64,000 bases of DNA from Henckelia pumila (lineage: Eukaryota; Streptophyta; Magnoliopsida; Lamiales; Gesneriaceae), in the NCBI RefSeq assembly GCF_033568475.1, contig NC_133123.1, positions 176,049,685-176,113,684 on the forward strand. The letters run 5' to 3'. The notes under the pieces are model-generated. The model did not search any database. It worked only from the letters and a program-made list of their open reading frames with translations, and was not told the DNA's origin. The position numbers and the translations under genes were made by a program. The number at the start of each line of letters is the position of its first letter. Within the stretch, counting starts at the first letter, position 1. Below are positions 1-64,000 of this stretch, piece after piece.

Positions 1-1000
1 AGGTCGACAAGAACTACTACTCTGAGATCGCTCAGAACCGCGCTGAGGACACACTCTGACAAAGTGTCCAGGCTGCTGGCAGATATTGCAGCTTCCAAAG
101 ATTCCTCTACACTGATCACTGGGGTGGAAACCTCCACACTTGTTGCAAGACATGCCGGAAGATCCAGAACTCTATCCTGATCCAAACTTCTTCAAGCCAC
201 TGGAGCTAGAAAAACTGTTCCCTGACTTCTTGAACTGTTTCCCCTTCGGTCAAAAGTGATCTGCTGCTGCCACTACTTCCTCCCTCTTACCTCGGTGGTT
301 GATTCTGATACTGAGACGGCTGATTCTGAAACTGTCTCGGCTGTTGAGATACAAACTGAGCTCCACGCTATTTCATCAAACCTGATTCGGCTCCTTTGGC
401 TTGATTCAGAGCATCAGCAAAATTATCGGGCCTACCAGTATTTACCAAGGTAAAGATATCGGGGTTCAAGCTATTTATGAACTGATCAGCTTTTGCTTCC
501 TCGTTTTCGTCAATGTGTGGCGCGAATCTCAACATGCTATCAAATTTTGCCACATATTCTTTGATATTCAAATTCTCTTGCCTCAAAGTAGCAAACTCTA
601 CCACTTTATCTTTTTTTTAAGAGACTGGGAAAAAGCGTTTATAAAACTCAGTCTTAAACACACTCCAAGAAACAACTGTACCTCGATTCTCTAGGGCTTT
701 CTTCATCGAGATCCACCAACTTTTAGCAATGCCCTGAAGCTGATGAACAACTAACTGGATTCGACAGTCGTCGGTGTAATCCAGATAATCAAACAACTGC
801 TCGATGTCTTCCAACCAACTCTCACAATCAACTGCATTCTCGGTACCCTATAGAGTCGGTGGTTTGAAATACTGAAACCTCTTCAGCAAGGTTTCCATCG
901 GTGTCGTAGTGACATCCATCGCTTCAGTCTCAGTACTACCCTGATCATTCGGAGGAGTTACTGCTGGTCGTTCCCTTTTCAAAACTTGACGAGGAGCCAT
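1..1000 (-). pseudogene. Ty3/gypsy gag, broken, 5' part of element Y
   Basis: This is the gag protein of an LTR retrotransposon, which would form the cytoplasmic particle that packages element RNA. The reading frame starts at the ATG complementary to 998-1000 (MAPRQVLKRE) and runs off the left edge. A retrotransposon gag domain is visible (WLEDIEQLFDYLDYTDD, KSWW, EYVAKFDSMLRFAPHI), followed by an intact CCHC zinc knuckle near 60-130 (CNICQQPGHFVRVC). The frame is interrupted by in-frame stops near 850, 605 and 365, so it cannot make a full protein. The primer binding site and LTR lie just upstream on the same strand. The gag closely resembles that of element Z at 34068-35123, so both belong to one lineage, probably chromovirus-like. 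The lineage name is inferred; the gag identity is clear. Confidence 0.85.
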
Positions 1001-1313
1001 ATATGATAAACAAATGGTTAGGACACAACTAACTCAATCTCAACAATTCGGTGCTCATCAACCTCTGTTCGATTAACTCATACAACCTCAAGAGAACTCG
1101 GATTCAATCGGAAATCGATTACAATTCATATCTCAAGTAATTCATGCTTTACAATTAAATCACAAAATCATGTAATTCAAATAATTCTCAAATAATAAAG
1201 CATACTCGCATGGAATTCAAATAATCAAATAAAGAATTCAATCACATGCGAGTAATTAAATCAAGTGGACTCGATCTACCCCGTTCACTTCTAATTCAGT
1301 CCAAGAACTTATC

Positions 1314-1325
1314 GCTCTGATACCA
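1314..1325 (-). promoter_or_regulatory. Primer binding site of element Y
   Basis: The minus strand reads TGGTATCAGAGC, the complement of the 3' end of initiator tRNA-Met, which primes reverse transcription in many plant LTR elements. It lies 5 nt from the LTR end and upstream of gag, as expected. Confidence 0.9.
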
Positions 1326-1330
1326 CTTAA

Positions 1331-3333
1331 TGTGAGACCTCGGTTCTAATCATCTAATCTCAAAATATATCATTCAAATAAACCAACAAAAGCCAAGAAG
1401 AATCAAATAAAAAAAAATTTATTTTTCATGACATGCAAAGGGCCTCGCTCGAGCGGTAATATATTGCCGCTCGAGCGAGCAAAACTCTGCCTGAGAAACC
1501 TCAAAAGCTCTCGCTCGAGCGGTAATAAAGTTCCGCTCGAGCGAGACAAACTCTTTCTCAAAAAGAATTATACCCCTCGCTCGAGCGGTAATAAACTGTC
1601 GCTCGAGCGAGCCCAACTCTGAACAAAAAAATAACAGAACTTATACTTAAACAATAATCCATCATCAACATAATTTCAAAACATAATGAGGTATCCAGAT
1701 ACATGCAGTAACAACATATAAACCACCATACTCGAATATTCGATACAACTTAATTCAAAGAAAGTACGAGTTCTAAACATGCTTTTAATACAACACGAGT
1801 TCGACATGTTATTCGACTTCTAAAGTCTCACTTCTATCCTTCAGTCCCGAGCTAATCATGTCGCCTCTGACTCGATCTTGCCCCCACCTGTTGTAAAGTA
1901 CACATACAAAACAAGACAACAGACGGATAATTCCGGTGAGAATAATATTCTCAGTAAAAGCAACATCACATGCAATATCAAGTAATATATAAAAATCATG
2001 ATATAACGACAACATATTCCAAAAACGAAAAAGAATGATATGCATGTCTTTAGAATTTGGGATTATCTAATCAGATAATCAAAAGATAACTCGGTTCTTC
2101 GGTTGGGATCCCGAGTACAAGATATCACAACATCTCACCAACTCACCCGATCGAGATGGATGATGTATAACTCAATCCTCTATACTCTGATGCAACTATA
2201 AGGAGTATTCGGACTCTGGGAGACGTCAAAAACCCAGGCACTCGATTATAGCGCCCAAAACATCTAATTCGAAATGAAATCAATTAATTCAGCTCAAGAT
2301 GAATGCAAGTGCAATCGTAATACATTCAAACATATAATTCAAGTAATTCAAACAAACATGAAAGTATGTGATTTCAGAGAACTCGAAAATCATCTCATAT
2401 TCGAGTATTCGTCCCTATTCGATTCAATTTCGACTTACACCTTTCTCGATTCAAAGCTCCAACTCAGGATAAGCTGAAAAGGCAGAAAATACGATCACAA
2501 TCTAATCCAACCTCAATTCAAATCGACATGTTAAACTAGTTACCAATTCACGATAAACTCGTTGACAATTCAAATTCTGTCAACTCCGAGCCCAACAGCC
2601 TTCAAACCAATCTGTAATGAAGTAATATAGGATCGACGTCAACATTCAAACTAAACGAAATACGGCTCAAACAATTCAAACCAAATGATATCCAAAACTC
2701 AAACCGGCGGCATAACGGCTTATAACGGACAACCGTAAAACCACAAACAACAATATATCTATCCAAACCAAATCATATCAAGAACAATTCAACAATTTAA
2801 ACTCGATATCAACCAAATATCAAACCCTTATTTTCAAAAATCACCAATAAAATCATAACAATTCCAAACGTCGTTTTTTTTTCGATCTGACATCGAATAA
2901 ACGATATATACTAGCTCAAGCACGACATATCCAAAAATAATCATAATCCATCGACATCCGAAAAATATAGTATAATCGATTGAAGAAATACTTACGATAG
3001 AACGAAGCCTTCGATGTCGTGATCGCGAATCTACCTTCGGATTAAATTTCTACCGGATGGATCGTGCAAAATCGGAAATCTAAAAGCTTGAAGATCATGT
3101 TTGGAGAGCTTACATGGAGGAAAGAGGCATGGAGAAGGAAGAATGAATGAAGGAGAAGCCTTGTCATGCTTGTAGTAATAAAGACTAAGTCAAATAACCT
3201 AATTTGCAATTTAGTCCCTGAAATTTTCAAAAATTGCAAAACAGTCCCTGATCAAATATCAATTCAACTCTCGAAACTTTTAATCTCGAAAAATTGATAA
3301 TAAACTCAATTAAGATAATTTCGGAGCGTTACA
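1331..3333 (-). mobile_element. 5' LTR of gypsy element Y (about 2.0 kb)
   Basis: Read on the minus strand, the LTR starts TGTAACGCTCCG (at 3333) and ends CTCACA (at 1331), giving TG...CA ends, and is followed by the primer binding site. Blocks near 1800-1950 and 2095-2235 recur around 51400-51930, 60960-61500 and 63290-63740, tying this LTR to elements X and Y2. The 3' part carries three 36-nt hairpins. No gene is seen inside; short frames in it are chance. The partner LTR is outside the window. Confidence 0.85.
1444..1611. repeat. Three 36-nt hairpins at exact 66-bp period inside the LTR
   Basis: Inverted repeats at 1444-1479, 1510-1545 and 1576-1611 have arms of the form CTCGCTCGAGCGG paired with its complement around a 10-nt AT-rich loop. 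Starts are exactly 66 bp apart. The 66-bp unit (22 codons) makes open frames on both strands that are not genes. In the element's RNA these hairpins lie about 115-285 nt upstream of the primer binding site. Confidence 0.9.
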
Positions 3334-4892
3334 CCAGACCTCAAGAAGGTCACGACCAGATCCATTTCCTAGAGGCAAGCCGCATAGACTAGAAAATTTT
3401 GTTTTGGCTCTCCTATAGCTAAGGCATTCCAAACCCCTTTCTTATGGCCTACCACAAGAATCTATCCAAGCACCCTATAAGACTCCCTAAATGTCCAGCA
3501 AGAGCCCTTGAGCTAGTCACTTACCCGGTGCTAGCTCAATTCAAACGTTTAACCCTATACGATAACCCGACATCCTCACACACTACAAACCAACACCCCA
3601 TCCAAAATCTTACAAGTCCAGCCCATACTACTCATCGAACACACTTCCAAGATCACATTTACATCCTAAAATCACCCCTTGGACAGCCCCTTTACCCCTT
3701 CATCCATTTCATCAAAATTTTGATTTCAAAAGCCCCAACTCAAGCCAAATTTACAACTTTTCAACACATAAAAATTAAAGGGTTAGCATATCACAATATA
3801 TAATTCATAACCACAATTCAAACATGCATTGGATCGAATTTAAACTTGCACATTCTTATTTTTCTTTCAAATTACCAAAGATTTCCAACTAGAAATAAAT
3901 TTTCAATCCAATTCAATCCATAAAACATTCTAGAAATGAAAACATGCATAAATTTCAAAATAATCCCTTTCCTACTGATTTTTCGAACCAAATTCACCAC
4001 ATATGCATAAAATAATTTGAAAATTTGAAATCGAAGAGAAGGAACCAATAAAATCATATATATTCTATGTTTGAGTTTAAAAAGGAGTCAAAACTTGCCT
4101 AGATTTCAACCCAATGAAGGCACAAAGGGACGGCTAAGTGGGGAGGATGGCTCGACCACCAGCTGTAAGGCCTTCCTCAGGTGGACCTCGAGGCGGCACG
4201 GCGGAGGTTGGTGGCTGGGATGGGCGGCCGGAGTTGAAGGGGAAGAGAAAATGGTGATGGCCGATGCGTGAGACTTAGGAGAGGAGGAGTGTGCGGCTAG
4301 GTGAGTTAGGGTTAGAGGTGGGGCTCAATTATTTTAATGTGTAGAGAGTTCTAGATGTGTTTTGTGTATATGTATTAGTGTGTGTATGTATAGGTAGGTG
4401 ATATGAGTGTGAGATAGTTGAAAAAGTGCTTCTACACTTATAAAAGTGTCACTCTTGCTATTACAACTTTAGATCTAGGATTTTTGTACTCATTTTAAAT
4501 TCCATAATTTAAAAATTAAGAATAGAATTTCACTAATCCGAGTCCAAAAAAGCTAATTTTAAGAAATATTGAAAATTACGCGCAAGAATGCACTTACGCG
4601 ATTTTTGTCAACCGAACATTTTAAAATAATATTTTATTTTTATTTCATTTAACTCTCATGAATTTTAGGTCATAAAAAACTAGAATATGAGGTTTTTCCG
4701 CCGTGTCCACCTTTACCGCATGACGGGGCCGAAGGTCACCGAATTCAAATATTTCAATTAAATAAATTTAAATATTTGAGCAATTAAATTCTAAGAAAAT
4801 TTCAAAGAATTTAATCCTCATGAATTTTTAAGAACTTAGATATCGAGGTTAATTTAGGCATGTAATTTAAATTATGGAACTTAGGCGTCACA
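3334..4892 (-). mobile_element. LTR-like debris, gypsy type
   Basis: On the minus strand the segment starts TGTGACGCCTAAG at 4892, a common plant gypsy LTR start. It contains a GC-rich block at 4100-4310 and a stretch near 4690-4740 that resembles the layout of the V LTRs near 38960. The left end abuts the Y LTR at 3333. There are no coding signatures; the 119-codon frame at 3444-3803 has no recognisable domain. The LTR assignment is inferred from end sequence and layout. Confidence 0.45.
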
Positions 4893-5589
4893 TAAACAAA
4901 TAAACATTTGAAGGAATTTAAACACCAACTCATAAATTAAAATCAATACTTTAAATATTTTGATGTCACAAAAATAAATAAAGTATTTAAACACAAGCAT
5001 AGCGTTTTAAAATAATTCAAATAAACTAAATGATTGTTTAAAAGTCATTTAAATAAATACACAAGCGAGATAAAATCTTTTAAACGACCTGGACAATTAA
5101 AAGCTTCTAAATAAATAAGCTATACATTTAAAATGATTTAAAATAACTAATCGCTAAACTTTAGTTATTTAAAATAAATAAGTTGGACAATAAATATTTA
5201 AATAAATAAGCTAAACAGTTAAAATCATTTAAATAATTGTCCAATAAACTCAAGTCATTTTAAATAAATAAGCGGAGCAGTTAAGATCATTTAAATGAAT
5301 AAACTAAATAATTAAAATTATTTAATTAAGCAAGTTTAAATCTTTAAACTATTTAAAACAATTAGGTTGCACAATAAAAATCATTTTGACAAATAAACTT
5401 AAACAATTAAAAGCATTAATTAAATGGTTAGTACAATAAAAAAAATCATTTGAATAAATAATTAATATTTTATTATCAAATAATTCAGATAAAGAATTTT
5501 AAACCGATTAAACTTAAAAATAATAATCATAATGTTTATTTAATATAATATATGCATGCGATTTATTAGATTGTATTTTAGGTGCTGCA
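4893..5589 (-). mobile_element. LTR fragment, family W, reverse orientation
   Basis: The end at 5581-5589 reads TGCAGCACC on the minus strand. The segment aligns by eye, as reverse complement, with the first part of the W LTR at 31128-31700: the shared start (GCACCTAAAATC, with small changes) and a run of TTTAAATGATTTTAA-like words in the same order. It is a truncated start of a W LTR, very AT-rich. Confidence 0.6.
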
Positions 5590-5631
5590 ATAACTGCAAT
5601 ACATCTTGTCTAATTATGAAAATTGTTTTTA

Positions 5632-6009
5632 CCGTTTGGTATGACGTTTTATTAATTTATTTATAACTTATCTTATCCAATCTCGCGTTCTTTTTGTCAT
5701 ATTATTTATCCATATATTAATATTTTATTTTACATCATTCGAATCATTAATTATTTATCTTTCATTAATCAAATCATTGAATTTAAATTACTATATTACC
5801 CTTATAAATAATATTATTCATATTTTATTTATTGTTAATAGGATAAAATGATAATTTATCATTTTTATATAAAATTTAATCAATCAATCAAATCAACTAT
5901 AATCTATCAATCAAATCAAATATTATATTAACTATCATTTCTTATTTATTTTTTATTACATTATATTACTTATATATGTATTATTTATCTAATCACTCAA
6001 ACAAACAAT
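5632..6009. mobile_element. Possible MITE upstream of the PPR gene
   Basis: An AT-rich block begins with CCGTTTGGTATGACG and ends with TCACTCAAACAAACAAT, whose complement (ATTGTTTGTTTGAGTGA) is an imperfect inverted match. Size and composition suit a non-autonomous DNA transposon. No target duplication was recognised, so this is tentative. No gene is seen between 5590 and 6129. Confidence 0.3.
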
Positions 6010-6129
6010 ATTTTTAGAGTCCATTAAAAAATTGTTATTAATTACTTTTAAAAAAGCATTGTTAATAGTAAAAAAAATTGTAGAAGATATTATAGTGTGG
6101 TTATTCTTTTTGTGAAGTGACTTGCACCC

Positions 6130-6141
6130 AAATTAGGGTTT
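6130..6141 (+). promoter_or_regulatory. Telo-box-like motif before the PPR gene
   Basis: AAATTAGGGTTT lies about 45 bp upstream of the ATG. The AGGGTTT (telo-box) motif is common near transcription starts of plant genes for translation and organelle functions. Its position is right; its function here is inferred. Confidence 0.4.
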
Positions 6142-6186
6142 AAGAGTGGGGACTGTTGAGGGTTTCTTGGTGTTCATTTCTGAATC

Positions 6187-8394
6187 ATGTCCAGTCGCCT
6201 CATCCACCTGCTCCGCCGTTCTACACGCCGCTACACCACCTCCTCCTCCGCTTCTTTTCCCTACCAAGCCCCCATCTCCGCCGCCGGCGCTTCCAATCCC
6301 CATGACCACGACCCCATAAATTCCGGCTACACGAACAACAATAACTTGGACTCTCCCACGGCGGACACACCTCAATATAATCCATACCCTAATCCTCAAT
6401 CCCATCCCCCTCCCTTTGAGTCCAATCCTAATCACCAATTTCAACCTTCCGCCGGGGATTCGCCAAATTTTCAGTACAGCTCCAAATTTTCCAATCATTT
6501 TCAACCGACGATTTCGAGTCCTAATAATCCTACCGTTAATCCTGCGTCCTACTCTGTTCCTGTGCGATCGTATGGATTCTCATCCGCAGAGGAGGCGGCG
6601 GCGGAGCGCCGGCGCCGGAAGCGCCGCCTTAGAATTGAGCCTCCTCTGTATGCCCTTCGCCCCAACCCCACCTACGCCCCACCCAATGCCAACGATCCTG
6701 ACAAGCCTAAGCTACCCGATTCCACATCTGCTCTGGTGGGGAATCGCCTCAATCTTCACAATCGGGTCCAGTCCCTGATTCGTGCTGGTGACCTTGTCTC
6801 AGCTTCCTATGTTGTTCGCCAGTCTGTTTTCCAATCGGTCCGCCCGACTGTCTTCACTTGCAATGCCATCATTGCAGCCATGTATCGTGCCAAGCGGTAC
6901 AATGATGCGAAGGCATTGTTTCAATACTTTTTTCGGCAGTTCAATATCATACCAAATATTGTTTCATATAATAATCTTATTGTATCTCATTGTGAGTCAA
7001 ATGAGGTTGATGACGCATTGAAAGTTTATGAGTACATAATAGAAAATGCACCATACAGCCCGTCCGCTGTAAGTTATCGCCATCTTACTAAGGGTCTTAT
7101 TGATGCAGATCGCATAAATGATGCAGTAAGTTTGCTTCGTGAGATGTTGAATAAGGGTCATGGTGCAGATTCTTTGGTTTATAATAATGTGATTCTTGGT
7201 TTCTTGAATTTGGGCAATTTAGAGAAGGCTAATGAGTTGTTTGATGAGTTGAAGGAACGGTGCACGGTTTATGATGGGGTCGTGAATGCGGCTTTCATGG
7301 ATTGGTTTTTCAAACAGGAGAAGCCGAAAGAGGCGATGGAGTCGTATAGGGATTTGATGGGTCGGAACTACAGGATGGTGCCTGCCACTAGAAATGTTCT
7401 TTTGGAGACGCTGTTGAGGCATGGGAAACATAAAGAAGCATGGGATTTGTTCAATGACATGTTGGATGATCACACACCACCAACTTTCCAGGCAGTGAAT
7501 TCTGACACTTTCAATATGATGGTCAATGAGTGCTTCAAGGAAGGGAAGGTTGAGGAGGCAATGGAGGTTTTCAAAAGATCCGGGAAGGGAGTCAAGTCGA
7601 AGCCTTTCCAGATGGATGTGGCAGGTTTTAATAATATGATTTTAAGAATGTGTGAGCTCGAAATGATGGATGAAGCAGAGCAATACTATAAGCAGTTATG
7701 TGACAAGTCATTGTCTCCGGATGTTAATACGTATAGAATATTGATTGACACATATATTAAGGTGGATAGGGTAGAAAATATGCTAGAGAAGTATGCAAAG
7801 ATGGTTGATTTGGGATTGAGAGTTATTCCACAATATGCCAATAAGTGGTTCGGTTTCTTGATTGAGAAAGGCAAGTCTTTTGATTGCATTCCTGTTTTGT
7901 CTAAAATGGCTGATCGAGAACCAAAACCAGATGTAACCACCTATGATATAGTGATAAGGGGGCTAGTTGAGGTAGGTAATTATGATGCCATTACCAATGT
8001 GCTTAGAGAGATGACTAACCATGGTGTTGGTACTTCGGCGTCACTTAAAGACTTTGTGTTGGATGTTTTTGAGAAACAAGGCCGGCGGGTTGAGATTGAG
8101 AATATTTTGAACAGCTACTCAAGTCATTTTCCACCTCAGAGGCCTTTCCAAGGGACCCGTGCTCCTGCAAGAATGGCTTGGTCACCTCAAACGGCTGAAC
8201 AGGGAGCAAGAAATCCTGCTTTGCCATGGCAGACGGCATCTCCTCCGTCTGCTCCCCAGACGATGGCTTATGATAATAATTATACTGAACGGAGAGTGTA
8301 TCAACCTCAAATAACTGAACAGATGGTACATCCACAGCCCATGTCTGGCCACGAGGCTGAACCCGTTCGAATGGCAGGACAATATGGCACCTAA
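6187..8394 (+). CDS. GRP23: Pentatricopeptide-repeat protein, GRP23-like
   Basis: A single uninterrupted 735-residue frame. The N-terminus (MSSRLIHLLRRSTRRYTTSS) is basic and serine-rich with no acidic residues, which suits an organelle presequence. Residues 50-120 are proline/asparagine-rich, 141-149 form a basic cluster (RRRRKRRLR), and about 180-640 is a tract of PPR helices (TVFTCNAIIAAMYRAKRYNDA, SVVYNN-type repeats). The C-terminus (about 655-735) is glutamine/proline-rich with scattered tryptophans. This order of basic region, PPRs and a Gln/Trp-bearing tail matches Arabidopsis GRP23 (At1g10270), required for early embryo development and linked to organelle RNA editing or to RNA polymerase interaction. 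The tail is shorter than in the Arabidopsis protein (about 913 residues as I recall). A telo-box lies just upstream. No introns, consistent with most PPR genes. The paralogue NUWA (At3g49240) is the main alternative. Confidence 0.85.
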   Translation: MSSRLIHLLRRSTRRYTTSSSASFPYQAPISAAGASNPHDHDPINSGYTNNNNLDSPTADTPQYNPYPNPQSHPPPFESNPNHQFQPSAGDSPNFQYSSKFSNHFQPTISSPNNPTVNPASYSVPVRSYGFSSAEEAAAERRRRKRRLRIEPPLYALRPNPTYAPPNANDPDKPKLPDSTSALVGNRLNLHNRVQSLIRAGDLVSASYVVRQSVFQSVRPTVFTCNAIIAAMYRAKRYNDAKALFQYFFRQFNIIPNIVSYNNLIVSHCESNEVDDALKVYEYIIENAPYSPSAVSYRHLTKGLIDADRINDAVSLLREMLNKGHGADSLVYNNVILGFLNLGNLEKANELFDELKERCTVYDGVVNAAFMDWFFKQEKPKEAMESYRDLMGRNYRMVPATRNVLLETLLRHGKHKEAWDLFNDMLDDHTPPTFQAVNSDTFNMMVNECFKEGKVEEAMEVFKRSGKGVKSKPFQMDVAGFNNMILRMCELEMMDEAEQYYKQLCDKSLSPDVNTYRILIDTYIKVDRVENMLEKYAKMVDLGLRVIPQYANKWFGFLIEKGKSFDCIPVLSKMADREPKPDVTTYDIVIRGLVEVGNYDAITNVLREMTNHGVGTSASLKDFVLDVFEKQGRRVEIENILNSYSSHFPPQRPFQGTRAPARMAWSPQTAEQGARNPALPWQTASPPSAPQTMAYDNNYTERRVYQPQITEQMVHPQPMSGHEAEPVRMAGQYGT

Positions 8395-9710
8395 TTTATA
8401 GGTGGGATTATTATAGTTTGATGTGATTGTGATGAAGCGCAGAAAGGGACACATTATTTTTCAGTATGAAAAGTTTTTGTGGTGAGTGATCTATAATATA
8501 TCCATAAGAACTTGTTAGTTGATGCCACAAGTTTTTGGTTGTAGCTTACAGGTCAATAGCAAAATGTGCGTCGTGTATCAGATTTAATGCATTTGTCATT
8601 TGTATAACTTTAACCTGTATCCCATTTATTATGTGTCATTCAAATAATCTTGGTTGTGGCTGGCATATAATTTAGAATAGTGTATGACAACTTTGCTTTA
8701 ATATTCGAATTTAAACCTTCGACATTTTGCAATGCACCGGCTGGAAGAACACTAAATTCTGGGATTTCACCATGGATCTGCATGACATGATGTAGTGTAC
8801 ATTTTAATTTACTTCTGCCTGTGAAATAAATAATTTCTTCTAGTTTACATGTAGAGAAGGTTTTGGGTGGCTGCTTGTCAAGACCACAATGGTGCCTCGT
8901 TTTGTCATGCCACTAATTCGCGCTGAAATGGTTTGTCCCAGTTGAACATAGAGTTGTCCGTTGTGTTCCAACATTTAGTGGAATTAGCACAAAAGACATT
9001 TTTACGAGAGAACTATTCTACATGCTCTTGGGAGTAACATTGGGTATTGGCCGGACATTGTTCCAAATCTGTTGGTCATTTCTTCTGTGCAAAACTTGGC
9101 CAATTTGTTCTCTTTTTTTTTGGCTCCATATGATTATCAAAAACAATTTGTTGTAAGAAAAAAAAAAGGAGATCCCGCAATGAACATTCCATACAATAAA
9201 ATGAGAACATGTGAGAGAAAATGTCGCCAGCCTCAGAATTAGATTGTTGGCGGCATTGTTGAATGCCATCAAAATCAACAAATTCGTTCTCGTTTAGAAA
9301 TTTGGCATGACACTGTCCCTGATTTTATCATTCGTCTGGAGGGTAAATCACACAAGGACTCAGCAAAGTTTTCACTGTTACATGGAAATGATTCATCTTG
9401 TTTGCTGGATATTTTATTTTATTCTCTACTGTTATAATAGTTATAGCTCGGGTTCACAAAATTTTTTCTTTTAAATAAATGTTTATGCGTTCAGGTTCAT
9501 CCTAATTTCAAGAATTCACTAGAGGGCAAGGGTTCCTGCACCTTCTCTTAATTTTGCTCGATCTCAACTCTGACAATTTGGCCATGACAATTTTTAAAAA
9601 TGACAACTAAACCTAGTTCCCTGTCAGTTAAGTCTGTAGAGGCAAGTGCTGCAGATGAGAATTGTACGGGGAAGGACCTTGGTGTAATATATATACATAT
9701 GCAACGAAAA
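8395..9710. other. Intergenic spacer between convergent genes
   Basis: This stretch should hold the 3' UTRs of the PPR gene (+) and the dehydrogenase (-). It is AT-rich and stops are frequent in all frames. I recognise no RNA gene, transposon end or further exon. Confidence 0.6.
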
Positions 9711-12225
9711 TCACACAGTCAGTGATGCACCATTGTCTGCTGCCGTGAGATTGAGAATCATTGAAGCTGCCTTCGGGGCCCTGTTGAGAAGATAACCAAA
9801 GAACTTAATAGAATTTAGAACTGATCAAACCTAAATGACCAAAACACAAGTTTTGCAGATAACACAGAACTATACGAAAACCAGCACCCCACGAAATATA
9901 TAATAATCAAAAGTATCAAAACCATAAATCACTTTTCGAAGCTTCCCATGAGTTCTAGCTATTAGGAAACATATTTCTGACAAAGAATCTAAATAAACCA
10001 ATTTTGTGACTTCGTTGAGCTAGTAGCTCAATGATAATACTGCCTCAGATTAATATTTTCAAATCCTAGAGTGTTTCCTTTGCGTAGTGCGCTAAAATCA
10101 CCCACTCGAAGATTACATCTTTTTACATTGTATGCATCAAACTCTGACCGACCTAGTGACTGGATGGACTAGAGCATTTTCAGATGTAATATCGGTATCC
10201 AGAGTGAGGATTCTATACACGTATTCACCGAGAGAAAGAAATTTATTGAACCACCAAGTAACCTCCAACTAAGTTACCTTGTGGATTAGCAAATAACTGC
10301 TTACGGACAAGTATATACACAACACTAAAACATTGACTATTTATTCTAGAAGAAACTAATAAATCTATAATGTTATGGTGGATGCAATTGTCTAAATTCC
10401 ATGAAGCATTATCTGTGTGTGTGTGTGTGTGTGTGGAGAGAGAGAGACAGAGAGAGAGCAAACCATGATTCGGGCGTTGGATATAGATCGGCTGAACTAC
10501 CAAAGCATGACTGAAGCATTTCAGTGTTAATCACGCCTGGACTAAGTGCCACTATAGCTATTCCGGGAGGTAATTCCTTTGCAACTGCCTTTGTTAGACC
10601 CTCTACTGCCCATTTCGAAGCACAGTAAGGTGCTACCTATCACGATTTAGTAACATCTCAGCACGTAAGTAAAATACAAAAAAAAAACTAATAAATTAGC
10701 AGAGTCACAATCTAAACCAGGTAAGAAACTGTTGCGCAACAAATTAATCACTTGGAAAATAACTACAAGGCTAGCTTCAAGCTATACCTGTGCAGCAGCA
10801 GATCTTCCCCATCCAGATGACATGTTGACAATTAACCCTTGCTTTCTTTCAATCATCAGTGGAGTGAAGTGTCGTAATACATTAGTTGTCCCCTTAATGT
10901 TCGTGTCAATGACGGCATCAAACTCATCTACAGGAACATCCCATATTTTGTTGTTCCTATTTATTGTGCCGGCATTGTTTACTGGAAAAGATGCACAAAA
11001 TATCAAAATTTGAAATGTGACAAGAAAGTCAAACACAAGATTAATAAAATGCAGATGAAATTTTAAAGAAAATTGGGAAAGATGAGCATTATATTTTTTA
11101 ACTCTTGAGAGAACCAAGTGTTTGCCATCAACTGAAATGTACTCTGCAGGTGAAAAGGGAGGTGTATGTTGAGAAGAAGCTCTTCCAGTTTTACATTAAG
11201 AAGCACAAAAAAAAAACCTATATGCCAATTCAAATACGCCTATAGAAAGTTTAACACAGAGCATGGTTCAAAAATATCCGTGCCCCCTGCCACCCTGCAG
11301 AAACTTATGTTGTTTTCCGTTCAACGTTCTTTAATTTTCCTGAAGCTAGAAATTTATGCGAAGTCCAACCCACAGAAGCGAAAACTAGAAAGTGTTGCAG
11401 AAAATCCGTGTCACAGTGTCATCCTTTGACACATTGGTCGGCAGAGGAACATGAATCAATCACTCAGTTTTAAAAATCATTCCAAGCCATGACTTTATCA
11501 CACTAAATATATTATACTTCGAAAATCAGGGAGCGTTCCAATTAACCAAAAAGATCCATATTTCATCTCAAAATGAGAATGAACCACACAAACATCAATT
11601 TCCCCACGTCTACACCATCAATTACTTGCAAATGCTGAAATTGCAATTCAAACCATTTGTAACAAAACAAAGCCAACCCATCTTTTAAAAACAACAAAGT
11701 AGTTGATTCAGAGTCATCAAGAAATCATTTCCATCACCACTTATATTATGACCAATAACAAGAACGAGAAATTCAATAATCTCCAATAACATAATCATAC
11801 ATTAGCTGACACAAAAGACAATCAACTGATGTACCTATAATATCAGGAACAACCTTCTTCTCCACCGCAGTTCGCGCCAACTCTTTAACACCAGCATCGG
11901 ACCTCTAGCATAACAGAGACATCAACGATAAGGGAGGTTTACACACAAAACGCACGGGGCTCAAGTAAATTACCACATCAATATTCAAGACAAGGTGATT
12001 ATTGTTCTTGAATTTCTCGGAGGCAGCGGTGAGCTCCGACTCGAGAGATGAAAGCTTATCCTGGGAACGAGAGCAGCCAATTACCGTCTGGCCAAGCTTG
12101 GCCAATTCCAACGCAAGTGCTTTTCCGAGCCCTCGGCTAACCCCGGTTATCAGCACCGTTTTTCGAGTGGCTGCGGCAGCCGCGTGCATGGTGTTCGTCG
12201 CCGTTGGCGGCAGCGCCGTACTCAT
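9711..12225 (-). CDS. Short-chain dehydrogenase, pterin aldehyde reductase-like (5 exons)
   Basis: Exons on the minus strand: 12225-11974, 11904-11835, 10981-10788, 10636-10464, 9780-9711. All introns are GT-AG, the exons sum to 759 nt, and the frame gives 252 residues. The Rossmann motif TGVSRGLG is at 27-34 (NADP(H) binding), NNAG at 109-112, catalytic Ser163 in NMSSGWGRS, and YCASK (Tyr176, Lys180) follows with the classic S-x12-Y spacing. All SDR catalytic residues are present. The best match I recognise is Arabidopsis At1g10310, NADPH-dependent pterin aldehyde reductase, which salvages pterin aldehydes in folate metabolism in the cytosol. I chose the start at MSTALPP, since the upstream in-frame Met adds an untypical extension. 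The protein ends ...SLTV, slightly short of the family's usual end. Substrate specificity is inferred from family. Confidence 0.88.
10024..10066 (+). repeat. tRNA-like A and B boxes, possible decayed SINE in intron 4
   Basis: TAGCTCAATGAT (10024-10035) resembles a polymerase III A box, and TTTTCAAATCC (10056-10066) resembles a degenerate B box, with plausible spacing. The region sits in the large last intron of the dehydrogenase gene. No cloverleaf can be drawn, so this is not a tRNA gene. A tRNA-derived SINE is only a suggestion. Confidence 0.25.
10414..10458. repeat. Compound (TG)n(GA)n microsatellite at a splice donor
   Basis: About ten TG units are followed by GA-rich repeats and end at the 5' splice site of intron 4 of the dehydrogenase gene (exon 4 ends at 10464). 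In the transcript the intron therefore begins GTTTGC, then (CU)n, then (CA)n. Confidence 0.9.
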
Positions 12226-12534
12226 GCTCTCTTCACCGGCGACGAGACTCGCACGGTTGAATTCCGCTTCGAAGAATTCCAAAAAAATTTTGTTGTCTTG
12301 ATTCTTGAATCCCAACACCTGGGGGATTTATTAGAAATCGGTTTGGGGTTTTTTGAGCAAAAATAATATTTACCTTCACTTCGTTTTATTATTATTATAC
12401 AAATAAAAAAAAGATATTTGAAATTGGATTTTAAATTTATATAATTTCAGTTCATAGAAAATTTTTATTTAATTTTTTATAAAATTATGCAGTGTTACAA
12501 AAATATTTTTTTTACTTTTTGGATATATTTTGAA

Positions 12535-12578
<44 letters not shown>

Positions 12579-13135
12579 GTATTTCATAGATTTCACTTTA
12601 AATATTAATAATAAGTTAAAGAGAAATGATCAATAAATCACTAATAAGGTCACTCTCGATTCAGACTGTATTTGTTTTCGCTCCCACACAAAAATATGTC
12701 CAACATTTGAATTCCCTGATTGAGATTCAAACCAAGACCTCTCTCATTTGCTCTCTGATTAAGATTCAAACCAAGAACTCTCTCATTTGTGAGGGTTTGG
12801 TGTCATTTAGGCTACAAGCTTGGGATGACAACGAGGTGGGTTCGGGGCGGATTTGATCAAATCCGAGACCCACCCGCCAAGGAAAATTCGGAACCCAAAC
12901 CCGTCCACCCCGCATCAAAACCCTAGTGCTATTAAATTTGTAGTTCCAATTTTATTTATTGGTTTGGCATTTTTAGTGTATAACATTTTTTTCTAAATTT
13001 CATAACACTTTCATTTTTCTAGGGTTTACCTGCATGTACACTTGAGTTCAATATTTAATCCTAGCCACAGTCACACACTAAATTCACGGGGTGGTTAAAA
13101 AAGTATGATTACTTTGTGAAGTATTTAAAATAAAG
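12226..13135. other. Upstream spacer with (TA)n tract and a common plant repeat
   Basis: This is promoter-side DNA of the dehydrogenase gene. A (TA)n tract occupies about 12538-12574. Near 12820-12930 a GGATGACAACGAGG-type stretch with CCCGCC/GGGGCGG words resembles 24904-25025, so it is a dispersed repeat. No gene is recognised. Confidence 0.55.
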
Positions 13136-13293
13136 GGATGTTGACTATTTATTTAAAAAAACAGGGAGTTGACTCATTTGAATTAAAATTAAACCTAATA
13201 AATAAATAAATTAAAAGAATTAACAATGTCAGGAGGTTTATTATTTGTTTCTTCTCCCCCAACCAAATTCTCCCGCAAAAGAAACGGGAAACC

Positions 13294-13300
13294 TATAAAA
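13294..13300 (+). promoter_or_regulatory. TATA box and 5' non-coding exon of the MULE transposase gene
   Basis: TATAAAA is followed by a pyrimidine-rich leader. A donor (CAA|GTAAGT) after 13437 and an acceptor (TTTTGTAG) ending at 14060 define a likely 623-bp intron in the 5' UTR, ending three bases before the ATG. The promoter is inferred from position and motif. Confidence 0.5.
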
Positions 13301-13565
13301 ACCTGCAATCTTCTTCATTTTTCTCTTCATCTGGATGCTAGTCCTTGAGCTGTGAAAAAAACCTAATCTATTTCAAACATCTTCTATTGCTCATTCATCT
13401 GTATTTGAAACAAAATTTTATCAAAGTACAAGCGCAAGTAAGTTTTCTCCATTCTTGTTTTTTAAGAGAGTTTTGTCCATTATTGTTGAATGTAAGCATT
13501 TATCTGATTTAAGTCGTTATTCTTTTCATTTAGCAAGTGCAAATAAAAAAAATGATGTGTTGGAA

Positions 13566-13930
13566 TCTGGGTCGATTCAAGGAACCCAAGGTTTGGGTAG
13601 CTTGGGTTGACCCAAGCCCTGGGTTTACCCAAAGCTTGGGTCGACCCAAGCCTTGGGTTGACCCAAGCTCTGGGTTTACCCAGGGCTTGGGTTGACCCAA
13701 GCTCTGGGTCGACCCAAGCCCTGGGTAAACCCAGATCTTGGGTCAACCCAAGGCTTGGGTCGACCCAAGCTTGGGTAAACCCATAGCTTGGGTCAACCCA
13801 AGCTACCCAAACCTTGGGGTTCCTTGGGTCGACCCAGGGTGATCCAAGCCTTGGGTCAACCCAATGAGTTTTGGGTCGACCATGGTTGACCCAGAATTCA
13901 TGGCCAAAACTTTTTTGGTTAACCATAGGT
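13566..13930. repeat. Palindromic CTTGGGTCGACCCAAG array 1 (leader intron)
   Basis: Roughly 15-18 bp units built on the palindrome CTTGGGTCGACCCAAG and its variants (centre TTGA, TCAA, TTTA or TAAA) run head to tail. Its right end (a CTTGGGTCAACCCAATGAG stretch, then GGTCGACCATG) is repeated almost exactly at 17867-17902. It lies inside the inferred 5' UTR intron of the transposase gene. Open frames here are caused by the repeat. Confidence 0.9.
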
Positions 13931-14063
13931 AGTTCTTGTTATTTTGTACCCAGAACTCTTTTGGTTGACCATGGGTAGATCATAGACAGAGCATGTAGTG
14001 TTCTTGTTATTTTTTGTGATTAAAATAGTTTTATTCTTATAATTTATGTGAATTTTGTAGGTT

Positions 14064-16331
14064 ATGCCTACGGTAATAGTTGTTCATTTCGATGGTAGAT
14101 GGGAAGCGAGTGAAGAAAACGTATATAAATGGAATCCCGGATCGAATTCAAAGTTTGCAGCTATTCCAGTATATGATGATTTTTTTCTTCTTGAAAATTT
14201 AAATCGTGAACTATATAGAGCTGGGAAAATAGAAGAGTCTGCCAACCTGAGGTTGAGTTACCTTCTAGAGTTGTCGTGCAACATTCAACCGATTTATATA
14301 GAGAATGATCAAGATTTGAAAGCATATCTGTATTTTGGTTGTCCGAAAACGAGGCCAGTGCTTAAAGTTGAAATTGAACATGTTGTTGGTTTTTTGGATG
14401 TTTCTGATAATGTGCATGAAGTTGGTATTGATGAAGGCAATACTAATTATAACGATCAAAACTCTTATGATGATTATTTTGATTTGAATATTGTTTCTTT
14501 GGATCGTAATAATATTAGTGAGGCTTTTGATGAGACAAATGTGGTTGCAAATAATGAGGCCGTTGTGGTTGCAACTGTGGATATTGATAGCGAGCCAATT
14601 GTGGTTGCAAGTAATGAGACAGTTGTGATTGCAAGAAATGAGTCAGATATGGTTGCAAATGTGGATATTGTTAATGACACATTTTCATTCACAGATGGTT
14701 CAAACTTGTTTGTTGGTCAAGAATTTCCAAACAGAGATGCGGTGAAAAATTTGTTAAGAAGAATCAGTTTGGAAGCATGTTTTGAATTTGAGACAGTAAA
14801 AAGTAGTCAGGTGGTGTATGCTGTGAAATGTACCGTGGCTAATTGTAAGTGGAGAATCTGGACCTCAAAGATGAAAGATTCACATGTATTCTCCATTCGA
14901 AAATATTGCAATACACATACTTGTGATTTGACGGGGAGGCGTAAGAGAATCCGTGGAGCTAGTTCGATTGTTGTTCGTGATATGTTGGTGAATAATTTTC
15001 AAGGTAATCAAGTACAAATAACACCGAAAGCGGTCATGGCGATGATGCGCAATAATATGAATGCTGATATATCATATTACAAGGCTTGGAGAGGAAAAGA
15101 ACTAGCAGACAATATTTTGAAAGGTGATCCTACCAAGAGTTTTACTCTACTGCCTTGTTATTTGCACATGGTTGAGAAGATGAACCGAGGAAGCATAACA
15201 GACATATGTGTTGACGAGAAAAATCGATTCAAGTATATGTTTCTTGCTTTTGGTGCGTGTGTCAGGGGATATCGAAGCATGCGAAAATGTGTGTCAATTG
15301 ATGGTACATGGTTGAAAGGCAAGTACAATGGTGTTTTACTTGTGGCATCCGCACAGGATGGAAATTATCATCAATATCCTTTGGCGTGGGGAATTGTCGA
15401 TGGTGAGTCTACTTCTTCGTGGAGTTGGTTTTTGACGAAGTTGTTAGAAGTAGTACCAGACTCGACTGATCTGGTGATAATTTCAGACAGACATCAGGGA
15501 ATAATTAATGCTGTTTCTAGTGTTTATAAAAATGCACATCATGGTCATTGTGTGTGGCATTTATCCCAGAATTTGAAAACCAGGTGCAAAAAAAAGGGCG
15601 CAACGGAAATGTTTTTGCAGATTGCAAAAATTTATAAGCAAAACGAGTTTGATGTTGCATACAGTGATTTTAGGAAGAGATATCCTGAGGCTGCGCAGTT
15701 TTTGGACGAAAGAGATACACTTGATCGATGGACTCGAGCATATTGCCCAAATACTCGTTACAATATTTTGACGACAAACGGGGTTGAATCAATCAATGCT
15801 AGACTACTTGAAGAGAGAAAGCTTCCTATAATATCACTTTTAGATTCTTTACAGAGACTGACATCATCTTGGTTTGTCCGATATCGTAACGCATCAGTTG
15901 CAGCTAACAATAATCTGACCCCTACCATCGAGGGAATTCTTCGCAGCCGGTTCACTGATGCCCAAGGAATGCAAGTTTTTGAATTGGGCCGTCTTGAGTT
16001 TGATGTTCGGAGTGGTCGACACTCGGCCATTGTGGACCTGGAATCTAAAAGATGCACTTGCCGAGTTTTTGATATTGACAGATTCCCATGTGCTCATGCC
16101 ATTGCAGCCAGTTGGTTAGCGAATATTGACTTGTATCAATTGTGTTCAGAGTATTATTCTACGATGACATGGTGTATGGCTTACTCAGAGACTGTCTATC
16201 CAGTTCCGGAAGAAAGTGAATGGCCACCTAACATTAATTTTCCAGTTGTATTACCTCCTTGTCTACAAAAAAAAGTGGGTAGAAAAAAACAAAATAGAAT
16301 TCCTTCGATTGGAGAATTTAGTAAAAGATAG
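14064..16331 (+). CDS. mudrA-type MULE transposase
   Basis: An uninterrupted 755-residue frame in one coding exon. It would cut and move the element by binding the ends and catalysing strand transfer in the nucleus. The N-terminus (1-60) resembles the PB1-like head of plant MuDR proteins. About 210-285 is the MuDR DNA-binding region with conserved Cys/His (VKCTVANCKWRIW, THTC). About 408-500 is the MULE DDE domain, with Asp413 in SIDGTWLKG, Asp475 in IISDRHQG and the HCVWHL motif. A SWIM zinc finger sits at about 664-682 (CTCRVF...FPCAH). The third acidic residue is not assigned with confidence. Residues about 150-205 hold near-repeats of the type VVVA-NE. The intact frame suggests recent activity. 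The start is chosen at the first ATG after a good splice acceptor. Confidence 0.9.
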   Translation: MPTVIVVHFDGRWEASEENVYKWNPGSNSKFAAIPVYDDFFLLENLNRELYRAGKIEESANLRLSYLLELSCNIQPIYIENDQDLKAYLYFGCPKTRPVLKVEIEHVVGFLDVSDNVHEVGIDEGNTNYNDQNSYDDYFDLNIVSLDRNNISEAFDETNVVANNEAVVVATVDIDSEPIVVASNETVVIARNESDMVANVDIVNDTFSFTDGSNLFVGQEFPNRDAVKNLLRRISLEACFEFETVKSSQVVYAVKCTVANCKWRIWTSKMKDSHVFSIRKYCNTHTCDLTGRRKRIRGASSIVVRDMLVNNFQGNQVQITPKAVMAMMRNNMNADISYYKAWRGKELADNILKGDPTKSFTLLPCYLHMVEKMNRGSITDICVDEKNRFKYMFLAFGACVRGYRSMRKCVSIDGTWLKGKYNGVLLVASAQDGNYHQYPLAWGIVDGESTSSWSWFLTKLLEVVPDSTDLVIISDRHQGIINAVSSVYKNAHHGHCVWHLSQNLKTRCKKKGATEMFLQIAKIYKQNEFDVAYSDFRKRYPEAAQFLDERDTLDRWTRAYCPNTRYNILTTNGVESINARLLEERKLPIISLLDSLQRLTSSWFVRYRNASVAANNNLTPTIEGILRSRFTDAQGMQVFELGRLEFDVRSGRHSAIVDLESKRCTCRVFDIDRFPCAHAIAASWLANIDLYQLCSEYYSTMTWCMAYSETVYPVPEESEWPPNINFPVVLPPCLQKKVGRKKQNRIPSIGEFSKR

Positions 16332-16429
16332 AAGTAGCTTTTGTGTTTTGTAATAATGAGTTAAAAAAACATAGAAGCAACCTTTGTGTTTTGTAATAAT
16401 AAGTCAAAAAAATATCTTGTCCAAAAAAA

Positions 16430-16573
16430 ATTGGGTCGATCCAAGAAGTTTCTTGGTCAACCCAAGAGTTTCTGGGTCAACCCAAGAGTTTTTGGGTCGA
16501 CCCAAGAAGTTTCTTGGTCAACCCAAGAGTTTTTGGGTCGACCCAAGGCTTGGGTCAACCCAAGCTACCCAAA
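16430..16573. repeat. Palindromic GGGTCGACCC array 2
   Basis: Units here more often carry CAAGAAGTTTCTTGG and CAAGAGTTTTTGGG spacers around GGTCAACCC/GGGTCGACCC. It starts about 100 bp after the transposase stop and ends where the 104-bp minisatellite begins. The same unit order opens array 3. Confidence 0.9.
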
Positions 16574-17598
16574 CTTGAAAGATTATATATTAAAATCGTT
16601 AAACCAAGATTATATATTAAAATCGTTAAACCAGTGGATTCAACTATTAAAACATGTATCATTATATAAAATACTCGTGAAAATAGGATATACATATGTT
16701 ATAACTTGAAAGATTATATATTAAAATCGTTAAACCAATGGATTCAACTATTAAAACATGTATCATTATATAAAATACTCGTGATACATATGTTATAACT
16801 TGAAAGATTATATATTAAAATCGTTAAACCAATGGATTCAACTATTAAAACATGTATCATTATATAAAATACTCGTGAAAATAGGATATACATATGTTAT
16901 AACTTGAAAGATTATATATTAAAATCGTTAAACCAGTTAATTCAACTATTAAAACATGTATCGTTATATAAAATACTCGTGAAAATAGGATATACATATG
17001 TTATAACTTGAAAGATTATATATTAAAATCGTTAAACCAGTGGATTCAACTATTAAAACATGTATCATTATATAAAATACTCGTGAAAATAGGATATACA
17101 TATGTTATAACTTGAAAGATTATATATTAAAATCGTTAAACCAGTTAATTCAACTATTAAAACATGTATCGTTATATAAAATACTCGTGAAAATAGGATA
17201 TACATATGTTATAACTTGAAAGATTATATATTAAAATCGTTAAACCAGTGGATTCAACTATTAAAACATGTATCATTATATAAAATACTCGTGAAAATAG
17301 GATATACATATGTTATAACTTGAAAGATTATATATTAAAATCGTTAAACCAGTGGATTCAACTATTAAAACATGTATCATTATATAAAATACTCGTGAAA
17401 ATAGGATATACATATGTTATAACTTGAAAGATTATATATTAAAATCGTTAAACCAATGGATTCAACTATTAAAACATGTATCATTATATAAAATACTCGT
17501 GATACATATGTTATAACTTGAAAGATTATATATTAAAATCGTTAAACCAGTGGATTCAACTATTAAAACATGTATCATTATATAAAATACTCGTGAAA
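16574..17598. repeat. 104-bp tandem minisatellite between the MULE genes
   Basis: About ten copies of an AT-rich unit that opens CTTGAAAGATTATATA. Unit starts fall near 16705, 16799, 16903, 17007, 17111, 17215, 17319, 17423 and 17517, so most are exactly 104 bp. Two units are 94 bp, lacking the same 10 bp. The first copy carries an extra 30-bp internal duplication. Units alternate small variants (GTGGATTC or TTAATTC; ATCATT or ATCGTT), suggesting higher-order duplication. Confidence 0.95.
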
Positions 17599-17903
17599 AG
17601 TTTTTTGGTCAACCCAAGAGTTTCTGGGTCAACCCAAGAGTTTTTGGGTCGACCCAAGAAGTTTCTTGGTCAACCCAAGAAGTTTTTGGGTCAACCCAAG
17701 GCTTGGGTTGACCCAAGCCTTGGGTCGACCCAGGGCTTGGGTCGACCCAAGGCTTGGGTCAACCCAAGGCTTGGGTCGACCCAAGCTTTGGGTAAACCCA
17801 TAGCTTGGGTCAACCCAAGCTACCCAAACCTTGGGGGTTCCTTGGGTCGACCCAGGGTGATCCAAGCCTTGGGTCAACCCAATGAGTTTTGGGTCGACCA
17901 TGA
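17599..17903. repeat. Palindromic GGGTCGACCC array 3
   Basis: It begins with the same unit order as array 2 and ends with the same end sequence as array 1, joining the two types. It lies directly before the 3' end of the Ulp1-like gene. Confidence 0.9.
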
Positions 17904-17982
17904 TTGTAAATCGTTAAACCAGTGGATTCAACATAATTGTGAAAATAAAACCTTAAATTCATCAATTCAAAAGAAATAAAGA

Positions 17983-20900
17983 TCAATGAATAGTCCATTG
18001 ATTATCAAACATATTACAGAGTAAAAAAAATCTAAACTCAGTTACAAGTTTGTCATCTAACTTTAATACTAGGTAATCACTTTTCTTGGATAAAGCATAT
18101 CCAGCAACGGCGAGGACAAATGCTCCTGAATCCTCACTGTAAAATAAAAACAATATGAAACTATTAGTCATCTGTCAATGATAAACATATTACACATTAG
18201 AGATATGATAACGTACTGTTTAATCTGGGCTTTGAACTCATCAAACATTTTTATAGACCATGACCTCTCAGGATGTGGGTTGTTCCCAACAAAAGATAGC
18301 AGACGAGCAACGTTGATAAGTATAGGCCCTATGTCCTCATCCAGATCTTTGCACTTAGGATCGTGCTTTCGCTGCAAATCATATATAGTGCACTTATTGA
18401 CCCCTGCAACGAGTTTTAGTAAAAACCATCGTCCATCTCTGTGGACTGGGATGAGGATTATTCGCGCCTTTGCCCAGGAGACACAAGGCCATTTTGGATC
18501 CATCCCTTTAACCACCCCTACCACATTTGTTTTGAGAATTCGGTTTTCAACTTCATCCACCACGGACATCGACACATAGAAATGCCTATCCATCAGGGAC
18601 ACGTTTGTTGACATCACTTCAGGATGTTTTAGCTGAATCTCGAGTAATCCACGGAGAGCTTCACCCATGAGCTAAATTCGACAGAAGAATATTTTTCAAA
18701 GATAAAAAATAATTGATCTACAAATGTTCACGAATTTTAAATGCTTACACAAATCGTGACGAGCGAATTTGCGATTGTCATGGGCTTGTAGAACGACTTG
18801 TCATAATTGTCATAAAATCCTTTTATTCTGCTAGGCGAACTTACAAGCATCGATGCTCTAACTCGAGCCAACGAGTTGTTTACCTTGAAAGTCAAGTACT
18901 CCACAAATGGCCTCACACCGTCACAACCTCTCGACGTGGTTGCCTCAGAACCTGACATAACCGCATTAGGAGTCACCTGAATATCTAAAAACATAAAGTT
19001 GATCATTTATTATGTTATGCTATACATAAATATATACGTAAAAAAATGCATTAACTTACCTTCAAAGGATTCCTCTGGTATAGTTGGCAGCTCAACTCGG
19101 CTATTTTTGGGAAACAATTCCCTGATCATATTATCATCAACACCTAACAGTATACATCAAACAACTTAAAATTAAAATGACAATTTTAATACATAATTCT
19201 CTTATGTGCACTTAATTAAAAATTACTCACCAACGTCTGCCTCAAGTACAGATGATTTTCTCTTTTGCCTTCTGCTATAGACCATGCTATAATCTCTCTG
19301 AACATGTACCGCCGTCTGAGACCTGATCTCAGCCAAACCTGCTCTAATCTGTTCAGTCAAACTCGATCTCAACTCATCAAAACCAGCTTTCATTTGCCTT
19401 ATACACGCTCTGGTGTCGATAAATTGTGCTCTCATCTCAAGACGCAATGAGTTAACGGTATCATCCAATTCACTCAAACGCCGCCCAAAACGATGCTCAA
19501 GGGATGATGTGCGGCGAGTAGGATTGGCTCCAACGTAGACTCTAGGCCCCGTACGAATGGGACGAAGAGTGCTAGAGCTGGATCTAATGGCATCAGCAGA
19601 AGGGGTGCTGGAGCTGGATCTAGTGGCTTCAATAGAAGGGTTGCTAGAGCTGGATCTAGTGACATCATGCTCGAGAGGGTGCTGGCTGCATATAACAGCC
19701 TTACCCTGACTCCACAACTCTAGTACCCGAGTGGTGACGACATCTGGTGCAGAATCAACAAAAACACCGGTGGTATAATACGATGACATGAGCTCCTCAT
19801 AAGTAGGAGTCAAATATCCAACACAATCCTATATTTATTTAAAATCGTATCAGATAAATTAAAAAAATTATGCCCACAGCTACGATATCAAATTAATTAA
19901 TATTACTTACGTTTATATCACAGGCACCAAATGCTGCACTAACATCAACATCAGACGGGGCACGATTTGCAGGCCACATGTTCGTCACCCACTGAAACAT
20001 CCTGGGCAAAATCAAACCGTCTACCATATCTTTTCTCTTGGCAAACTTTTGTGCCACACTAGGATAATATTCATAAGCCAAGATCTGCGAAAATTATTTC
20101 AAACAATATTATTATTATAAATAAAAATAACAAAGTCACTTTTAACATTCAAAAAATGATATACCTGCAGAGGCAGCACAAAACCACATAGAAGAAAATT
20201 GCCATGAACTTCTTTACAACCATGTCCCTGGGAAGTATATTTCTTTAAAAGGTCCTTCTTCAAAGATTTGACGGCATCATGATAGGCTATTCTACCCCAG
20301 GGATACTTATTAAACCTATCCAAATCATCTATAAGCCTTAGACATGTACAGTCGACCTTCATGTTTTTTTTCCTACTCCCCCCACAGAATACAGCAGAAT
20401 AAAAGTAAAGATTAGCCATCTTCAACTTCTCCACATCTATCCCCACAGTCTCATTTTGTCCTACGGCAGTAATCTTTGTCTCCAAATCACTAAGAAAAAT
20501 TTGAGACTTACCAACAAAGTGTCTCGAGACAAAGATACTTTCTACATCTGGTAGATCTGTCGGCTCTATACTGCAGCTGAGACCTGTTATTAAACAATAT
20601 TCTAACATAGAAAATCTAACTGGCCTTTTACGCACGACCATCCAAAAATCATCACTACCGTTATCAACTATCTGGCTACTCATTAGATACCACATAATTT
20701 GACTTGAAACATTAAAATCTCGGTGATACCTAACGAGGTTACCAAATGGTGACTGATCAAAAAACGTTGCTATTTCCTCGTTGTTCAGATAGTTATGAAT
20801 CTTCTGGGCAGTCTCTTTATATCTCGACTCAATTGTCAATTTCACACGAAAAATTGCATTTCTGCCCAGTTTTGTTGGCAAATATACCTATGAAAAAATA

Positions 20901-21710
20901 AAAATAAAACAAATACATTAGAACAATAAAAAACAAATATTGAATCATGGATCAAACAAATCTATGTATCTAGCCAAGCTCAAGTGAAACCCAAGCGTGG
21001 GTCAACCCAAGGCTTGGGTTTACCCAAGGAAGGCTTGGGTTGACCCAAGCTTTGGGTCGACCCAAGCCCTGGGCAGAGCTTGGGTCAACCCAGGGCTTGG
21101 GTCGACCCAAGCTTTGGGTTGACCCAAGCCCTGGGTTTACCCAAAGCTTGGGTCGACCCAAGCCCTGGGCAAAGCTTGGGTCAACCCAGGGCTTGGGTCG
21201 ACCCAAGCTTTGGGTCAACCCAAGGCTTGAGTCACCCTGGTCGACCCAAGGAACCCAAGGTTTGGGTAGCTTGGGTTGACCCAAGCCCTGGGTCAACCCA
21301 AACTCTGGGTTTATCCAAGGGCTTGGGTCGACCCAAGGAACCCAAGGTTTGGGTAGCTTGGGTCGACCCAAGCCCTGGGCAAAGCTTGGGTCAACCCAGG
21401 GCTTGGGTCGACCCAAGCTTTGGGTTGCCCAAAGCTTGGGTCGACCCAAGCCCTGGGTTGACCCAAGCTTTGCCCAGGGCTTGGGTCGACCCAAGCTACC
21501 CAAACCTTGGGTTCCTTGGGTCGACCCAAGCCCTTGGATAAACCCAGAGTTTGGGTTGACCCAGGGCTTGGGTCAACCCAAGCTACCCAAACCTTGGGTT
21601 CCTTGGGTCGACCAGGGTGACTCAAGCCTTGGGTTAACCCAAGACACCTAAGACCCAGTAAATATAAATTTTTTAAATATTACCAGATCCTTGTTAGCCA
21701 TTTGATTCAT
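17983..21710 (-). CDS. MULE-borne DUF1985/Ulp1-like gene, 8 exons, catalytic residues lost
   Basis: Exons on the minus strand: 21710-21684, 20887-20165, 20084-19911, 19828-19231, 19143-19060, 18984-18749, 18671-18217, 18136-17983. All junctions are GT-AG and the sum (2451 nt) is one open frame of 816 residues. About 30-200 matches DUF1985, the N-terminal domain of transposon-borne Ulp1-like proteins. About 330-500 is Ser/Thr-rich, then probably coiled coil. About 620-800 is a C48 (Ulp1/SUMO protease) fold. The triad looks broken: Arg695 (in DGRWFLL) stands where His is expected, Asp712 (in TIYDLQ) is kept, and Ser769 (in EDSGAF) replaces the Cys nucleophile. Active members cleave SUMO-like conjugates; this copy is probably inactive or works as a binder. 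The short first exon (MNQMANKDL) is the least certain part. Gene limits are inferred by hand. Confidence 0.75.
20979..21643. repeat. Palindromic array 4 with a 431-bp near-perfect palindrome
   Basis: This is the largest CTTGGGTCGACCCAAG-type array. The part from 21211 to 21641 is an inverted repeat: arms 21211-21424 and 21428-21641 (214 bp each) around a 3-nt centre. I found only one mismatch, near the outer end, on reading through. It lies in the inferred first intron of the Ulp1-like gene. Long open frames on both strands here are mirror images produced by the palindrome. Confidence 0.92.
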
Positions 21711-21959
21711 GGAATTTGATATGTGTTGGATGAGAATGGATTTAGAGAGAAAAAAAGTGACCTGCGAGAAGGGGGAGGGAGAATGGAGATGAGAGAAGGA
21801 AGATGGGTGGAAACTGGGAACGTTGGATAATGAAATATTTGGTAGAAACAAATAGATTTAAGTTTTTTAAAAAAGTTAAATAGAAGGATATATTAGTAAT
21901 TTAAACAATGAATCCTTCTTTTTAAATACGATAGAATGCACTCCCTTTTATCTAAATTT

Positions 21960-24354
21960 CCCCTAAATTCACCCTCAACTCACGCACACGCACACGCACA
22001 CACACACCCAAAACACACACTTGAAGCCGCCTCCCCTGTTCTTGGATAAAACCTGCGCATTCTTCCATTCTTCTTCCTTTGGTCCTTTAATCATTTCTTC
22101 TCCGGCAAATCATTCCTAGGCAAGTTGGTCGTGATTCTTGAGCTCGATTTCAACTCCCTCCAGCTCGAGCAGTCCATTTCCGTTGTTTCGATATTTCGAC
22201 TCCGGGCCCTTATTACGTTCGATTCTCTTGTGATAGGCAAGGATATGGATCTATTGTTTTCCCCTTGTAGTTTATTATGTATTATGTGTTGCATACATGA
22301 AACTTTCGAATGGTTTATGTATTTTTTTTTTGCCCCTGTTCGAAGCTCTCCATTTAGCCGAGAGGTTTTGTTCTGTTACATTTTTTTTCATTCCGTCGCA
22401 TTCATGCTTGGATTCAAACCATGTTATTCGCTGATTTTGAAGTATATTTAAGATTGGATTGTGAATGCATTGTAGACATGATTCTTCGAAAGTTTCCAGA
22501 TTCATATGCCTTGAGGATTTCGAAATTTTGTTCAGCTTGTAAGCATGTGGTTTCGAAACTGTCTTGTTTCCCTTTTGGCCGTGTTGTGATGATTTGGATG
22601 GTGATTGAGGAGCTACCACGGTTGATATGTAGTTCACGTGGTGGTTTTTAGGAAGGCATGGAGTTGTGCTTAGTATTGGTTTGGAGTAAGCATTCGAATT
22701 CGTGAGGTAAGGGGGCAGTTTTGATAAGAGGATTGGTGCTGTCATTGAGTTGAGTTTAAGGCGATTCAAGTTGTGTAGTAAGGGCTGATATTGAGGTTGA
22801 ACATTGGTCTTGGCCCTAGGATTAGAGTCACAGGAGATTGGGAGAAATATAGCAAATTTTGGGTTAAGTTTGAATCGGTAACTACAGCAGAATTTCGAAT
22901 GTTGAGTGGGCTGTCCGGAAACTATTTTGAAACTGGGTTTAAACTCGGGTTTTGGGTAAGGGATCGGGTTTAGAATTGTTCTAGGATGTTTGAAATATGA
23001 CGGTTCAAGCGAGAATTAATTCGGTTAAGATTTGGTCGAGATGTAGACATTTATAGGAAGGTGTGCAGAATTTTGGAAGTTATAGGGGGAGGGCTGTCCA
23101 GAAATGGAATTTTTGTAAAATGGTTGTCTGGAAAGTAAATTCAGAGGATGATTTTTCTACTTAGTTCTAAGTGTTGTGGTGTAGTGGTTTCAAGCGAAAT
23201 CCTTTTTGGTTAGGAAACGAGCAAGTTATTAATTTTACGGGCAAACCGCTCGATTTTTGTCGTAAGTGCAATTTATGGGTTAAATTTTCCATCCTTTGGT
23301 TTAGTTCCTAAATCAACATCCCAATCATCCTTGTGTGAGTCATATGCATGATTATTGAGTAATATTTACATTCACGTACTATCTACACATGCATGCTAAG
23401 TCCATATTCAAGTGTGAAAGAAAATTACTTTTTACGAACGAAATGAGATGATTGTGACTACATTTATTCACGTGTATGTGTGGGGCCGGGAGACGTTTTG
23501 GCTTTCCTTACCAAATTATGGGTTTTCTTACCTTAGCATGTGTTTGTGTGGGGCTGAAAGATATTTTGGCCTCCCTTACCAATTCAGGGCAAGTTTGGTT
23601 GGGTTTCATCCTGACTTCCTTGCGGCATAGTGCACTACAGCCATGATCATGATCGAAATCACAGAGTCACAATTCAAGGATCTAAATTCAATATTTATGA
23701 CTATGTTAAGATCAGTTTATTCAATTATTTATGTTTGACTTAGCCATTCATATGTGTCATTCATGTTCACTCCTTTCATTTAGAAATCATTTATTTTAAG
23801 TTAAGGGCACAAAATTATTTTACTACAAGTTATTTTTAATCTGCTTGTGCTTGTATTTACGTAGTACTCGTTATTCCCTCCCCCCATATTCTTGCTGAGT
23901 CTTTTAGACTCACTCCACTTATTTGTTTTCAAGTGATGACTTCTACTTTGAGGCTGAGGGGCCGGATCCCCAGGGGGAGGTCACCGGTGGTGCAGGCCCT
24001 TGACCGACGTGCTTTTAGTTGTTCCGCAAACTCTGATGTTTTCATTTATGAGTCGTAGTATTTCATACCCTGACAGTCGTTTGCAGGAGATGTTTTCCCT
24101 GCTTTGGAATATTTGGCATGTAAACTTAACAGTTTGTTATTCCGCAACTGGGTGGGATAAACTCCCTTTTCTAGATTTTTATGATTATCGTATTTGGATT
24201 AAATTTACCAGGAGTTTATTTCATTTGTTGAACTGCTGTCTGTGACAGGTTGGCTTTTATTAGTTTTTAAAACGAGTCATGGAATTTTTTTTGAAAAATC
24301 CCGTATTTTCTTTATTAAATTAAATAATTATATTAAAGATATCTAGCCGTTTCA
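21960..24354 (+). mobile_element. LTR, family W, copy 1
   Basis: It ends GCCGTTTCA at 24354 and shares several blocks with the split W LTR: GGCAAGGATATGG near 22240 (compare 32160), GAGCTACCACGG near 22610 (32470), and TTCCTTGCGGCATAGTGCACT near 23610 (46730). The start, which should be TGTAGCACC, is missing, so the left end is truncated near the MULE border. It contains a short CA-rich tract near 21985-22020. No coding domain is seen. Confidence 0.7.
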
Positions 24355-25121
24355 ATCCAACCAAAGTCTTATAATATTTTCAACAAAATAAAACAAATTT
24401 CGATACGGTTATTTCGATTTTGATACAATTAATAAAATTAATAATAAAAATACATTATAAAATATAATATGTTTTTTTACATGATTTCTTAGTAAAAACT
24501 TTAAAAATAAAGTCTAAATGACTTACATAAACAATAATCAACTAAAAATTACATAAAGAACAATCAATTAATCAACAATAAATTATATAGACAACACCAA
24601 TGAATTAAATAAACAACAATCAACAAAAAATTATTCAAAATGATTATTCATTCACTACATATCATCTCATAACATATAATATAAATAAAAATATAAATAA
24701 AATTATTAATTTAATTCAATTTTGGTTTTTTCGGTCGGTTCGGTTTTGACATATATAATTCAAAACCGAACCAAATAAACTTCGGTTTTAATATTTATAT
24801 CCGAATTACAAAATACGATTTTCGGTTCGGTTCGATCTTTGATTTTTCCGATTTGGATTTCCGATTTTTTCGATTTTATCCGAAATATGAACACCCCTAG
24901 TTGAGGTAGGGATGACAATGAGCCGGGTTAAAACCCAGTCAAGCGAGTTACGGGACGAGGCGGGTCCAAGTCAATGGGTCCGATGGCGGATCCGGGGTGG
25001 GTCGCGGGTTTCGGTGGACCCGCCCCATATATATGTATATAATATATTATATATGTACTGTACTATCTATATATTATATACATATATGTAAAATGTATAT
25101 TTATATATATAGATAGATGAT
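24355..25121. other. AT-rich spacer with hAT-like and dispersed repeats
   Basis: 24720-24900 has alternating CGGTTCGGTTT words and ends ATGAACACCCCTAG, whose complement CTAGGGGTGTTCAT resembles the ends of plant hAT elements. 24904-25025 is a GATGACAATGAG/GGCGGGTCC repeat related to 12820-12930. The rest is TA-rich. No gene is recognised. Confidence 0.45.
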
Positions 25122-25281
25122 GAGGAATTTTCAGCTGCCCAACCATGTTTTTCCACTTGGTCCGCGACCACTAAAACCAGTGATGCAAAAAAAAAAAAAC
25201 AAAAACCACAAAAACCCACTACCGGGTTTTAGTGGTCGCGAACCAAATGGGAAAACATGGTTGGACAGCTGAACATTCCTC
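25122..25281. mobile_element. 160-bp MITE, Mutator-type by target duplication
   Basis: The ends are long inverted repeats of about 56 bp, starting GAGGAATTTTCAGCTG on the left and GAGGAATGTTCAGCTG on the complement of the right, with a few mismatches. It is flanked on both sides by GATAGATGAT (25112-25121 and 25282-25291), a 10-bp target duplication. A 9-11 bp duplication with long inverted ends points to the Mutator superfamily. It is too short to encode a protein. Confidence 0.88.
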
Positions 25282-25324
25282 GATAGATGATATATAAATG
25301 GTAAATTATAGTGTATATATACAT

Positions 25325-27009
25325 ATTATATTTAACGTCCCAAAACTCAAAAACAATACTAAACATATATTCTTTTAAAAATTCGAGGAAAATTTACGGA
25401 AATAAAATATTTATTTAAAATGGGTAAATATGCATTATCATTTCAATGAAATAATCCTCATCATCGTTTGCCAACATAAACCAACAGTAAAAGAAATAAA
25501 ACTTGTTTTCCTTTCAAATAAAATAAAATGTGCACATCATAAAAGTTTTTCTGACAACGCGTTCATGCATCTTCTGTCCGTCCGACCGTTTTCTCCGTTT
25601 CAAGTCCACTTCCATGCTCGTCAATAAAATCATCTAGATCATCATTACTTGCATCATTCAAGTATAGTGAGTCTAAAGTCTCAGCAAAAATATACATACA
25701 TAAATCGTATATAAAACATAAGACTTAATGCAATGACGTAACATAAACATATCATAAAAATTGTCATTTATGGGTGATGAGATACATGCAATTGTGGCAA
25801 CCATCATAATGAGCACATCATTGGATTCTCGTGAAAGGTCCTCCCCTGAGCTCATCCTAGGGCGCCAGTCCTGTATTTCCATCTCGTGAGCACATCATTT
25901 GGAAAAGCCCTCCCCGGAGTACATCTGAATTTGAAACTTTTTTGATACATCTTAAAAATACTAAAAATATATTAAAAGATCATAAACTTGATTTTAGGAC
26001 CTCAAATGCGCGTAGTGAAAATTTCTGGACAAAACCTTTTAACCAAGGCGAAAAATTTTCGGCCCCAGCGCAGGCTCATGATTTCTCGCGCCCTCAGCGC
26101 GACCCCACATGCCTAAACACAAGAAATTCATGCCTAGGTGTGAGGCGATCTGCTTGGGGTATCCCAGTCAGGTCAGCACTGCGCGAATTGTCCAAAAGAA
26201 CTACCAAAACGACTCCTTTTGACACCCTCGACTCCTTTTTGAGATAATACTCATCCACACGTTGAAAAGAACAATTCAAAACTGTTCATCATTTAAAAGT
26301 TTGATTCAAAACTCCACACACACCATAAATACACCAAAATTATGAAATTTCACATATAAATCCATAAACTTCTTTAAACATTTGCACCCAAAACATTAAG
26401 AACAAATCACGCTTCACAATTTACATCATGATCCTCAAAAAGCTCTCATAAATCATACATAATACAATACATACACATCAATACACAAGAGTTTTCATAG
26501 TAAAAATACCTATACTTTTGAATTGTGGTTTCAAAACATTAAAAACATTCCTGATCGTTGAAGTTTGGATTTAACCTGCACTTTGGGAACAATCTAGCCT
26601 CGAACAGTGAAGAACTCGACCTAGCTTTTGAACACGGATTTGAACGTGAAGGGGGAAAAAATAGAGAAGGGACGTAGGCGGCGTTATTGAGAAAGATTTG
26701 AGGAAGAAATGAACATCCACTTGGTTTGTAACTAATGGGCTTGAAATTCGGCCCATTAGTTGCAAACTCAAATTTTAAACTTAAATATCATAAAAATATT
26801 TTCTTTGACCTTGTTCGACGGTTAGTCTTGTTCCTTCAATCCAGTATTAATCCCAAACCTGAAAACATTAAACTAACTTGCAAAACACTAAATATCAGGC
26901 ATAACATAGCATCAGATAAATTAAACGTAACTTTTAAATTTTATCAATAAGATGCATAAAAACATTAAAAAAAATCCGTGAGTGAGCTAGTGGACTTTTG
27001 GACCTTACA
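25325..27009 (-). mobile_element. 3' LTR of a truncated gypsy element
   Basis: On the minus strand the LTR starts TGTAAGGTCC at 27009, next to a purine-rich stretch (GGAATGTAGAG) and the end of pol. The far end near 25325 (complement GGGACGTTA) is approximate. No gene lies inside; short frames are chance. Confidence 0.65.
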
Positions 27010-27550
27010 ACTCTACATTCCTTAAAATAATTTCGTCCTCAAAATTCGAATTATCAAACAGTTCTGGATAGCGACTACGCATATCATCCTCAATTTCCCA
27101 TGTGGCTTTTTCTACAGCTGGTTACCACAAAATTTTCACCATTCCAATCTCTCGGTTCCTCAACTTCCTAACTTGTCTTTCCAAGACTTGAACTGGCATC
27201 TCTTCTTAAGACAAGTCTGGCTCATACTGTACTGGTTCGTGGCGAATCACATGGTAAGGATTCAAAACATACTTTCTCAGCATGGAGATTTGAAAGACGT
27301 TGTGTACGCTTGTCAAGTTTTGAGGCAATGTTACTCGATAAGCTCGAGCCCCAACTTTCTCTAGGATCTCGAAAGTTCTTATGTACCTTGAACTCAACTT
27401 CCCCTTTTCCAAACCTCATCACTCCCTTTTAAGGTGACACCTTCAAGTACACATGATCACCAATCTCAAACTCCAAGTCTCTATACCGCTGGTCCGCATA
27501 GCTTTTTTGACGGCTCTGAGCTGTCAACATTCTGTCTCTGATATTAAGTA
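27010..27550 (-). pseudogene. 3' end of gypsy pol (integrase C-terminus)
   Basis: Frames on the minus strand show the integrase-to-chromodomain stretch (SSRYIRTFEILEKVGARAYR, VHNVFQISMLRKYVLNP), which corresponds to RGKLNPRYIGPFEILERVGT in element V. Further upstream a fragment matches the region around RQKSYADTRQRDLEF. The frame is shifted and has stops. It breaks off near 27550, where pararetrovirus-like sequence begins. Confidence 0.75.
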
Positions 27551-27559
27551 TCAGACTGA

Positions 27560-29240
27560 TTGTCTATTTCACTATTTCTAGTTTCAACACAGCTCTTTCT
27601 CAAACTTCATTTTAGTGATTTTTTAATGGTTTATAATTTATTACTAATCTCTGAGTTACTCTTTCTATTTCGGAATTTTTATTGACATAAAAGGCGGCAC
27701 AACTCCGATGTGACCTACGTTTAGAGATTAGACTTTTTTCTTCTAAATCTTGTATTTTTTTTACGATGTTCTTCTAATTCACAGTTCATTTGTATAGGTC
27801 TGGATTTTGTGGGGATTTGTTTATCATCAAAATCTATTTCATAAGGAAGGTCTGCAATATGTTTTTTTTTCGATTCCAGAAGGCGTTTGGAATATCATAA
27901 CAGATTTCTGTTTATAAAATATTTTGGAATTTTGAAATTTTTTGAAATTCACTTGTTTCTAATTGTTCTTTAATTCTTTTCAAAGAAATGTCTTTTCTAA
28001 TATTTTCTAACTGAATACTCTTTCCTTGTATTGGAACGTTAATATTATTTTCATAGATCGAACATGCTTTGATTAGATTTAGATTTCTAGTTTTAGTTTT
28101 TTTCTGGAAACTTAAATTTTATTTTTTTTATTATTAAATTTAAAACATATAGAATCATTTTTTACTTTATAAGGTGTAATTAAACTTATAAAAGATGTTC
28201 CTAGAATTACAGTATGGTGAATATCATTAACAAGAATAAAAACGATTTTTATAGCAATAATATTATTTAATATTTATGCTTCTATTTTTTAATTTATATT
28301 TAGTTTTGAATTATTAGCAGTAGATAATTTTTCAAGAGTTTTTTGTTAGAATTTTTTAGGCACAATTCCTGATTTTACATAGTTTAAATCTACACCAATA
28401 TAAAAAAGGGCTACTGTATCTATTTTAAAGTTTTCTGAGAATGTAAGTTATATTTTTAAAAGCTATTTTCTAGAAGTTATTTCTCTTAAAAAAATTTTCT
28501 TAAGAACTTTCTACGTTTATGTTTTGAAGAATTAATTTTATTGCTTCAGCATTTTGAAGTTGTTTTTCTTTTAATTCTTTTATTTCGGATTTTATATCTT
28601 TTATATATATTTTTTGTAAATCTTAAATAGTCACATTTTTGTTTTTTATTTTCTTGATTTTATCTAAAATATTGGTTAAGTCATAAGTGTTTTTAGACGT
28701 ACTTGGTAAACTTTTATTTTTTTCTTTACTATTTCATGATTTTAAGATTTTTTCTAGATAGTCTTTTTGAATATTGGGATCATAATAATTGATATTTTTT
28801 TAATACATATAAGAGGAGTAATTGATCTTTTGAAAGAATATTGATTTGACTTTCAGATTTTTCATTATTTGTGACTAATTCATCTATTTGTAAAAGTTCT
28901 TCAGGATCAGAATTTTCAAGTTCTGTATTTTCATAAAAATCTGAAAAATAGATTAAGCGATTAGAGATTTTATTTAATATTTCTTCATTCAATTTTAGTT
29001 CATTTACTTTTTTATTTAATCTATAATAATTTGCAGTATGACATGTTTTATAACATCTATATCATTCAATGGCTTTAAAGGTTTTTTTTTTTTTTTTTAT
29101 GAATTTGTTTAGAATTATCAGGTTTTTGAAAGTTTTTCTATAAGGTTTTTTATAATATTCTTCTTTTGGTTTATTGAATTTCTTTTGATTTCTCCTATAA
29201 TTTTTTTTGTTCGGGGTTTATAGGTTTCTTGACAATCTCC
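27560..29240 (-). pseudogene. Decayed endogenous pararetrovirus (Caulimoviridae-like) fragment
   Basis: The minus strand carries broken frames in the order coat protein, then protease. Near 29030-29075 there is a degenerate zinc-knuckle-like stretch (CYKTCHTANYY), followed by an acidic low-complexity segment (28780-28992; ELENSDPEELLQIDELV). Near 28345-28430 there is a remnant of the retroviral aspartic protease in which the active-site triplet is altered (ALFYIGVD). Lys/Ile/Asn-rich composition is typical of the family. Many stops and frameshifts, and no polymerase, movement or intact domain: it cannot be functional. The family assignment rests on order, composition and motif remnants. Confidence 0.6.
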
Positions 29241-29263
29241 TAAGCATCTTGAAGAAGATGGTT

Positions 29264-31127
29264 TGATAGGATCGAACACGGTGTGTAGAGGGGGGTGAAT
29301 ACACACTTTTAAAACATTTCTTGAGCTACAATAGCTCGGTTCTTGAAATATTGAGCACCGATGAATTATATCGGGTTTGGTTTTCAAACCAAGCGGAAGA
29401 CACCTGAAATAATCTTTCGTAGAAACTAATTTATCATTTTGTAAATCATTTTAAAAGGATGTTAATAGATGAAAACAGTTTAGTTGAAGCATTTTATCAA
29501 ATACTTTGAATGCAACATTTAGGTATTTTATCAAACACATAAAATGCTTCAACAATGCAATCAAAACAGTAGCAATGAATAAATGCAAGAAATAAGGAGA
29601 CAAGGATTTGTTTATGGATGTTCGGAGATTTCAACAATTCCTACGTCACCCCTTTTTCCTCATCGAAAGGATCCACTAGAAGACTTTGATTTATACAAGA
29701 AATTTGTACAAACCCAATCCGGTTTATTTAACGTCTTTGTATAAAGACTCTCACTCAACTAATCTTTGAAATACATCTATCGTATGTGTGTGAGTGAGCT
29801 CTCTTCAACTGATATAGAAAGATTTCGGACAAGGAAGTGTTCTAGAAACTTGGTTTGGTGTGAAGAACTTGGTAGTGAGAGCTCATCTTTCTTCTTGTTC
29901 TTCACACCTTGGGCTTTGCTCTCAATCTAGCTTGGTTTCTTCAAGTAGGCTGCCCATACTTCGAATCTCTCTCAATGGCTTGTGTTTGAACTCCAAGATG
30001 TTGTATTTATAGGCTCCAAGAGTGATATAGCCGTTAGACACAGAAATGGAGCCGTTAAAATACTTTTGTACTGTTTCTGTACCTTTTCTGGAGTGTTAAA
30101 ATAAGTTCCACTAAACTGATCTTGGCAAACTGAATTTGGTGCGAAACTAGTATTGTAGCAGTTTTGGCACTGTAGCAGTTGAGCGATCTTCAGTTTGGGT
30201 GGGTCAACTACTCTTGGCCAACTTCAGTTTAGGTAGTAGTTTAGCAAGCAGAACTGAGTTGCGAAACTGGATGCTATTTGGAATGATCCGTTGACATATG
30301 AGCAACGTGATGAATACAAAAGTTGTAGCCCTTGATCTTAGATTTCCAACGCCACAAAAATCAATCAATTTGGAGTTCATATGCAAATGTTATGCTCGAA
30401 ATACCAGTGCTGCTCAAAATCGATTTAGCACAGAATCAGTTAAGTGCATGCGATCAGTTTAGTACTATATCTCTTGATTCGTTGATTTCTGGGCAAAGTT
30501 CTAAACACAAAAGTTGTAGCCCTTTCTCTTATATTTCCATGGAATCAAGAATCTCTAATTTTTAAGTTCATATGCGAAGCTTATTCTTAATACACCAGAC
30601 TGTGCTAGAAATTCTGCTCTGCAGAATTTCAGTTCCGCACCAGTACTTTAAACGCATTTTAGAGGCTCCTTAAAATCCGATTAAGTCTTCCATATGTGAA
30701 TATGATTTGTATATCATTGTCTTATATTTCCAACGCATGGTGAATCGTTCCATTCGGATAATCGAGCTGCAATATATATCTAATTTACCAGAACTGCTCA
30801 AAGTAAACTGATGGTGTATTTTCTGCTAAACTGATGCAATTCAGTTTAGTATTGAAATGTCTGTTTGACCAAGATAACATCCGTTTTTGCTCAACTGATG
30901 TGAAATACAATATGTTCCAAATTGAGTTTTATTTGCAGTTGCTTTGGCAGATAATCATTTGTATCCCTAATATATGAGATATCATCAAAATAGTAGAGCT
31001 CGTCAGAGATTCAGTTTTCCTAACTTTGAGTTTTGGCTTCCATCTTGAGTTATCAACTTCACACTTAGGGTAAATATGCTAGAAACACAATAACAAGTTT
31101 TGTTATCATCAAATTAAAGATTGCTTG
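29264..31127 (-). mobile_element. Copia-type LTR, left copy, first part
   Basis: It starts TGATAGGATCGAAC at 29264, as the second copy does at 48977, and the two match closely for about 450 bp. The left copy continues to 31127, is split by the W insertion, and finishes at 47465-47479 (complement TGTTGGGTTTTGG). It holds words such as CAAAAGTTGTAGCCCTT repeated around 30320 and 30500. No gene is seen inside. Confidence 0.75.
31123..31127 (+). repeat. Target-site duplication GCTTG, left side of W
   Basis: GCTTG directly precedes the W LTR start TGTAGCACC. The same GCTTG directly follows the W LTR end GTCGTTTCA at 47460-47464. Joining the flanks restores a continuous copia LTR end. Confidence 0.85.
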
Positions 31128-32485
31128 TGTAGCACCTAAAATCCAATCTACTAAATCTCATGCATTATTTTAATAAATATTAGGACTATTATTTTTAAGT
31201 TTAATTGATTTAAATTCTTTATTTGAATTATGTGCTAATAGAATATTTTATTATTTATTCAAATGATTTTTATTGTAATAACTATTTAATTAATGTTTTC
31301 AACTGTTAAAGTTTATTTGTCTAAATGATTTTATTATGCAATTTAACTTGATTTAAATATTTTAAAGGTTTAAGCTTGCATATTTAAATGATTTTAATTT
31401 TTTTATTGTTTAATTTATTCTTTTAAATGATTTTAACTTTTTAGCTTATTTGTTTAAATATTTTGAGTGTCCAACTTATCTATTTTAAATAACTTAAGTT
31501 TAGCGGTTAATTATTTTAAATTATTTTAAAATTCCTAGCTTATTTATTTAATTTTTTTTAATTGTCCAAATTATTTTAAATGTTTTTATTTCTGCTTGTG
31601 TATTTATTTAAATTATTTTTTAAAAAAAGTTAGTCTAGTTTGTTTAAATTATTTTAATCGCTCTGTTTATTGTTTAAATGTTTAATCTATCGCTGCGACC
31701 TCAGAATATTTAAAGTGTTTAATTCTTGGATTTTCAATTTGAGCATTTGCAAAATCGGAGCTGAACACTTGTACTCGCGTCATATAAAATACTTCATATT
31801 ATATTTCATGTATTATGTTTCCTATCCACTTAAACTCTTGTGTAGACCCGGCCCATTAAAGAAACTCCTCAGCCCAATAATCCCTCGGCCCTGTAAGTTT
31901 TCCCCACCTCCAAGCCTCATCGCGATACAAACTTCTCCCGTTTCCACCCACCTCACTCACGATCGGCCCTCCCATTTCCTTCGTTTCCCGGATTTGCGCC
32001 GCAATAGCTCCATCTTTTTCCGGCAAAGTCTCCCTCCGGCGAGCCCTCCTTCTAGGCGAGCTGTTCGCTGCTGCAGCTCCACCCTGGAGATTGGATTCCA
32101 GCTCGTTCCAGCTGGTTCAATCGGTCGAGCTCCCCCATTTCCAAATTTTTGAGTGTGAGGCAAGGATATGGTTCTTTCTCCTCCCCATGTAGATTAGTAT
32201 AGTTCGTGCCTTGCATTTCTTGGAATTTTCAAAAATGTATATATATAAGTGTGCCCTGTTCGAGTCCTCTTTTCTGTTCTTTCAAAGATTTTGTGCATTC
32301 TTGCTTAATGACTTATGATATCATGATTATTGTTGAAGTTTGAAATGGAAATTTAATTTGAAATGTTGGATGCTTGGATGCCATGATGTCTTCTTAATTT
32401 CAGAAACTTTCATAGCATGTTTGGCTTGAATTTTTGGTATGTTTGTTGGTGTTGATTTGGATGGTGGATTAGGGGCTACCACGGG
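31128..32485 (+). mobile_element. LTR, family W, copy 2, left part
   Basis: It starts TGTAGCACCTAAAATCC. An AT-rich U3-like part (31140-31700) precedes GGCCCA-type motifs (31850-31890) and a GC-richer leader-like part ending near GGCAAGGATATGG (32160). It is interrupted at 32485 by element Z and resumes at 46704. With matching target duplications and no internal genes of its own visible, it is best read as a solo or disrupted LTR. Confidence 0.75.
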
Positions 32486-33740
32486 TGTAAGGCCCGGAAT
32501 TTTTTAATTTTAATCCGACAATATTTAATTTGAGAATATTTAGAGTTTAGAATAAAATTATAATATTCTTAAATGAATAAGGATTGAAATTGAATTAAAT
32601 CTCTTTTTCGGGGACTGAATTGCAAATAGCCAAAAGTTCAGGGACTAAACTGCAATTTGGCTAATATTTATCTAAACTTACACTTATATTCAGCCATTTT
32701 TCACGTGAAGAACAGAAAAGAAAGGGCAGAGACGGCTGAAACCATTTCTCACGCCATTTTTGTCCACAAAAGCTCCGATAACTCGTGCTCCGGCCGTAAA
32801 AAAATCGAGATAAATATATATCTGCGATCACCACTCCGAGAGCTTCGTTTTGGTACAAGTTTCATTCACTTTTCTCAGATTTTATTTTTATGTTGAAGAT
32901 GGAAATTCATGATTTTAAGATATATGCATATATGAGCTGTACCGATTATGTATTCGCAGACGGTTCGGAAAAAGACTGTCGTTCGAATTTTATATGATTT
33001 TAGAAAGCAAAATTCGAACCCTATCATTTCTGTCTATGCTGATTTTTGAGTTATGTGAGCTGATATGATGAAGATTATAAGTTTTATTGATTGTTGGATT
33101 GATTTGATTATGATTTGGATCGCCGGTTTTTAGTCGTTACGCCGTCGGTTTCAGAATTACTACACTTTTGAGTCTATTGAATTAGTGAAGCTTAGATTGA
33201 ATGTATAGCTGAGTTATTGGCTCATTCATATTCCATTTTCAGCTTGGTATCAAAGTGTATTGAAGCCGAGACAATAGTCTTCGAACCGAGAAACATTGAA
33301 GAAGGTTTGAAGTAGTTTGATTGATTGACTTGCAACGAATTCGAACAGATTTTGATATATATATTCGTCATGTTATGTTTTCTGATTTGAAGTACTTTCA
33401 GACGCGACATTGAAAGGTATAAATGACAGCTAATCCAGATGGGATGGAATACTCGAAATAGTTATGATTTTTGAGTATTCCCTTGTTAATCACATACTTG
33501 TTTGATTTTGTGCCTTATGTGATTAGATGATTTTCTTGCTTTGCTTGCTTATTTGCGTAGATGTTCAAAAAATTTTTTTATTCTTTTCGCGACGTGTTTT
33601 TGCGTCGCCAAAGGTAAGGTTTTGCGTCGCCAAATGTCCTGTATTATTTATTTGATTATTAAGCAGACTAATATTCAGATTGAATATTTTCTAGTTATTA
33701 ATTGCCCTATAAGATTAGATTAGCACCCAAGGTCCCCACA
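32486..33740 (+). mobile_element. 5' LTR of gypsy element Z (1255 bp)
   Basis: TGTAAGGCCCGG at the start and GGTCCCCACA at the end, 5 nt before the primer binding site. The end sequence and the GCGTCGCCAA words near 33600-33640 are shared, in reverse orientation, with the LTRs of element X (50797 and 57335), so Z and X are one family. Confidence 0.88.
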
Positions 33741-33745
33741 ACAGG

Positions 33746-33757
33746 TGGTATCAGAGC
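33746..33757 (+). promoter_or_regulatory. Primer binding site of element Z
   Basis: TGGTATCAGAGC, complementary to initiator tRNA-Met, 5 nt after the LTR. Confidence 0.92.
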
Positions 33758-34067
33758 GTAAGTTTCTGGACTTAGATTGAAGTTGATGAGTGGGGTAGAT
33801 TGAGTCTGTCTGATTGATTTATATGGCATGAGATGACATGTTGTATCTGATTATGTGCAGTATATGCGAGCATGCTTTATATTATAAGACTTATGTGATT
33901 GCATGATTATGTGCTTTCATTGCTACTGCATGCTAGATATATGCAATTGTATTCCAGATCATCTTCAGTCAGAACCTGAATTCTCATGAGAATGCTTATC
34001 AGATAAGGATGGAATAAATTGCTGAATATGATATTTTGTTATGCACTAATCTGTTTGACAATCAGAT

Positions 34068-36566
34068 ATGCCTCCCCGTAAAGCACCGACCACTAGACAT
34101 ACATTGGCTGTTCCCCAGGCCGAACCAGCACCAGCACCAGCACCACTGCCAGTTGCTGAACCTCCGAATGCACAGGGTAGTACATCGGCTGATTCTATGG
34201 ATGCTACTGCTACGCCAATGAAGACATTGCTGAAACGATTTCAGTCGTTCAAACCGCCAAAACTGAAAGGAACAGAAAATTCAGTTGATTGTGAGAATTG
34301 GTTAGAAGACATTGAACAGTTATTTGAATTGCTTGATTATACCGATGATCGTCGTATTAAACTTGTAATACATCAACTTCATGAAGTTGCCAAAAGTTGG
34401 TGGATTACGACAAAACGGGCATTAGAACATTGAGGTACGACTATCACCTGGACTATCTTTAAAACTGATTTCTATCAACGTTTCTTTCCAGTCTCCTACA
34501 GGAAAGATAAGGGTGCTGAATTTTCCAATCTGAGGCAAGGCAACTTGAATATTGAAGAATATGTGGCCAAATTTTCATGTCTTTTGAAGTTTGCCCCACA
34601 TATAGCAGAGACTAATGAAGCCATGGAAGATCAATTTATTAATGGCCTCAATCCAGATGTGTTAACTTTTATGAACAGTGGACGACCCAATACCTTTGCT
34701 GATGCCTTGAATAAAGCTAAGGGAGCAGAAGCAGGTTTATTACGACAAAGAGGAGCACCATTTCTTCCACAGCCATCTCCACAGCCTGTATCAGCATCAG
34801 TGCCACAGAATCCGCCACAGTTTCAGCAACCATCTCCCAGATTTGAGGGAGGAAGCAGTGGCAGAAAGGATTCTAGATTCAGGCCTAAAGGTAAACAGTT
34901 TAAGAAGTCTGGCAGTAGTTCTTCTAGTTCTAGTGGTCAAAGTCCGTTTGGTACAGGACAAAGATCTAGTGATGCAGGAGTGTTTTGTGGAAAGTGTGGT
35001 GGACGACATGCTACCGAGCAGTGCAGAGGTGTGTCCGGAAATTGTAATATTTATCGCCAACTAGGTAATTATGCCAAGGTATGTCCTCAAAGAACAACAA
35101 AACGTACATCTGGTGCAAGTTAATCTCGACCAGTACCTCAAGAAGAAAGGCAATCAGTGAATTCATTTCAGCCTCAGCAACAAACCAGAGCAGGAGGAAG
35201 CCAGACTGTGACTCAACCTCCTAGGAAACAGGCACGAGTGTTTGCATTGACGGAGGAGCAGGCACATGCAGCACCTGACGATGTCATAGCAGGTAACTGC
35301 TCTATTTATGGTTATCCTGCCTATGTTTTGATAGATACAGGTGCATCACATACATTCATCTCTGAAAAATTTGCTATGATGCATTCATTATCGGCTGAGC
35401 CATTGCCAACTGTTGTTTCTATTTCATCACCTTTAGGTGAAGGTATTATCTCTGTTAGAATGATTCAAAATTGTACACTACAATATGACGGAAACATGAT
35501 CGATTTGGATTGTATCGTACTTGGTTTATCAGATTTCGATTGCATTATCGGTATAGATATGTTAACCAAGTACAGGGCGACTGTGGACTGTTTTCAGAAA
35601 GTGGTCAGATTTAAACCAGAAATGGCAGCTGAATGGAAATTCTATGGTAAGGGTTCTCGAGCTAAGATCCCTTTGATATCTGTGTTATCTATGACCCGTT
35701 TATTGCAGAGAGGTGCAGGAAGATTTCTGAGTTATGCAGTCGATGTATTGAAATCCAGTCCAGCAGTGACAGATATCCCAGTAGTGCATGAATTCGCTGA
35801 TGTATTTCCTGATGAAATTCCTGGTTTACCTCCAGTTCGAGAAATAGATTTCAGCATTGAGTTAATGCCAGGTACGCAACCAATATCCAAAGTACCTTAC
35901 AGAATGACACCTATTGAATTGAAGGAGTTGAAGGATCGGTTAGAAGATTTACTTGCTAAAGGGTACATTAGGCCGAGCGTTTTACCTTGGGGCGCTCCGG
36001 TACTTTTTGTACAAAAGAAAGATGGTTCTATGCGGTTGTGTATCGATTATCGTCAACTGAACAAGGCAAAATTGAATAATTATCCACTGCCTAGAATAGA
36101 TGATTTGTTTGATCAGCTACAGGATCTATTCGAAGATTGATTTACGATTTGGATATCATCAGCTAAGGGTAAGAGATGAAGACATCCCTAAAACTGCTTT
36201 CATAACAAGGTATGGTCATTATGAATTTATTGTCATGCCTTTTGGTTTAACCAATGCTCCTGAAGTATTTATGGGATTGATGAATCGGGTATTTCAGAAA
36301 TACTTAGATGACTTTGTCATTATTTTTATCGATGATATCTTGATACATTCCAAGAATATGTACGATCATGCTGAACATCTCTGAATCATCTTACAGACTT
36401 TGTGAACTGAGAACTTATATGCCAAGTTATCGAAATGTGATTTTTGGTTGCAGAAAGTTGTGTTTCTTGGGCATATCATCTCAGGTGATGGAATTTCAGT
36501 GGATCCAAGCAAGGTAGAGGCGGTACTTAATTGGCCGAGACCTACATCAGTACCAGAAATACGAAG
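34068..36566 (+). pseudogene. Gypsy gag-pol of element Z, broken and truncated
   Basis: From ATG 34068 the frame encodes gag (LLKRFQSFKPPKLKGTEN, WLEDIEQLFELLDYTDD), a degenerate zinc knuckle (CNIYRQLGNYAKVC: second Cys and His lost), aspartic protease with an intact DTGA ([13 protein letters not shown]), and reverse transcriptase up to [10 protein letters not shown] and FLGHIISGDG. In-frame stops occur at about 34431, 35121, 36382 and 36403. A small deletion with frameshift near 36115-36125 removes residues before [12 protein letters not shown]. The stops are what C-to-T change would produce from CGA or CAA codons. RNase H and integrase are missing because element V interrupts the frame at 36567. 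Confidence 0.9.
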
Positions 36567-39177
36567 TGAAACATCTACTACTAATAAATGCGGAATTTTT
36601 TTTTTTAAATAATACTAAGTAAAATAGATGTACATACATGCCCATACATATATGCACAAAATAAACAGATTTAAAAATAACATAAATAAAATGCAACATT
36701 CTTACTTAAATAACTGAGTCAAACTTAAATAGAATACTGTCAAACAATCCACTTAAAAGTTTGCATGCAATAAAAATTATTTAATAAAAATAGTACTAAA
36801 ATTCACCACTGACAAACATAAAAGAAACAGAGTTTTTAAAAATTCTTAAAAATATCCATAAAGACTCAGCCGGCGGTCACGGGGGATCACTGCATGTCCG
36901 CTCATACGTCCTCACCACCGGTAGGAACTACATATTCCTCTACGTACTCACCTGCATCATATAAGTGTAGTGAGCCTAGAGACCCAACATGCTAACATAA
37001 CAAGGGTTTAAAATAATTTAAATCACTGGAATACTAATACATAACATATACATGAATGAGCATGCTTAAAAATCATGAATCATGACTGAAAATCTTGCTT
37101 AAACTTGATCTTATATATAATCATATATTACATACATAAACATTGTTGAGCATAAAATTTTCTAACATCGCATGGTCATATCCGTAGTGTAACCTTAAAC
37201 TTAAAAGTTCGACTGATCAGTCTCTTAGAACCAACGTACGCGGCGGTGACGAATCACCTCTTACTGGTAGTAAACTACCCTTAAATTGACAGTAAACTGC
37301 CCTTAACATGTGGGGACTGGTCCCCCTTAAATTGTCACACTACTTCAACTTTCAACATAAAATTATTTTCTAGCTCAACCTTAAACATTAAATCATGCCA
37401 TAAAATTATTTAATGAATGCATGCACTGAAAATATGTCCGTAATATATATTTAATTAATTTTTCATAATATAATATACTTATACTTAAAATAGACTTTAT
37501 GCATAAAAATAATTAAATATATATCCCGGACTTATTTATTTTTCATGGGTTGGTCCAGACTGTTGGTCACTCATCTAGGCCCAATAATCTTAAATAAAAG
37601 CCCAATCATTTTATTCAACTTAAATGGGCCTAAAGAAAATATTTAAGCCCATTAACTTAAACAAGCCCAATAAGACTCTAGACAGACCCAAAAATCTCCT
37701 GACTGGCCCAAAAATTTCTATGGGCCCACGAGCCCATAAAAATTATTGGGTTAGCTTAAAAATAATTTAAAAAGCCCAAATAAAATTATTTGGAGGCCCA
37801 AATAATTTTCTAACTAATTTTAAAAGCCCAAAATACACTTGAACCATTAAATACTTCAAAATTAAAATACCCGAGCCCGGCCCACCTAACCCAAACCCGG
37901 ACCACCTGACCCGACCCTAAACCTACCAGACCCGACCCTGACCCCAAGACCCGACCCAGTCCCCAGCCCCAGCCCAAAACCCGAACCCCCCTTTCCCCTT
38001 CCCTTCGCTGCGCGAGCAGCAGCTCTTCAAGGGCTGCTGCCGCACGGCTCCGGCCACGACCGGTCGGAGCGCCGCGGCAGGACCTTCCCAGGGTCCTGCC
38101 GGTCCTAACCCATGCATCCCTCTGACCCATAACAGCCCTGCATGGTCCAACCGAGCTCTCTTCCAATAAACCCTAACCTGCAAACCCATGGACCCAAATC
38201 TGATGCAACTCAACTCCAGACCTGTTCCAGCCTTAACCCTGGCCATGGCTCGACCCATATGACCCCAACACACCCCTTGACTCTTGAACCAGCAGACCGA
38301 TCCCATCCCATAACAAAAAACGTGGGGTTTTGCATGAAACAAAGCAAAAATCATGAGTTTACCATGTTCTAGCCAAGAACTTAACATAAAACGTGAATTG
38401 CCTAAAAAAAAAAAATCTGACATCAGTGCATTAAATAGCTTATATGGTGTTGAGAAAGAATTAAACATGCCTTTATAATTGTTTGAAGTAGGTTGATGCG
38501 TATAAGGGCTCCGGGACGACGAACGGACCAAAAACTCGATAAATCTTCAAAGAACGAGTTGATCGGCTATGGAGGACTATTTTTCTGAGATGGAGGCATG
38601 AAGAGGGTTTGGAAGAAGGTGGGAGTAGGCTGATTAGGGTTGAGAGATAGGGTAGGTTTGTTTTAAATTTGATAAATAGAATTAAAATAGGATATTAACT
38701 AATTTAGAAATAAAATCATACCTAATTAAATATTTAAAACTCCATAATAACTTAATAATTCTGATAACACAATCCAAATCCCGAAATATAAATTTAAGGG
38801 ATTTTTAAAATTTAATAAAAGTCATTAAAATGACTTATTTTGGCTAAAAATAAACCCTTAAATAAATATATAACTAAATACTAAATTTTTCTTGACAAAA
38901 TAACTTAAAATATTATTTTAAGGCTCATAAAACTCATAAAATATTTTTAGCTAAATATTTTGGTATCTCGTCCGTCCACGGTCCCGTCTACGCGATCAAA
39001 ACAATTAATTTCCATAAATCATGAAAAATCACTAATTGTGGGTTAAATGCTTAAAAATAACTTAAAACATGCACACATAATTTCACATAATTATTTAACC
39101 CATAATTTAAAATTCTAAATAAATAAAATCTCTAATTATGCATGCGAATTTACGTGCTAAAAATACTGGGTGTTACA
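36567..39177 (-). mobile_element. 3' LTR of gypsy element V (2611 bp)
   Basis: On the minus strand it starts TGTAACACCCAG (39177) and ends ATGTTTCA (36567), next to a polypurine tract. Nearly identical to 44020-46634 along its whole length, with scattered mainly transition differences, so V is a recent insertion. 37575-37850 carries a dense cluster of GCCCA/TGGGC motifs, and 37975-38300 is GC-rich. Long open frames here (37810-38531, minus) have no known domain and are broken in the other copy. Confidence 0.95.
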
Positions 39178-39196
39178 ATTCTCCCCCCCTTAATTT
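39178..39196 (-). promoter_or_regulatory. Polypurine tract of element V
   Basis: The minus strand reads AAGGGGGGGAGAAT immediately before the 3' LTR; this primes plus-strand DNA synthesis. Confidence 0.85.
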
Positions 39197-39222
39197 GAAT
39201 TTCGTCCTCGAAATTAAAGTAC

Positions 39223-40842
39223 TTACCCGAACAACTCCGGGTAGCGAGTCCTCATGTCTGCCTCGGTCTCCCAAGTAGCTTCCTCCTCCGAGTGATTCAG
39301 CCACTGGACTCTGACCATCGGTATGACCCGCGTCCTAAGTCTCCGCTCCTCCCGATCCAAGATCCGAACTGGCCTCTCCTCATAAACTAGATCAGGTGGC
39401 AACTGCAAGGGCTCGAAATCCAACACATGCGACGGGTTAGAGACATATCTCCGAAGCATGGATACATGAAAGACATCGTGCACTGCCACAATTCCTGGTG
39501 GTAAGGCCAAACGGTAGGCCAATGTGCCAACTCTCTCCAAGATCTCAAAAGGTCCGATATATCTCGGATTAAGCTTACCTCTACGGCCAAATCGTACCAC
39601 TTCCTTCATAGGTGACACTTTCAGAAACACGTGATCACCTACTGCGAACTCCAAATCTCGTTGTCGAGTATCTGCATAACTCTTCTGACGACTCTGAGCA
39701 GTTCTCATACGATCCCGAATCTGAGTCACAATGTCAGCTGTCTGCTGCACGATCTCAGGACCCAGTAAAATCCTCTCACCAACCTCATCCCAATGCACAG
39801 GAGATCTGCATCTCCTCCCATACAATGCTGCATAGGGAGCCATACCTATAGACGACTGAAAACTGTTGTTATAGGTAAACTCCACTAATGGCAATCTCGT
39901 CTCCCATGAGCCCTGAAAGTCGATGACACAAGCCCTCAGTAGATCTTCGAGAATCTGTATCACCCTCTCTGACTGACCATCTGTCTGGGGATGAAAAGCT
40001 GTGCTGAACAGTAGTCTAGTCCCCAATGCTGTGCAAAACACGGATGTGAATCTCGGATCTCTATCGGATACAATGGACACAGGTATGCCATGCAATCTAA
40101 AAATCTCCTTGATGTAAAGATCTGCATACTGTGTCAAGGAGTAGGTAGTCCTCACCGGCAAGAAATGAGCTGACTTGGTGAGTCTATCCACGATCACCCA
40201 AATAGCTGTGCAACCTCTGTTACTCCTCGGAAGGCCAACTACAAAATCCATTGTAATGTTCTCCCATTTCCATTTCGGAATAGGAAGAGATCTAAGAAGT
40301 CCTGCTGGACGCTGATGCTCTGCCTTGACTCGCTGACAAGTCAAACACTCTGACACAACTCTCCCGATGTCTCTCTTCATCCCGGGCCACCAATACAATA
40401 GCTGCAAATCTCTGTACATCTTTGTACTCTCGGGGTGAATGGAGTACGGAGATGTGTGAGCCTCTGCTTAAATCTCAGCTCTCAACTGATCGACGTTTGG
40501 TACCCACATCCTACCATGGTACTGAACAATGCCATCCACAACTGTATAAAGACGACCACCCTTGGCCTCATCTCTCTGCCTCCAACGCTGTAACTCCTCA
40601 TAAATAGTCTGTCCAACTCTGATCCGATCTCGTATAATCGGTTGCACCGTCAACACTGACAAGCTCGGTGCATGACCACTCGAGTAAAACTCCAAATCAA
40701 ACCTCTGAATCTCGCTCTGCAGTGGTAACTGCACTGTCAAACACGATACCACTGTCGACTTCCGACTCAAGGCATCGGCCACTACATTAGCTTTACCTGG
40801 ATGGTAGCTAATGTCACAGTCGTAATCCTTCACTAACTCCAA
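39223..40842 (-). pseudogene. Element V RNase H end and integrase with chromodomain-like tail
   Basis: 39223-40419 is open for 398 codons. It starts at the zinc-binding region (CLTCQRVKAEHQ) and continues into the integrase core (MDFVVGLPRS, then SDRDPRFTS, then HPQTDGQSER) and a C-terminal part with a chromodomain-like end (VRVQWLNHSEEEATWE). 40468-40842 holds the end of RNase H (DYDCDISYHPGKANVVADALSR, read as two pieces). A stop near 40467 and another near 40843 interrupt it. The chromodomain and long LTRs indicate a chromovirus, probably of the Tekay/Del type. Chromodomains direct insertion to heterochromatin. The integrase part alone could still be translatable; the full polyprotein could not. 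Confidence 0.85.
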
Positions 40843-40944
40843 CTATCTCCATTGCCTCATGTTCAACTCCTTCTGAGTGAAGAAGTACTTGAGGCTCTTA
40901 TGATCCGTGAAAATCTTGCACTTTTCGCCATACAGATAGTGCCT

Positions 40945-42549
40945 CTAGATTTTCAAAGCGAAGACCACTGCTGCTAACTCCAAGTCATGTGTCGGGTAGT
41001 TCTGCTCGTGAATCTTCAACTGCCTCGATGCATAAGCAATAACCTTACCACCCTTCATAAGTACTGCGCCTAAACCTAGCTTAGACACGTCGGTGTACAC
41101 CACTAACTCCTCATGTGGTACTGCCATCGCCAAAACTGGTGCGGTAGTGAGTGCTTCCTTCAGCTGATCGAAGCTCCTCTGACAGTCTGAACTCCAAATA
41201 AAATTCGCATTCTTCTTGGTTAAGGAAGTCAAGGGTACTGCAATAGAGGAAAAAACCTTGATGAACTTCCTATAATATCCTGCCAAATCCAAGAAACTGC
41301 GAATCTCCGAAGCATTCCTCGGAATACCCCATTTTTGCACTGCCTCAACCTTCGACTGATCCACTGCAATCCCATCTCTAGAAATAATGTGGCCAAGAAA
41401 TGCCACCTGCTCAAGCCAAAACTCGCACTTGCTGAAATTGGCATACAACCGATGCTCCCTCAAAGTCTGCAAGGCTGTCTGTAGATGCTGCCTATGCTCC
41501 TCAACGCTCCTAGAGTAGATCAAGATATCATCAATGAAGACTATGATGAACTGATCAAGATACGGCTGAAATACCCGGTTCCTGAGATCCATGAAAACCG
41601 CTGGAGCATTGGTCATCCCAAATGGCATTACTAAGAACTCGTAATGCCCATAACGTGTCCGGAAAGCAGTCTTGGACACATCTGCCTCTCTAACTCGCAG
41701 CTGATGATAACCAGATCGCAGATCGATCTTGGAAAACACTGAACCTCCCTGCAACTGATCAAATAAGTCCTCTATCCTCGGCAGTGGGTACTTATTCTTC
41801 ACCGTGACTCTGTTGAGCTCTCGATAATCGATGCACAGTCTCATACTGCCATCCTTCTTCTTCACAAATAACACTGGAGCTCCCCATGGAGAAAAGCTAG
41901 GACGAACAAAGCCTTTCTCTAATAACTCCTGAATCTGCTCCTTCAACTCTTTCATCTCGGTAGGAGCGAGTCTGTACGGTGCCTTTGAGATAGGCACAGT
42001 GTCTGGCAATAAGTCGATACTGAACTCCACCTCTCTCACTGGTGGAATCCCTGCAACATCCTCCGGAAAGACGTCCGGAAAATCACGAACCACCTCTATC
42101 TCTGATAATAATCTACTAGCTGGTTCTGAGGCCGTGACAATACTCGCTAGGAAACCTCGGCAACCCCGTTTCAACAGCTTCCTCGCCTGAATAAGAGATA
42201 TCACCTGAGGAATATCACTGCTCTGAGATGCATGAAAAGTAAACGGGTCACCTCCCGGCGGTTTCATTGACACCGTCCTCCGACGAAAATCAATCAAAGC
42301 TCCATTGACTGTCAACCAGTCCATACCCAATATCAAATCAAACCCGCTCAACGGCAAAACCACTACATCTGCGCGAATAGAGTGCCCCTGCAGCTCCAAC
42401 TCCATCTCTCGAATGACACTAGAGGTAGAAATAATCTGTCCTGACGGCATAGTGACATCATAACCACTGTCGGCAATCTCAGGTGTGATGCCTATCCGTC
42501 TGATAAACTCTAGGGAGATAAACGAATGCGTAGCCCCTGAATCTAGCAA
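40945..42549 (-). pseudogene. Element V protease and reverse transcriptase
   Basis: A 534-codon open stretch. Retropepsin active site [10 protein letters not shown] lies at the start, and reverse transcriptase has [25 protein letters not shown] and the catalytic FIDD box ([13 protein letters not shown]). RNase H begins with [14 protein letters not shown]. It stops at about 40944 where a Trp codon would be expected (AAVVFALKI then stop, then RHYLYGEKC). Upstream it joins gag through an intron-like gap. The domain order protease, RT, RNase H, integrase is that of Ty3/gypsy. Confidence 0.9.
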
Positions 42550-42594
42550 TGCAAACGTGGAGTTGCCTCCAACTAGAATTCTCCCTGCACGCAG

Positions 42595-42800
42595 AAGAAT
42601 CCCAACAACTTTATACCACTACTAAACTTTTCCCCCAAAGATGAGTCACTAATAACCCTTAATTCTAATCACAAGTAAAACATGCTTCCTATTCTAACAT
42701 GCAGATAGAAAAATCCCAAATAACAAATTATTCCACAAAGAAAAAATCGAAATTCTTAACCAAAGGAAGAAATTATAAAATACTAGGGGTAAGATATACC
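42595..42800 (-). other. Intron-like gap between gag and protease of element V
   Basis: Minus-strand coding ends ...SLITG at a GGTATATC donor and resumes at TGCGTGCAG with [21 protein letters not shown]. The 200-bp interval is AT-rich with stops in all frames. Removing it would join ITG to RILVGG in frame. This looks like a GT-AG intron, although an AT-rich insertion is possible. Boundaries are approximate. Confidence 0.5.
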
Positions 42801-42841
42801 GGTGATCAAGGAGGTATCTGGGTCTGCCTCCTCAGCCTGCA

Positions 42842-43816
42842 TCACAAACACTCTCCCTGTAGTGTTCTTTTCCTCGGGTAATTGGCCATCTGGTGCCCTG
42901 GCTCCTTAAAATGAAAACAGACGCCCGCTCCTAGAAGACATGGTCCTGGATGTATCTTCTGGAACTTCGGGCAAGTAGGATATCCTCCAGCATTAGGGGC
43001 CCCGCCCCTAGGCTGCTGTCTCTGCTGCTGTGGCTTCTGCTGGTTCGGGCCCTTAGACAGCCCAGTATACTGCTTCTTCGCAGGAGGCTGCGAATATGGT
43101 CGCTGATATCCAGACTGAAACTGCCTCTTACCCTGCTGCTCCCTGTGGATCTCTCTCTTACCATCCTCCGAAAGCAAGGCTCTACTGACTGCCGTCTCAT
43201 AAGTAAGGACATCCGCCATACGAACGTCATGCTTGATCTCTGCCCTGAGTCCCTCGATAAACTGTCTCATCTTCTCAGGTGCACTGTCAGCAATCAATGG
43301 CACCAAGTGACAGCCCCTCTCGAACTGACGGATGTACTCCACAACTGTCTTGTCTCCCTGCCGGAGACTCATGAATTCTCGAATCATCCTACTGCGCACG
43401 TCTTCAGTAAAATACTTGGAGAAAAACATCCTCCGGAAATCTGCCCATAGCATAGTAGTCAGATTCACTCCCCGTGATGCACTCTCCCACCATAAGTCTG
43501 CATCACCCTTCAGCATGTACACTGCGCATATCACCTTGTCCGCATCAGTCAACCCCATGTAAGCAAAGATGCTCTCCAAAGAACGGATCCACCCCTCAGC
43601 AATGAGTGGATCTGTGGCACCTGCGAACTCCTTAGGTCCCTTCTTCTGGAACCTCTCCGCCACGTCCTCATCGTGAGACAGTCTCGGACGTGCTGCCTGC
43701 TGCTCCAACAGAGCAGTAATCCCGGCCATCATGTTTTCATTGACTTGCTCCAATGCTGATAGAGGGTTTTGCGGAGGTGGGGATTCTCCACGCCTGTTCA
43801 CTGGTCTCGGAGGCAT
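42842..43816 (-). pseudogene. Element V gag, frameshifted after a degenerate zinc knuckle
   Basis: Starts MPPRPVNRRGESPP (ATG at 43816) and contains the retrotransposon gag domain (GWIRSLESIFAYMGLTDADK, WWESASRG, EFMSLRQGDKTVVEYIRQFE) and a Gln/Arg-rich linker. The zinc knuckle reads CFHFKEPGHQMANYP: the second and last Cys positions are Phe and Tyr. A one-base shift near 42855-42860 takes the frame into a stop. The next frame continues GRVFVMQAEEADPDTSLITG to the intron-like gap. The particle protein is therefore probably non-functional in this copy. Confidence 0.85.
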
Positions 43817-44005
43817 TCTGCACCACCACATATTTCTTTACGTAAATCGACATGCATAACTAAGTACTTAAAAATTTTCTGCTAACATAAATGCTTAAGT
43901 CTTAAACATGATACTACTAAATCATACTAAAAGCAATTAAAACTTACAGACCGGTAGCGTGGATTTCTGAGCTCGCATAGCAGTGATGACCCCTCCAAGA
44001 ACGCG

Positions 44006-44017
44006 GCTTTGATACCA
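44006..44017 (-). promoter_or_regulatory. Primer binding site of element V
   Basis: The minus strand reads TGGTATCAAAGC, the initiator tRNA-Met complement with one change, 2 nt from the 5' LTR end. Confidence 0.88.
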
Positions 44018-44019
44018 AT

Positions 44020-46634
44020 TGAAACATCTACTACTAATAAATGCGGATTTTTTTTTTAAATAATACTAAGTAAAATAGATGTACATACATGCCCATATAT
44101 ATATGCACAAAATAAACAGATTTAAAAATAACATAAATAAAATGCAACATTCCTACTTAAATAACTGAGTCAAACTTAAATAGAATACTGTCAAACAATC
44201 CATTTAAAATTTTGCATGCAATAAAAATTATTTAATAAAAATAGTACTAAAATTCACCACTGACAAACATAAAAGAAACAGAGTTTTTAAAAATTCTTAA
44301 AAATATCCATAAAGACTCAGCCGGTGGTCACGGGGGATCACTGCATGTCTGCTCATACGTCCTTACCACCGGTAGAAACTACATATTCCTCTACGTACTC
44401 ACCTGCACCATATAAGTGTAGTGAGCCTAGAGGCCCAACATGCTAACATAACAAGGGTTTAAAATAATTTAAATCACAAGAATACTAATACATAACATAT
44501 ACATGAATGAGCATGCTTAAAAATCATGAATCATGACTGAAAATCTTGCTTAAACTTGATCTTATATATAATCATATATTACATACATAAACATTGTTGA
44601 TCATAACATTTTCTAACATCGAATGGTCATATCCGTAGTATAACCTTAAACTTAAAAGTTCGACTGATCAGTCTCTTAGAACCAACGTACGCAGCGGTGA
44701 TGAATCACCTCTTACTGGTAGTAAACTACCCTTAAATTGACAGTAAACTGCCCTTAACATGTGGGGACTGGTCTCCCTTAAATTGTCACACTACTTCAAC
44801 TTCCAACATAAAATTATTTTCTAGCTCAACCTTAAATATTAAATCATGCCATAAAATTATTTCATGAATGCATGCACTGAAAATATGTTCGTAATATATA
44901 TTTAATTAATTTTTCATAATATAATATACTTATACTTAAAATAGACTTTATGCATAAAAATAATTAAATATATATCCCGAACTTATTTATTTTTCATAGG
45001 TTGGTCCAGACTGCTGGTCACTCATCTAGGCCCAATAATCTTAAATAAAAGCCCAATCATTTTATTCAACTTAAATGGGCCTAAAGAAAATATTTAAGCC
45101 CATTAACTTAAACAAGCCCAATAAGACTCTAGACAGACCCAAAAATCTCCTGACTGGCCCAAAAATTCTTATGGGCCCACGAGCCCATAAAAATTATTGG
45201 GTTAGCTTAAAAATAATTTAAAAAGCCCAAATAAAATTATTTGGAGGCCCAAATAATTTTCTAACTAATTTTAAAAGCCCAAAATACACTTGAACCATTA
45301 AATACTTAAAAATTAAAATACCCGAGCCCGGCCCACCTAACTCGGACCCGGACCACCTGACCCGACCCTAGACCTACCAGACCCGACCCTGACCCCAAGA
45401 CCCGACCCAGTCCCCAGCCCCAGCCCAAAACCCGAACCCTCCTTTCCCCTTCCCTTCCCTTCGTTGCGCGAGCAGCAGCTCTTCAAGGGCTGCTGCCGCA
45501 CGGCTCCGGCCATGACCGACCGGAGCACCATTGGCAGGACCTTCCCAGGGTCCTGCCGGTCCTAACCCATGCAGCCCTCTGACCCATAACAACCCTGCAT
45601 GGTCCAGCCGAGCTCTCTTCCAATAAACCCTAACCTGCGAACCCATGGACCCAAATCTGATGCAACTCGACTCCAGACCTGTTCCAGCCTTAACCCTGGC
45701 CATGGCTCGACCCCTATGACCCCAACACACCCCTTGACTCTTGAACCAGCAGACCGATCCCATCCCATAACAGAAAACGTGGGGTTTTGCATGAAACAAA
45801 GCAAAACTCATGAGTTTACCATGTTCTAGCCAAGAACTTAACATAAAACGTGAATTGCCTAAAAAAAAAAAAATATGACATCAGTGCATTAAATAGCTTA
45901 TATGTTGTTGAGAAAGAATTAAACATGCCTTTATAATTGTTTGAGTAGGTTGATGCGTATAAGGGCTCCGGGACGACGAACGGACCAAAAACTCGATAAA
46001 TCTTCAAAGAACGAGTTGATCGGCTATGGAGGACTATTTTTCTGAGATGGAGGCGTGAAGAGGATTTGGAAGAAGGTGGGAGTCGGCTGATTAGGGTTGA
46101 GAGATAGGGTAGGTTTGTTTTAAATTTGATAAATAGAATTAAAATAGGATATTAACTAATTTAGAAATAAAATCATACCTAATTAAATATTTAAAACTCC
46201 ATAATAACTTAATAATTTTGATAACACAATCCAAATCCCGAAATATAAATTTAAGGGATTTTTAAAATTTAATAAAAGTCATTAAAATGACTTATTTTGG
46301 CTAAAAATAAACCCTTAAATAAATATATAACTAAATACTAAATTTTTCTTGACAAAATAACTTAAAATATTATTTTAAGGCTCATAAAACTCATAAAATA
46401 TTTTTAGCTAAATATTTTGGTATCTCGTCCGTCCACGGTCCCGTCTACGCGATCAAAACAATTAATTTCCATAAATCATGAAAAATCACTAATTGTGGGT
46501 TAAATGCTTAAAAATAACTTAAAACATGCACACATAATTTCACATAATTATTTAACCCATAATTTAAAATTCTAAATAAATAAAATCTCTAATTATGCAT
46601 GCGAATTTACGTGCTAAAAATACTGGGTGTTACA
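44020..46634 (-). mobile_element. 5' LTR of gypsy element V (2615 bp)
   Basis: Same ends and near-identical sequence as 36567-39177. Unusually, its outer side (46635 onward) is not flanking DNA but the polypurine tract and pol end of another V copy. Confidence 0.95.
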
Positions 46635-46703
46635 ATTCTCCCCCCCTTAATTTGAATTTCGTCCTCGAAATTAAAGTACTTACCCGAACAACTCCGGGTA
46701 TAG
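46635..46703 (-). mobile_element. Remnant of a second, tandem V copy (69 bp)
   Basis: It repeats the sequence 39178-39244 (polypurine tract, the TTCGTCCTCGAAATTAAAG stretch, and the first bases of the pol end) outside the 5' LTR. This is expected when two elements share an LTR. The remnant is cut off at 46703 where W sequence resumes. Confidence 0.88.
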
Positions 46704-47459
46704 GCAAGATGGGTTGGGAAATACCTGACCTCCTTGCGGCATAGTGCACTGCAGCCATTATCATGATCAAAATCATAGAGTTACAATTCAAGGATCTAAG
46801 TTCAAATATTTATGTCTATGTTTCAGTACGTTTATTCAGTTACAGTGATTATATTCGACTTAGCCATGCATATGTTTCATTCATGTTCACTTCATTCCTT
46901 TAGAAATCATTTATTTAAATTAAAGGCACAAAGTATTTTATTATCAAGCTATTTTTAATCTGCATGTGCTTGTATTTACGTAGTACTCGTTATTCCCCCC
47001 ATATTCTTGCTGAGTCTTTATTGACTCACTACACTTATTTTTTTTCAAGCAGGTATAAGTCATTTTTAAGATCGAGGGGCAAGACTATCGAGTGAACTGC
47101 GATGCGGGCACTGCACGTCCCTCCGACCTATGCTCGTCTTCCGCATAGTTACTCGAATAAATATGTTATGAAGCATTTATTTTGTTTATTTGACAAATGT
47201 ATATGTAATGTTTTGATAGAATTGTTTTGGGCATATAAACTTTAGATTGTTAAATTTTTGGTTATTTGATATGACGAATCTTTTTCTCTAGTTCTCGTTC
47301 CTTTCTCGGTCTAGTTTTTTTTTGGTATTGTTGGTCGTTTTTTTTAGTTGCTGTCTGTGATAGGTGGGTTTGAATATTTATAGAGAGGTCATGCCGAAAC
47401 TTTTTGAAAACCCGTATTTTTATTTAGTTTAATTTAAAGTTGAGAAAGGGGTCGTTTCA
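46704..47459 (+). mobile_element. LTR, family W, copy 2, right part
   Basis: It matches 23590-24354 (GGCATAGTGCACT..GCAGCCAT; TTCTTGCTGAGTCTTT; the AACCCGTATTTT end) and ends GTCGTTTCA, followed by the GCTTG duplication. Compared with copy 1, about 0.95 kb between the two halves is missing, lost with the 3' part of element Z. Confidence 0.75.
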
Positions 47460-47464
47460 GCTTG
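47460..47464 (+). repeat. Target-site duplication GCTTG, right side of W
   Basis: Pairs with 31123-31127. Confidence 0.85.
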
Positions 47465-47479
47465 TGTTCCAAAACCCAA

Positions 47480-48976
47480 CAATCTTTCCCTTTTTGATGA
47501 TCACAAAACTTGGATAAAAATATGAATATTTAAACTCAAGTAATACAAAAATCATATTTTTATCTAACATATTTCTTCCCTTTTTTGTGTGAATCAAAAA
47601 GATTAAAAAAAATTCTCCCCTAGCTCTCCCCCTATGTGTATGCAAAAAAAAAAAAAAATAATAATAATAATAAATTTTCATCCTCACTTGACTATTTTGG
47701 TAAAAGAGATCGCATTTCCGGACAACAATGCCGAAACAAAAATAAGCGAGGGAAGTGTTTGAAAATATCATATGCTATGAATTTTATTCACTCACAAAGA
47801 TCAAGAGATAATTAAAATTTGACTTGACCAAATCATCTTCCATATTTCTCTACTTTTTCCATCATATATAGTCAACAAGTATAAATAGATCAGGAAGTTG
47901 TAAAATATCATTGTGATCCCAAAACAAGTAAGCTTATGATGTGTCCCTTCAATGTATGATTCTAAAAAAATTTAAGCGTATAGAGGGTATTCACATAGAA
48001 AAATAATGATCTCACAATGATATTACTTCTCCTCTTTTCCACAAACACAAGTGATTACTTATGCAAGTAGATAAAATACATTGGAACTCAAATCATTTTT
48101 CGAATAAACGGATTTGATATTTGGAATTATAAAGCTCAAGTATATGGAAGATACAATTGTACGTCAAAAATCATTACTCTCCCTATCTTTATAATATGAT
48201 CATAAAAGAATTTTAAAGAGCAAACAAAAAGTGTTGTAGCATATGATATTTCATAAATTTTAAATTTTCAAAAATATGAAATGCACAAAAATATCTAACA
48301 GAAATAATCAAGTTGAGCAATTAGCAAGCTTCATAAAAAATAAACAAAATTAACTCGAACCTCCAAGCAACACAAAGTCAAGATTGACATGCCAACTGAA
48401 ATATTCATAAATCATTTAAGTGTCCCTTTTTAATATTTAAGCACAAACACTGATGTAAGGAAAATTACTAGACATGTTTAATTAAAGTCAAGACATGCTA
48501 GCACAAATAGAACATCATATTGGCAGTCAAACTCAAGTGCTCTTCTCAAAGCTAAAAATAAGTGTACTGAATTTTTCTTGACGATGGATGGCTTTGATTT
48601 GATGTAATAAGTCCCTTGAATCGATGAGTGCAACATCCTTGAGCTTCTGGACAAAAACACCAACTCATGTCCTATGCTCTGTTTTCTGCGGCAGCACATT
48701 GGTCTGAATTCAAATAATAAACTGCTTTTCCTCGTGCATAAACAGGCTGCAAATTTTATACCGATGCGATCCTGTACGAGTCTAGTTTGCAATGCAAAAA
48801 GCGGTTTGTCGTTTGGACATTCGAGCAAGGAGTTATGCTATTTTTTCCAAAGTTGCTACAAGCTGCCAGAAAATTCAACTATGCATATAAATGTTAGAAA
48901 AATCATGAAAAACGAATTTTAAAGATCAAAATCAGTTTTAAATGCTATTTCAAGAACAACCCTCTCTAACGCCAAT
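47480..48976 (-). mobile_element. Internal part of a non-autonomous copia-type element
   Basis: It lies between the two LTR copies. On the minus strand a purine tract (AAAAAGGGAAAGAT) precedes the 3' LTR start at 47479. There is no gag or polymerase motif. The 116-codon frame at 48478-48828 (minus) has no recognisable domain. At 1.5 kb it is too short for a full copia polyprotein. The sequence next to the 5' LTR (TTGGCGTTAGAGAGGG) is not the common initiator-Met site. Confidence 0.6.
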
Positions 48977-49441
48977 TGATAGGATCGAACAAAGTGTGTA
49001 GAAGGGGGTGAATACACACTTTTAAAATACTTCTTGAGCTACAATAGCTCGGTTCTTGAAATATTGAGCACCGATTAATTATATCGGGTTTGGTTTTCAA
49101 ACCAAGCGGAAGACACCCGAAATAATCAATTGTAGAAACTAATTTATCATTTTGTAAATCATTTTAAAAGGATGCAAGTTGATAGATGAAAACAGTTTAG
49201 TTGAAGCATTTTATCAAATACTTTGAATGCAACATTAAGGTATTTTATCAAACACATAAAATGCTTCAACAATACAATCAAAACAGTAGCAATGAATAAA
49301 TGCAAGAAATAAGGACACAAGGATTTGTTTATGGATGTTCGGAGATTTCAACAACTCCTACGTCACCCCTTCTTCCTCCTCGGAAGGATCCACTAGAAGA
49401 CTTTGATTTACACAAGCAATTTGTACAAACCCAATCCGGTT
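48977..49441 (-). mobile_element. Copia-type LTR, right copy, truncated
   Basis: It matches 29264-29738 closely (TGATAGGATCGAAC to CCCAATCCGGTTTA) and then departs abruptly, so the distal three quarters of the LTR is gone. Confidence 0.8.
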
Positions 49442-50796
49442 TAGGACTTACCCAATGCCTAAACAAGAACTCCTAGCCACCACTCGATTGTATGCCGCAA
49501 CCTCACAATCCGCATTGTAAGCGAATGGGGGTTGCACATAAACAGTTTGAGGTGTTGTCACAAGGTGTTGACAATACCTACAATAACACCTTGCGTAATT
49601 TGCAGCGAAAAATAATTAAAGCCTGAAATAAAATAAACAAGCAATCAAATAAATAGACTCAAATTTTTAATCAAGAGTATAAAATATTCTTGCAGCGCCT
49701 CAGGGCAAAACTTTCACTAGAAAAGCAATTCAAAGAGTTTTACAAATTCTAAAACTAGTGATCATTGTAAAATTCAATTTCTCAAAACAAGTGAGAAAAT
49801 AAAAAGTAAAAGTTCTCCTAAAAATTCTATATGAAATAGAATAATGAAAAATGAAATAAGGATAAAAATCTTGAAGCCAAAACACATGAGCAACACACTT
49901 CTCCGATCAATGATCTTCAAGCGTTCTACACGGCTTCAAGCAATCACGACCGATACAAGCTTCAGAAAATCTTCAGTTTTCTCTCAACGTACGTCAGTGA
50001 AGCTATTAAGTAAATCTCGATTTGTCCCTCCTTCTACTCGGTCGATTGAGCTTAATAAATAAGTCTAGAGAACCCTTCCTTGTAGATGTGTCCTAGTAAA
50101 TATGGAATCCTAGATCTTGTACCTTTTTGATCAACTCAAATCTACAATACAAAGGGAAAAAATCATTAGAGATAAGATAATAAAATATTATGACAAGATT
50201 AATTATATCTCAAATCTAAATATCTTGAAAAACAATTTAAAACTTAAAGCACAAGAAAGGCAAAAGATCATATTTAATCTTTTTAAAATAGAAAAGATTT
50301 AAGAAATAAATATTCCTTTTATTCTCCCCTTTTTGCCTTTCTGGACAAAACCCAATTAATTCAAAAACAAATCAACTTAACTCCCCCTTAATCAAAACTC
50401 CCACTGAATAGATTCTCCCCCTAAGTATAAGCAGGGGTGTTGTCATAGGATGTTGGCAATATCTAGCTACAACACTCCATATCAATAAACATATATAAAA
50501 GGAGAAACAAAAAAAAAACATATCAGAGCTAAAATCACAAAAAACAGTTTAGATTAGGAGCAGAGTAAAACTAAAAATTAGCAGCAAGAACAAACAACAA
50601 AGCTAAAATCAAACTAAACTAAACCAGCTAAAGAAAATCTAGAATTGATTGCTCTCAGATGAGCCATCAGCTTCAGCTTCTTCTTCTTCTCCAGCTTCAC
50701 ATTCTTCTCCCCCTTTTTGTTCAGAAGGGCCAGCTCCACTTAGTAGTGACTCGTAGTGAGTCTTCAACCCTTCATAATACGCAAGATCAGCCTTAG
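49442..50796 (-). mobile_element. Second copia-type remnant (3' end)
   Basis: The minus strand carries the C-terminus of an acidic protein at 50639-50790 (KADLAYYEGLKTHYESLL, ending in a Glu-rich tail and stop). Several AGGGGGAGAAT/AAGGGGGAGTT purine tracts near 50330-50420 follow, as in the 3' regions of SIRE-type copia elements. The protein fragment is open but cut off by the insertion of X at 50797; its family is not firmly identified. 49450-50300 is AT-rich with no recognised gene. Confidence 0.45.
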
Positions 50797-50976
50797 TGTG
50801 GGGACCTCGGGTTGCTAATCTCATCTTAAGGGGCAATCAATGAATAAGCATCATTAATTAGACAATAATAATTAAATCTGAATAAAATTAACCAGAACAT
50901 TTGGCGACGCAAAACTATATATTTGGCGACACACAATCACATCGCAAAAAGAACCAATTTATTTTTTCGGAGGGGG

Positions 50977-51085
50977 TTGCGCTCGAGCTGCCATATATGG
51001 CCGCTCGGGTGCTCCCTCTTGAACCAACCTACGGGTTGGGCTACACAGGGCTGCACTCGGGCTGCCATTTTCTGCAGCTCGGGCG
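50977..51085. repeat. Two GC-rich hairpins in the X LTR
   Basis: GCGCTCGAGCTGCC..GGCCGCTCGGGTGC and GCACTCGGGCTGCC..GCAGCTCGGGCGC each form an imperfect inverted repeat around an AT-rich loop. They have the same design and the same distance from the LTR end as the hairpins in Y1. Confidence 0.75.
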
Positions 51086-53097
51086 CTGCCATATGCAGAA
51101 ATCTGCTCTGTATTCTGTAGCTAGATTTTGCTCTGATTAATCTCTTCCAACACTTGCTATAATCAGTCTAAAACATGCATAATCATTACCAACAAGTTGT
51201 AAACATGTTCATAAGTTAATATCGCATTCATCTAGTGATCCGAATACAAGAAAAGCTAGATTAGAAACAAATATACAACAACTAGAACATATATACAAAG
51301 TTCTTCTTTCTTTTCTAACATGTTTAACAACTCATAAGGTACATCATCTGCTAAAACCCGAGTCAACACATGCTAAAACTCTATCCCAAGCTATCCATGT
51401 CAAGTCTAACTAGCTCCTGCCCCAACCTAATGCAATGCACACATACAAACAAAGCAACAATCGGATAACTTCGGTGAGAATAAATCTCAATATGAAAGAC
51501 ATGCATATACATCAATCTAAGCATAATAAATCTATGTGCTATATTAAGTCACAACATGTAAGAACATGTAGAATCATAGAAGCACTTCTTATAGCATATC
51601 TATTCAGCTTTAGCACTCTCATTCAAAGCATATAAACACATTCATATCTTGAATGACATATAATAACATGCGAGCATTTATAAATGCATATTCTAAACCA
51701 TAAAAATATCTAGGTTAATTCATAAATGCAATGCATCTTTGAAGGAATAGGCTATCAAGTCTGATACGAATAATTCTTGGTTCTTGGGATCCCAGGAAAA
51801 TAAAATCTTTAACTAACCACCGACTCTCCCAATCGAGGTGGCGTCAAATATCTCAAGTCCCCTGACTTTGGTGCAACTATAGTGAGCCATCTAGCTCTGG
51901 AAGCGAATCTACAATCCATGCCACTCAACTATAGTTCTCCAAATGTCATTTCGCAATCTAGGCCAATCTGCCCTCTATGCTTTTAAGGTAGGGGTTCAAG
52001 ATGAATACAACATAATCTTGATGTATTAAATCATACACATACTGATAAACATCTTGAACACACCATTTACGATTCATGCAAGTCAATAATAACAAGTAAA
52101 TCACATAAGAGCATTTAAACAAGTAAGTATGTGATTTTAGAAAAACTCGAAAACCACCACGTTCTCGAGTTGTTCTACCTGGCGAGGATAATGTCAAATC
52201 ATACTTGTATTCTGATTCACATATCTGAACTTGTGCAAGTCTTGATCAATCACAAGTTATCAAACTTTTGCTCTTCAAAATCTGCTCAATCTCATCAAGG
52301 TTGTTCAAACTCTACTTGATTCAAACTTTGATTCAATTTCAACCAACTCGAGCTCGCCGACTCGAACTCGATATCTTGTAATTCAAATATGAAATACAGT
52401 GATTTAAACCTCAATATCCACTCTCAATATCATTTCAATCTTCTCAAAGCGTATTCAACTTCAAATCTTAATCAAGTGACTGGAAATCAAACCGGCGGTG
52501 TAACGATTCGAATTCAATAATCTAATAACTTAATCATCATCTAAATATTGATATCTAACTCATATCATTCCTATTTCATTGCTTGAAATTCGAAATCAAC
52601 AACATGTATTTCTAGGAATTCATCAAACGTCAACCAACTGTGTTACAGATCGAAACCGGTAATTTCAAAAGCATAAACACCATCTTAACAAACATCTAAA
52701 CTCATTATCATCATCAATTCAACAGCTATATTTCGAATTATACAGCCCCAAAATTCAGTATTTCGAAAATTCTTTCAAAAAGCATAAACATGTTCAAACG
52801 ACGATCTTTTCTCGATCTGTCTTAGATATGCTATAGTCGTATATACTAGAACATGTTAATACAATTAAATCTTAATTCCAAAAATATCATAAAATTCAAA
52901 CATGTTAGAACTCAATAAAACTTACGTCAAAACGTAGCACTTGGAGCTGTGATCGCAAATATACAATCAATCGGAAATTCTACCAGGCGGATGAATTTTT
53001 ATCAAAATTGAAAAGCAAGAAATCGGCCAATGGGTTTCTTCATTCTGAATTTTCATCTTGAATCTGATAATGAAAGTGATCTACACGTGTAAACATG

Positions 53098-53109
53098 CAT
53101 CACACACAC

Positions 53110-53169
<60 letters not shown>

Positions 53170-53170
53170 C
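53098..53170. repeat. (CA)n(TA)n microsatellite
   Basis: About 24 CA-type units followed by about 12 TA units, inside the X LTR. The right-hand X LTR is truncated just before the equivalent position. Confidence 0.95.
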
Positions 53171-53673
53171 TCACTTTCATATCACAAATTGCATTTTGGC
53201 CCCTAAGCTTTTGGAAAGTTGCAATTTAGTCACCGGACAAGAGATTTAATTCAATTTCAATCCTAAAGAATTTAAAAATATTAGAATTTAATTATTAACT
53301 CTAAATATTGTCAAATTAAATATTCTTGGATTAAAATTAAATTATTTCGGACCTTATCGCATTTTAGTCCTTGAACTTTTCAATATTTGTACATTGGTCC
53401 CTACTCGGATTTCATCCTCAAATTAAATCCTTGATAGTTTTAATCTTGGAATTTACATCTTAAATTCCATAAATATCAAGTCAAATATTTTTAATCTTTT
53501 AATTTAAGAATTCTGGATATTAAAATCTTAAAATCCAAAAATCCTCAAATTAAATATTTTCGACCTGGAATTGAAATAACTAATTACGTACAGCCTCCAA
53601 TTAATATTTCCTCATATTCTAAATTTAAATCTTAAATTCCGTAATTAATAACTTAATATTTTCGTGCCTTAAA

Positions 53674-56600
53674 TTCCTCCCCTCTAAGGAATGATTTCGT
53701 CCTCGAAATCGCATTCGATCTTATTACTGAATCTCATAGGTTGTATAGCTGACTGAAGTAATACTTACTTCAATTCTGTGAGCTTTAGATATCTGTTCTT
53801 ATATCTTATCTTATTCTTATTTCTGATTGCTTTTGCAATTATATCTATTCTCATTGTTCTGTAATCACGGAGTCAACTTATATCTGAGTTTCTCTTTCTC
53901 GTGACCTAAATCTGCATCGGTTATTCTACTTCACTTAAAATCTTACCAGCTTCTGCTTCATCTGCTTGAATTCACATAACATATTCTAGCTGATGTTCTT
54001 CAGCTTATGCGTATGGATCACATTTCATCTATCTGATAATTTGAGATTGAGTATTAATCAATAAGCTAGATTACATACTCATAAGAATCAATTTTTGATT
54101 CAGTTTTGAAATCTCTTTCTAACTTCGATCATGCTCTGAGACAAATTTTCTTACTGATCATTCTGTTCACAGATCAAATCTGTATCTGTTATTCTTTTGC
54201 TAACTCTGTTTATTCTGATCTGTTCTTGTTCTGTTCGGATAAATCTTCACATTCTCTATCTTTTCTTGACTCATATCTGATTTGATAGCTGACACTTCTG
54301 CAATATCGTTTCAATCTAAAGACAATTCTTCTTTTCTTATCAATCAATAATCAAAATACTGTCTCTATATCTATCAGATAGCTGTCACATGAATTATAGT
54401 AAGCAAGTGGCAGGTACCAAATCTAGTACTATAGTTCTGAGTATATCCTCGAAAATCTGTATAATCACATCTGATAGTCCACTAATCGGAGGATGGTATA
54501 ATGAAATCTCATACAACCAAACACTCAGAACATCTGACAATTAGTGCCACAATCTAAAAAACAAATCTAAAGTCTCTATCTCAACAATAGACTTTAAGAA
54601 TTCCTGTAATCATATCATCTTGCTACCTTTTAACAAATATCTCTTTATGTCTGTATTATATCTAATGCAGCATATTCTTGAATCTGTCGAAATCTACTAA
54701 ATTTAAATAGCAAAATCATGACGATTTCAATAGTTTTCGAACTAAAATTCTTCAAAAAGTTGATCTTCTTTCAGCTCTTATGTAACTAATCTGTTACATA
54801 AACCATTTTGGTTCTTCTTTTCTGCTTCTTTTACTGGAAATGTAATATTGGTAATGTCAATTCGGTCGTATCTGCTTTCATTTTCTTTCACCAATACTAC
54901 TTTCCAAGTCATTCATACATTTTTCAAACAACTAGATGAATATAAAATCGGTTGTAATATGCCTCTTCAGAATCTGATATTCCATTTCTAGAATATCTGG
55001 CACAAGACAACGATTGTTCATCGCAAAATTCATCTACTATGATCTGCTTTCTTGTCTTATATCTGAATCTGGCATTATCAATCTACTTCTAATTGCTTGA
55101 TCTCATATTGATGTTTCTTTCATATTTCTAACCCAATCTGGCTTAGCTGGGATTGCAACAATTCTAATTGTTGAGTCTCTGTCTAGAAACTCAAGTACAA
55201 AAATTAAAGATCTGTACTCACTTGATCAAGCATTCATCTAATTCCTTATTTCCCAATTACGGATAAATTATGAAATCAACCTATAAATCCTGCAGATATT
55301 CTGAATCTGAATTTCTATCAGTTACGAGCCAAATACTTCAAGATACACTGAATAGACACATCAAATAATCAACAATTCTCGAATTTCAAATCAAAGGAAC
55401 TCTCTCAATTCAAGGTCATCCAAAATCAAATAGTCTGAATGACAAAATCTGCACAATGAAAACAACTCACTTGGATATCAAAACTTAAAGCGAGTAAAGC
55501 AAATTAGACTCTAGCAAAGGAATAAGAGTCAATCAAGATCGATCGAGGTCGAATACAAAAATCTCAGAATCGATATCAAGAAATTCAAGAATCGTGATTT
55601 TTATGATGAAATAGCTTCAGCAAAATAAAAGAAAAGCTCAACTGTAACTGATTTTTCTTATTTTCTATTGATATGAGTTTATCTATTACTTCTCAATTGA
55701 CAAAAGTCGAATATCATATTTTTGCCTTAATTTATTGTCGTAGAAAGGTCAGAATATTTAATCTGAATATTTCCTGTATAGTCTAACCACCGACAGATCT
55801 GTCAATTCTAGGTTAGTTCTATACTGGTCTAGTACATCTACTAGAATTCTTCCGACACTCTTCTACATTAATCTTGATATAACCAGTACCGAATAAAAGG
55901 AATCGTACTTTCTGAAACTCATATCATAAATCGCTAATCATTTCTATTGTTGATCTAACTTACTCACTGTACGGGAAACAATCAACTGTTAACTGGTACT
56001 CAGTTATTGCATTAATATCTATAATGCATGCTAGCTTAATACAATCTTCTTTCCTCAAATCCGTATTCCATTTTCTTTGTCTAATATTTCAAATGCGTTA
56101 CATCTACTCAAAGGCAAAATCGCAGTATATACAATTAAATCAGGCTCAACAGATAAAGATTGCAGCATAACAAATCACTGATCGATGAATATATGCTATG
56201 CAATCAATATATAAGCAGATTAATTTGATTACTCAATTACTTTCCATCTCATTATCTGGTGCAACTTGAACCCAATCTTCTATACTTTCTTATTGCTTAT
56301 GAGATTATCTGTCATTTATATTTCCTCTTGATCTGTTTCAGCTAGGGGAGCTATTCTCATATTTCTTCATCTGCTGGCTTTTAGGCTGAATCGATCTTTG
56401 CTGTTGTTGTCACTATCTCTTCCTTCATAGCTATACTGCTATGGAATCTATATTGAAGGTGATGATCATATTTGTCGCAACTAAGGAGGCGTGAATATAA
56501 TTCAACTCTGCCTCGTACTACCGGTTCGTGGTTTCTTTGTTCTGTCACTGGCTTCAATCAATTCAAGTTGTTATGCTTCTGTTATGCAAATTCTGTTTTT

Positions 56601-57317
56601 CTATATATCTTCTCTATCCAATACAGAAAGAAAAAATTCTATTTACTTACCTGCCAAACAATTTCAGTACGTCTGCTCTTCAACTAGCTCTTCTGTACAA
56701 TTCACCAACTTCTTGCTAAGCCATGAAGTTGATATAACATCAGGCTGTTTCTATGTTCATCTAAATATTCTTCTCTTGAACAACTGATCCAGCTCTTCAA
56801 ATCAACCCCTTTCTAGACATAGCATATTTTGTATCTTTTTGAGTTGATGAATAATAGCTCTAGAGTTGTTCAACTAACATATTCCTCAGTACAAGCATCG
56901 TATCTAGCGGTTCACAAAGGTACCACAATACTGCTCTGTTCTGTCTGAGGTTCTCATTCTGTATGCAAAATCTGTCTTACTCTAGAACAGAAGCAATATA
57001 TAATGCAGAGATTATAAAATACAATTCAGTATAACATACATATAATCTCATGCTTCTGAATAGAACACATACTTACAAATTCTCATGCTTTTCAAATAAT
57101 ACATGCTTGCAACGAATTCACTTATTCTAATGAATTCAATAAATCAGGCATACACAACAACATATAAGCATGTAATTCTTATCTCAATAAAGCAAGCAGT
57201 GTTCAATCAAGTAATCATATTCACATATAATTTCTCAATTCAAGTAAAGCATAATCATGCAATACGATAAATGCATGCGACTCAATCTACAACTTCTATC
57301 TTATTCCAAGACTTTAC
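53674..57317 (-). pseudogene. Heavily decayed gypsy gag-pol of element X
   Basis: The 3.6 kb between the X LTRs has no long frame. Traces remain: ATTTCGTCCTCGAAATC at 53692 corresponds to the pol end of V (39203), and ATCCTCGAAAATCTGTATAATC near 54445 corresponds to the integrase region of V (39945-39970). The strand is skewed to T and A, as expected from long C-to-T decay. No intact motif is left. The small frames at 56472-56787 show no domain. Confidence 0.6.
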
Positions 57318-57329
57318 GCTCTGATACCA
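57318..57329 (-). promoter_or_regulatory. Primer binding site of element X
   Basis: The minus strand reads TGGTATCAGAGC (initiator tRNA-Met complement), 5 nt from the LTR start at 57335. Confidence 0.9.
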
Positions 57330-57334
57330 CCTGT

Positions 57335-57555
57335 TGTGGGGACCTTGGGTTGCTAATCTCATCTTAAGGGGCAATTAATGAATAAGCATCATTAATTAGA
57401 CAATAATAATTCAATCTGAATAAAATTAACCAGAACATTTGGCGACGCAAAACTATACATTTGGCGACGCACAATCACGTCGCAAAAAAAAAAACCAATT
57501 TTTTTTTTCGGAGGGGGTGCTCAGGAGCTCTCTCTTGAACCAACCTATGGGTTGG
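57335..57555 (-). mobile_element. 5' LTR of element X, first part
   Basis: Matches 50797 onward and is interrupted after GGGTTGG by the gag-only element. The last five bases (GTTGG, 57551-57555) are the target duplication. Confidence 0.88.
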
Positions 57556-57586
57556 TGGTAACGCTTAGTCGTGTCGCGCCCGATCT

Positions 57587-57696
57587 CTCGCTCGATCGGT
57601 AAAGATTGACCGATCGAGCGAGCATACTTTTGACATCCTTCTATTTTCACAATTCTTGGCACCGATCGATCGGTTAAACTTTGCGGATCGAGCGAG
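57587..57696. repeat. Two 36-nt hairpins in the left LTR of the gag-only element
   Basis: 57587-57622 pairs CTCGCTCGATCGG with its complement around a 10-nt loop. 57661-57696 is a weaker version with one CTCGATCCG-type arm. The same pair occurs in the other LTR at 60143-60178 and 60217-60252. Confidence 0.88.
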
Positions 57697-59037
57697 CAAC
57701 TTTTTTTCCAGCGAGCAGCGATTTTGAAAAATTCATAGCCGGAGATCTAGCCGTCAGATTGAGCTGAAATTTAGACAGATGCTTCAAAACATCTTGAAAT
57801 TAATTCTGAATGGTGAGATCAGATTTGGATTTCTCTAAAATTAAAAATGATTTTCTGACCATTGCTGCTTCGTAATTCTTCTTTTATCTCGCCTTTTCCT
57901 TCCATTCTTTCGCTCCATTCTTCTATCTTCCTATATCAAATCACATACAATGTTTAGGAACTATAAAATGAATTTAATCAATCAAAATACACCTAATCAT
58001 CACAAATTAACTCAATCAAATATAGGAAAATACCATCGCATCAAATTCCCCCTACTTAATCATTGCTTGCCTTCGAGCAACACAAAACCAAGAATAAGTT
58101 CGAACTCATAATCCATAACAAAAATAACCATGATCTTCACATTTTACCTCAGCAATTAACTCAATGCATGATCAAGAAAGGCGTTAAATGCTGACAACGG
58201 AACAAGTTCAATATCCAGACATTTCAACTAGAGATATAGCCCCGAACGTGTGTGTGTATATGGTCATTAGCCAGTGTCATGCACACTTCATAGATCCATT
58301 CAATGTAAAACCCCACAATAGCTCAAGTTGCACACCAACAAATCAAATTAAACCATTGAGAAATTTTATAGTCTTTTCACTTGTCCGAGTAATGGCACCC
58401 GGTTATCCTCAACTCCGTACATTCTCCGCCATATTTAGATCTTGGAATTTATAGGACTAGAATTTCAATCCCCATTCCAATGACTCCCCTCACCTTAATA
58501 ACTCCATTCTTTACTCTTTTTATTTTTATTTTTTTTTTCGATTAAGCTCAAAAGGGAGGTTGATAGGCTAGCGACTTTCTAAGACTATCACAAGGCTCAC
58601 ACGACCTTCACTATGTTATATACAATTCACAAGCCATGACTCATGCGTGCTAAAGAATATTCAACAACCATATCAAAGTCTAATTTGCATTGGAGATCAA
58701 AGTGTTCCAAAGTTAGCAAATCATCTATTTTCAAAAGCATGCATGTCATCAATTAAAATTCATCACGGGCTAGTGATTTTCAACTGTCAAATTCATCACA
58801 AACTATGAGCTCTAAATTATTTTTTTTTTTTCAAAAATAGGCTAAATTCTCTCAATTAATGGCTAAGTCTCTCCCCCATACTCAAAATCTTACATTGTCC
58901 CCAATGTAAGAAAAAATGCAAAACAAAAATAAATAAATACTAAAAATGAAAAGAAATACTCCCCTTGTGTTGCCTCCCAAACAGCGCTTGATTTTCAGTC
59001 TTCAGCTTGACCCTCAGAAGCACTCCTCAAAGAGCGG

Positions 59038-60006
59038 CTAACGCCCAAAGTAAGTGTCATATGACACCACAAATGGGTCTTTGTTCCATGTGCCCTCAAG
59101 CTTGGCTAGATGTATATAAGTTAAGCTCGTTAACTCAACAACACTCCATAGTAGCTGATAAACATGGGAAGAGAACATCTCTGTGGGATCTTGGAAGCCA
59201 ACATCTTTTGAAACTGGTACCGATGGAAAAGAAGGATTTTGGGGATGTGTGTATGATAATACTATTGATGAGCTCAAATCGATAGACTCTTGAATTCCGT
59301 CATCCTCAAACTCGAGTGGCAAAATAATTCCATCATATCTTATTTCTTCCATAACATCTTCCGACTGCGGTTTAATAAGAAGAAAAGACTCAAACTCCAC
59401 TAAATCTTCAGCATGATTTGATTCGCACTCCCAGTCCTTGTTCTCTGAGTCATCATCATCGAACCAAATCGGGTTGGTCACTGCTTGACTATCTTGCTCC
59501 ACTTCCTGTTCTCGGTGTTCATGGATGATTGATCTCTTGATATTCTCTATGTGCTCCACAAGGTGACATCTAGAATTTTTTAGATCTTCTATAGATTACT
59601 CAGTTGATGCCACAAGCTCCTCTAGCGGATGTATGACCAATTTGGAACAACTTCCCTCCTCCTTTTGAAGCTCGAATGGTTGGTCAGTAAAATCCGGGTG
59701 TGTAAGATCCCAATACCGGTAATAGTCAAATTCTGCCATATCATCCAACAGATGCATCAAACTATCATCATCTCGGGAAAATAATGAACTACCGGCTGCG
59801 AAATATCTTTCAATTACCCATCTTATTGTCACTGCATCCAAACCATCAAGAAAAAATGTAAGGGGAGAACAGTTAGAAAAATCATGAAATCGGAAGATGG
59901 TCGCTAAATCCTTGAATCTCTCCCATGCTGCGTAGAAAGGCTCTCCGTGTTGTTGGATAAAACTTGTGAATACTTTTCGATTTGACATCTCGAAGTATAA
60001 CACCAC
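59038..60006 (-). pseudogene. Gag fragment of the gag-only element, one in-frame stop
   Basis: One reading frame of 323 codons interrupted by a single TAA at 59596. The first part carries the retrotransposon gag core (FTSFIQQHGEPFYAAWERFK, LTFFLDGLD), and the second part is acidic (SIEDLKN, DDDDSENKDWE). It starts within the domain, so the N-terminal half of gag is absent or in another frame. It may act in packaging by supplying a partial gag, but this is not shown. No zinc knuckle, protease or polymerase follows. Confidence 0.75.
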
Positions 60007-60088
60007 AAAAATTCTTTCAAAAACAGAAAAAAACGGTGAAAGAAAAAAAATAATAATAAAAACAAAAACACAAATAAAATAAACGCCT

Positions 60089-60106
60089 TCCCCGGCAACG
60101 ACGCCA
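60089..60106 (-). promoter_or_regulatory. tRNA-Asp primer binding site of the gag-only element
   Basis: The minus strand reads TGGCGTCGTTGCCGGGGA, complementary to the 3' end of plant tRNA-Asp except for one base, 5 nt from the 5' LTR. Confidence 0.85.
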
Positions 60107-60604
60107 AAATTTGGTAATGCTTAGTCGTATCGCACCCGATCTCTCGCTCGATCGGTAAAGATTGACCGATCGAGCGAGCATACTTTTGACATCCTTCTGT
60201 TTTCACAATTCTTGGCACCGATCGATCGGTTAAACTTTGCGGATCGAGCGAGCAGCTTTTTTTCAGCGAGCAGCGATTTTGAAAAATTTATATCCGGAGA
60301 TCTAGCCGTCGGATTGAGCTAAAATTTGGAAAGATGCTTCAAAACATCTTGAAATTCATTCGGAATAGTAGAGATCGGATTTGGATTTCTTTTAAATTAA
60401 ATATGATTTTCTGACCATTGCTGCTTCGTAATTCTTCTCTTATCTCGCTCTTTCCTTCCATTCTTTAGCTCCATTCTTCTATCTTCCTATATCAAATCAC
60501 ATACAATGATTAGGAACTATAAAATGAATTTAATCAATAAAAATACACCTTATCATTGCAAATTAACTCAATCAAACATATGAAAATACCATCACATCAG
60601 TTGG

Positions 60605-62637
60605 GCTACACAGGGCTACGCTCGGGCTGCCATTTTTTGCAGCTCGGGCGCTGCCATATGCAGAATTCTGTTCTGTATTCTGCAGCTAGATTTTTCTCTG
60701 ATTAATCTCTTCCAACACTTTCTATAATCAGTCTAAAACATGAATAATCATTACCAACAAGTTGTAAACATGTTCATAAGTTAATATCACATTCATCTAG
60801 TGATCCGAATACAAGAAAAGCTAGATTAGAAACAAATATACAACAAGTAGAACATATATACAAAGTTCTTGTTTCTTTTCTAACATGTTTAACAACTCAT
60901 AAGGTACATCATCTGCTAAAACCCGAGTCACCACATGCTAAAACTCTATCCCAATCTATCCATGTCAAGTCTAACTAGCTCCTGCCCCAACCTGATGCAA
61001 TGCACACATACAAACAAAGAAACAACCGGATAACTCCGGTGAGAATAAATCTCAGTATGAAAGACATGCATATACATCAATCGAAGCATAATAAATCTAT
61101 GTGCTATATTAAGTCACATGTAAGAACATGTAGAATCATAGACGCACTTCTTATAGCATATCTATTCAGCTTTAGCACTCTCATTCAAAGCATATAAACA
61201 CATTCACATCTTGAATGACATATAATAACATGCGAGCATTTATAAACGCATATTCTAAACCATAAAAATATCTAGGTTAATTCATAAATGCAATGCATCT
61301 TTGAAGGAATAGGCTATCAAGCCTGATACGAATAATTCTTGGTTCTTGGGATCCCAGAGAAATAAAATCTTTAACTAACCACCGACACTCCCAATCGAGG
61401 TGGCGTAAAATATCTCAGGTCCCCTGAATTTGGTGCAACTATAGTGAGCCATCTAGCTCTGGAAGGGAATCTACAATTCATGCCACTCAACTATAGTTCT
61501 CCAAATGTCATTTCACAATCTAGGCCAATCTGCCCTCTATGCTTTTAAGGTAGGGGTTAAAGATGAATGCAACATAATCTTGATGTATTAAATCATACAC
61601 ATACTGATAAACATCTTGAAAACACCATTTACGATTCATGAAAGTCAATAATAACAAGTAAATCACATAAGAGCATTTAAACAAGTAAGTATGTGATTTT
61701 AGGAAAACTCGAAAACCACCGCGTTCTCGAGTTGTTCTACCTAGCAAGGATAATGTCGAATCATACCTGTATTCTGATTCACATATCTGAACTTGTGCAA
61801 GTCTTGATCAATCACAAGTTATCAAACTTTTTCTCTTCAAAATCTGCTCAATCTCATCAAGGTTGTTCAAACTTTACTTGATTCAAACTTTGATTCAATT
61901 TCAACCAACTCGAGCTCGCCGACTCGAACTCGATATCTTGTAATTCAAATCTGAAATACAGTGATATAAACCTCAATATCCACTCTCAATATCATTTCAA
62001 TCTTCTCAATGCGTATTCAACTTCAAATATTAATCAAGTGACCGAAAATCAAACCGGCAGTGTAAAGATTCGAATTCAATAATCTAAAAACTTAATCATC
62101 ATCTAAATATTGATATCTAACTCATATCATTCCTATTTCATTGCTGGAAATTTGAAATCAACAACATGTATTTCTAGAAATTCATCAAACGTCAACCGAC
62201 GACGTAACGGATCGAAACCGGTAATTTCAAAAGCATAAACACCATCTTAACAAACATCTAAACTCATTATCATCACCAATTCAGAAGCTATATTTCGAAT
62301 TATACAGCCCCAAAATTCAGTATTTTGAAAATTCTTTCAAAAAGCATAAAAATGTTCAAACGACGATCTTTTCTCGATCTGTCTTAGATATGCTATCGTG
62401 GTATATACTAGAACATGTTCATACAATTAAATCTTAATTCCAAAAATATCATAAAATTCAAACATGATATAACTTCATAAAACTTACATCAAAATGTAGC
62501 ACTTGGAGCTGTGATCGCAAATATACGATCAATCGAAAATTCTACCGGGCGGATGAATTTTTATCAAAATTGAAAAGCAAGAAATCGGCCAATGGGTTTC
62601 TTCATTCTGAATTTTCATCTTGAATCTGATAATGAAA
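60605..62637 (-). mobile_element. 5' LTR of element X, second part, truncated
   Basis: It resumes exactly where 57555 stopped (after the duplicated GTTGG) and follows the left copy until AATCTGATAATGAAA, then breaks off about 600 bp before the expected LTR end. Differences from the left copy are scattered substitutions and short indels. Confidence 0.85.
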
Positions 62638-62859
62638 CTCTTGAGACAGCAGCATAGAATAGATGAGTGATGGATAAGGCAACTTCAAAGTTGGTTGGGC
62701 GCAGTCTGCAAAGGCCATGACCGTGTCAAACACTAGTCGGCCATAGTTGAATGCAATACCAGTTCCAATAGCATACAAGACAGAAGCTTGATGCTTTGTA
62801 ACCACAGTATAATTCTCGGAAGGAGTCCAGGTCTTCTGTGAGACCTCGGTTCTAAACAA
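62602..62859 (-). pseudogene. Fragment of a plant transposon-type protein
   Basis: An 85-codon frame, of which about 62640-62836 is sequence not found elsewhere in the window. It encodes SENYTVVTKHQASVLYAIGT and LKLPYPSLIYSMLLSQ, resembling the helical domain of the putative plant transposon proteins found in some retroelements. Both flanks of the frame run into LTR sequence (X to the left, Y2 to the right), so it is a captured or stranded piece. The assignment is by general resemblance only. Confidence 0.4.
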
Positions 62860-64000
62860 CTAATCTCGGCTTAAACAACAATCAAGCATACAAGATCCAA
62901 GACCAAAGTAAGAAAGAAATTTTTTTTTTTTAAAAGGGGGGTGCGCTTGGGCGGGCAAAAACTGCCGCTCGAGCGCGCCCTAAACTCCAGCGCTGCTGGA
63001 TTACTCGAACTGGGGTGCGCTCGGGCTGCTAAAAACTGCAGCTCGGGCGCCCCCCTGTAGCAGAAACAGAACAGAGCAGAAAAAGCTTGGCATCTCAAAC
63101 TAAAAGTTATTCCATACATCAAACTCAAATTCATGCATTAAAAACATAACTTCTCCAGTTATTACATGAAATGCTAACGTTGATCAATTACGAACCAGTC
63201 TATAACATGCAACATAAGACTCGCATAATCGATACAACATAAACAACGAAGTTCGAGATCTAAACATGTTCTAATATAACTAGATAAACATATTGACACG
63301 ACTTCTAAACCGAGTCTCACTTCTACAACTTTCCCTCGGAGCTAACCATGCCTTTTCTGACTTGTTCCTGCCCCACCTGTTGCCAAGTACACATACAAAA
63401 CAAAGCAACAGCCGGATAACCGGTGAGAATGATAATCCCAGTAAAAACAACATATCAAGTAATACCACAATAAACATGCTTTCAAGACAACAACGAAATC
63501 AATAACGATGTAATGAAATGCATGTCTTTAAACCGGGATATCAAATCTGATAACGAAGGATTGCTGCTGTGATTTTGGGATCCCAAGGGTGAGATTACGT
63601 AACGACTCACCGACTCACCCAATCGAGGTGGTGCCACGTATCCCACTCCTCTAGACTTTGAGCAACTATAATGAGTATGCTAGCACTAGGTGAAATGACT
63701 ACGACCTAGGCCACTCAATCATAGTTCCCAAACGTCTAAACAAAAAGGGCGGTTCTGCCCGCTGAAAACAAGATTGGCTCAAGATGAATGCATAACAGAA
63801 ACATAAAACATAGCCATATAACAAAAGCTCAATCAAAACAACAAAACACAAGTTCCTCATGCTAGAACGAGTGTAGATGCAAGTATATGATTTTAAGGGA
63901 AACTCGAGAACCAACTGTCCCGAGTATGCTATCCCGCTATCGATGTCTGCTTTTACCTTTCGATGCAGTAGTTCCAACTCTGGATGAGCTACAACAAAAG
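62837..64000 (-). mobile_element. LTR related to element Y, partial (Y2)
   Basis: Starts TGTGAGACCTCGGTTCTAA, the same end as the Y1 LTR at 1331, and shares the ACACATACAAAACAA..CGGATAA block (63390 versus 1900) and the GATCCC..CTCACC block (63580 versus 2110). No primer binding site lies at 62836, so this is a 3' or solo LTR. It runs past the window end. Confidence 0.8.
62942..63056. repeat. Two GC-rich hairpins in the Y2 LTR
   Basis: GCGCTTGGGCGGGC..GCCGCTCGAGCGCG and GCGCTCGGGCTGC..GCAGCTCGGGCGC, each around an AAAAACT loop. They have the same layout as the Y1 and X hairpins, at a similar distance (about 105-220 nt) from the LTR end. Confidence 0.75.

Follow-up and report, generated by a model that had tools for sequence, protein, structure and literature searches.

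Introduction

In Arabidopsis, VANDAL transposons encode VANC anti-silencing proteins, which contain DUF1985 and bind short motifs that form arrays in the non-coding DNA of the same elements (PMC5735166, available text). The same text places the VANDAL21 motif arrays in introns and in intergenic and terminal regions, describes the VANC21 motif as mainly non-coding, dense and tandemly repeated, and reports tandem peptide repeats in variable parts of VANC proteins.

The element analysed here lies in a 64-kb stretch of Henckelia pumila DNA (the window). It resembles VANDAL21 (Hiun) and its VANC21 protein, as described in the available part of PMC5735166, in combining a MULE transposase with a DUF1985 protein and in carrying dense arrays of a motif of its own that evolve as tandem repeats. 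The first-pass annotation knew of no described MULE so arranged, a claim that finds no support, since VANDAL21 and VANDAL6 bear tandem motif arrays bound by their own VANC (PMC5735166, available text). Arabidopsis Hiun has three genes, whereas the window element has two. The VANC21 motif, YAGTATTAY, has one orientation and is not palindromic (PMC5735166, available text), and the VANDAL6/VANC6 motif, AGTTGTCC/AC, is also non-palindromic and differs from the window motif, which is a palindrome. Giant palindromes, present in window arrays 1 and 4, go unmentioned for VANDAL21 in the available part of PMC5735166.

Two further groups show likenesses, as far as the available text of each source goes: Kaonashi/KIU MULEs carry a VANC-type gene with a Ulp1 domain (PMC13317346), and in KI-MULEs the ULP domain lies opposite to the transposase (PMC2528002), as gene 2 of the window does. 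One survey, in its available part, places VANDAL with Brassicaceae elements (PMC6446971), which counts against VANDAL-clade descent of the window element. In the literature searched, which covered few subscription papers, no MULE appeared whose introns carry palindrome arrays.

Results and Discussion

Boundaries and gene content of the element

As the first-pass annotation proposed, the sequence supports a Mutator-like element whose two genes are convergent: gene 1, on the forward strand, encodes a MULE transposase, and gene 2 lies on the opposite strand. On gene content and published descriptions, a VANC/KIU-type Mutator-like element is the best reading.

13079..13087, + strand: candidate left target-site duplication TAAATTCAC, exact 9-bp repeat
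13088..21963, no strand assigned: inferred extent of the Mutator-like element (8876 bp), with GGGG...CCCC at its ends and an exact 9-bp repeat on both sides
13438..14060, + strand: predicted 5'-UTR intron of gene 1 with array 1, GTAAGT...TTGTAG in the sequence
14064..16331, + strand: gene 1, MULE transposase, 755 aa, open; PF10551 (6.8e-21), PF03108 (2.9e-12), PF00872, SWIM
17983..21710, - strand: gene 2 (816 aa, open), predicted to have 8 coding exons and encoding a DUF1985 protein whose C-terminus is Ulp1-like
21710-21684, 20887-20165, 20084-19911, 19828-19231, 19143-19060, 18984-18749, 18671-18217, 18136-17983, - strand: gene 2 exons; 7/7 introns GT-AG
20888..21683, - strand: predicted intron 1 of gene 2, GT-AG, holding array 4
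20165..20887, - strand: gene 2 exon 2, DUF1985 (PF09331, 9e-20, 71.5 bits, cut-off 35.1; match in open frame 20099-20887)
19569..19676, - strand: 36-bp tandem repeat in gene 2 exon 4 (repeated peptide), from a repeat search
17983..18671, - strand: gene 2 exons 7-8, main part of the Ulp1-like domain (PF02902, 2e-6, 28.3 bits, cut-off 20.7)
21964..21972, + strand: candidate right target-site duplication TAAATTCAC, exact 9-bp repeat

The element ends at 13088 and 21963 are probable. Mutator-like elements are expected to have target-site duplications of about 9 bp, but a 9-bp repeat with matching 4-nt ends arose by chance in 31/2000 Markov resamples, and one further candidate pair (12993/21952) is present in the real flanks. 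The terminal inverted repeats are weak, with a local alignment score of 70 against a highest score of 66 in 200 shuffles, and this alignment overruns the inferred right end, the ends themselves being only probable. The element was read as DNA in one copy, that of the 64-kb window, and its relatives were read as proteins; none of the 52 proteins retrieved was identified as a VANDAL or VANC sequence. Viral contigs gave neither relatives of the transposase nor paired palindromes.

Palindrome arrays in non-coding DNA

The palindrome sites are grouped in four arrays, none with an assigned strand, with a minisatellite, likewise unstranded, between the inner two.

13566..13930: array 1, within which 13567-13837 forms a single giant palindrome (self reverse-complement 256/274 aligned columns)
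16430..16573: array 2, palindrome sites
16579..17599: 104-bp minisatellite that separates array 2 from array 3
17599..17903: array 3, palindrome sites
20979..21643: array 4, within which 21210-21642 forms a single giant palindrome (428/433 columns)

The layout had been described correctly at first pass. With up to three mismatches, CTTGGGTCGACCCAAG gave 53 matches, all inside the four arrays, against a mean of 0.15 expected (100 shuffles, largest 2). The outer arrays do lie in first introns: in gene 1 a predicted 5'-UTR intron contains array 1, and in gene 2 intron 1 contains array 4. The inner arrays, 2 and 3, stand on either side of the 104-bp minisatellite. The pattern GGGTNNACCC has 55 sites in the window (array 1, 14; array 2, 4; array 3, 12; array 4, 25) and 0 in the rest of the 64 kb. 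The dense short-motif arrays are confined to predicted non-coding parts of the element: 0 of its 66 GGTNNACC cores fall in predicted coding sequence, which makes up 4719/8876 bp.

Blocks are common to arrays 1 and 3 (83 nt at 94%) and to arrays 2 and 3 (92 nt at 96%), and the arrays were thus copied among themselves. These blocks, the mirror-image arms, which indicate recent copying, and the adjoining minisatellite, another tandem array, would all suit neutral satellite growth, in which the palindrome expanded by slippage in non-coding DNA and was copied to four places without function. Copying and homogenisation are, however, indecisive, since they are reported for VANC targets too. Against such growth, the palindrome is confined to one element, where it occupies four non-coding places, and GGGTNNACCC is found nowhere else in 64 kb; the half-site positions also stay nearly constant while the centre varies, and leaders of relatives can encode the same 8-bp core (see below). 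We regard a purely neutral origin as unlikely.

The arm positions of the palindrome are nearly fixed and its centre is variable: the 55 GGGTNNACCC sites have CG (21), CA (17), TG (9), TT (4), AA (3) or TA (1). The first-pass annotation ascribed the variants to CpG deamination, and the direction of change mostly fits, with 30/31 central changes among the 53 CTTGGGTCGACCCAAG sites running that way. Among the 34 non-CG centres of the GGGTNNACCC sites, 26 correspond to one deamination, one (TA) to two, and seven (TT, AA) to some other change. Deamination as the only source of variants was rejected on the 7/55 misfitting centres and on a count inflated by mirror copies: as arrays 1 and 4 are giant palindromes, some of their TG and CA variants arose as mirror copies rather than independently.

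The W-box TTGACC is a WRKY site, and TG or CA centres, found in 26/55 sites, create it on one strand, by which the sites could recruit a host WRKY activator. The commonest form, with the CG centre (21/55), nevertheless lacks TTGACC, and a W-box needs no long symmetrical arms, making this the most improbable of the readings considered.

Giant palindromes in both first introns

The giant palindromes in the outer arrays escaped the first-pass annotation, as did the DUF1985 and Ulp1-like C-terminus of the convergent gene. In array 4, arms 21210-21424 and 21428-21642 are 215 nt each, 100% complementary and separated by a 3-nt gap; neither array 2 nor array 3 forms a giant palindrome (self reverse-complement 74/98 and 146/183 columns). 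An assembly fold-back artefact behind the 215-nt arms was judged unlikely because exon 1 sequence matching relatives continues beyond the far arm.

The RNA fold of array 1 reached -315.5 kcal/mol (z -27, 100 shuffles), and that of gene 2 intron 1, with array 4, -694.4 kcal/mol (z -44, 20 shuffles). These folds and the perfect arms in intron 1 would be expected if the arrays acted as RNA, the first-intron inverted repeats giving rise to dsRNA, then small RNAs, then methylation of the arrays, as a self-silencing trigger, designed or accidental. RdDM is reported to act on VANDAL non-coding regions, and its targets to overlap those of VANC1 and VANC6 (PMC10398659). A palindromic unit, however, makes any array self-complementary, so that the fold follows from the unit, and arrays 2 and 3 would be superfluous to an RNA model. 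Action as RNA appears improbable.

The outer arrays lie 479 bp from the inferred start and 321 bp from the inferred end of the element. These distances, the weak terminal inverted repeats and the MuDR-type DNA-binding domain (PF03108) of the transposase could be accommodated if the transposase bound the palindromes, whether to pair the element ends or to regulate itself. Two of the four arrays are nonetheless internal and none is at the ends proper, and DUF1985 provides a documented alternative; we hold transposase binding to be very unlikely. Among the functions suggested at first pass, silencing control is then the best reading, and transposase binding and end pairing are weaker.

The DUF1985 protein and its relatives

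Relatives of gene 2 comprise 28 database proteins from Primulina and Henckelia pumila, with 41-87% identity over the aligned part, and the exon 1-exon 2 junction is consistent with Primulina proteins P0004-P0007. The tandem peptide repeat of gene 2 resembles the repeats in variable parts of VANC proteins (PMC5735166, available text). Alignment A1 combined gene 2 with 7 of the first 11 relatives, excluding P0002, P0008, P0010 and P0011. The AlphaFold model of DUF1985 (A2, the window exon with 12/28 relatives) had a pLDDT of 34.7 and was unusable, revealing no DNA-binding fold, and that of P0001 (A3, 7/28 relatives) had 32.3; profile A3 matched two antibody chains among solved structures (E 0.59 and 2.3).

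The gene 2 C-terminus scored 28.3 bits, above the Peptidase_C48 cut-off of 20.7. Of the three relatives scanned, P0003 fell below it (14.7) and P0001 and P0028 gave no Ulp1 match. Arg and Ser in gene 2 face the His and Cys of SENP5 in an alignment with an E value of 0.091, so that gene 2 appears to lack there the His and Cys of an active protease. These two residues are the catalytic ones of Ulp1 protease. Relatives that reach these positions have RW in 4/4 (P0001, P0002, P0003, P0028) and DSG in 3/3 (P0001, P0002, P0003). In contrast with active Ulp1 protease, the protease end of the gene 2 protein is apparently dead, with His and Cys apparently replaced.

Four relatives, as database proteins, enter exon 2 from upstream without exon 1, and the leaders of three of them can encode a sister palindrome, TGGTCGACCA. 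It is encodable at 18 places in the 187 leader residues of P0009, P0011 and P0015 against 0 in the 12,715 other residues of the 28 relatives, where the leaders counted were those chosen for having matches and the 61 residues of P0010 sit in the control. The leader of P0010, one of the four able to show an array, contained none. As deduced from the peptides, the sister arms would be ATGGT/ACCAT in P. huaijiensis (8 places) and TTGGT/ACCAA in P. tabacum (3 places), against TTGGGT/ACCCAA in the window; at this peptide level, the Primulina leaders and the window arrays have a similar place and the same 8-bp core, with differing arms, a partial answer to the first-pass question of whether other copies keep the array positions.

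No mixed N-terminal cluster of palindrome tripeptides was found in 24 transposase relatives. VDR occurs three times in P0030 and twice in P0035, spaced by about 20 residues.

A proposed anti-silencing system

On balance, the element probably works like an Arabidopsis VANDAL/Kaonashi (KIU) transposon, its arrays being putative targets of its own DUF1985 protein. The VANC-type reading draws on DUF1985 at 9e-20, a domain of VANC proteins, and on the absence of all 66 cores from coding sequence, much as the VANC21 motif is mainly non-coding (PMC5735166, available text). The Ulp1-like C-terminus, a feature also of the KIU subgroup among VANC genes (PMC13317346, available text), suggests the KIU type. 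The nearly fixed arms around a variable centre and the three leaders able to encode TGGTCGACCA point to target sites.

Gene 1 would then supply the transposase, and gene 2 a VANC/KIU-type DUF1985 protein whose target sites are the palindrome arrays. This protein, perhaps dimeric on two GGT half-sites, would bind the arrays that lie densely in the promoter-proximal intron of each gene and in the stretch separating the gene ends, and would remove or block host methylation over the element. Relief of methylation would allow the element genes to be expressed and the element to move, and site density would confer specificity for its own family.

A bolder version makes the giant palindromes of both first introns at once DUF1985 docking platforms and hairpin sources of small RNAs. 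One motif would set both silencing and anti-silencing, the element would limit itself, and joint change of protein and site would let the arms drift from species to species while the GGTCGACC core stayed fixed. We think it quite unlikely that this version holds.

Motif arrays bound by an element's own protein are already known from Arabidopsis; new here are the palindromic site and outer arrays, probably landing sites, that are themselves giant palindromes. Two more peculiarities open to test are the apparently dead protease end and the giant inverted repeat in each of the first introns. The palindrome core looks fixed, and its arms in the window are unlike those deduced for two Primulina species. 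If the proposed working is true, a DUF1985 protein-target code could be tested by swaps of proteins and probes (TTGGGTCGACCCAA, ATGGTCGACCAT, TTGGTCGACCAA). Sequence-specific anti-silencing by VANC proteins was elucidated in Arabidopsis, and a VANC-like system would then also run, probably in Gesneriaceae, on a site that is a simple palindrome.

Palindrome arrays and their variants

The palindrome CTTGGGTCGACCCAAG matches 53 sites in the window at up to three mismatches, against 0.15 expected, and all of them lie within arrays 1 to 4, which bears out the four places assigned to it in the first-pass annotation. GGGTNNACCC occurs at 55 sites in the whole window, 55 of 55 inside the arrays.

Features of the Mutator-like element and of the rest of the window
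6184-8391: 736-aa open frame with PPR repeats, probably a host gene
13566-13930: array 1, in a predicted 5'-UTR intron of gene 1
14064..16331, plus strand: gene 1, MULE transposase
16430-16573: array 2
16579-17599: minisatellite of nearly identical 104-bp units, between arrays 2 and 3
17599-17903: array 3
17983..21710, minus strand: gene 2, DUF1985 protein
20979-21643: array 4, in gene 2 intron 1
34434-36137, plus strand: gag and protease frames, a retrotransposon remnant adjoining the LTR element
36559-39243 and 44012-46700: 2.7-kb direct repeats, 97.5% identity; with the gag, protease, reverse transcriptase and integrase-type frames between them (minus strand), this looks from its sequence like a Ty3-type LTR retrotransposon
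51035-53075 and 60600-62637: second long direct-repeat pair, 95.9% identity across 2.04 kb

Positions 3-7 and 10-14 each carry 0-2 changes across the 53 sites, the two central positions 11 and 20, and outer positions 1, 2, 15 and 16 carry 13, 7, 8 and 3. C to T and G to A transitions account for 30 of the 31 central changes, which fits the deamination origin previously proposed for these variants, but TT or AA centers, present in 7 of the 55 sites, speak against deamination as the sole cause. Among the inner arm cytosines, at positions 11-13, there is a single C to T change in the 53 sites; at position 1, the outer C is replaced by T in 12. Since two constrained half-sites separated by a free spacer would account for the inner pattern as well, deamination is a possible source of the variants.

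Arrays 1 and 4 each hold one giant palindrome, a property overlooked in the earlier annotation. Aligned with its own reverse complement, 13567-13837 of array 1 matches in 256 of 274 columns and 21210-21642 of array 4 in 428 of 433, the arms of the latter (21210-21424 and 21428-21642) being 100% complementary across a 3-nt gap; the property is weaker in array 2 (74/98) and array 3 (146/183). The RNA fold of gene 2 intron 1 reaches −694.4 kcal/mol (z −44, 20 shuffles), that of array 1 −315.5 kcal/mol (z −27, 100 shuffles). Long blocks are common to arrays 1 and 3 (83 nt, 94%) and to arrays 2 and 3 (92 nt, 96%), and the arrays have therefore been copied within the element. A piece of the minisatellite unit reappears just right of array 3, so that arrays and minisatellite are interleaved.

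Element ends and gene content

The 9-bp sequence TAAATTCAC is repeated exactly at 13079-13087 and 21964-21972, on either side of 8876 bp with ends GGGG...CCCC. These ends of the element are only probable, because 31 of 2000 Markov resamples also yield such a repeat pair with matching 4-nt ends, and the real flanks contain one further candidate pair. Gene 1 encodes the transposase in an open frame of 755 aa. On the opposite strand, gene 2 has eight predicted coding exons and seven GT-AG introns, and reads through 816 aa with no stop; the junction of exons 1 and 2 is consistent with Primulina proteins, DUF1985 lies in exon 2, and a short tandem repeat (36 bp, ∼3 copies) is present. No further copy of either gene was found in the 64-kb window.

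The C terminus of gene 2 has a Peptidase_C48 match (2e-6) that exceeds the curated cutoff; none of the three relatives scanned alongside reached this cutoff. Its only match among solved structures is SENP5, in an alignment (E 0.091) that places Arg and Ser of gene 2 opposite the HW histidine and the DCG cysteine, which we take to be the catalytic residues of SENP5. Since these replacements recur in the relatives extending that far (RW in 4/4, DSG in 3/3), the sequence indicates that the protease is probably dead.

Relatives and their leader peptides

The 28 database relatives of gene 2 come from Primulina and Henckelia pumila. The best relative of the gene 1 transposase is from H. pumila (85% identity across 68% of the query), and others extend to Humulus, Ulmus and Spinacia. 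The host is probably a member of the Gesneriaceae close to Henckelia. Database proteins sometimes start within an intron, and in 4 of the 28 (P0009, P0010, P0011 and P0015) exon 1 is missing and a leader continues into exon 2 sequence. Because P0015 lacks the start of exon 2, its leader comes from somewhere upstream, at an uncertain position.

In three of these leaders, 187 residues in total, there are 18 places that could encode TGGTCGACCA and 19 that could encode the form TGGTYRACCA, with all three reading phases represented. The remaining 12,715 residues in the set of 28 offer no encodable place for the leader palindrome, in a comparison for which the three leaders were chosen after the hits were known and the P0010 leader was counted among the control residues. 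ATGGTCGACCAT is encodable at 8 places in the P. huaijiensis leaders and TTGGTCGACCAA at 3 in the P. tabacum leader; none of the three could encode the window's TTGGGTCGACCCAA. Read from proteins rather than DNA, this points indirectly to Primulina palindromes with a core identical to that of the window, at a similar place and with different arms.

Parallel with the VANC/KIU system

As described in one study, VANC21 of Arabidopsis VANDAL21 belongs to the DUF1985 group and binds YAGTATTAY, which forms dense arrays in the introns and the intergenic and terminal noncoding regions of VANDAL21 itself; AGTTGTCC or AGTTGTAC is tied to VANC6, VANC target regions evolve through tandem-repeat formation, and tandem peptide motifs are frequent in variable parts of VANC proteins (PMC5735166). 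A tandem repeat is present in gene 2 too. Other sources state that RdDM targets the same kind of noncoding regions as VANC (PMC10398659), that KIU names VANC genes with an Ulp1 domain (PMC13317346, a review), and that in KI-MULEs the ULP domain lies opposite the transposase (PMC2528002). By these descriptions, the layout of the element agrees with the VANC/KIU system, except that its site is palindromic, with giant palindromes in two arrays, that it has two genes instead of three, and that the protease residues are replaced.

The best-supported reading, which we hold with moderate confidence, is a VANC/KIU-type element whose own DUF1985 protein is the putative reader of the palindrome arrays. 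VANC/KIU-like working is better supported than membership in the VANDAL clade, which one survey groups with Brassicaceae elements (PMC6446971).

Outside the window, the Primulina eburnea database protein P0008 joins DUF1985 to a CHROMATIN REMODELING 35-like SNF2 helicase. This joining is possibly a gene-model fusion. A transposon adjoining or carrying a gene for a silencing-type remodeler would be of interest.
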